Positions 1 to 35,716 of a DNA stretch of 35,716 nt are shown one piece after another. This DNA is from a virus. Within the stretch, counting starts at the first letter, position 1. Every line of letters begins with the position of its first letter. The notes below the pieces were generated by a model, which worked only from the letters and a program-made list of their open reading frames with translations, did no database searches and was not told where the DNA came from. The DNA is taken from the IMG/VR virus record IMGVR_UViG_3300020465_000052, positions 1 through 35,716 of that record, one strand, 5' to 3'. The translations under genes and the position numbers were made by a program.

Positions 1-206
1 GCGTTGACGACGTTGAGCACGTAGGCGATGCTTTTTATGGTCACTTCGACAGCGTTGAGGACTTCGTTGAGGACTACTTAGACCAGACAGGAGACTCACT
101 TCCAACTTGGGTGTGTGTAGACTATGAACGCACTTGGGACTCTGCACTTCGCTTCGACTTCGACTTTGACGAGGACAACGGCATTATGTGGATGTCTAAC
201 TGGTAG
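1..206 (+). CDS. ArdA-like antirestriction protein, C-terminal part (5' end outside window)
   Basis: The open frame enters from the left edge (first full codon at base 3) and ends at TAG 204-206, leaving 67 residues. The visible part is very acidic: VGDAFYGHFDSVEDF, then a DYLDQTG stretch, LPTWVCVDYERTWDSAL, and an end rich in Asp and Phe closing in MWMSNW. The pattern F-x-S-x-E-D-F-x-x-[DE]-Y, then P-x-[WY]-x-x-x-[DY]-x-E, resembles the C-terminal half of ArdA proteins. These are DNA-mimicking inhibitors of type I restriction enzymes, and ArdA-like genes occur in cyanophages. The acidity fits DNA mimicry. Base composition is clearly GC-richer than the rest of the window, with many GAC and TTC codons, which may mean separate ancestry. 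The family call rests on pattern memory; another acidic phage protein is possible. Confidence 0.5.
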   Translation, partial: VDDVEHVGDAFYGHFDSVEDFVEDYLDQTGDSLPTWVCVDYERTWDSALRFDFDFDEDNGIMWMSNW

Positions 207-219
207 TAGTCGTTCGTTA

Positions 220-250
220 GGCATACGTCTCAAAAGAGTAGACGTATGCC
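220..250. other. Perfect 11-bp inverted repeat (hairpin) after the ArdA-like gene
   Basis: GGCATACGTCT (220-230) and AGACGTATGCC (240-250) are exact reverse complements around a 9-base loop. The repeat starts 14 bases after the ArdA-like stop codon. No T-run follows directly, so it is not a canonical terminator; the nearest T-run (280-285) lies 30 bases on. It may be a 3'-end stabiliser, a processed RNA element or a protein-binding palindrome. The last bases of the right arm (TGCCA, 247-251) can also pair with TGGCA (262-266), giving a competing structure. Confidence 0.7.
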
Positions 251-300
251 AGTTGGTCAGGTGGCACAGTGGGTTCGTGTTTTTTGCAGTGTGTGGCGGT

Positions 301-313
301 GGGCGGTTCGCCC
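301..313. other. Short GC-rich hairpin in the 207-483 gap
   Basis: GGGCG (301-305) and CGCCC (309-313) pair around a 3-base loop, inside a G/C tract at about 293-323 that stands out in this AT-rich genome. Flanking G and C runs could extend it imperfectly. It is followed by CGTTTAAAAACG rather than a T-run, so termination is uncertain. The gap 207-483 has no convincing gene: an open frame across 124-339 is a shadow of the ArdA-like gene continued into non-coding sequence. I could not fold a tRNA here. Confidence 0.45.
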
Positions 314-403
314 CCCCGTGCCCGTTTAAAAACGACTAACTACCCTAACCTACAAAGTGTTACGAAAGCGAGAACAATATCCATTTAATTTCAAAATTTT
401 TTT

Positions 404-427
404 CCCTGTTAAAAATCCCCCACAGGG
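404..427. other. 6-bp inverted repeat just upstream of the promoter at 434
   Basis: CCCTGT (404-409) and ACAGGG (422-427) are exact reverse complements separated by 12 bases. The right arm ends six bases before the -35 box of the promoter at 434. The T-run lies before the hairpin rather than after it, so it does not look like a plus-strand terminator. A regulatory binding site is possible, but nothing more can be shown from sequence. Confidence 0.35.
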
Positions 428-433
428 TCGCAG

Positions 434-462
434 TTGCAAAATATTCCATGATGATATATAAT
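434..462 (+). promoter_or_regulatory. Sigma70-type promoter for the small-gene block
   Basis: TTGCAA (434-439) is followed by a 17-base spacer and a perfect TATAAT (457-462). The predicted start point, near 469, lies about 15 bases before the ATG at 484. Spacing and the exact -10 box fit an early promoter read by host RNA polymerase, upstream of the closely packed genes 484-1916. Confidence 0.65.
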
Positions 463-483
463 TGAAAAATAGAATACTTCAGA

Positions 484-654
484 ATGCAAAAAAATAACGC
501 AGAGGATAAACGCCCTATAGAAGTAGATCAAGTAACAGGAGAGTATTATGTAAGATTACCTGAATGGGTTATAAATGACCAAAGTTGGTTTGAGGACTCA
601 GAGGTAACTTTTAAAACTGATGGAGATGAACTTATTATTACTGAATATGACTAG
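484..654 (+). CDS. Small acidic protein of unknown function (56 aa)
   Basis: ATG 484 opens a frame to TAG 652-654, just downstream of the TTGCAA/TATAAT promoter. No Shine-Dalgarno is visible. The protein begins MQKNNAEDKRPIEVDQVTGE, continues YYVRLPEWVINDQSW and ends KTDGDELIITEYD. The layout G-x-Y-x-V-x-L-P-x-W, then W-x-E-x-x-x-V-x-F, then D-G-D-x-L-I-I is loosely like the swapped-hairpin fold of AbrB/MazE-type DNA-binding proteins, but this is a weak resemblance. It overlaps the next gene by 8 bases, so the two are probably co-translated. Good promoter placement and the tight overlap support a real gene; function is unknown. Confidence 0.7.
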   Translation: MQKNNAEDKRPIEVDQVTGEYYVRLPEWVINDQSWFEDSEVTFKTDGDELIITEYD

Positions 655-817
655 CACTTATCACATATACTTAAGAGGAGAATGTTTGTTCAAAGATTTG
701 GATGAATATGAGTTTAAGATTATATGGGGTAGGATATATGAATCATACTTTAGAGATGAGTTAACTTATGAACAATTTGAATATAACAATGAAGTAGTAC
801 AAGATGCAAGTTATTAA
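647..817 (+). CDS. Small conserved cyanophage-type protein with IYL-x-G motif (56 aa)
   Basis: The chosen ATG (647) overlaps the previous gene by 8 bases. An upstream in-frame ATG at 620 would add nine mostly hydrophobic residues and overlap more, so it is less likely. The protein starts MTSTYHIYLRGECLFKDLDE, followed by YEFKIIWGRIYESY. The plan Y-x-I-Y-L-x-G, then F-x-x-L, then F-x-x-x-W-x-x-[LI] is one I recognise from small hypothetical proteins of T4-like cyanophages. The product of 2726-2893 has a similar plan and may be a distant paralogue. It overlaps the following oxygenase gene by 14 bases. Function is unknown. Confidence 0.75.
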   Translation: MTSTYHIYLRGECLFKDLDEYEFKIIWGRIYESYFRDELTYEQFEYNNEVVQDASY

Positions 818-1391
818 AGAAGAATTAAAGCCTTTCATTAATAGTAAACCAAAGAATAGAGAGTTGCCCCTTGAAGGTATAGAGATACACGATAATTTTC
901 TTACAGATCAATATGTAAAACATCTTCAGAGTATCTTTTTTAATCAATCATTCCCTTGGAATTACTCTCCGTTTGTTGGTTACAATGTTGAAGACACAAA
1001 GATATCAAAGGAAGAGAGAGATAATCATTTGTATCTAATACACAAGGTCTATGATGATCTTCGTCCTATAGAAGATTCCTTCCAAACCTTCGATCAATTT
1101 CTCCCCATACTCGAAGCATTGGAGGTTCGTTCCCTTGTACGAATACGTGCATTATTATATGTGAATCAAACTATATTAATTAAACACGAAAGTCATCAAG
1201 ATGCTCCGTATCCTATAAAGGCAGCATTATTATACTTAAACGATAGTAATGGATATACTGGTTTTGAAGATGGCACTAAGGTTGAAAGTGTTTGTAATAG
1301 ACTAGCATTATTTGATGGTTCTAAGCATCATCATAGTACAACGTGTACTGATGCAAAGGAACGTCTAGTAATTAATATCAATTATTTTTAA
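804..1391 (+). CDS. 2OG-Fe(II) oxygenase (first of a tandem pair)
   Basis: This 195-residue protein has the double-stranded beta-helix signature of 2-oxoglutarate/Fe(II) dioxygenases. The metal triad would be H131-x-D133 (HQD in KHESHQDAPYP) and a distal His in the HHH run 175-177, with H176 aligning to the paralogue. R187 is placed to bind the 2OG carboxylate. Between them is AALLYLNDSNGYTGFEDGT, the usual strand-turn core. Such enzymes hydroxylate or oxidise protein, nucleic acid or small-molecule substrates; the target here is unknown. Its end, S-T-T-C-T-D-x-K-x-R-x-x-x-x-x-N-Y-F, is nearly repeated in the next gene, showing duplication. It has about 25 extra N-terminal residues compared with that paralogue. 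It overlaps the preceding small gene by 14 bases. Confidence 0.85.
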   Translation: MQVIKEELKPFINSKPKNRELPLEGIEIHDNFLTDQYVKHLQSIFFNQSFPWNYSPFVGYNVEDTKISKEERDNHLYLIHKVYDDLRPIEDSFQTFDQFLPILEALEVRSLVRIRALLYVNQTILIKHESHQDAPYPIKAALLYLNDSNGYTGFEDGTKVESVCNRLALFDGSKHHHSTTCTDAKERLVININYF

Positions 1392-1393
1392 AA

Positions 1394-1413
1394 CACCTCG
1401 TTTAGCACCTCGT
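1394..1413. repeat. Direct repeat CACCTCGT x2 between the oxygenase genes
   Basis: CACCTCGT occurs at 1394-1401 and again at 1406-1413, within the 33-base gap between the two oxygenase genes. The gap is noticeably GC-richer than the coding DNA on either side. It could be a protein-binding site or a scar of the duplication; chance cannot be excluded at this length. Confidence 0.35.
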
Positions 1414-1424
1414 GGCTCGATATT

Positions 1425-1916
1425 ATGGAACACATTGTAAAAGACAATTTTCTTGAAAAGGATTATTTTAATTGGTTAAAGGAAGAGTTTCTAGAAGGAG
1501 ATCTTAAATGGTCTTATCAAGATGGAGTTGCAAAAGGTAGTGATGAACCTGATTATTACTTTATTCATAGTTTTTATAATCCCGATAACTTTGAAGTAGA
1601 AAGTCCTTGGTTTAATACTCACTTAGGTAAGTTGTGCCATGAGTTAGGTATTCGGGCGATTAAAAGAGCAAGATTAATAATGTATACTAATCAAGGTAAA
1701 CAGATTATTCATAAAAGACATAGAGACTTAGATTATGATCATACTGCTGCTCTTTTATATTTGAATACTAATGATGGTTTTACTGAATTAAATGATGGAA
1801 CTCGTATTGAAAGTATTGAAAATAGATTACTAATATTCAATGGTTTTGAAGAACATAGTAGTTCAACTTGTACTGATCAAAAGAGAAGAGTGCTGATATC
1901 ACTAAACTATTTTTAA
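1425..1916 (+). CDS. 2OG-Fe(II) oxygenase (second of a tandem pair)
   Basis: This 163-residue paralogue of the preceding gene keeps the full active-site set: H99-x-D101 (HRD in KRHRDLDYDH), distal H144 (in FEEHSSSTCTD) and R155 for 2OG. The segment AALLYLNTNDGFTELNDGT corresponds to the core strands of its neighbour, and both proteins end in NYF. It lacks the N-terminal extension of the first copy. Sequence outside the core has diverged, so the two may act on different substrates. The start follows an AT-rich ATT-ATG context with no Shine-Dalgarno. The TTGACA of the next promoter begins two bases after its stop codon. Confidence 0.85.
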   Translation: MEHIVKDNFLEKDYFNWLKEEFLEGDLKWSYQDGVAKGSDEPDYYFIHSFYNPDNFEVESPWFNTHLGKLCHELGIRAIKRARLIMYTNQGKQIIHKRHRDLDYDHTAALLYLNTNDGFTELNDGTRIESIENRLLIFNGFEEHSSSTCTDQKRRVLISLNYF

Positions 1917-1917
1917 G

Positions 1918-1946
1918 TTGACATTCGCTATATAATGCTGTATGAT
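1918..1946 (+). promoter_or_regulatory. Sigma70-type promoter for the glycosyltransferase-like gene
   Basis: A consensus TTGACA (1918-1923) is separated by exactly 17 bases from TATGAT (1941-1946). Transcription would start near 1953, about 16 bases before the ATG at 1969. A perfect TATAAT also lies at 1931-1936, but only 7 bases from the TTGACA, too close to pair with it. This is the best early-type promoter in the window. Confidence 0.7.
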
Positions 1947-1968
1947 ATGTTTGTAATTACACAACATT

Positions 1969-2724
1969 ATGGCAAAAGGATTTACTGTAAAAGCGAAATC
2001 TCCCGTCAAAGCAAAAGAACCTGAGTTCGATTATGATAAAGCACGAGAGATGGTCAAAGGTAAAACAGTCGTATTCTGTTTACCAGGAAGAGGAGTTTCA
2101 TATACTTTCTTAAAAGCATTTGTACAATTAAGTTTTGATTTAGTTCAAGCAGGTGCTTCTATACAAATAAGTCAAGACTATTCATCAATGGTTAACTTCG
2201 CACGTTGTAAGTGCTTAGGTGCTAATGTATTGAAAGGTCCTGATCAAGAACCTTGGCAAGGTCAACTACCATATGACTACCAATTATGGATTGATAGTGA
2301 CATTGTATTCAATACTGAGAAGTTCTGGCAGATTGTATTGATGGATCAGGACATCGCAGGGGGTTGGTATTGCACTGAGGATGGTAAGACTACATCTGTG
2401 GCACATTGGTTGGAGGAAGACGATTTCCGCACCAATGGTGGTGTTATGAACCACGAGACACTAGAGAGCATTTCTAAGCGTAAGAAGCCTTTTACTGTTG
2501 ACTACAGTGGGTTTGGTTGGTTATTAATCAAGAAGGGTGTATTTGAGCATAAAGAGATGCCTTATCCTTGGTTCGCACCAAAAATGCAGGTGTTTGAGTC
2601 TGGTGAGGTTCAAGATATGTGCGGAGAAGACGTTTCTTTCTGTCTAGATGCAAAAGAAGCAGGATTTGATATTTGGTGTGACCCTCGTGTACGTGTTGGA
2701 CACGAAAAAACAAGGGTAATATAA
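1969..2724 (+). CDS. Glycosyltransferase-like protein (GT-A fold)
   Basis: This 251-residue protein looks like a GT-A nucleotide-sugar transferase. It has an N-terminal strand-turn VVFCLPGRGVS (34-44), QDYSSMVNFAR (69-79), then a DxD-type metal/nucleotide motif LWIDSDIVF with DSD at 109-111, a GFGWLLIK acceptor-side segment (181-188), GED (219-221) as a candidate catalytic or metal acid, and a C-terminal VRVGHEK with H245. I associate this architecture with a protein commonly found near gene 25 in T4-like cyanophages. Acceptor and sugar are unknown; glycosylation of virion proteins is a guess from its position. It has its own sigma70-type promoter and an ATT-ATG start, and the next tiny gene starts two bases after its stop. 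Basic residues dominate the first 16 positions. Confidence 0.7.
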   Translation: MAKGFTVKAKSPVKAKEPEFDYDKAREMVKGKTVVFCLPGRGVSYTFLKAFVQLSFDLVQAGASIQISQDYSSMVNFARCKCLGANVLKGPDQEPWQGQLPYDYQLWIDSDIVFNTEKFWQIVLMDQDIAGGWYCTEDGKTTSVAHWLEEDDFRTNGGVMNHETLESISKRKKPFTVDYSGFGWLLIKKGVFEHKEMPYPWFAPKMQVFESGEVQDMCGEDVSFCLDAKEAGFDIWCDPRVRVGHEKTRVI

Positions 2725-2725
2725 G

Positions 2726-2893
2726 ATGGAAGTCTATAACATCTATCTCAATGGTCAATTAATACACGATAAGATAGGTAAGGATGCTATGTTTGATCTT
2801 ATGGAAGATTATGCTAAGGAATATTACCTAAATCGGGATAAAGAAGGTGTTATAGACCCCAAATCACTCAAAATAGAAACACAAAAACTTTAA
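2726..2893 (+). CDS. Small protein with IYL-x-G motif (55 aa), possible paralogue of 647-817
   Basis: ATG 2726 lies two bases after the glycosyltransferase-like stop codon, and the frame runs to TAA 2891-2893. The product starts MEVYNIYLNGQLIHDKIGKD, continues AMFDLMEDYAKEYYL, and ends charged. The opening [YV]-x-I-Y-L-x-G followed by an amphipathic helix is the same plan as the 647-817 product, so both may belong to one small cyanophage family. No membrane segment or known domain was seen. Function is unknown. Confidence 0.7.
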   Translation: MEVYNIYLNGQLIHDKIGKDAMFDLMEDYAKEYYLNRDKEGVIDPKSLKIETQKL

Positions 2894-2905
2894 TTTTACA
2901 TTATT

Positions 2906-3055
2906 ATGGCAGTTAAAACTAAAACAGGTGTATGGGGAAGTATTGAAATAGAACCAACTCCTAAAAAAACATCTCAAGGCAGAGGAAAGCATACAAAATA
3001 CTCTGCAACCTCTCGAAATAAGGCAAAAAAGAGGTATAGAGGTCAAGGAAAATAA
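2906..3055 (+). CDS. Small, strongly basic protein of unknown function (49 aa)
   Basis: ATG 2906 follows the previous stop by 12 bases in a TTATT-ATG context; the frame ends at TAA 3053-3055. The product opens MAVKTKTGVWGSIEIEP, then TPKKTSQGRGKHTKYS and ends NKAKKRYRGQGK. It is densely packed with Lys and Arg, suggesting nucleic-acid binding or a role bound to acidic partners. I recall similar short basic proteins ending in YRGQG near tail genes of cyanophages, but no function is established. It is the last gene before the terminator that closes this block. Confidence 0.75.
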   Translation: MAVKTKTGVWGSIEIEPTPKKTSQGRGKHTKYSATSRNKAKKRYRGQGK

Positions 3056-3062
3056 GAAAAAC

Positions 3063-3083
3063 CGCCCGAAAGGGCGTTTTTTT
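3063..3083 (+). terminator. Rho-independent terminator closing the early/middle block
   Basis: CGCCC (3063-3067), GAAA tetraloop (3068-3071), GGGCG (3072-3076), then seven T (3077-3083), with an A-rich left flank. It starts eight bases after the stop codon at 3055 and separates the upstream small genes from the late virion operon. Confidence 0.92.
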
Positions 3084-3112
3084 ATGTCTAATATAAAATT
3101 TTATGTTTCGTG

Positions 3113-3120
3113 TCTAAATA
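3113..3120 (+). promoter_or_regulatory. T4-type late promoter for gp25-gp6-gp7
   Basis: TCTAAATA differs at one base from the T4 late consensus TATAAATA. It lies 32 bases before the ATG of gp25, downstream of the terminator. The other two late elements in this window sit 36 and 29 bases before their first ATG, which supports the call. In T4 this box is read by host polymerase carrying gp55 and gp33; whether this phage does the same is inference. Confidence 0.65.
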
Positions 3121-3152
3121 AAACAAGAAAATAGTATTAAATATACCTTTCT

Positions 3153-3554
3153 ATGCCTATTATACGAAAATCTAGGGCGTTTAAGGACATAAGTTTATCT
3201 TTTAAACCGCATCCTGTTACTAAAGACTTACCTGCTTTGGTGAATGAACGTGCGATTGTTAGATCAGTTCGTAATTTAATCGAAACTATACCAACAGAAA
3301 GGTTTTTTAGACCAGATATTGGAACAAATATTCGTGATAGTTTGTTTGAAAACTTTCATCCTACACTATTAACCATTATTGAAGACCAAATAAAAGAAAC
3401 TTTAGCAAATAATGAACCAAGAATTAATAATGTTAATGTTCAATTAGATCCATACATAGATCAAAATGCATTTGAGACAACAATATTTTTTGACATCATT
3501 GGATTAGACGTTCCAACTCAGTCATTCTCATTCCTATTAGAACCTACCAGATAA
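3153..3554 (+). CDS. gp25: Baseplate wedge protein gp25
   Basis: This 133-residue protein matches the length of T4 gp25 (132 aa) and the gpW/gp25 family, structurally related to lysozyme and to TssE of type VI secretion. Key landmarks are IVRSVRNLI (residues ~35-43), ERFFRPDIGTNIRDSLFE (~49-66) and the NNEPRINNV segment after the helix. T4 has ERRFHPEFGCDITRVLFE and FEPRIKILDV at the same places. gp25 joins gp6 in the inner baseplate wedge next to the tail tube and sheath. It is the first gene of the late unit and sits four bases upstream of gp6. The start has no clear Shine-Dalgarno. Confidence 0.95.
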   Translation: MPIIRKSRAFKDISLSFKPHPVTKDLPALVNERAIVRSVRNLIETIPTERFFRPDIGTNIRDSLFENFHPTLLTIIEDQIKETLANNEPRINNVNVQLDPYIDQNAFETTIFFDIIGLDVPTQSFSFLLEPTR

Positions 3555-3558
3555 TATA

Positions 3559-5604
3559 ATGGCGTTCACCCAGTACACAAGCCTAGATTTTGATGAAATA
3601 AAGGCACAAATTAAGGATTATCTTAGATCAAACTCTAATTTTACAGATTTTGACTTTGAAGGATCTAACTTTTCTGTCTTAATTGATACACTAGCATATA
3701 ACACTTATATTAATTCATTTAATGCTAATTTATTAGCAAATGAATCTTTCTTAGATTCAGCAACTTTGAGAGAGAATGTTATATCACTTGCTCGTAATAT
3801 AGGTTATGTACCCCGTTCAAAAACTGCTGCAAGGGCATCTATTTGGTTTACGGTAGAAATAGAGGGTGAAGATCCAAATGTCACTACAGAACGTTTAAAG
3901 AGGGTATACTTAAAGCCAGGTCTAGTGTGTGTAGGAAAGGCAAATGATACTTCATTTAGGTTTTCGGTAACAGAAACTCATTCTACACCAGCAATTATTA
4001 ATCGTATTGAAGATGGGAGAAATATCTATAGAGCACAGTTTGGATCTCCTACTGAACCTATAGAAATTGTTCAAGGAACATTTCTATCAAAAACTTTTGT
4101 ATATGTCGATAATCAAGATCAAAGATTTATTTTAGACAATCCTGATATTGATACTTCTACAGTAAAAGTTAATGTTGGTTCAAAAGATCAAGATGTTATT
4201 GGAGCACCTTTAGGTACTGAGTGGAAAAAGGTTGATAATATTGTAAACATTAATAAGAACTCTGAAATATATTTCTTACAAGAAATATCAGATGAAAAAC
4301 ATGAAATACTGTTTGGTGATGGAATAATAGGTAAATCATTAGGATCACAAGCTATTGGTAAAACAAATATGAGTGGTCAACCACTTAGTAATGATAAAAT
4401 AAGTGTTACCTATATTGTTTGTGATGGTGAAGAGGGTAATGGTGCTAGTCAATTTGATTTCCAAGGTGGATTCTTAGATGGTGATCCTGCACTTGTTGGG
4501 ACAAAAGTATTGAAACCATTCAATTCTGTAGCAGTTAATAATGTTAGAGCTGCTGCAAATGGTGCTGAAATAGAAAATCTTTCTTCAATAAAATATTATG
4601 CTCCTAGAATATATTCTGCTCAGTATAGAGCAGTTACTTCTAGAGACTATGAAGCGGTAATAGAAAGCATTTACCCTAGAACAGAATCTGTTGCTGTTGT
4701 TGGTGGTGAGGAGTTAGATCCACCTCAATTCGGTAAAGTGCAAATTAGTATTAAACCTAGAAATGGAACTTATGTTTCTGACTTTGATAAGTTGCAAATT
4801 AAAAATAAACTTAAAAATTATGCTGTTGCAGGTATAAATGCTGATATTGTAGATCTTAAAGTTCTATATGTTGAACTACATTCAACAATTTATTATAACA
4901 GTGCATTTAATTCTGATCCTGCTGGATTAAAAGCAAGAGTAACGAGTACTCTTGATACTTATGCAAATAATATTGATATTAATAAATTTGGTGGTAGGTT
5001 TAAGTATAGTAAGATTTTACAGTTAATTGATAGGGTTGATGATTCGATTACTTCTAATATTACTAAAGTGATTATTAGAAGGGATATGAAAGTTTTAATT
5101 GATCAATTCGCACAATATGAACTATGTTTTGGTAATAGATTCTATATTAATTCTCAAGGATTTAATATAAAGAGTACTGGATTTAAAATTAATGGTAGTA
5201 ATAATATTCTTTATCTAACTGATGTTCCAAATAAGAATGTAGATGGTTCTTTAGATGGTAGTGGTAAAGGTATTTTAAGTGCTATTACTAGAAATCAGAA
5301 GAATGAACTTAAAGTTATTGTTAAATCTGTAGGTACTGTTGATTATGTTAAAGGAGAAATACTATTAAATACTGTAAATATAACAGAAACAGTTGCTGCA
5401 AATAATTTAATTGAGATACAAGCATTTCCAGACTCTAATGATGTTATAGGATTGAAAGATCTCTATCTAACATTTAACACTTCTAATACTACGATAAATA
5501 TGGTTAAAGACGTTATTGCTTCTGGAGAAGATGTTTCTGGAGTTGTATTCTCAAGAGATTACTATACATCAAGTTATGCTAATGGGGACCTGGAGAGGAA
5601 ATAA
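3559..5604 (+). CDS. gp6: Baseplate wedge protein gp6
   Basis: This 681-residue protein is close in length to T4 gp6 (660 aa). The N terminus aligns well by eye: FTDFDFEGSNFSVLIDTLAY (27-46) corresponds to T4 FLDYDFEGSRLNVLCDLLAY, and LARNIGYVPRSKTAA (~77-91) to AQDNGYLPTSKSAA. The middle has the baseplate-J-type core, including RIYSAQYRAVTSRDYEAVIE (~350-369), matching T4 RETQQRCVTATDYDTFVSE. In T4, gp6 dimers form the continuous ring of the inner baseplate and drive its rearrangement during sheath contraction. It is transcribed between gp25 and gp7. The gene ends GAGAGGAAATAA, which overlaps the ribosome binding site of gp7. Confidence 0.95.
   Translation: MAFTQYTSLDFDEIKAQIKDYLRSNSNFTDFDFEGSNFSVLIDTLAYNTYINSFNANLLANESFLDSATLRENVISLARNIGYVPRSKTAARASIWFTVEIEGEDPNVTTERLKRVYLKPGLVCVGKANDTSFRFSVTETHSTPAIINRIEDGRNIYRAQFGSPTEPIEIVQGTFLSKTFVYVDNQDQRFILDNPDIDTSTVKVNVGSKDQDVIGAPLGTEWKKVDNIVNINKNSEIYFLQEISDEKHEILFGDGIIGKSLGSQAIGKTNMSGQPLSNDKISVTYIVCDGEEGNGASQFDFQGGFLDGDPALVGTKVLKPFNSVAVNNVRAAANGAEIENLSSIKYYAPRIYSAQYRAVTSRDYEAVIESIYPRTESVAVVGGEELDPPQFGKVQISIKPRNGTYVSDFDKLQIKNKLKNYAVAGINADIVDLKVLYVELHSTIYYNSAFNSDPAGLKARVTSTLDTYANNIDINKFGGRFKYSKILQLIDRVDDSITSNITKVIIRRDMKVLIDQFAQYELCFGNRFYINSQGFNIKSTGFKINGSNNILYLTDVPNKNVDGSLDGSGKGILSAITRNQKNELKVIVKSVGTVDYVKGEILLNTVNITETVAANNLIEIQAFPDSNDVIGLKDLYLTFNTSNTTINMVKDVIASGEDVSGVVFSRDYYTSSYANGDLERK
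5592..5599 (+). promoter_or_regulatory. Ribosome binding site of gp7
   Basis: GGAGAGGA lies eight bases before ATG 5608 and is embedded in the last codons of gp6. It is one of only two strong purine-rich sites in this window, most genes here starting without one. It fixes the gp7 start and couples it to gp6. Confidence 0.7.
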
Positions 5605-5607
5605 AGA

Positions 5608-8600
5608 ATGTTAGATATTGATACAAGAGTAAAATTAAATCAGATAATTGAAAACCAATTACCTGAATTTTTAAGATCTGATTTTCCTTTAGCAGAAGAT
5701 TTTCTTAAAACTTATTATCTTTCACAAGATTCTCAAGGTTCTTCTGGAGATATACTTAATAATTTTGACCAATATCTTAAGGTTGATAATTTAACATCTG
5801 ATGTTATTCTAGGTACTGCTACTTTAAGTGGTGAAATTGACGAAACATCTACCGAAATTACTCTATCATCAGAAACTAATCCATATCCAACAGATGGATA
5901 TCCTGCTGAATATGGATTATTAAGAATAAATGATGAAATTATTACATATACTAGTAAGACAGCAACTACTTTTAGTGGTTGTATTCGTGGTTTTAGTGGT
6001 GTAACCAAATATAATGTAGGTATTGCTACTTTTATTACTAGTCCAAATGGAGATCCAACTGAGTTTAGAAACTCTACTCCTGCAAGTCATGCTAATGGTG
6101 CAAAAGTTACTAACCTTAGTGTATTATTTTTACAAGAATTTTATAAGAAATTAAAGAAACAATTTTTACCTGGATTTGAAAATGTAGATTTTACTGACAA
6201 TCTTAATGTTGGTAACTTTTTTAAACACGCTAGATCTTTTTATCAATCAAAAGGTATAGAAGAATCTGTAAAAATACTATTCAGGGTTCTTTATGGTGTT
6301 GATCCTATTATCTTAGATTTAGAAGATCGGTTAATCAAACCTTCTGCTTCAGAATTTATTCGTAGAGAAGTTGTTATTGCAGAACCAATTAGTGGCGATC
6401 CTTCCAAATTGGTAGGACAAACAATCTATAAGTCTACAGATTTAGAGACTAATGCTTCAGTGTCTGAAGTTGAACCATTAACTAGAGAAGAAAAAGTATA
6501 TTATAAACTTTCTTTGTTTGTAGGATTTAGTGATAGGGATCTTATAGAAGGTACATTTACAATACCTGGTAAAACTAAAGTTCTAGAAGATTGTCCTGTT
6601 GGATTTTCAACAATATCAGTTGATTCTACTGTTGGATTTGGACACACAGGAACGATTATAAGCGGTACTAATTCGATAGATTATACATCTAAGTCTATTA
6701 ACCAATTCTACGGTTGTAGCGGCATTGAGGAGGCAATCAGCGTTGGTTCTGATATTAGATCTAATGAAGTTATTTTTGGATATGAAGATGGTGATCTTAA
6801 TCATAAGACTGAATTAAGAATTACAGGAGTTCTTTCAAAATATGAAGGATTAAGTGATATTTCTTTAATAAATGAAGGAGAAGATATATTTGTTAAAAAT
6901 GTTGGAGAATCTATACAAAATAAATCTAATCCAACTTATAAAGAAATATTTGCCAATTCTTTTATCTACAATACAAGTTGTAGATATCAAATTGAATCTA
7001 TTAATGGATCTACTTTTAAATTGTTAAGTATTATTGATAAATCAAGTTTAAGACTTAATGATAGTGTTGAAATCTTAGAAAGAAATAGCAATACAAAAGT
7101 TGCTGATGTTAATATCTCAGATTTAAATGTAGTTAACAATACTATAATAGTAAGTGGAGTATTTAATCTTAATTCATTAAAATTATATGATATTAGAAGA
7201 AAGATAAAAAAAGTATCGTCTTTTGGTGCAGAACTAAAAGAAGGTAATAATTCTTATATTGGAGATGTTTTAAACGTTTATGTTGATGGTGAAAAGGATG
7301 GATATGTAACATCTAACTCACTTCCAAGTTATGGATTAGATAATACAGTTAAAGTAAATAAGAATTCAATAACTTCTGGAGATGCTTCTGAATATGGAGT
7401 GTGGGACCCCAATTGCGATTTACCTCCAAATAGTCGCCCACTTGGTTTTGATGAATCGATTTCTTGTAGACAATTTAGAGCACCAGGACTTCGTAACGAA
7501 GATCAAGTAAGACAAATAGGATCTAGTGGAGAATTAATACGAGTAGATTCTTATGAATGGTTAACACTTGACAATCCTTCAACATTTATAACTGGTGAGT
7601 CTATAATTTATAGTTCTGATGAAGGATCTACAGACTATCCAAATTTAGAAACTGGAAAAATATATTATGTTGAAGTTAAAAGATCTGATAGAAGAAAAAT
7701 TAGATTATATAATTCAATAACACAAGTTGGATCAAATGAAGATTTTATTGCAATTGGTGTTTGTAATATAACCGATTCTCATACATTAACTAAAGAGTCT
7801 CAATATGGAAAGAAACTAAGTGCAAATAAAATATTAAGAAAATTCCCATTATCACAAGATTTGTATATTGCTAGTAAGGATGAGACTCCTACTAGAGAAA
7901 TTGGAATATTAATTGATGGTGTAGAAATTAAAACACCAATATCAGAAGATTATATGTATTATGGACCAATTGAGTCTATTGAAGTGTATAATGGTGGAGA
8001 AGATTATGATGTAGTAAATCCACCAAAATTAAAGATTCAAGATAGTCATAATTCTGGAGTTAATGCATTTGTAGAACCAGTTATTACTGGATCTGTTAAG
8101 AATGTATTTGTAGATCCATCTGATTTTGATATTGATAGTGTTGTTTCTGTTTCTATAGAAGGTGGTAATGGTAGTGGATGTATATTACAACCTATTGTAA
8201 GACAAAGATATAGGGAAATAGAATTTGATAGTAGAGATACATTTTTTGCAGGTGGTATTTCTATTGAAGATGAAACAATAACATTTAAGACTAATCACAA
8301 CTTAGAAACAGGGGAAACTGTTTATTATAACAGTAATGGACATCCAGAGATGGGTACTGGTCCAGCTTATGATACTACAAATACTGCAACGGGAACATTA
8401 TCAAATGGTGCTCCATATGTGGTACGTAAAGTAAACGAAAAGACAATTACATTATATGATAAGTTTAATGATGCAATAGGTATAGCAGGTATTAATACTA
8501 TTGGATTTTCAACTTCAACTAAAGCATCTGGTACTCATAAGTTTAGAACTGGTCTTAAAAATTACTTATTTGATATTAAAATAATAGAACCTGGAAGTGA

Positions 8601-11600
8601 TTATACTTATAAAAAAATTAATGTTAATCCATCAGGTATTTCAACACATCATTCAAAAATAGATTATAATAATCATGGATTTGAAGATGGTGATTTAATT
8701 CATTATAAGAATACTGGAATTAGTGAATGGCAAACTACTTTTGGTCCTGCTTATAGTGTTAATCCAGTAATGAGAATAAGACTTCAAATTGATACTGGAG
8801 TTTATACTTTTACAGATACTAATACTGTTGTTGGATCTAATATAACTGGAGAACCACTTGTAGTCGGTAGTAAAAGATATAGTCTTGGTGCAGAAGCAAT
8901 TAATACTGGTGATGCAATCATATATGAGATACAGGTAGAAGATCTTGTAAATGAAAGATCAATTGATGGATTGGATTTAACACATTCTTATAATGTGTTA
9001 AAGATTGATAATCATTCATTCAGATTATCTGATGCTGGAGTGAAAGAAGCAACATCAGATTTAAATTACATTAGGCGTGAATATGTCGATTTAAATACAG
9101 TAGGAATAGGAACTCAAACATTCACTTATCCAGATATTGTAGTAAAGGCAGATATAACTTATAGTGGTATTACATCACAAACAAATTTAGAAAATTATCA
9201 GTACACTTTCACACCTGTTGTTACTGGAAGTATAACTGATGTTAATATCTATGAACATGGAACAAAATATGGAACTACTGTTTTAAATCATCATAAAGAT
9301 CCTATAATTAGCATACAAAATGGTAAGGAAGGGGAATTAGGTTTAAGTGTAGTTGATGGGAAAATAGTAGATGTTCAAGTATTAAACAAAGGAAAAGAAT
9401 ATTATTCTTTACCAGATATTGTTGTAGAAACTACTGGAATAACAACTAGTGGTGTTTATGGTAATGGTGCTGTTCTTAGACCAGTAATTAAAGATGGTAG
9501 ATTGGATGATGTTATTGTAACTAATCCTGGAATTGGATATACTGCTGGTCAAGTTAATGCATATCCCGTTTCTAGAGGTATTAATGGACTACTTGAGAGT
9601 AGAATCAAACGTCATATTATTGATAATATAAACAGGGAAAGTAATTATGGATTAGAATCTATAACTGGTGATCTTAATTTAAGTGTAATTGGTTATAATC
9701 AAACTATTGCTAATGCTTTCGGTGACGATGGAACAAAACATTCACCTATAATTGGATGGTCTTATGATGGACACCCAATATATGGTCCTTATGGATTTAC
9801 TGATCCAACTAAATTAGGTCCAATTGTTGGTATTGTAACCTCTGGATATGTCTTAAATCAGTCTGGAATATCTACTTTATCTGATAATGGATTAAGACCA
9901 GACTCTGATGAATATTCACCAGGATATTTTACTACTGATTGGATTTATGATGGTAGTGGACAGCTTGACAAACATAATGGTAGATATTGTAAAACACCAG
10001 AGTTTCCTAATGGTGTTTATGCTTATTTTGCTGGAGTAAGTACTAGTTTACAAACTAACAAATTAGTACCAAAATATCCATACTTTATTGGTAATACTTA
10101 TCGTTCACCCTTTATATCATCAAACACAACTTTAACTCAAGATTTTGACTTTAATTCGTCTAATCTTTCAAGAAACACTTTTCCATATAAAGTTGGTGAT
10201 CAATTTGCAAATAACGATTTCATTATTGAATCAAATGAATTTTTAAGACAACTTAGCACTGTTGAATCTGTAACATCAGGTATAGTTGATGAAATAAAAG
10301 TTTTAGATGGTGGTAAAAATTATAAAGTTGGTGATTTTACAGTATTTGATAATAAAGGAACTAATGGTTCTGGTATTAGAGGATTGGTTAAATCTATAGC
10401 AGGTATTGGAGTTTCCAGTATTGAAACTCAGGTTGATAAATTTGAGAATGCAGTTTTTGTATGGGAATCCGAAAATGAAGTGTCTGCAACTTATTATCCT
10501 TTCATTGAGGTAAATGATGGAGATTTTGTTGCTATTTCAGGTCTTAGTAGTTCTATTGTAGGATTAACAGATTCATTTAGTGTTGGTGTTAAGACTGATA
10601 CTATTGGATTAGCAAAAACAATGTCTTACAACAACCTTGTAACTGGTGATGTTGAAGATATTTACGTTAATATCATACCAGAAACAGTATCTATTGGTTC
10701 TTCTTTAAGAATTAATAATGATGAAATTGTTCAAGTATTGAATAAGTTTGATCTTGGATCAATTTTAAGGGTTAAAAGGTTTGGTGTAGGTGCTGCACAT
10801 AGTTATAGTTCTAGAATAGATGTTTTAAATACAAAAATTACTTTACCAGCTAGGGTTAAAAGGTTTGAATCTGATCTTAATCATAAATTATTTTTTAATC
10901 CTAAACAATCTGTTGGTTTAGGTCTTACAGTTGGTGGAGGTATAAGTGTTGATTACACTATAGGTGAAACAACTACAGAAGTTCCTATTCCAACTAGAGC
11001 AATATATTTACCAAATCATCCATTTAAAACTGGAGAAAAATTAACATTTAGGAAAAAGGGAACAGCATCTTCTTTACTTGTTGGTGAATCTGAAACTACA
11101 AATGACTTATTTAATTTACCTGATGTAACTAGTAATACTTTTGATGTATATGCAATTAATAAGGGTCAAAATTATGTTGGACTTGTTACTGTAGTGGGTG
11201 CAGCATCAACTTCAGAAGGATTATTTTTCCACGGAAATGGTAGTGATGATTTTGAATATTCTTTAGAAACAAAAAAAGATCAAGTTATTGGTGATATTGA
11301 TAAGATTGTTTCAACAATTACAACTAAAATAGGTGCTGCTGATACAACAACTCATAATATACAAACTGGAGATATTGTTTCCTTGACGGTTGTTCCTAAT
11401 ACAATTGTTGGATTAGGTAGTACTGCCCCATTAACATTATCATTTAATGAGGAGTTTCAAAAATTAGTAGTTAATGAGATATCATTTGCAAATACTGATA
11501 TTGATACAAGTAATAGTACAATTACAATTAATAATCACGGATACAAAACAGGTGATAGAGTTCTTTATCGTAGTAGTCAACCTGCAACTGCTAAAGAAGT

Positions 11601-14600
11601 CTTTAGTATTTTAACAGAAGATTTAAAGGGTTGTTATTTTGTAAGTGAAGTAGATTCTAATACAATACAATTGGGTAAAACCTTATTAGATGTTAAAACA
11701 GATCCACCACAATTAATTGATCTTAAAACTACTGGTGGTGCTGTTCATACATTTGGTTTAATTAATCCACAAATTGAAGTTGTTAAAAAGTCTAGATTGA
11801 CATTTGGTGTTGGTAGTTCTACTTTAGAAGGGTATGATTTAAAATTCTATTATGATAAAGATTTTAAAAATGAGTTTGTTAGTGTTGGTGTTGGTCAAAC
11901 CTTTAACGTAATTAGTTCTAATGGAATTATTGGTATTGGTTCTACAGCTACAAGATCTGTCGCTTATACAGATTCAACCCCCACTCGATTATATTATGCT
12001 TTAAGTAAAGGTGGATATATTAGTACAGCAGATAGATTAGTTGAAAATAATTCAGAAATAAAGTTTGTTGATAGTGCATATAGTGGTACTTATAATGTAC
12101 TTGGAATAACTTCAAATACCTTCCAAATATCACCTTATACTGTTCCTTCAGTATTAACATATAAAGAAGATCAATGTGAAATAATCAAATATTCAACTGA
12201 ATCTAAAACCGTAATTGGTCCTATTGATAGTGTAAAGATAATATCTAAGGGTTATAATTATAAATCATTACCAACATTTGATTATGTTTCTAGTGATACT
12301 GGAGAAAATGCTAATATTGTTGCATTGTCAACATCAATAGGTAGAGTAAATGAAATTAGAATTATTGATATTGGATATGAATATGCATCTGATAAAACAT
12401 TAAGTCCAGAAGCATTTGTTCCTCCTGTAATTAGAATTGATAATCTTGATACTGTTAAGGAAGTTAAAGTAGTTGATGGTGGTAAAGAATATTTGAGTCC
12501 ACCTGATATTGTTGTTTATGATCCAGATATAGATGAAATTGTTGATACTACTTCATTAGTAGCTAAGACACCTAATCAATCTATATCTGAAGTTGAAGTA
12601 ATAGCACCAATACAAGGTCTTAATTCAATTAATCATAGAATTATTGCAATTAACAATTCAAATGGAGTTGGTATTAATTCTATTACTGGTGGTGGAACAG
12701 GCATAGTTACTTGTATTCTTAATACACCTATTAATGGATTTGCTGTTCCACCATTTAGTATTGGTGACGATATTTTTGTTGAAGGTATTGAATTATTTGG
12801 TGAAGCAGGTATTGGAACTCAAAGTAATGTTGGTTCTGGTATATCATCTGAAGGTGATGGTTATAACTCCGAAAATTATCAATATAGATTCTTTAAAGTT
12901 GATGATTTTATTAATACAAATCCAGCAATATTAAAATATAATTTAATTGGATTAACTACAAATCCAGGTATTGCTAAAACTTTCCAATCTGGTTATGCAA
13001 ATATTATTAATAGATCAAAATATCCAGTTTTAGATTCTATACAGGAAAGAGGAAAATATGCTATTAACGAACCATTATATGTTTTATTTAATGGTCAATT
13101 TGTTGAAAGAGATTTGAAAGTAGTAGATGCTAGAGATGATTACATTAAAATAGATGGCACATATCAGTTAAAAATTGGTGATAGAATTAAAGGTAGTGTA
13201 AGCGATGTTACCTCTTCAGTAATTAATCTTACTGAAAATAAAGCTAGATTTAGAGTTAGTTATTCTAACCGTCAAGATCAAGGATGGGTTGATAATACGG
13301 GTAAAATTAGTGAAGACCAACAGGTAATTCCAAATAATGATTATTATCAGAACTTATCATATTCTGTTAAGAGTAGTATTGCTTGGGATACTTTTGTAGA
13401 TTCTTTGAATAGAACTGTTCATCCTGCAGGATTAAAGAACTTTGCAGACGTTAGTATTGGATCTACAGTAAATGTTTCAACTTCTTATGGATCAACTACT
13501 AATAATGTTGTCATTTTAGATGTTTTAAATGAAAAAAGAGTAGATACTATTAATAATTATGATCTTGCTCTTGATTATGATGCTAGAGATAGTAAGTCAA
13601 AATTTGTACAATTTGAAAATAAAAAATTAACCGATTTTACTAAATGTAAAACTAATAGAGTTCTTATTCATGATGATATTAGTCCTTTATTCTCAAGTAA
13701 AGGAATACAAGATTTATTTACTGAAATAGAAGAACTAAAATCTAAATTTGGAAAATATTTAATACAAATTATAGATCCTGATACTTATGATGTTCAGATT
13801 AGTGATTTAGTTGTGTTAACAACAACTAATGATGCATTTCTTATTGAAAAGACTAGTGATTTTACTAATATGAAGTTAGGTGATTTTACTGCAGATTCAG
13901 ATTCATTTAACAGAAAGACATTAAGATTTGATCCAACTGAAAAATATGATAAGGATCATGATATAAAAGTTCTTAAAACTTCATTTAATACAAGTCTAGG
14001 TTCTACTGGAACTCAAAGTATTGGTTCTATAGATCTATTTAATACTAATATTGGTATTGGTACAACAACAATTGGATTTACTACCACAACTATTGCAGAA
14101 TTTGATGTTAATGATTTTAATGGATTTACTGCTAGTGTATTATTACAGGATGATATTACGAAGGAAATAAGTTACAATGAAGTTATTGTTGATTTTGATG
14201 GAACTAATACTTATTATTCTGAGATTTACAGTGATAGTTTAACATTTTCTTATAGTTCTAGTAATATAGGAGTACTTACAGCAAAATATGATTCTGGAAA
14301 AGTATACTTTAATTGTAAAAATGATACTATCAGAAAAATAAATGTTAATGCTTCAATTATTAAATTTGGTACAACCTCTGCAGGAATAGGAACTTATAGA
14401 TTTTCAGTACCTGGACAACCAGTAGGTGCAGAAAGGAGTGTAAGGTTGGAATCAACTTATAATACTGGAACATCAACTCCAATACCATTAACAACTATTA
14501 ATAAGAATTGGGATAGTTCACTTAAATCATTAGTTAGGATCTCTAGTGGTACAGATTCTGCTATTCATGAAGTAGTGGTTCTACAGGATGAGGGACTGGC

Positions 14601-17600
14601 AACGACTATTCAATATCCATATACTGGTGCTTCTAATACTGGTATAGGTACTTTTGGTGCTATTACGTCTGGATCTGATATAACAATTAATTTCTATCCA
14701 GATGCTAGTCAAACTAATTTAGTTAAAGTTCAGGGATATAATGAGATTTTCTATACTCCAAACGATTTTGCAAATGAACCACCAGATTTAGTTGTTGGTC
14801 CAGTAGATAAAAAAGTATTTTTATCTTCATATGATGGTGTTAATGGAAGTAGAGCAAATAAGATTAATTTTAATCTAAAATACAAAAATACTCCAATTTA
14901 CCATAAAATTTTTAACCCTGCAGATTCAACTCAATTAGATCTTGCTACTGGTACATTTACCTTACCAAATCATTTCTTTAATACTAATGAAGAGTTAACT
15001 TATATACCACAATCAACCTTTATAGGAATTGGTGCTACTGCTGTTAGTATTGGTACTACAGAGATTAATTCTGGAGTTACTACTGATATAATGCCTTCTA
15101 CGGTTTATGCTAAGGTTATTAGCGAAAATAAAATCCAATTATTCAGTAAGAAGGAATATATTACTACTGGTGCAGCAATAACATTTACTGGTGTTGGTGA
15201 AGGTAATGCACACTCAATTGAAATGGGAGATAAGTTGAGTAAAACTGTTATTGGTCTTGATGGTATAGTTCAACAACCAATTACATTTACTGCAATTAAA
15301 CATACATTACAATCTAATATTGGTGCAGCAACATCTCAGTTTGTACTTAGTGGTATTAGTTCTGTTCAACCAAGAGATGTTTTGAAGATTGATAATGAAT
15401 ATATGAAGATTGAGCAGGTTGGATTCTCAAGTCTTCCTGAAGGAACTATTAACGATGCTACAGATGTTGCTATTGGAATATGTACATTACCTGTTGTTAG
15501 GGTTCGTAGAGGTTCTCTTGGAATAGGTGCAACACCACATAATGCTGCATCTACTGCTAGAGTTAATAGAGGTTCTTTCAACATTGTTGATAGTACTGTA
15601 TGGTTCTTAGACCCACCTAAAGGTAATACAAGAGAAAGAAGAAGTGTAACTAATTTGCCATATGTTAGAGCAGAGTTTAGTGGAAGAACATTCTTAAGAC
15701 AAAATTATGATACCAATATGGTATTTGATGATATTTCAGATCAGTTTACTGGAATAGGTAGAACTTATACCTTAACTAGAAATGGTGCTGATGTATTAAC
15801 TGGTGTTAGTAGTGCTATTGGTAATGGTATTCTGTTTATTAATGGAGTATTCCAAACACCATTAACTGTTAATAATGCAGGAAATAATTATGAGTTTACT
15901 GCAAATACTAATGCTGGAATAACAAGTGTTGTTTTCACAGGTATTAGTTCTGCAAATGGCGAGATGATGCAGTCTGAGTTTGATATTAATCAGAATCAAT
16001 TACCAAGAGGTGGTCTGATTGTTTCTATGGGATCAACTCCTGGACTTGGATATGCTCCTCTTATTGGTGCTAAAACTAAATTAGATTTGACAGATAATAG
16101 TAATCTATTTGCTGCTGGTTCAATTAGTAATGTTGTTGGTGTTGGAACTTCTTCCAAATATACTTTAGGTATTCAAACTGCTGCTTATGACTTTAAGACT
16201 GGAATCATAACAGTTACGACTAATAATGTTCATGGATTTGATTTAGCATATCCTAAGACTGTTAAGTTAAAAGGTTTAGAGTTTGCTTGCCCAACTAATG
16301 CTGTTGGAACACCTACTGGAAACACGCAATATGATCCATCAACAGGTAATTTAACTATAGAAATTGTTGGTCATGGACTTACAAATGGTGATGCAGTTAA
16401 GTTAGAAAAAGAATCAATTACATTTAGTTGTGGTTATAATGGTGCTACTGGATCTGCTGCTGAAAAAGCATATCCAAGAGAAACTGATCCTGCTTATGAT
16501 ACGTATCTAACAGTTTCTAACGTAACTAATGATACATTTAGAGTTAATGTTTTATTAGGAACAACACCAACTAATACAGATGCACATACGTTTGTTTCAG
16601 CAACTGCTAATTGTGTCCGTACTCTTAACTATGTTGGATTAACTACTACTATTTTCCAAGACCACGAACGTCCATTAAATCTAACAGGTATTGTATCTGA
16701 AAGAACATTTGAGGTAAATGCTGGTATTTGTACTATTAACCATATTTTCCAAAATAGTCCAAATGCATATGCTTATGAGTTCTATGGAGATTTAACTGCA
16801 GGATCAGGATATCGCAGTCCAGTTGCAGTTGGTGTTACTGATATAGAATTTGCACATAAGTTTGTAACTTCTGCATCTAATGCAATTACAGCAGATAATT
16901 CAGATCAATATACACCTACAGCAGCAAATTATGATTCTGCAACTGGTGATTTAATTCTGACTGTAGACCATAATCTTAAAGCAGCAACAAGACATACAGT
17001 AGAGACTGCTTCATATGTTGCTTCTACTGGTGTATTAACTGTAACTATAACTGATCATGGATTTAGCAATAATGATTGGGTTAAACTTGACGATCATTCA
17101 ATATCATTCACCTGTGATATGGATGGTGATGCTTCTGTTCATTCATATCCTCGTCCATCAGATCCTTATAGTGGTAAATGGTTACAGGTTGCTAATAAAA
17201 CTAATGATACATTCGAGTTGAATGTAGGATCATCACCACAGGTACAATTTACACCATCTGATGCTAAGTATGATCCAGTTACAGGTTTAATGGAATTGAC
17301 TATTGGATCTCATACATTGAGTCCAAATACTAGCGTAAAACTTGCTACAAACTCTATAGGATTTACTTGTGATGTTGATAATAACACCACTACAAAGACA
17401 TATCCTCGTTCATCTGATCCTTATAATAATACTGCTATTAAAATTCAGTCTGTAACTTCTACAACTATTACCTTACAAGTTCTTTCTGCACAACCATCCA
17501 CCAATATTACAAAACATACTTTTGTAAGTGCAAATCCAAATGCAGTAACTACTGGTGGAAATTATGCACACGATTTTGATTCATCAACACCAAGTGGTTT

Positions 17601-20600
17601 ATCTAGAGCAGAAAATACTGTTCAGATTACTACAGATTCATTAACATTTACTTGCGATAGAGATGATCATCTAGGTAAGCATACTTATCCACGTTCTACT
17701 GATCCAGCTGCTGGAGCAACTATTGGAGTTGCAGCAACAACTAATACGACTATTACTATTAATGTTGGATCTGGTGGTGGAGGAGGTACTGGTGCTGTTG
17801 TTACTGCAAATGTTGCACCAAATAGACATAAGTTTGTAAGTGCAACAGCAGGTGCTGCATTTACTGGTGGAAATTATAATCATACATTTGTTTCTAAACC
17901 AGAGAATTCTAATTGTATTTCTATTGATTCTTGGTCAGGACCTAAATTAACACCTGCTGTTGCAACATATAATGCACTTACAGGTAATTTAGTTTTAGTT
18001 GTTGGTGCTGGACATGGAATAACTGCTGGTAGCAATACTGTTGGAATTGCAACTAATTCCTTAACATTTACTTGTGATAGAGATAATCATTCTACAGAGC
18101 ATACTTATCCTCGTCATACTGATCCAATTCATAATGATGCATCTGTTGCAGTTGCATCAACTTCTACAGATCAAATTACAGTGTTTGTAGGTAAATCTCC
18201 TATCACAACTCGTAATATTACTGATGCAGATTATAATCCAGCAACAGGTGAATTAACTGTAAAAAGCACTAGCCATGGATTTGTTGGATATTCTACTATT
18301 ACACCAACAAATGCTGCTTATGCACCATCTACTGGAGTATTGACACTTACTAAGAATGCTCACGGATTCCAAGTTGGTGATAAGATTATTATACAAGATA
18401 ATTCAATATCATTTACATGCACTAAAGATGGTAATGTAAGTGTCCACCATTATCCAAGACCTTCGGATTATGCTAGTGGAAGATGGTTAACTATTACAAA
18501 TAGAACTGTTAATACATTTAAGGTTAATGTAAATCCAAATCCATCATCAGAACAATATCCACATACACTTGCAGGTATATTAGATGGATGTGTTGCTAAA
18601 GCAAATCAAACTGTTGGTATTGCAACTGGATCTTTAATAATGACCTGTGAGCATGATCTACACAGAACACTTCATGAATATCCACGTACTACTGATCCTG
18701 CACATAGTGTTGAATTACCTGTTGGTAGAGTAACACCAGATACATTCAGTGTTCAAGTTGGAAAGTCTCCAGCAGGAACGGGTGGAGCATTAGAATTTAC
18801 TATTAATAATGGTGGTGCTCGTTATGTCAATCCAGAACTTCAAATACCACAACCAATATATGAAAATGTACCAGTTGAAGGTGTTTCTAGACTTGGTATT
18901 GGATTAACTACTGCTACTGGTAAGAATCTATTACTTAATATGGGCGTTGGTGCAGCATCTACTAGTGTTGGTGTAGCACGTAGTATGTTTGAAATATCTG
19001 ATTTTGCAATATCAAGACAAGGACATTCCTTTAAGATAGGTGATAAATTTAGACCAATAGGATTAGTTGCTGATAAGAGATTGCAAAAACCATTAGATCC
19101 ATTTGAACTTGAGGTTGTTGAAGTCTTTAATGATTACTTTGCTGCTTGGCAATTTGGTGAAATGGATTTCATTGATAGTATAAGATCTTTACAAGATGGT
19201 GGAAGAAAGAGATTCCCACTATTCTTTAATGGACAATTATTGAGTTTTGAAAAAGACGAAACTGCTCTTTTATCATCTCAAATAGATTTAAATGCTGTTC
19301 TATTAATATTTGTTAATGGTGTATTACAAACACCTAATATATCTTATCAATTCCAAGGTGGCACAACATTTACCTTTACTGAAGCACCATTAGATAGTGA
19401 TAAAGTTGATATATTCTTCTTCCTTGGTCAATTGGGAGTTGATATTGAAATAGTTGATGTATCTGAAACTATTAAACCTGGTGATGATTTAAGGATTCGT
19501 CAACATCCAGATTATTTGGATGAAAATCGTCCTCCAATTACAAAAACACAAGAAAAAGATAGAATAATTAAAGAATTATTATCATCCGATTTAGTTGAGA
19601 CTACCATTTATAATGGTCCTGGAATAAATGAAGATATTCCTAAACCTATTGAATGGACTAAACAAAAAATCGACAAATGGATCAAAGGTGATTTAGTTTC
19701 TAAATCAAGAGAATCTATTGAACCACAAATATATCCAACAGCAAAAATTATTGGTGATATAACACCTACTACTGGAACTATTGGTGGATTAGACGATGGA
19801 ATATTTGTTGATGATTCTGAAGCATTTTTCTATGAGCAAGGACCTTTACATCTCTCTGCGGATGATAGATATGGCATTACAATTACTTCTGTAGATGCAA
19901 TAATTCTTCCTTCTGATAATAATCAGGTTTCTGCAGGATTTACTGCTGGTATATCCACAATAACTAGTGAAGTAACTGATATTTACACAGTTAATGTTGG
20001 TTCTGGATATACTGATGGAACATATAATTTAGAGTTCTCAGCACCACAAGAAGTGGGAGTTGGAGTTGGAACAACTGCAGTTGCTACAGCAACTATAACG
20101 AATGGTTCTGTATCATCAACTAATATTGTAAATGCTGGTTTTGGATATACTAATACAGCATTACCTCAAATTATTATCTCTAGATCTGAATATGAGATTG
20201 AAAAAATAACTAAGATACAAAATTCTTTAGGATTTACTGGAATTGTAACTGGTATCACTACAACGGCAGGAACTAACGGTCATCCATTAGCAATAAAATT
20301 CTACTTCTATGCAGATAAAAATGCTACTGATTTGAAAGTTGGTTATCCTGTATTAATAAAGGATACACCATTTACTCTTGCAGGTATTAATACTTCTGGT
20401 GATCATATTCCATTTAATGATGGATCTATTCAAACGGATAATAACAGATGGACTGCTGCTCATAGTGGATTTGCAGTTACATCGGTTGATAATAATGATA
20501 ATGAGGTAGTAAGTATTGGATCAACTAATTTAGATAACATCTATAAAGTTTCCAGCATTTATGTTCTTGATCAAAGAGCAGAAATAACTTGTAATATTCA

Positions 20601-20868
20601 TAGTGGATCTGATGTTATTTCAGGATTTGCTGTAACTGGATATTATGATGGTCCAACAGGTGATTGTGGATTAACAACTTCATTCGGTAAGATATCTTGG
20701 GGTAGATTATCGGGTATAACTAGATCATCAAGTCCTCTCTCTATAGGAATTACTGGATTAACTGTTGATTCTGGATTGAGTACATTCCCAACAATTCAAA
20801 GAAGAAGTTATGATAAATCTTCTTTGAAAGGATTGAGAAACACAGGTGCAATTAGAATTCAAATCTAA
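5608..20868 (+). CDS. gp7: Giant baseplate wedge protein gp7-like (5086 aa), multi-module
   Basis: One uninterrupted frame of 5086 codons (very roughly 550 kDa) sits where T4 has gp7 (1032 aa). Residues ~150-300 resemble the C-terminal third of T4 gp7: RSFYQSKGIEESVKILFRVL (~210-229) versus T4 YDFYSTKGIEASYKFLFKVL, and LVGQTIYKSTD (~268) versus LVGQTIYTATG. Later come a YHYH-type domain (~1350-1510; WSYDGHPIYGPYG at 1384), many Gly-Tyr beta modules (NGGEDY, NKGKEY, DGGKNY), HG[FL]-x-x-G-D modules, four EI-x-x-[YV]/RG modules, seven Cys/YPR/DP modules (~3603-4394) and two NGV[LF]QTP fibre-type modules (~3412, ~4570). In T4, gp7 links the inner wedge to the periphery. Here the tail of the protein probably forms extended peripheral or fibre-like structure. 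The T4 N-terminal region is not evident. No frameshift was seen. Confidence 0.85.
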   Translation: MLDIDTRVKLNQIIENQLPEFLRSDFPLAEDFLKTYYLSQDSQGSSGDILNNFDQYLKVDNLTSDVILGTATLSGEIDETSTEITLSSETNPYPTDGYPAEYGLLRINDEIITYTSKTATTFSGCIRGFSGVTKYNVGIATFITSPNGDPTEFRNSTPASHANGAKVTNLSVLFLQEFYKKLKKQFLPGFENVDFTDNLNVGNFFKHARSFYQSKGIEESVKILFRVLYGVDPIILDLEDRLIKPSASEFIRREVVIAEPISGDPSKLVGQTIYKSTDLETNASVSEVEPLTREEKVYYKLSLFVGFSDRDLIEGTFTIPGKTKVLEDCPVGFSTISVDSTVGFGHTGTIISGTNSIDYTSKSINQFYGCSGIEEAISVGSDIRSNEVIFGYEDGDLNHKTELRITGVLSKYEGLSDISLINEGEDIFVKNVGESIQNKSNPTYKEIFANSFIYNTSCRYQIESINGSTFKLLSIIDKSSLRLNDSVEILERNSNTKVADVNISDLNVVNNTIIVSGVFNLNSLKLYDIRRKIKKVSSFGAELKEGNNSYIGDVLNVYVDGEKDGYVTSNSLPSYGLDNTVKVNKNSITSGDASEYGVWDPNCDLPPNSRPLGFDESISCRQFRAPGLRNEDQVRQIGSSGELIRVDSYEWLTLDNPSTFITGESIIYSSDEGSTDYPNLETGKIYYVEVKRSDRRKIRLYNSITQVGSNEDFIAIGVCNITDSHTLTKESQYGKKLSANKILRKFPLSQDLYIASKDETPTREIGILIDGVEIKTPISEDYMYYGPIESIEVYNGGEDYDVVNPPKLKIQDSHNSGVNAFVEPVITGSVKNVFVDPSDFDIDSVVSVSIEGGNGSGCILQPIVRQRYREIEFDSRDTFFAGGISIEDETITFKTNHNLETGETVYYNSNGHPEMGTGPAYDTTNTATGTLSNGAPYVVRKVNEKTITLYDKFNDAIGIAGINTIGFSTSTKASGTHKFRTGLKNYLFDIKIIEPGSDYTYKKINVNPSGISTHHSKIDYNNHGFEDGDLIHYKNTGISEWQTTFGPAYSVNPVMRIRLQIDTGVYTFTDTNTVVGSNITGEPLVVGSKRYSLGAEAINTGDAIIYEIQVEDLVNERSIDGLDLTHSYNVLKIDNHSFRLSDAGVKEATSDLNYIRREYVDLNTVGIGTQTFTYPDIVVKADITYSGITSQTNLENYQYTFTPVVTGSITDVNIYEHGTKYGTTVLNHHKDPIISIQNGKEGELGLSVVDGKIVDVQVLNKGKEYYSLPDIVVETTGITTSGVYGNGAVLRPVIKDGRLDDVIVTNPGIGYTAGQVNAYPVSRGINGLLESRIKRHIIDNINRESNYGLESITGDLNLSVIGYNQTIANAFGDDGTKHSPIIGWSYDGHPIYGPYGFTDPTKLGPIVGIVTSGYVLNQSGISTLSDNGLRPDSDEYSPGYFTTDWIYDGSGQLDKHNGRYCKTPEFPNGVYAYFAGVSTSLQTNKLVPKYPYFIGNTYRSPFISSNTTLTQDFDFNSSNLSRNTFPYKVGDQFANNDFIIESNEFLRQLSTVESVTSGIVDEIKVLDGGKNYKVGDFTVFDNKGTNGSGIRGLVKSIAGIGVSSIETQVDKFENAVFVWESENEVSATYYPFIEVNDGDFVAISGLSSSIVGLTDSFSVGVKTDTIGLAKTMSYNNLVTGDVEDIYVNIIPETVSIGSSLRINNDEIVQVLNKFDLGSILRVKRFGVGAAHSYSSRIDVLNTKITLPARVKRFESDLNHKLFFNPKQSVGLGLTVGGGISVDYTIGETTTEVPIPTRAIYLPNHPFKTGEKLTFRKKGTASSLLVGESETTNDLFNLPDVTSNTFDVYAINKGQNYVGLVTVVGAASTSEGLFFHGNGSDDFEYSLETKKDQVIGDIDKIVSTITTKIGAADTTTHNIQTGDIVSLTVVPNTIVGLGSTAPLTLSFNEEFQKLVVNEISFANTDIDTSNSTITINNHGYKTGDRVLYRSSQPATAKEVFSILTEDLKGCYFVSEVDSNTIQLGKTLLDVKTDPPQLIDLKTTGGAVHTFGLINPQIEVVKKSRLTFGVGSSTLEGYDLKFYYDKDFKNEFVSVGVGQTFNVISSNGIIGIGSTATRSVAYTDSTPTRLYYALSKGGYISTADRLVENNSEIKFVDSAYSGTYNVLGITSNTFQISPYTVPSVLTYKEDQCEIIKYSTESKTVIGPIDSVKIISKGYNYKSLPTFDYVSSDTGENANIVALSTSIGRVNEIRIIDIGYEYASDKTLSPEAFVPPVIRIDNLDTVKEVKVVDGGKEYLSPPDIVVYDPDIDEIVDTTSLVAKTPNQSISEVEVIAPIQGLNSINHRIIAINNSNGVGINSITGGGTGIVTCILNTPINGFAVPPFSIGDDIFVEGIELFGEAGIGTQSNVGSGISSEGDGYNSENYQYRFFKVDDFINTNPAILKYNLIGLTTNPGIAKTFQSGYANIINRSKYPVLDSIQERGKYAINEPLYVLFNGQFVERDLKVVDARDDYIKIDGTYQLKIGDRIKGSVSDVTSSVINLTENKARFRVSYSNRQDQGWVDNTGKISEDQQVIPNNDYYQNLSYSVKSSIAWDTFVDSLNRTVHPAGLKNFADVSIGSTVNVSTSYGSTTNNVVILDVLNEKRVDTINNYDLALDYDARDSKSKFVQFENKKLTDFTKCKTNRVLIHDDISPLFSSKGIQDLFTEIEELKSKFGKYLIQIIDPDTYDVQISDLVVLTTTNDAFLIEKTSDFTNMKLGDFTADSDSFNRKTLRFDPTEKYDKDHDIKVLKTSFNTSLGSTGTQSIGSIDLFNTNIGIGTTTIGFTTTTIAEFDVNDFNGFTASVLLQDDITKEISYNEVIVDFDGTNTYYSEIYSDSLTFSYSSSNIGVLTAKYDSGKVYFNCKNDTIRKINVNASIIKFGTTSAGIGTYRFSVPGQPVGAERSVRLESTYNTGTSTPIPLTTINKNWDSSLKSLVRISSGTDSAIHEVVVLQDEGLATTIQYPYTGASNTGIGTFGAITSGSDITINFYPDASQTNLVKVQGYNEIFYTPNDFANEPPDLVVGPVDKKVFLSSYDGVNGSRANKINFNLKYKNTPIYHKIFNPADSTQLDLATGTFTLPNHFFNTNEELTYIPQSTFIGIGATAVSIGTTEINSGVTTDIMPSTVYAKVISENKIQLFSKKEYITTGAAITFTGVGEGNAHSIEMGDKLSKTVIGLDGIVQQPITFTAIKHTLQSNIGAATSQFVLSGISSVQPRDVLKIDNEYMKIEQVGFSSLPEGTINDATDVAIGICTLPVVRVRRGSLGIGATPHNAASTARVNRGSFNIVDSTVWFLDPPKGNTRERRSVTNLPYVRAEFSGRTFLRQNYDTNMVFDDISDQFTGIGRTYTLTRNGADVLTGVSSAIGNGILFINGVFQTPLTVNNAGNNYEFTANTNAGITSVVFTGISSANGEMMQSEFDINQNQLPRGGLIVSMGSTPGLGYAPLIGAKTKLDLTDNSNLFAAGSISNVVGVGTSSKYTLGIQTAAYDFKTGIITVTTNNVHGFDLAYPKTVKLKGLEFACPTNAVGTPTGNTQYDPSTGNLTIEIVGHGLTNGDAVKLEKESITFSCGYNGATGSAAEKAYPRETDPAYDTYLTVSNVTNDTFRVNVLLGTTPTNTDAHTFVSATANCVRTLNYVGLTTTIFQDHERPLNLTGIVSERTFEVNAGICTINHIFQNSPNAYAYEFYGDLTAGSGYRSPVAVGVTDIEFAHKFVTSASNAITADNSDQYTPTAANYDSATGDLILTVDHNLKAATRHTVETASYVASTGVLTVTITDHGFSNNDWVKLDDHSISFTCDMDGDASVHSYPRPSDPYSGKWLQVANKTNDTFELNVGSSPQVQFTPSDAKYDPVTGLMELTIGSHTLSPNTSVKLATNSIGFTCDVDNNTTTKTYPRSSDPYNNTAIKIQSVTSTTITLQVLSAQPSTNITKHTFVSANPNAVTTGGNYAHDFDSSTPSGLSRAENTVQITTDSLTFTCDRDDHLGKHTYPRSTDPAAGATIGVAATTNTTITINVGSGGGGGTGAVVTANVAPNRHKFVSATAGAAFTGGNYNHTFVSKPENSNCISIDSWSGPKLTPAVATYNALTGNLVLVVGAGHGITAGSNTVGIATNSLTFTCDRDNHSTEHTYPRHTDPIHNDASVAVASTSTDQITVFVGKSPITTRNITDADYNPATGELTVKSTSHGFVGYSTITPTNAAYAPSTGVLTLTKNAHGFQVGDKIIIQDNSISFTCTKDGNVSVHHYPRPSDYASGRWLTITNRTVNTFKVNVNPNPSSEQYPHTLAGILDGCVAKANQTVGIATGSLIMTCEHDLHRTLHEYPRTTDPAHSVELPVGRVTPDTFSVQVGKSPAGTGGALEFTINNGGARYVNPELQIPQPIYENVPVEGVSRLGIGLTTATGKNLLLNMGVGAASTSVGVARSMFEISDFAISRQGHSFKIGDKFRPIGLVADKRLQKPLDPFELEVVEVFNDYFAAWQFGEMDFIDSIRSLQDGGRKRFPLFFNGQLLSFEKDETALLSSQIDLNAVLLIFVNGVLQTPNISYQFQGGTTFTFTEAPLDSDKVDIFFFLGQLGVDIEIVDVSETIKPGDDLRIRQHPDYLDENRPPITKTQEKDRIIKELLSSDLVETTIYNGPGINEDIPKPIEWTKQKIDKWIKGDLVSKSRESIEPQIYPTAKIIGDITPTTGTIGGLDDGIFVDDSEAFFYEQGPLHLSADDRYGITITSVDAIILPSDNNQVSAGFTAGISTITSEVTDIYTVNVGSGYTDGTYNLEFSAPQEVGVGVGTTAVATATITNGSVSSTNIVNAGFGYTNTALPQIIISRSEYEIEKITKIQNSLGFTGIVTGITTTAGTNGHPLAIKFYFYADKNATDLKVGYPVLIKDTPFTLAGINTSGDHIPFNDGSIQTDNNRWTAAHSGFAVTSVDNNDNEVVSIGSTNLDNIYKVSSIYVLDQRAEITCNIHSGSDVISGFAVTGYYDGPTGDCGLTTSFGKISWGRLSGITRSSSPLSIGITGLTVDSGLSTFPTIQRRSYDKSSLKGLRNTGAIRIQI
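16414..18789 (+). repeat. Seven Cys/YPR/DP modules inside gp7
   Basis: Seven copies of S-[IL]-x-[FM]-[ST]-C-x-x-[DN], then [HKA]-x-YPR-x-[ST]-D, then a strand ending T-[FI]-x-[VL]-x-V occur within residues ~3603-4394. Their first Ser codons are at 16414, 17098, 17353, 17638, 18058, 18403 and 18631. Spacing is irregular (76 to 228 residues). Most copies are preceded by an HG[FL]- or H-T-L-type element. Examples are SLTFTCDRDDHLGKHTYPRS and SISFTCDMDGDASVHSYPRP. Each copy keeps one Cys and one YPR. The pattern suggests duplication of a small beta domain; function is unknown. Confidence 0.85.
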
Positions 20869-20883
20869 TTAAGCATTATGTGC

Positions 20884-20891
20884 TATAAATA
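20884..20891 (+). promoter_or_regulatory. T4-type late promoter for gp8 and DUF4815 unit
   Basis: TATAAATA is an exact match to the T4 late -10 consensus. It lies 36 bases before the gp8 ATG (20928), inside the 59-base gap after gp7, which is the only sizeable gap in this part of the structural region. No hairpin terminator was seen between gp7 and this box, so read-through from the first unit is likely. Confidence 0.85.
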
Positions 20892-20927
20892 AAGAAAAAA
20901 AGTAGTATCGTTTAAGTAATAAACACA

Positions 20928-22484
20928 ATGTCGGCAATTGTTACTGATCAGTTTAGAATTCTGAACGCCAATAATTTTATAGAGTCAGTAGAATCTGATA
21001 GTAATTCTTATTATGTTTTTATTGGTTTACCTAATCCATCATTAGTGGGTTATGGTAGATCTGAAAACTGGAATACAACTACACCAGATCCTGTTGATAA
21101 TTTTTCATCTAATGCTCATGCTGGTGATACAATGATGTTTGGAAGAAAGATTTCTTCTGCAAACATTAGAAGAATTATTAAACGTATTGATTGGACTGCT
21201 GGAACAAAGTATGAGATTTATAGGGATGATTATAGTTCTTCTAATCAAAGTCCTATAATGAAGGCAAGTAGACTTTATGATGCAAATTATTATGTAATGA
21301 ACTCTGATTTCAAAGTTTATATTTGCATTGATAATGGTTCTATAGAGGGGAATGAAACTGGTAATATTTCTCAAGATGAACCCAATTTTACTGATCTAGA
21401 ACCATCTAGAGCTGGTAATAGTGGTGATGGGTATGTTTGGAAATATTTGTATACAGTTACGCCTAGTGATATTATTAAATTTGATTCTACTGAATATATT
21501 ACTGTTCCAAATAATTGGGATACTACAACAGATTCTCAAATTAGATCTATCAGAGAGAATGGAGATTCTTCATCTAATAGTAATCAAATTAAACATGTAT
21601 ATATTGAGAAACAAGGTGGTAATTATGCTGATGGTTTAGGACAAGAATGTAATATTATAGGTGATGGTATAGGAGCTAAAGCAAGAGTTGATGTTGTAAA
21701 TGGTAAAATTACTGATGTTACCGTAAGTGCTGGTGGAAAAGGTTATTCTTATGGTCTTGTTGATCTAGGTACATTAAATAGTGCTGTTCCTGCAAATAAT
21801 AGAGCAAAACTTATTCCAATAATTCCACCATCATTAGGTCATGGATCTGATGTATATACAGAATTGGGAACTGATAAGGTTTTGATTTATGCAAGATTTG
21901 ATGATTCTACTAAAGATTTTCCAACAGATACGAAATTTTCGCAAGTTGGTATTGTAAAAAATCCTACTGCAGTGGGAACTTCAAATACATTTACTGAAAC
22001 TAATTTTTCATCAATAGCATCTATCAAGTTTTCATCAATTACTGGAACACCTAGTGTTGGTGAAAAAATAACTCAGGTAACTGCTTTTGGTAATGAGGCA
22101 ACTGCTTATGTTGCATCTTATGATAAAGTAACTAATGTATTAAAATATTTTAGAGATAGATCTTTAAACTATACCACTACACAAGATCAAACTGATTATG
22201 CTGGTATTAGTACTACTGGTAAGATATATCCATTTGAGTCTTCTTCAAATGCGATTAGAGGACAAACCTCTAGTTTCTCTGGTAGTGTTGACACCACATT
22301 TACTGGGATTAGTACAAATCCTACAGGAACACAGTTAATTAACTTAGGTTCTACCTTTATAAATGGACTATCACAATCTGAGATAAATAAAGGATCAGGG
22401 GAACTTATCTACTTAGATAATAGACCTTTGATTGCTCGAAATGAGCGACAAAAAGAAGACGTTAAAATCATCCTAGAATTCTAG
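20928..22484 (+). CDS. gp8: Baseplate wedge protein gp8
   Basis: The ends of this 518-residue protein match T4 gp8 (334 aa). The N-terminal part has IVTDQFRILNANNF and FGRKISSANIRRIIKRIDW (T4: IVTSKFRTEKMLNF and the PRRDW segment). SGDGYVWKYLY (~165-175) corresponds to T4 PGDGYVWEYLF, and the C-terminal GELIYLDNRPLI (~491-502) to T4 GEMIYMENRPPI. gp8 is part of the peripheral baseplate wedge. The extra length, about 180 residues, lies between GDGYVW and the C-terminal motif. It starts with Gly-Tyr beta modules (QGGNYADG at ~226, SAGGKGYSYG at ~264) like those in gp7 and gp14. First gene after an exact late promoter; no Shine-Dalgarno. Confidence 0.93.
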   Translation: MSAIVTDQFRILNANNFIESVESDSNSYYVFIGLPNPSLVGYGRSENWNTTTPDPVDNFSSNAHAGDTMMFGRKISSANIRRIIKRIDWTAGTKYEIYRDDYSSSNQSPIMKASRLYDANYYVMNSDFKVYICIDNGSIEGNETGNISQDEPNFTDLEPSRAGNSGDGYVWKYLYTVTPSDIIKFDSTEYITVPNNWDTTTDSQIRSIRENGDSSSNSNQIKHVYIEKQGGNYADGLGQECNIIGDGIGAKARVDVVNGKITDVTVSAGGKGYSYGLVDLGTLNSAVPANNRAKLIPIIPPSLGHGSDVYTELGTDKVLIYARFDDSTKDFPTDTKFSQVGIVKNPTAVGTSNTFTETNFSSIASIKFSSITGTPSVGEKITQVTAFGNEATAYVASYDKVTNVLKYFRDRSLNYTTTQDQTDYAGISTTGKIYPFESSSNAIRGQTSSFSGSVDTTFTGISTNPTGTQLINLGSTFINGLSQSEINKGSGELIYLDNRPLIARNERQKEDVKIILEF

Positions 22485-22490
22485 AGAAAA

Positions 22491-25400
22491 ATGCCACAAA
22501 AGACTAACTTAAATATAAGTCCTTATTATGATGATTTTGATAAGGCTGATAATTTTTATAGAGTTCTATTTAAACCTGGATTCCCTGTTCAGGCTAGAGA
22601 ATTAACTACATTACAGTCAATATTACAAAACCAATTAGAATCCTTTGGTAGTCATATTTTCAAAGAAGGATCTATGGTTATTCCTGGTTCTGTAACTTAC
22701 GATAGTACATATTTTTCTGCTAAAGTAAATGCCGATCATCTTGGAATTGATATTACAGTATATCTTGATGCTTTAATCAATAATAATGAGGGTAGAGGAA
22801 CTAAAGTTAGAGGTCAAAATTCTCAAATAGTTGGAACTATTAAAAATTATGTTTTACCTCCAGACGAAGGTGTTGAAGATATTACAATATTTCTTAAGTA
22901 TACGCAATCAGGAACATCTGCAGAAAGTGTTGCATTTCCAAATAGTGAGCTATTAACTCTTGAAGAGAATGTTACTTATGGTAATACTACATTAAATGCT
23001 GGTGAGTCTATTTTAACATTAGTTGCTGAAAATGCAACTTCTATTGGATCTGCTTTTGGTGTTGATCATGGTGTTTATTTTATTAGAGGAACTTTTGTAG
23101 ATGTTGTCAGATCATCAATTGTTCTAGAACCATATTCAAATAAACCATCATATAGAGTTGGTTTTGAAGTTCTTGAAGAAGTTATTAATTCAAATGATGA
23201 TCCTTCATTAAATGATAATGCTAAAGGATTTACAAATTACGCAGCACCAGGTGCAGATAGATTTAAAATATCAGTAAGACTATCTAAAAAAGCACTTGAT
23301 GACTTTAACGACACTAATTTTGTAGAATTATTTAAAGTACGAGATGGTGAAGTAAAGAAAATACAGGATAAATCAGTTTATTCTGAGATTAAGAAATATC
23401 TAGCAAAAAGAACATTTGACGAGTCTGGTAACTATGCGGTAAGACCATTCAGAGTTAATATACAAAATTCTCTAAATGATGAAATAAAAACTAACGGATT
23501 ATTTACAGAAGAACAAAAAACTGATGAAGGAAATATTCCTAATGAGGACACAATGTGTGTCAAATTATCTCCAGGTACAGCATATGTTAGGGGATTTGAC
23601 GTAAATTTACCAGGAACAACAGTATTAGATATTGATAAACCAAGAGACACTAAAACAGTTAGGACAGGATCTATTCCTTTTAGAATGGGTAGTCTTTTAA
23701 GGGTTAATAATGTAACTGGAATGCCTTGGACAGCACTCGGTGCTGTTGCTGCTGGAAACAATGTTATTAGTTTATACAGTCAAAGAAGTTTAGGTTCTAA
23801 TGACCCGATAATAGGTCAAGGTACAAAGATTGGTGAAGCCCGTCCTTATCATATTGCAGTCTCTGATGCACCATATACTGGAGACTCAACAGAATGGGAT
23901 TTATATCTTTGGGATGTTCAAACATACACTACTCTAAAGATAACAAATATGGGTAGTTATATTGAAATGACTACTGTATTACCACTTTCTACTTATGTTA
24001 AAGGTATGAGTAGTGGTGCTACTGGATATATTGCAAATCGTCCAAATCCAGGAGAAATAAGTCTTACGCAGGTATCAGGTAAGTTTATTCCAGGAGAAAG
24101 ATTGCAGTTTAATGGACAGAATGCTATTACTGCTGCTGGTATTAGTACATCATATACAGGATCTAATGTAGTTGATGTAATTACTTACGGTGTTAATGAT
24201 ATTAAGTCTGTTCATCAATTAACTAAAGCTGTTAGTGGTAATGAATTACCTACTAACTTTAGTGGTGATGCAGTATTATATAATAAAATTTTACCTAATT
24301 TTTCTGCAAATGATTTATTAACTGTTGAAGGTGTAGATAGTAGCACTGCAACAGCAACTTGTGATACTAGAAGATTTGCTGGAAAAGTTGGACTTACAAC
24401 AGATTCTATTGTTGGTTATCATACAACAGGAGCATTACACGAAACTTGGTTAAGAACATCTGCTATAAGTGCAGATGGAGAAGAATTAACTCTTAAGACT
24501 TTTGATGGTGGTAGTGTTCTTGGTGTTTGTGATAGTGTACAGTCTTTAGGTGCAAGTTCAACATTAGATTCTACATTTAGAATTAAAGTACCTAAGATTA
24601 TCAATCTTAATAAGTCTGGATTATACAGTAGATTACCTAGAAAGAATGTATCTGCAGTTGATCTATCAAACTCAACACTTATTATCAGTAAGCAATTAAC
24701 AGGTACTAATGTTAAAACAGATGGATCTGGTGTTTTAGAAGTAAATACTTCAGATGCATTTGATAGTAATTCTGGAATTACTAGTGTATTTTTTGAACCA
24801 TATGATGCTGAGAAATATACTCTTCAATATCTTAGTGGTGAAATAGAAGATCTAATATCATCTCAAGTCACTGTTCTTAATAATGGAAATGATTTAAGAA
24901 TTACTGGTATTACTGATAATGGTAATGCTAACTTTATGAAGTTAACTGCTACTTTGAAAAAAGTAGGTTTATCTAGTAAGTCCAAAGATTATAAGAGAAG
25001 TGAAAAAACAGAAGTTACAAGAACTGTTGGTGTTTCTACCAACGGTGGATTGGTACAAAATAGTTTTTATGGATTAAGAGTTGAAGATAAGGAAATATCT
25101 TTAAATGTACCTGATGTTGCAAATATTCATGCAATATACGAATCTAAAGATACTAATACACCTAGTCTTGATAAACTAACATTTGTTTCTGGATTAGGAT
25201 TGGATACAAATACTGTTGTAGGTGAAAAAATTATAGGTAAAACGAGTAGAGCAATAGGTCAAGTTGTTACTAGGGTTTCTGCAACAGAAATTGAGTTTGT
25301 ATACTTAAATGCAAATACATTTAATGCAGGTGAAACTGTAACATTTAAAGAGTCAAGTATATCTACAAATATACAAAGAATAACTTTAGGTAATTATGTA

Positions 25401-28400
25401 GATAGAACAGATAATTATACTTTAGATAAAGGGCATAAAAAACAATATTCTGATTATTCTAGAATAATCAGAAAATCTAATTCAAGTATACCTTCTAAAA
25501 AGTTACTTGTAATTTTTGATATGTATCAAGTACAAAGTGGAAATAGTGGCGATGTATTTACTGCTAATTCTTATACTAAAGATAGATATACTTATGACGT
25601 ACCTCAAGTTGGTAGAGATAGAGCAACAGATATTTTAGACTTTAGACCAAGAGTTAAACCTTTTGATCCAGCACAGACAACTAATAAATCTCCATTAGAC
25701 TTTGGTGCAAGGATATTTGAAACTGATATTAAGTATGTTGTATCTCCTGATGAAAGTTCTGTTATTGGATATACTTATTATCTACCAAGAATTGATAAAT
25801 TAGTAATTAATAAGTTTGAAGAAGTTAAGTTAATTAAAGGTGTTTCTGCAGATAAACCTGCACCACCAACAGAAGTTGGCGACTCTATGGAGATCGCACA
25901 AATAACATTACCACCATATCTCTATGATCCAATAACTGGACCTAAGATTAGATTACGTGATAACAGAAGATTTACCATGAGAGATATTGGTAAATTGGAA
26001 AAGAGAATTAATAATCTTGAAGTATTTGCTTCTCTTACAGCATTAGAACTTGATACTAAATCTTTAGTAGTTACTGATGCTAATGGTATTGATAGATTTA
26101 AGACTGGTTTTGTAGTAAATGATTTTAAAGATAGAAACTTCATAAACTTTAATGCTGAAGGTGGTTCTAGATGTGATGTAGATGTTGTTAATAAAGAACT
26201 TATTAGTGCTGTTGATTTTTGGTCACTTCCTGCAGAATTAGCATTTGCTGATGGTATTGATACTGAAACTGCTGATTTGTCAGCTAATTTAAATCTTTTA
26301 GATCCAAATTGTGAAAAAACTGGAGATCTATTAACTCTTGATTATAATCAAGTTGGTTGGATAGAAAATCCGCAAGCATCAGAAAAGGTGAATGTTAACC
26401 CATTTGATGTTCTTGTATTTGTTGGTGGTATTATTCTTGATCCAGCATCAGACAATTGGGTTAGAACAATTTATATTGACGACCATAGAGTGGAATCTAC
26501 AGGTGCAACTTGGGCAGAACATTCAAATATAGTTTCAGATACTACAGCGATTGATACTGATGTTAGTGTAACTTCTACTGAGGTAGAAACTGATCAGGAT
26601 GAGTTTGATGGTAATCATATTGATACAACCACAACCACAACCACAACCACAACAAATACAGTAGAGACTTCATTCTCAAATACATTAGAAGGACCATCTA
26701 GAGAATTTGATTATGTTGAAAGTGTTAAAGTTTCTGGTCAAGCAGATCCATTTATGCGTTCTAGAAATGTTGCTTTCTCAGCTAATGGTTTGAAACCATT
26801 AACAAAACATTATCATTATTTGGATAGTGGATCTCCAGACATCTTCCCTAAACTTATTGAAATAGATATGGTTTCTGGTGCTTTTGTTGTTGGAGAAAAT
26901 GCTAGAATACTAAGTAATGGCGTTCAGATTGGATATGTTCGTGTTAAAGCACCTAATCATAAATTTGGCGATGCTAGTATATCAGCTATTCCAACTGGAA
27001 TGGGTACAGTCTCTGTAAGTGTTGAGGCATATTCAATCGATCCTTTTGATAGAACTAGACCTGCACCAGCATCTTCATATTCAGCAACGTCTAAATTGTT
27101 TAACTGTGATGTTGATGCATTAGCTAATGATACAACATATAGTGGTTATGTTATTCCAGGTGCTACTATAGTTGGTGATAGCGGAGCAACTGCTACAGTA
27201 TCAAGTACAAATCTTATATCAGATAATTGGGGTGATGTGTTGGGTGCATTCTTCTTTAGGAATGCAAATCAGTCACCACAACCACCAGTATTATTCTATT
27301 CTGGAACTAAAACATTTAAGATAACTGCAACACCTCCAGGAACAGTTACATTACCTGGAAGTACTGCATTCGCTAGTGATGCATCTGGAACATATTCAGG
27401 AACAGGTACAATCTTAACTCAGGAAACATCAACAGTAGGAGTTAGAAATCCACCCCCACCATCACAGAAACCTAATGAAATTACATCTACTGTTTCTGTA
27501 AATCAAGATTCATCAACAACTAGAGTTGAAGCACCTTACAGAGATCCTTTAGCACAAACCTTTACTGTTGATGAGACTGGTGCTTTCTTATCATCATTTG
27601 ATGTTTATTTTGCAAGTAAAGATCCAAATGCTAAATTATTTGTAGAACTTAGAGAAGTTGAGTTAGGTACACCTACTAGTTGGCTTGTTCAAGACTTTAC
27701 ACAAATAGCATTAAATCCTGGTGATATTGAAACATCAACAGATGCTTCTGTAGCAACAAATATTAGGTTCCCATCTCCAGTTTATCTGGAATCAGGAAGA
27801 GAATATGCATTAGTATTCTTATCACCTGGTTCTGATTTATATGAAATGTGGGTTGCAACAATGGGTCAGAAGACTGTTAAGACTTCAAATCTACCTGATG
27901 TTGAAAGTGTTGTTGTAACTAAGCAATATATTGGTGGTAGTTTATTTAAATCACAGAATGGTACTATTTGGACTCCAAGCCAATATCAAGATTTGACATT
28001 TAAACTTTATAAAGCAGAATTTGTTGAGTCTGGTACAGTTACATTCTATAATAGTTCGATTAAACCAGGTAATGAAAACACTCAAGCATTATCTTCTAAC
28101 CCAATTAGAACTTTGCCTAGAAAGGTAAGTTTAGAAGTAGAATGGCCAGATGCTAATTATAGTTTGGGTGATGAAAGTCAATTATCTGTTGGAAGAAAAA
28201 TTAGTACAGGTCTTCCTGCTGATAAAGAAGATGATAGTATTACTGGCATTATAGAAAAAGTTGCTTCTCCTATTTGGGGTGACTATGATGGAGCAAATCT
28301 TAATCAAGATCCACTTAAAGGAAATCCACTTAATATTGTTAATAGAGGAAGTGGATATTCTTTAGATTCATCTGCTAATGTTCCTCTGAAGTCAGTAACT

Positions 28401-30092
28401 GGTAATGGTAGTGGAGCTACTGCATCATTAACAATTGGTAGTGACGCAGCGTTAGAAACTTATCAGAAGATAACTGATGTTAGTTCTATAAACTTGAATG
28501 GTAAAGGATATTCTGTTGGTGATATTCTCACTGTAGATGATTCTTGGTCAAGTTTTAATTCTGGTGATGGTGCTAGATTTGCTGTTGGTATAACAAGTAC
28601 TAAACCAGATACCCTATATCTAACTGATGTTCAAGGTGAAAAATTTGTAGGTGGAGAAAAACTAATTCATTATGGTGTTAATAATGACACCAGAACTGCT
28701 ATGACTAGTAATCTTATTGTAGTTAAGACTAATACTAATTCTGTTGTTACTAGTCCTTTATATGAAGGTAATGTAATTGAAGTTGTTCAAAGTAATCATG
28801 GTCATCATGGTGGTAATAATCAAATATCAATAGAAGGTATTCAGCCAGATACAACAGTTACACAAACAACTTCAGATTTATCTCCAGATGGTGCTTTAGT
28901 ATCTGTAGCAAGTACTATGGCCTTTGCTAGATTTGCTGGTGTTTCAACATCTGGTGGTCAAGCATTAATTGGTAGTGAAATTATTTCATATACTGTTAAT
29001 ATTAATACTTTAACAATCACTTCTAGAGGATTAGAAGGATCACCAATTTCTGCACATCCAGAAGGAACTAATATTCGAGCATATGAAATTAATGGTTTCC
29101 CATTAATTGGTATTAATACTAGTATGAGTAAACCTGTTGATGATGTATTAAATAGTGAATCAAATGTTGATAATTATTATTTACAAATTGATAGAGGAAC
29201 TAGTTCTAGAAATAGTGGAAATACTATGCTATGTTTCACTGATGAAAGAGGCATAGGTGGTAATAATGTTGGTATTTCACAAAATCACCAATTTAGCACA
29301 CTTTCGGCACAGTTTAATGTAATTACTCCAGGTAAAGGAACTAGAGTTGCTACTTCTGTTAGAACTGTTAGTGGAACAAGTGCTGGTGGTAATGAGGTAT
29401 CATTTATTGATCAAGGATTTGAACCAACTATATTAAATGAAACTACATTCTTCCCAACACCAAGATTAGTTGCTTCTAAAGTTAATGAAGCATTGAGATT
29501 ACAAAATCTTCCTAGAAGAAAATCCTTAGCATTAAAAGTTGATATGTCTACAACAGATAAGAACTTATCTCCTGTATTAGATATTAAGAATGCTACATTT
29601 ATTTTAGGTAGAAATAAGATTAATAATCCTATTTCAGATTATGCTACTGATTCAGATACTAATGAAGTAACAGGCGACCCACATGGTTCAACATTTGTTT
29701 CTAGAAAGGTTAATTTAGCACAACCTGCTACTTCAATAAAAGCATTTGTTGCTGCAAATGTACAACCAGAAGCAGACTTTAGGGTATATTATAGATTATT
29801 CAGTGCAGATTCTACTGAAGTTTCACAAGTATACAGACCATTCCCTGGTTATAATAATATGATTGATCTTGATGGAGATGGTTTTGGTGATGAAATGATT
29901 GATATTGCTAAGTGTGATGGAACTGCAGATGCTTATGTTAAACCAAATGGTAAAAATGATTTCTCAGAATATCAGTTTACTGCAAATGACTTAGAGCAAT
30001 TTAATGGATTCACTATTAAGATAGTAATGACATCCACTAATGAATGTGTTCCTGTAAGAATCAAAGACTTTAGAGCAATCGCTTTAGCGTGA
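22491..30092 (+). CDS. Large DUF4815-type virion structural protein (2533 aa)
   Basis: The N terminus, NISPYYDDFDKADNFYRVLF then GFPVQARELTTLQSILQNQ and FGSHIFKEGSMVIPG, is typical of DUF4815 structural proteins of T4-like cyanophages. Later landmarks are a poly-Thr run (1379-1388), DPLAQTFTVDE and FPSPVYLESGREYALVF in the C-terminal half, a Gly-Tyr module (NRGSGYS, ~1952), an SEIISY/RG module and a calcium-loop-like DLDGDGFGDE (2459-2468). It lies between gp8 and the neck genes, where T4 has genes 9-12, so it probably makes peripheral baseplate, fibre-socket or spike-like structure. I see no clear match to any one T4 protein. It starts seven bases after gp8 and its stop overlaps the next gene (GTGA). 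Confidence 0.8.
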   Translation: MPQKTNLNISPYYDDFDKADNFYRVLFKPGFPVQARELTTLQSILQNQLESFGSHIFKEGSMVIPGSVTYDSTYFSAKVNADHLGIDITVYLDALINNNEGRGTKVRGQNSQIVGTIKNYVLPPDEGVEDITIFLKYTQSGTSAESVAFPNSELLTLEENVTYGNTTLNAGESILTLVAENATSIGSAFGVDHGVYFIRGTFVDVVRSSIVLEPYSNKPSYRVGFEVLEEVINSNDDPSLNDNAKGFTNYAAPGADRFKISVRLSKKALDDFNDTNFVELFKVRDGEVKKIQDKSVYSEIKKYLAKRTFDESGNYAVRPFRVNIQNSLNDEIKTNGLFTEEQKTDEGNIPNEDTMCVKLSPGTAYVRGFDVNLPGTTVLDIDKPRDTKTVRTGSIPFRMGSLLRVNNVTGMPWTALGAVAAGNNVISLYSQRSLGSNDPIIGQGTKIGEARPYHIAVSDAPYTGDSTEWDLYLWDVQTYTTLKITNMGSYIEMTTVLPLSTYVKGMSSGATGYIANRPNPGEISLTQVSGKFIPGERLQFNGQNAITAAGISTSYTGSNVVDVITYGVNDIKSVHQLTKAVSGNELPTNFSGDAVLYNKILPNFSANDLLTVEGVDSSTATATCDTRRFAGKVGLTTDSIVGYHTTGALHETWLRTSAISADGEELTLKTFDGGSVLGVCDSVQSLGASSTLDSTFRIKVPKIINLNKSGLYSRLPRKNVSAVDLSNSTLIISKQLTGTNVKTDGSGVLEVNTSDAFDSNSGITSVFFEPYDAEKYTLQYLSGEIEDLISSQVTVLNNGNDLRITGITDNGNANFMKLTATLKKVGLSSKSKDYKRSEKTEVTRTVGVSTNGGLVQNSFYGLRVEDKEISLNVPDVANIHAIYESKDTNTPSLDKLTFVSGLGLDTNTVVGEKIIGKTSRAIGQVVTRVSATEIEFVYLNANTFNAGETVTFKESSISTNIQRITLGNYVDRTDNYTLDKGHKKQYSDYSRIIRKSNSSIPSKKLLVIFDMYQVQSGNSGDVFTANSYTKDRYTYDVPQVGRDRATDILDFRPRVKPFDPAQTTNKSPLDFGARIFETDIKYVVSPDESSVIGYTYYLPRIDKLVINKFEEVKLIKGVSADKPAPPTEVGDSMEIAQITLPPYLYDPITGPKIRLRDNRRFTMRDIGKLEKRINNLEVFASLTALELDTKSLVVTDANGIDRFKTGFVVNDFKDRNFINFNAEGGSRCDVDVVNKELISAVDFWSLPAELAFADGIDTETADLSANLNLLDPNCEKTGDLLTLDYNQVGWIENPQASEKVNVNPFDVLVFVGGIILDPASDNWVRTIYIDDHRVESTGATWAEHSNIVSDTTAIDTDVSVTSTEVETDQDEFDGNHIDTTTTTTTTTTNTVETSFSNTLEGPSREFDYVESVKVSGQADPFMRSRNVAFSANGLKPLTKHYHYLDSGSPDIFPKLIEIDMVSGAFVVGENARILSNGVQIGYVRVKAPNHKFGDASISAIPTGMGTVSVSVEAYSIDPFDRTRPAPASSYSATSKLFNCDVDALANDTTYSGYVIPGATIVGDSGATATVSSTNLISDNWGDVLGAFFFRNANQSPQPPVLFYSGTKTFKITATPPGTVTLPGSTAFASDASGTYSGTGTILTQETSTVGVRNPPPPSQKPNEITSTVSVNQDSSTTRVEAPYRDPLAQTFTVDETGAFLSSFDVYFASKDPNAKLFVELREVELGTPTSWLVQDFTQIALNPGDIETSTDASVATNIRFPSPVYLESGREYALVFLSPGSDLYEMWVATMGQKTVKTSNLPDVESVVVTKQYIGGSLFKSQNGTIWTPSQYQDLTFKLYKAEFVESGTVTFYNSSIKPGNENTQALSSNPIRTLPRKVSLEVEWPDANYSLGDESQLSVGRKISTGLPADKEDDSITGIIEKVASPIWGDYDGANLNQDPLKGNPLNIVNRGSGYSLDSSANVPLKSVTGNGSGATASLTIGSDAALETYQKITDVSSINLNGKGYSVGDILTVDDSWSSFNSGDGARFAVGITSTKPDTLYLTDVQGEKFVGGEKLIHYGVNNDTRTAMTSNLIVVKTNTNSVVTSPLYEGNVIEVVQSNHGHHGGNNQISIEGIQPDTTVTQTTSDLSPDGALVSVASTMAFARFAGVSTSGGQALIGSEIISYTVNINTLTITSRGLEGSPISAHPEGTNIRAYEINGFPLIGINTSMSKPVDDVLNSESNVDNYYLQIDRGTSSRNSGNTMLCFTDERGIGGNNVGISQNHQFSTLSAQFNVITPGKGTRVATSVRTVSGTSAGGNEVSFIDQGFEPTILNETTFFPTPRLVASKVNEALRLQNLPRRKSLALKVDMSTTDKNLSPVLDIKNATFILGRNKINNPISDYATDSDTNEVTGDPHGSTFVSRKVNLAQPATSIKAFVAANVQPEADFRVYYRLFSADSTEVSQVYRPFPGYNNMIDLDGDGFGDEMIDIAKCDGTADAYVKPNGKNDFSEYQFTANDLEQFNGFTIKIVMTSTNECVPVRIKDFRAIALA
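26625..26653 (+). repeat. ACAACC hexamer microsatellite coding poly-Thr
   Basis: Four exact tandem ACAACC copies plus ACAAC occupy 26625-26653. In frame they alternate ACA and ACC Thr codons and, with the next base, give ten consecutive Thr at residues 1379-1388 of the DUF4815 protein. The copy number could change by whole hexamers without breaking the frame. A flexible or O-modified linker is plausible. Confidence 0.9.
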
Positions 30093-30226
30093 GGAATAGT
30101 ATTAATCCTCCAGTTAAATATATTTTAGATCCATCTGGATCTAAAAAATTGGTTAAATTCTTTTTACCCTTTGATCTTAGAACTGTTGAAGAAAAACTAA
30201 AGCACTATCCATTTAATCAGATATGA
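30089..30226 (+). CDS. Small protein coupled to the DUF4815 gene (45 aa, GTG start)
   Basis: A GTG at 30089 overlaps the DUF4815 stop as GTGA, and the frame ends at TGA 30224-30226, itself overlapping the next start as ATGA. The product begins MRNSINPPVKYILDPSGSKK, followed by LVKFFLPFDLRTVEEKLKHYP. The double 4-base overlap, the lack of any other gene in this interval and the well-formed composition argue for a real, translationally coupled gene. I have a vague memory of similar short cyanophage proteins (LDxSG-x-K, FLPFD, EEKL) but cannot assign a role. The alternative is an untranslated spacer, which I consider less likely. Confidence 0.7.
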   Translation: MRNSINPPVKYILDPSGSKKLVKFFLPFDLRTVEEKLKHYPFNQI

Positions 30227-30411
30227 AAACATTTAAACAATTCATGGAAGCTTTAGTACCAAAGTATACTGCTGGTCCAAATTATCCTAAAAATCTTCCA
30301 TTTATTAAAACACCATTCATACAAAAGAAAGGTTTAGAGATTTGGAAGTTTAACTCTGGAGCACCTAGAGATTTTGTGAAGAAAAAAACAAAAAAAGATA
30401 TAAGCACCTAA
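30223..30411 (+). CDS. Small basic protein with capsid-targeting-like N terminus (62 aa)
   Basis: ATG 30223 overlaps the previous stop (ATGA). The protein opens MKTFKQFMEALVPKYTAG and is otherwise basic, ending DFVKKKTKKDIST. The first ten residues resemble the capsid targeting sequence of T4 internal proteins (MKTYQEFIAEA), which the gp21 prohead protease cleaves after Glu. Here a cut after E9 (FME/A) would be the equivalent site, although Phe replaces the preferred Leu or Ile. It may therefore be a packaged internal protein, or simply share a common phage N-terminal motif. No domain was recognised. It lies in the gp8/DUF4815 late unit, four bases upstream of the next gene. Confidence 0.75.
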   Translation: MKTFKQFMEALVPKYTAGPNYPKNLPFIKTPFIQKKGLEIWKFNSGAPRDFVKKKTKKDIST

Positions 30412-30415
30412 TATT

Positions 30416-30616
30416 ATGATACCAGTCGAAGGCAATAAAAACCTATTTCGTGATGAAAATACAGGTGCTATAGTTAATATGGATAGTCAAGGATATTTCA
30501 ACTATGTTAATAGTAGAAATAGAAAATTATCTGAGAAAAAAGAATTGGATAATATGAAGAAAGATATTGATGAGATTAAATCTTTACTTCATGAGTTAGT
30601 TAATCGTAAAACATAA
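30416..30616 (+). CDS. Small protein with C-terminal coiled coil (66 aa)
   Basis: The start is in an ATATT-ATG context four bases after the previous stop. The N-terminal half (VEGNKNLFRDENTGAIVNMD) resembles a short motif I associate with small cyanophage proteins. Residues ~36-64 (KKELDNMKKDIDEIKSLLHE) form a heptad-like amphipathic helix, suggesting oligomerisation or binding to a larger structural protein. Its stop codon lies inside the next late promoter box. Function is unknown; position among virion genes suggests a structural or assembly role. Confidence 0.7.
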   Translation: MIPVEGNKNLFRDENTGAIVNMDSQGYFNYVNSRNRKLSEKKELDNMKKDIDEIKSLLHELVNRKT

Positions 30617-30619
30617 ATA
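30612..30619 (+). promoter_or_regulatory. T4-type late promoter for the fibre/neck unit
   Basis: CATAAATA differs from the T4 late consensus only at the first base. It overlaps the stop codon of the 66-aa gene and lies 29 bases before the ATG at 30649. It would drive the 75-aa gene, the 527-aa gene, the coiled-coil gene and gp13-gp14-gp15. Confidence 0.7.
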
Positions 30620-30648
30620 ATAGATAGATTCTTGAATTGCTTATATAA

Positions 30649-30876
30649 ATGGCAGATATTAAGGTCAGAGTAGGGCAACAAAATGCTGTTAAGGTTCTTT
30701 CATCACTAGCTGGTGCTCAAGGACTATCGCTTGCTGAACTTAGTGACGTTAATGCCACGAACTTACTCAATGGAATGGTTTTAGTTTACAATGGAGCGAC
30801 ACAAAAGTGGGATGCCACATTAACCTTAACTCCAGGCTCGGAACAGAATTTAGACATCAACGGGGGAAATTTCTAA
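30649..30876 (+). CDS. Small fibre-motif protein (75 aa)
   Basis: The product opens MADIKVRVGQQNAVKVLSSL and contains LSLAELSDVNATNLLNGMVL followed by VYNGATQKW (~26-54). The phrase L-S-D-V-[ND]-x-x-x-L-x-[ND]-G-x-V-L-V-Y-x-x-x-x-x-x-W is a recurrent motif of phage tail fibre and whisker proteins. It ends DINGGNF, much like the LDGGTF end of the next protein. The gene is first behind a late promoter and abuts the next gene with no spacing (TAA-ATG). It may be a fibre accessory or adaptor subunit; too short to be a fibre itself. Confidence 0.75.
   Translation: MADIKVRVGQQNAVKVLSSLAGAQGLSLAELSDVNATNLLNGMVLVYNGATQKWDATLTLTPGSEQNLDINGGNF
30862..30867 (+). promoter_or_regulatory. Ribosome binding site of the 527-aa gene
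   Basis: GGGGGA, nine bases before ATG 30877 and inside the end of the 75-aa gene. It sets the start where the two genes abut directly, and is one of the few Shine-Dalgarno-like sites in this window. Confidence 0.55.
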
Positions 30877-32460
30877 ATGGCTAGCATTATTAGGATCAAA
30901 CGATCCTCTGGAACCACCAAACCTGCCAGTCTAAATTGGGGTGAAATGGCCTATGTAACTGGTATCGGCAGTTACGGTGGAGTAAATCAATATAAAGATA
31001 GAATTTTTGTCGGAGATGACGGTAATAACGTATTCCCTGTAGCAGGTCAATATTACGCATCTATGATGGAGCATACACCAGGTGCAATTGCTGGTGTTCA
31101 AAATACAAGGAATAGTGATGGTGGTATAGTTGCTGTTCTTGATAATACTAGAAGAGTTGATCAGTGGAATGTAGATAATCTTAGAATGGATGGTAATACT
31201 GTATCATCCACAAATACTGATGGTGATGTTATATTTGAGACTACAGGAACAGGGCATATTAATATTGTAGATGATACAATATTATCTTTTGGTTCGGATA
31301 AAGATGTTCAAATTGAATATGATGAGAATGGTAATGATGAAGTAGTAGTATCCAGTCCTACTGGTAAGCAAGTTAAATTTACCACCCCATTAAATGTATC
31401 TACTGCATCATATTTTGGTAAAGTTAAGATTGAAGAGAATATTATATCTTCTGTAAGTGGTAGTGGAGATAAACTGTTTATTGACCCATTTCCCGATGGA
31501 TTAAGTAATGAAGGTGATGTTATCATCAAAGGTAACTTACAAATTGATGGTACAACAACTTCAGTTAACTCAACCGCAGTAACAGTTAATGATCCAATAT
31601 TTGTTATTGGTGATGTTACCAGTTCTAGGGTAGTTACTGCTCCAGTTACAACAGGTGTTAGTACAATTACAATTGATTCTGTTGTTGGAATCAATACTGG
31701 TGATATTGTAAGTAATCATACTTCATTACCAAATAGTGGAGTAACAACTATTACTGAGGTCAATACCACAAATAAAGTTATTACTATTGAGGGATCAACT
31801 TTAGCTGGTATTACAACAACCTCAGAATTGACAATTACTCATGCTTATGACACTAATACAGATCGTGGTATAGCATTTAATTATAATACTGGTGTTGGTA
31901 CTGCAAATAATAAAACTGGTTATTTTGGTTATGTAGACGGTGATGGAAATACTGGAAGTAATGCACCAGAAAGATCTTGGACTTATGTTCCAGATGCAAG
32001 TACAACAGGTAATACAGTATCAGGAACAAGAGGTTTCTTAGATATTAAAGGTATCTATTATCAGACTGCTGATTATAATACCCACGGTGCTGTTTATTTT
32101 GATGAGAATGGATTACAGACCTCAACTAATAATCCAACAACTCCTATAATTACATCTAAGCAGATTTTGACTGCTGTTACTAAAAATACTCTTGCATTAC
32201 CATCTAATGTAACGGTTGCAATTGGTGATATTGTGAGACAAGACAGTAGTAATGCTTATGGTGTAGTTGAGACTGCAGTAACTAATGGTGCTTCTATTGA
32301 TCTAGTTGGTGTTGAAGGAACATTTACGAATAGTTATAATATAAGAAAAGAAGGTCAGAATGGATCTATTGAAAACCTTTCGGTAATACCATCTACAGTT
32401 ACTGTCATATATACTAATAAGCCTCATTGGTCTTCAACTCTTGATGGGGGTACATTCTAA
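30877..32460 (+). CDS. Fibre- or whisker-like virion structural protein (527 aa)
   Basis: The N terminus IIRIKRSSGTTKPASLNWGE then MAYVTG resembles the opening of several phage receptor-binding proteins (R-R/K-G-T...P-x-x-L-x-x-G-E-x-x-Y, as in the Mtd N-terminal domain), which attaches fibres to the baseplate. Then come beta-rich repeats (NLRMDGNTVSSTNTDGDVIF, GHINIVDDTILSF, VTVNDPIFVIGD) and a C-terminal part ending SSTLDGGTF. T4 has wac (fibritin whiskers) just before gene 13, so this gene occupies the whisker position but is beta-rich rather than a long coiled coil. It could be a whisker replacement, a short fibre or another baseplate appendage. First residues and position support a structural role; the exact organ is unknown. 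Confidence 0.7.
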   Translation: MASIIRIKRSSGTTKPASLNWGEMAYVTGIGSYGGVNQYKDRIFVGDDGNNVFPVAGQYYASMMEHTPGAIAGVQNTRNSDGGIVAVLDNTRRVDQWNVDNLRMDGNTVSSTNTDGDVIFETTGTGHINIVDDTILSFGSDKDVQIEYDENGNDEVVVSSPTGKQVKFTTPLNVSTASYFGKVKIEENIISSVSGSGDKLFIDPFPDGLSNEGDVIIKGNLQIDGTTTSVNSTAVTVNDPIFVIGDVTSSRVVTAPVTTGVSTITIDSVVGINTGDIVSNHTSLPNSGVTTITEVNTTNKVITIEGSTLAGITTTSELTITHAYDTNTDRGIAFNYNTGVGTANNKTGYFGYVDGDGNTGSNAPERSWTYVPDASTTGNTVSGTRGFLDIKGIYYQTADYNTHGAVYFDENGLQTSTNNPTTPIITSKQILTAVTKNTLALPSNVTVAIGDIVRQDSSNAYGVVETAVTNGASIDLVGVEGTFTNSYNIRKEGQNGSIENLSVIPSTVTVIYTNKPHWSSTLDGGTF

Positions 32461-32472
32461 CCTTAAAATATT

Positions 32473-32691
32473 ATGCAACAAAATAATGGTGATGTTGATG
32501 TTAATGTTCTCGTCAGTTTATATAATAATAAATTGGCACAATCATTAAATCAAAATGTACTTTTGGAAGCAAAATTGCAAACATTAAAAAATGATTTTGA
32601 AGAAGAAACAAAACTCCTCCAACAGGAAATAGTTACTTTACAAGAAGAAAATCAGAAACTGAAACTTAAAGATGGCAAAACCAGCAAGTAG
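32473..32691 (+). CDS. Small coiled-coil protein overlapping gp13 (72 aa)
   Basis: From about residue 17 to 68 the protein is one continuous amphipathic helix, with heptads such as LLEAKLQTLKNDFEEETKLL and EIVTLQEENQKL. The first residues are Asn/Asp-rich (NNGDVDVNV). The gene starts in an AATATT-ATG context 12 bases after the 527-aa gene and overlaps gp13 by 20 bases, so it is probably coupled to it. It may help whisker or neck assembly, because it sits exactly between those genes, but no homologue is recognised. Confidence 0.7.
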   Translation: MQQNNGDVDVNVLVSLYNNKLAQSLNQNVLLEAKLQTLKNDFEEETKLLQQEIVTLQEENQKLKLKDGKTSK

Positions 32692-33517
32692 AACACAATT
32701 AGTTGATTACTGTTTAAGGAAGCTGGGTGCTCCTGTACTGGAAATTAATATTGATGATGATCAGATAGATGATTTAGTAGATGATGCTATTCAACTTTTT
32801 AATGAAAGACACTTTGATGGTGTTGAAAGAATGTTTCTTAAGTATAAAATTACTCAAGAAGATATTGATAGAGGACAAGCAAAAAATACTGATGGGGTTG
32901 GAATTGTAACAACAACAGCAACATCAACAAGTATAAGTGGATATGGAACTACTACCAGTAATTGGTACGAGACTTCTAATTTTTTACAAGTTCCAGATTC
33001 TGTAGTTGGTGTAGAAAAGATATTTAAATTTGATACTAGCACCATATCAGGTGGAATGTTTAGTATTAAATATCAGTTATTTTTAAACGATCTTTATTAT
33101 TTTAATTCAGTTGAATTACTTCAATATGCTATGGTTAAATCATATCTTGAGGATATTGATTATTTACTAACAACTGATAAGCAAATAAGATTTAATAAGA
33201 GGCAAGATAGACTATATTTGGATGTTGATTGGGGTGCTGAAACTGAGGGTAATTGGTTAATTCTTGATTGTTATAGAGCATTAGATCCAACATCATTTAC
33301 TCAAGTTTATAACGATCCTTTTCTCAAACAGTATCTCACTGCTCTCATAAAGAGACAATGGGGACAAAATTTAATTAAGTTTAAAGGAGTTAAGTTGCCA
33401 GGTGGTATAGAACTTAATGGTAGAGAAATCTACGATGATGCTGAAAGAGATATAGAGGCATTAAGATCTAGAATGACCTCAGAATATGAGTTACCACCAT
33501 ATGATTTTGTAGGTTAA
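32672..33517 (+). CDS. gp13: Neck (head completion) protein gp13
   Basis: This 281-residue protein is close to T4 gp13 (309 aa) and lies in the conserved order gp13-gp14-gp15. The N-terminal TQLVDYCLRKLGAPVLEINI (~9-28) and the following DDQIDDLVDDAIQLFNERHF with DGVERMF are typical of T4-type neck proteins. A middle loop with many Ser/Thr (~75-100) separates this from VPDSVVGVEKIFKF and the C-terminal ALIKRQWGQNL plus GGIELNGREIYDDAERDIE. gp13 and gp14 form the head-closing neck complex after DNA packaging. The gene starts inside the preceding coiled-coil gene and gp14 follows six bases after its stop. Confidence 0.93.
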   Translation: MAKPASRTQLVDYCLRKLGAPVLEINIDDDQIDDLVDDAIQLFNERHFDGVERMFLKYKITQEDIDRGQAKNTDGVGIVTTTATSTSISGYGTTTSNWYETSNFLQVPDSVVGVEKIFKFDTSTISGGMFSIKYQLFLNDLYYFNSVELLQYAMVKSYLEDIDYLLTTDKQIRFNKRQDRLYLDVDWGAETEGNWLILDCYRALDPTSFTQVYNDPFLKQYLTALIKRQWGQNLIKFKGVKLPGGIELNGREIYDDAERDIEALRSRMTSEYELPPYDFVG

Positions 33518-33523
33518 TGAGAT

Positions 33524-34930
33524 ATGGCATTAAATCCGTTTTTTCTACAAGGATCATCATCTGAACAAAGATTAGCTCAAGATCTAATTAATGAGCAATT
33601 AAGAATGTATGGTGTTGAAGTTACATATATTCCAAGAAAATTTGTAGATACAGATAATATATTAAATGAAGTACAATCATCTAAATTTGATGATAATTTT
33701 GCTATAGAAGCATATGTGAATACCTATGATGGGTATAGTGGTCAAGGTGATATAATGACCAAATTTGGAATGAGTTTGAGAGATGAATTAACTCTTACAC
33801 TTTCCAAAGAAAGATTTGAGGATTTTATTGCACCATTTTTAGCAGCAAATCTTGGAGATCCTGATGCAGGGATAGCACTTGCTACTAGACCTAGAGAGGG
33901 GGATTTAATATATTTTCCACTTGGTGCAAGATTATTTGAAGTTAAGTTTGTAGAGCACGAAGATCCATTCTATCAGTTAGGTAAGAACTACGTTTATCAA
34001 CTTAAATGTGAACTCTTTGAATATGAGGATGAGGTTATTGATACTTCTATTGATATTATTGATACTCAAGTTCAAGATGAAGGAGTTATTAGTACACTTA
34101 AATTAGTTGGTGTAGGAAGAACAACAACAGTAATGGCTACGATTGGTGTTGGATATGTTAGGGAAATATTCTTAAACAATGATGGATATGGATTTACATC
34201 ACCACCAACCATTACTTTCACAGAATCTCCTACTGGAGATACTGCAAGAGCAGTTGGTATCTTAACTACTAGAGCAAATATTACTTCTATTGAAAAAATA
34301 TTAATGACTAGTGCAGGTGCTGGTTATAATTCAACACCAACTATTACTATTAGTGGTGGAGGTGGTTCGGGTGCTGCTGCTACTTGCTCGGTTGAAACTG
34401 TATATAATGGTGTAATTAGATTTAACGTTACTGATGGTGGAGTAGGATACGGTACAGAACCAAATATTACTGTTGGTCAACCAGGTGCTGGAACAACTGC
34501 TGTTGGTATAGCATCAATTGGTTATGTTGGTAGTGATACTGTTGTTAGAAGCATATATGTTCAAGATCCAGGTCGTGGATATTCATCAATACCAGATGTA
34601 ACTGTTGATCCACCATCTTCTATGGGTGGTATAGGTACATTCTTCTTTAATGAAGAAATTGAGGGTGTTAATTCATATGCACGAGGAAGAGTTAAATCTT
34701 GGGATGCTGATACTGATGTACTTAAGTTGTCTAATGTTGGAATAGGATCTACTGTATTTGGGTTCTACGTTGGTGAAGATGTAGTTGGTAAAACTTCTGG
34801 TGCAAGATATACAGTTGCTTCATATGATGCAACTGATGTTGACGATAAATATAACTCAGGTGACGAATTTCAAACCTTTGGTGACGATATTTTAGACTTC
34901 ACTGAATCCAACCCATTTGGACAAGTATAA
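33524..34930 (+). CDS. gp14: Neck protein gp14, with inserted Gly-Tyr modules
   Basis: Residues 1-190 match T4 gp14: YGVEVTYIPRKFV (T4 RGVECYYVPREYV), FGMSLRDELTLTL, EGDLIYFPLGARLFEV and DPFYQLGKNYV (T4 EGDLIYFPMDNSLFEI and DPFYQLGQN). The acidic C terminus (ILDFTESNPFGQV) resembles the T4 end. Total length is 468 residues against 256 in T4. The difference is filled by residues ~205-365, holding four units of the type V-x-x-I-x-[VL]-x-x-x-G-x-G-Y-x-x-x-P-x-[IV]-[TV]-[IFV] (NNDGYGFTSPPTITF, GAGYNSTPTITISGG, GVGYGTEPNITVGQP, GRGYSSIPDVTVDPP). These may form decoration on the neck. Its stop overlaps the gp15 start by one base. Confidence 0.93.
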   Translation: MALNPFFLQGSSSEQRLAQDLINEQLRMYGVEVTYIPRKFVDTDNILNEVQSSKFDDNFAIEAYVNTYDGYSGQGDIMTKFGMSLRDELTLTLSKERFEDFIAPFLAANLGDPDAGIALATRPREGDLIYFPLGARLFEVKFVEHEDPFYQLGKNYVYQLKCELFEYEDEVIDTSIDIIDTQVQDEGVISTLKLVGVGRTTTVMATIGVGYVREIFLNNDGYGFTSPPTITFTESPTGDTARAVGILTTRANITSIEKILMTSAGAGYNSTPTITISGGGGSGAAATCSVETVYNGVIRFNVTDGGVGYGTEPNITVGQPGAGTTAVGIASIGYVGSDTVVRSIYVQDPGRGYSSIPDVTVDPPSSMGGIGTFFFNEEIEGVNSYARGRVKSWDADTDVLKLSNVGIGSTVFGFYVGEDVVGKTSGARYTVASYDATDVDDKYNSGDEFQTFGDDILDFTESNPFGQV

Positions 34931-35716
34931 TGTTAGGAACGTATTTTTATCACGAAATAATAAGAAAGACTGTTATCGCTTTTGGTACACTTTTTAATGA
35001 TGTTCATATACGTCATCAAGATGCCGCAGGTAAAGATATAAATGAAATGAAAGTTCCTGTATCATACGGACCTAGACAAAAGTTTTTAGCAAGAATACAG
35101 CAACAACCTGATCTTAATAAAGCAACTCAAATAACATTACCTAGAATGTCATTTGAAGTTAATAATATTACATATGACCCTAGTAGAAAAACAGGTGTAA
35201 CTCAAACATTTAAAGTTAAAGATGGTAAACAGGTAAAGAAAGTTTTTATGCCAGTTCCATATAATTTGGGATTTGAATTAAATATTCTTACTAAATTACA
35301 GGATGATTCTCTACAAATACTTGAGCAAGTATTACCATTCTTTCAACCAGGTTTTACATTAACAATAGATTTAGTTAATTCTATTGGTGAAAAAAGAGAT
35401 GTTCCAATGGTTCTTGATAGTATTAATTTCACTGATGATTATGAAGGTAATTTTGAAACCAGAAGAGCATTAATTTATACACTCAATTTCACAGCAAAGA
35501 CCTTTATGTTTGGTCCTGTTGCAGATTCTACAGATGGTCTTATTCGTAAGGTTCAGTTGGATTACTATACTGATACTAATACAAGAACTGCATCTCGTGA
35601 AATGAGATACACAGTCGCTGCTAAAGCGAAAAAAGATTATAATGAAGATACTGTGATTGATCAGTATGATGATCCATTAATCCCACCAGGTGATGATTTT
35701 GGATTTACAGAAACTT
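34930..35716 (+). CDS. gp15: Tail sheath stabiliser / tail terminator gp15 (3' end outside window)
   Basis: ATG 34930 shares its first base with the gp14 stop codon (TAATG). The frame is open to the right edge, giving 262 residues, near the T4 length (272 aa), so little is missing. Landmarks match T4 gp15: MLGTYFYHEIIRKTVIAFGT (T4 MFGYFYNSSFRRYATLMGD), VPVSYGPRQKFLA (T4 VPITYASKEHFMM), TLPRMSFEV, LQILEQVLPFFQPGFTLTID (T4 FQIVEQILPYFQPHFNTTM), and GPVADSTDGLIRKV. gp15 forms a hexamer that caps the tail tube and sheath and joins the tail to the neck. Confidence 0.95.
   Translation, partial: MLGTYFYHEIIRKTVIAFGTLFNDVHIRHQDAAGKDINEMKVPVSYGPRQKFLARIQQQPDLNKATQITLPRMSFEVNNITYDPSRKTGVTQTFKVKDGKQVKKVFMPVPYNLGFELNILTKLQDDSLQILEQVLPFFQPGFTLTIDLVNSIGEKRDVPMVLDSINFTDDYEGNFETRRALIYTLNFTAKTFMFGPVADSTDGLIRKVQLDYYTDTNTRTASREMRYTVAAKAKKDYNEDTVIDQYDDPLIPPGDDFGFTET

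What the first reader, a model, noticed from the sequence alone, without database searches (positions are those of the whole stretch)
804..2724. Two 2OG-Fe(II) oxygenases next to a glycosyltransferase-like gene, upstream of the tail genes
Both oxygenases keep the HxD...H...R set, so both look active. A hydroxylase plus glycosyltransferase pair could install glycosylated hydroxy-residues on virion proteins or modify DNA. The huge Thr/Ser/Asn-rich tail proteins are candidate substrates.
Basis: inference. Interest (0 to 1): 0.5.

Follow-up and report, generated by a model that had tools for sequence, protein, structure and literature searches.

The report
Baseplate-linked glycosyltransferase beside two phage hydroxylases
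A marine cyanobacterial virus carries a sugar-adding enzyme that is strongly conserved beside its tail-baseplate genes, next to two oxygen-using hydroxylases that look like changeable neighbours rather than an obligate partner; together they hint that these viruses may decorate their own tails with sugars.

Summary
ORFs 804-1391 and 1425-1916 are tandem 2OG-Fe(II) oxygenases: the HxD...H...R set is invariant in 40 aligned members, and the model of the first has a prolyl-hydroxylase/PHD2 fold. Databases label the family "DNA endonuclease V", almost certainly wrongly. ORF 1969-2724 (phrog_1574, no named function) models as a GT-A glycosyltransferase with a DxD motif, closest to LH3 (accessory domain), STIV A197, mimivirus R699 and Mnn9.

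The proposed pair is not a conserved unit. The glycosyltransferase precedes gp25 in 73/73 and 72/74 assessable contigs of two sets; a 2OG gene lies within 1 kb upstream in only 9/48 and 2/52. DSL-LC03 and S-TIM5 keep it with no match to four 2OG profiles.

It instead goes with one baseplate type and a distal glycan cluster: GT25 in 16/17 and GT11 in 15/17 carrier genomes, 0/7 in non-carriers. This is confounded by descent: 15 of 21 core genes show the same split. Most likely it helps glycosylate tail or baseplate proteins, while the oxygenases are exchangeable hot-spot genes that may add acceptors in this lineage. Activity and substrate are inferred, not shown.

The parts
804..1391 (+). 2OG-Fe(II) oxygenase 1 (195 aa, phrog_274; PHD2/prolyl-4-hydroxylase fold; H131, D133, H176, R187)
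1425..1916 (+). 2OG-Fe(II) oxygenase 2 (163 aa, phrog_274, tandem paralogue of the first)
1969..2724 (+). GT-A glycosyltransferase (251 aa, phrog_1574 / T4-GC 102), DxD at residues 109-111, conserved N-terminal MAKGFTVKA
2726..2893 (+). small ORF (55 aa, phrog_3252) just after the glycosyltransferase
2906..3055 (+). small basic ORF (49 aa, phrog_516)
3063..3083 (+). terminator-like hairpin (stem-loop 3063-3076) followed by seven T, between the cluster and gp25
3153..3554 (+). gp25 baseplate wedge, the constant downstream neighbour
3559..5604 (+). gp6 baseplate wedge (type found with the glycosyltransferase)
5608..20868 (+). gp7-like giant baseplate protein (5,086 aa, Ser+Thr 19.4%), one candidate substrate

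Best explanation
ORF 1969-2724 is a metal-dependent (DxD) GT-A glycosyltransferase, a near-constant gene of one large clade of T4-like cyanomyoviruses (the P-SSM2-type baseplate clade). It most likely transfers a sugar from a nucleotide donor to hydroxyl groups on a tail, baseplate or fibre protein, as one step of a phage-encoded glycan pathway whose other genes (GDP-sugar synthesis, GT11 and GT25 glycosyltransferases) lie elsewhere in the genome. The two oxygenases are Fe(II)/2-oxoglutarate hydroxylases of prolyl-hydroxylase fold, recruited into the variable region between gp46 and gp25. They hydroxylate a protein or small molecule and may add acceptor hydroxyls for the glycosyltransferase in this lineage, but the glycosyltransferase is kept without them in most relatives examined. 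Shown: sequence families, conserved catalytic residues, predicted folds, synteny, co-occurrence. Inferred: activity, donor, acceptor, and any link between the two enzyme types.
For: Fold and catalytic residues. Synteny: gp25 lies downstream in 73/73, 72/74 and 17/20 assessable loci (the first two sets share some contigs). The glycosyltransferase is closer to the window's than gp25 and gp6 are in 126/126 loci (median identity 85.4% against 54.5% and 56.4%; some loci repeat a contig). Glycosyltransferase presence is one split of the gp6 tree (13 with, the window included, 7 without; support 99/98; 0/500 shuffles as low); absence in the seven was confirmed by profile. GT25 in 16/17 carriers and 0/7 non-carriers; GT11 in 15/17 and 0/7. 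tblastn in the phage collection finds 105, 98 and 103 records for the glycosyltransferase, GT25 and GT11, each with 83 'Synechococcus' and 6 'Prochlorococcus' records. In S-CAM7, where the glycosyltransferase lies 114 kb from gp6, it stands about 13 kb downstream of GT25 and 16 kb of GT11, with tail-fibre and collagen-repeat genes between.
Against: The co-occurrence is confounded by descent: 15 of 21 core genes give the same carrier/non-carrier split in a 5-versus-5 comparison, so it may be one event. S-TIM5 has the glycosyltransferase without GT25, GT11 or a gp6 match; S-SKS1 lacks GT11. A terminator-like hairpin separates the cluster from gp25 here, arguing against a shared transcript. The LH3 and R699 matches are to the accessory, not the catalytic, domain (for LH3 the boundary is recalled). 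S-SCSM1's authors file its fucosyltransferase and glycosyltransferase genes under cell-wall synthesis and modification (PMC9602691, passages). No glycan on a cyanophage virion was seen in any call.
Confidence: 0.45

Rival explanations
1. Host take-over genes: the oxygenases modulate 2-oxoglutarate or host proteins, and the glycosyltransferase and glycan cluster remodel host lipopolysaccharide (for example to block superinfection). Position beside gp25 is only hot-spot location.
For: Sullivan et al. 2010 (PMC3037559, passages) name the gp46-gp25 interval a hot spot and propose a 2OG/NtcA role; S-SCSM1 authors read its sugar genes as cell-wall genes (PMC9602691, passages). Other auxiliary genes (ferredoxin, purM, S-adenosylmethionine decarboxylase, CP12, tryptophan halogenase) lie between the glycosyltransferase and gp25 in relatives.
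Against: The glycosyltransferase is not exchanged like its neighbours: it keeps its place in 73/73 and 72/74 contigs and is more conserved than gp25 or gp6.
Confidence: 0.27
2. One reading: the oxygenases hydroxylate residues of tail proteins and the glycosyltransferase then glycosylates the new hydroxyls, as in collagen hydroxylysine glycosylation.
For: Prolyl-hydroxylase fold beside a glycosyltransferase whose closest solved folds include LH3, R699 and COLGALT1. In P-SSM2-like contigs 2OG genes of more than one family sit on both sides of it (L036, L119, L037), and P-SSM2 has 3 within 1 kb against 0.24 expected.
Against: No general linkage: 2OG within 1 kb upstream in 9/48, 2/52 and 4/20 loci. 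Across 17 carrier genomes 2OG genes within 2.5 kb are 6 against 4.5 expected, half of them in P-SSM2. Two carriers match no 2OG profile used. The matched LH3/R699 part is the accessory domain.
Confidence: 0.15
3. DNA hypermodification of the base-J kind: the oxygenase hydroxylates a base and the glycosyltransferase glucosylates it.
For: Only the pairing of a 2OG oxygenase with a GT-A enzyme (base-J analogy recalled; no call tests it).
Against: The best folds listed for the oxygenase are mostly protein hydroxylases; no TET/JBP-like family among the Pfam matches of 40 members at E<=1; the glycosyltransferase persists without the oxygenases.
Confidence: 0.03
4. The 'DNA endonuclease V' label is right and the two ORFs are UV-repair enzymes.
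For: Annotation in many records and the PHROG name.
Against: Invariant HxD...H...R and a prolyl-hydroxylase fold; 12 of 40 members match 2OG-FeII_Oxy_3 at E<=1 (best 1.8e-5), and no pyrimidine-dimer glycosylase profile is among the 18 families listed.
Confidence: 0.02

Closest known systems
Prochlorococcus phage P-SSM2 locus PSSM2_104-111 (Salacisavirus)
   Same: Same order: phrog_274-type oxygenase, further 2OG gene, phrog_1574 glycosyltransferase (88.8% identical), small ORF, gp25, gp6, giant gp7
   Different: P-SSM2 has one strong phrog_274 gene here plus 2OG genes of two other Pfam families (PF13759, PF13640), one of them between the glycosyltransferase and gp25; the window has two phrog_274 genes and none in that interval
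Pseudomonas putida prolyl-4-hydroxylase / human PHD2 (2OG-Fe(II) protein hydroxylases)
   Same: Fold (Z 14.7-14.8, rmsd 2.9-3.1, 158-159 aligned) and HxD...H...R
   Different: 16-19% identity over aligned residues; substrate unknown; SnoN, a small-molecule enzyme, is within 1 Z (13.9)
Lysyl hydroxylase LH3/PLOD3, mimivirus R699 and COLGALT1 (collagen hydroxylysine glycosylation)
   Same: GT-A fold (LH3 Z 17.2, R699 16.5, COLGALT1 14.3) and 2OG hydroxylase genes nearby
   Different: The match to LH3 and R699 is to the accessory domain; separate ORFs, not a fusion; no PLOD chain in the profile search of PDB sequences at E<=10
STIV A197 viral GT-A glycosyltransferase
   Same: Z 16.9, rmsd 2.6, 163 aligned, 22% identity; top of three non-significant profile matches in the PDB, E 0.25
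   Different: Archaeal virus; shorter; sequence match not significant
Mycobacteriophage glycosyltransferases suggested to glycosylate a capsid protein
   Same: Phage-encoded glycosyltransferase for which virion glycosylation is suggested (PMC11256854, search listing and start of abstract only)
   Different: Sequence similarity not significant (E about 2-3); the baseplate seat described here was not looked for in mycobacteriophages

Membership tests
2OG-Fe(II) dioxygenase superfamily | HxD...H iron-binding triad and 2OG-binding Arg | tested here: met
   Invariant in 40 aligned members, both window ORFs included
2OG-Fe(II) dioxygenase superfamily | double-stranded beta-helix fold | tested here: met
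   ORF 1 model pLDDT 90.5; PHD2 Z 14.8, P4H Z 14.7; ORF 2 not modelled
2OG-Fe(II) dioxygenase superfamily | Pfam profile over its curated cut-off (a convenience, not a defining feature of the superfamily) | tested here: not met
   ORF 1 scores 14.9 bits to PF13640 (cut-off 27); ORF 2 only PF05118 at 12 bits (cut-off 22.6). 12 of 40 members match PF13640 at E<=1, best 1.8e-5
2OG-Fe(II) dioxygenase superfamily | Fe(II)/2OG-dependent turnover | not testable with these tools
   needs biochemistry
T4 DNA endonuclease V (denV) | pyrimidine-dimer glycosylase sequence profile | tested here: not met
   No such family among Pfam matches at E<=1 for either ORF or the 40 members; the predicted fold is that of prolyl hydroxylases
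GT-A glycosyltransferase | GT-A fold | tested here: met
   Model pLDDT 86.4; the 50 solved entries listed (Z 11.5-17.2) are nearly all entries named as glycosyltransferases or LH3
GT-A glycosyltransferase | DxD metal-binding motif | tested here: met
   Both Asp invariant in 12 aligned sequences and at least 90% conserved in 23
GT-A glycosyltransferase | recognised Pfam family | tested here: not met
   No Pfam family at E<=10 for the window protein; Glycos_transf_2 in 1 of 23 relatives at 0.14
PLOD/LH3 lysyl hydroxylase-glycosyltransferase | glycosyltransferase and hydroxylase on one chain | tested here: not met
   Separate ORFs; not neighbours in most relatives examined
PLOD/LH3 lysyl hydroxylase-glycosyltransferase | homology to the catalytic glycosyltransferase domain | tested here: inconclusive
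   Best structural match covers the accessory domain of LH3 and R699; no PLOD sequence match
TET/JBP base oxygenase | TET/JBP profile match | tested here: inconclusive
   Not among Pfam matches at E<=1; the structural list cannot exclude it

The most novel reading that the evidence does not exclude
Cyanomyoviruses of the P-SSM2 type run a phage-encoded protein-glycosylation pathway that builds a fucosylated glycan (GDP-fucose genes, GT11, GT25) on baseplate, tail or fibre proteins through the phrog_1574 glycosyltransferase; in the lineage of this window the clustered prolyl-hydroxylase-like oxygenases create hydroxy-amino-acid acceptors first, a split-gene bacterial-virus counterpart of collagen hydroxylysine glycosylation.
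Probability: 0.1. Interest if true: 0.8.

Novelty: new member of a known kind. Interest (0 to 1): 0.42.

Why it matters
If virions of these ocean phages are glycosylated by their own enzymes, glycan state would become a testable determinant of adsorption, host range and stability, and a family with no assigned function (phrog_1574; 105 phage records by tblastn) would gain a role. The work also shows that a label carried by many cyanophage records, 'DNA endonuclease V', almost certainly sits on a 2OG-Fe(II) oxygenase, which takes a supposed UV-repair gene out of those inventories and adds to their oxygenase count.

Tried and rejected
Obligate oxygenase-glycosyltransferase pair: rejected as a general rule by synteny and genome-wide counts. 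Three of the five 2OG genes within 1 kb of the glycosyltransferase in 17 genomes belong to P-SSM2; without it the count is 2 against 1.9 expected.

Collagen-like substrate: PF01391 over its cut-off in 5 of 17 carrier genomes (a sixth below it) and 0 of the 1 non-carrier examined; no Gly-X-Y run longer than 3 repeats in eight window proteins. Suggestive only in S-CAM7.

Giant gp7 as the reason for the glycosyltransferase: non-carriers also have giant proteins after gp6 (Syn19 19.4 kb, P-HM1 13.3 kb).

A co-inherited virion substrate: the 577-aa divergent neighbour in DSL-LC03 shares only a stretch of about 25 residues with S-TIM5 and S-CAM9; the S-TIM5 structural neighbour has a long match only in L133 (69%), with short weak matches in L132 and three genome pieces. 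Rejected. The wider screen gave the sugar genes, a 187-aa ORF and a 1,370-residue S-TIM5 ORF piece (28-35% identity, in 5 of 6 carriers, 0 of 5 non-carriers); the last two were not pursued.

Independence of the co-occurrence: 15 of 21 core-gene trees show the same split, so the Fisher values (2e-5, 1e-4) must not be read as independent evidence. Carriers and non-carriers were picked by me to span the tblastn rankings, not at random.

Record-by-record overlap of GT25 with the glycosyltransferase was compared by eye for 60 of 98 GT25 rows against truncated listings. Seven rows were not seen among glycosyltransferase rows: four single-cell contigs, one uncultured phage, S-PRM1 and B23; their status is unknown.

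Fold-search absences: no T4 DNA glucosyltransferase or TET/JBP enzyme was among the rows shown; this excludes nothing.

Literature: none of the ten searches listed a paper whose title or abstract start speaks of glycosylated cyanophage virions; the library is partial and I saw passages of five papers only (PMC3037559, PMC9602691, PMC10665884, PMC11838735, PMC9546862). Whether S-SCSM1's glycosyltransferase was among its 45 virion proteins was not visible in the passages.
Full report
WHAT IS THERE. The window is a 35,716-base virus record from a T4-like cyanomyovirus close to P-SSM2 in this region (gp6 tree). Three + strand ORFs stand at the stated place: 804-1391, 1425-1916 and 1969-2724. They are followed by two small ORFs (2726-2893, 2906-3055), a terminator-like hairpin at 3063-3076 with a run of seven T, then gp25, gp6, a 5,086-residue gp7-like protein and gp8.

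THE OXYGENASES. Both match phrog_274, which PHROGs and many GenBank records call DNA endonuclease V. Forty aligned members, down to 18% identity, keep H131, D133, H176 and R187 without exception: the iron triad plus the 2OG-binding arginine (chemistry recalled). The model of the first (pLDDT 90.5) matches PHD2 (Z 14.8, rmsd 2.9, 159 aligned), a Burkholderia 2OG oxygenase (14.8) and Pseudomonas putida prolyl-4-hydroxylase (14.7); the small-molecule enzyme SnoN follows at 13.9, within 1 Z. The fold favours a protein hydroxylase but does not prove it. No dimer-glycosylase profile matched at E<=1, so the endonuclease V name is almost certainly wrong. By themselves the two window proteins reach no Pfam cut-off; 12 of 40 members match 2OG-FeII_Oxy_3 at E<=1, best 1.8e-5.

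THE GLYCOSYLTRANSFERASE. It matches phrog_1574, function unknown, and two glycosyltransferase PHROGs only weakly; no Pfam family appears at E<=10. Twelve aligned sequences keep both Asp of a WIDxD motif and an EDVxFC...GHEK region near the C-terminus. The model (pLDDT 86.4) matches LH3 residues 293-521 (Z 17.2, rmsd 3.3, 191 aligned), STIV A197 (16.9), mimivirus R699 (16.5), Mnn9 (16.5) and COLGALT1 (14.3); two further glycosyltransferase entries stand at 13.9 and 13.8, the rest at 12.7 and below. Foldseek ranks the same proteins first (LH3 2.2e-8, Mnn9 4.7e-8, A197 1.4e-7), with GalNAc-T2 at 1.9e-6, so the margin is moderate. LH3, A197, R699 and Mnn9 are tied. Among predicted viral structures the best are unnamed phage proteins, with a Megavirus procollagen-lysine dioxygenase at 4.9e-9. 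R699 glucosylates galactosyl-hydroxylysine of collagen (PMC9546862, passages), but the part that aligns, 234-455, is essentially its accessory domain, which follows a linker containing residue 244 (PMC11838735, a preprint, passages); that domain is not required for LH3's activity (PMC9546862). That LH3 293-521 is the accessory domain is recalled. The resemblance to collagen enzymes is of fold, not of shown function.

IS IT A PAIR? Neighbourhoods were scored in three sets. Set B: 76 of the 80 loci of a divergent query, the other four being in set A already; some contigs recur. Set C: 20 of the 105 phage records, picked to span the identity range. gp25 follows in 73/73, 72/74 and 17/20 assessable loci; misses include L132, L133, S-CAM7, S-TIM5 and the 735-kb phage LR756501. 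A 2OG gene ends within 1 kb upstream in 9/48, 2/52 and 4/20, and lies between the glycosyltransferase and gp25 in 10/73, 2/72 and 3/17. From the oxygenase side, 14 of the 29 loci L103-L131 show the glycosyltransferase in the fetched stretch and 15 do not (L105 and L115 are one contig, and short contigs may hide it). In 17 carrier genomes (set C without two single-cell fragments and LR756501) all 2OG genes found with four profiles were placed: 5 lie within 1 kb of the glycosyltransferase against 2.15 expected, 6 against 4.5 within 2.5 kb, 7 against 8.4 within 5 kb; P-SSM2 supplies three each time. DSL-LC03 and S-TIM5 match none of the four profiles at E<=0.001. The oxygenase clustering is thus a feature of the P-SSM2-like lineage. 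Sullivan et al. describe the gp46-gp25 interval as a hot spot and record 2OG genes in 14 of 16 genomes (PMC3037559, passages); S-SCSM1 has 24 (PMC9602691, passages).

WHAT THE GLYCOSYLTRANSFERASE TRAVELS WITH. In 126 of 126 loci it is closer to the window's copy than gp25 or gp6 are (medians 85.4, 54.5 and 56.4%; some contigs repeat). On a gp6 tree carriers (13, the window included) and non-carriers (7) form one split, support 99/98, 0 of 500 shuffles as low; absence in the seven was checked by profile. S-CAM7, where the gene lies 114 kb from gp6, still has this gp6 type (57% identity to the window). Screening P-SSM2, S-TIM5, DSL-LC03, S-SM2, S-CAM9 and S-T4 against Syn19, S-PM2, P-HM1, S-H38 and P-SSM7 for genes in at least 5 of 6 and 0 of 5 returned, besides the glycosyltransferase, a NAD-dependent epimerase (GDP-fucose-synthase-like by recall; some matches only 24-29%), a GT11, a GT25, a 187-residue ORF and a large S-TIM5 ORF piece. 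Over 24 genomes GT11 is in 15/17 carriers and 0/7 non-carriers, GT25 in 16/17 and 0/7; S-TIM5 lacks both and S-SKS1 lacks GT11. In the phage collection the three queries hit 105, 98 and 103 records with equal numbers of Synechococcus- and Prochlorococcus-named records, 83 and 6; overlap by record was compared only for listed rows. In S-CAM7 the displaced glycosyltransferase stands downstream of GDP-mannose dehydratase, GDP-fucose synthetase, GT11, adenylylsulfate kinase and GT25 (GT25 ends 12.7 kb before it), with a tail-fibre gene directly after GT25 and a collagen-repeat gene in between.

HOW FAR THAT GOES. Fifteen of 21 core genes give the same carrier/non-carrier split. The association may therefore be a single ancestral event and is not independent proof of a pathway. 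What remains is strong retention of the glycosyltransferase across a deep clade whose neighbouring genes turn over, its constant seat at the baseplate, and the S-CAM7 relocation near fibre and sugar genes.

MECHANISM, STEP BY STEP. Shown by sequence or model: intact oxygenase residues; GT-A fold with DxD; synteny; co-occurrence. Inferred: Mn2+/nucleotide-sugar transfer to a protein hydroxyl; a tail or baseplate protein as acceptor; elongation by the distal glycan genes; hydroxylation by the oxygenases as an optional extra acceptor in the P-SSM2 lineage. The leading rival is host-surface or host-metabolism modification, which the passages seen favour for the sugar genes and oxygenases. DNA modification and UV repair are unlikely.

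VERDICT. It is a new member of a known kind (phage glycosyltransferases linked to virion genes), with an open and testable question: are these ocean phages glycoprotein-tailed?

Noticed in passing
window 804-1916; phrog_274 records: The name 'DNA endonuclease V/denV' is attached to a 2OG-Fe(II) oxygenase family in many cyanophage records and in PHROGs.
   Followed up: yes
window 1969-1995 and relatives (alignments A1, A3): The glycosyltransferase starts with a strongly conserved MAKGF(T/K)V(K/Q)A-like peptide followed by a variable linker; it is missing in S-TIM5 and the 735-kb phage LR756501. It could be a docking or localisation tag.
   Followed up: no
L330 (S-CAM7 161-183 kb): The displaced glycosyltransferase sits downstream of GDP-fucose genes, GT11, GT25, an adenylylsulfate kinase (possible sulfated glycan) and collagen-repeat fibre genes.
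   Followed up: partly
L132:3775-5005: An IMG/VR contig carries two tandem paralogues of the glycosyltransferase, without gp25 nearby.
   Followed up: no
L012:4001-4900 (P-TIM68): Its glycosyltransferase is 299 aa, with an extra stretch of roughly 45-50 residues after the DxD region compared with its relatives.
   Followed up: no
window 3-206: The left edge holds the end of an ArdA-like anti-restriction protein (phrog_36653, E 1.5e-6; Pfam ArdA only 0.052).
   Followed up: no
window 3063-3083: A hairpin plus T run separates the cluster from gp25; a script found such sites somewhere in 70 of 177 glycosyltransferase-gp25 intervals (contigs repeat; median 391 bases before gp25) and in 0 of 177 mononucleotide shuffles.
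   Followed up: partly
L111-L113:3356-4504 and L119:1101-2173: Tandem phrog_274 oxygenases recur in other contigs, also without the glycosyltransferase in the fetched stretch (L111-L113).
   Followed up: no
L214:217-839 (S-PM2): A 2OG oxygenase gene is annotated overlapping tRNA-Thr and a pseudo-tRNA on the same strand, so one annotation is doubtful.
   Followed up: no
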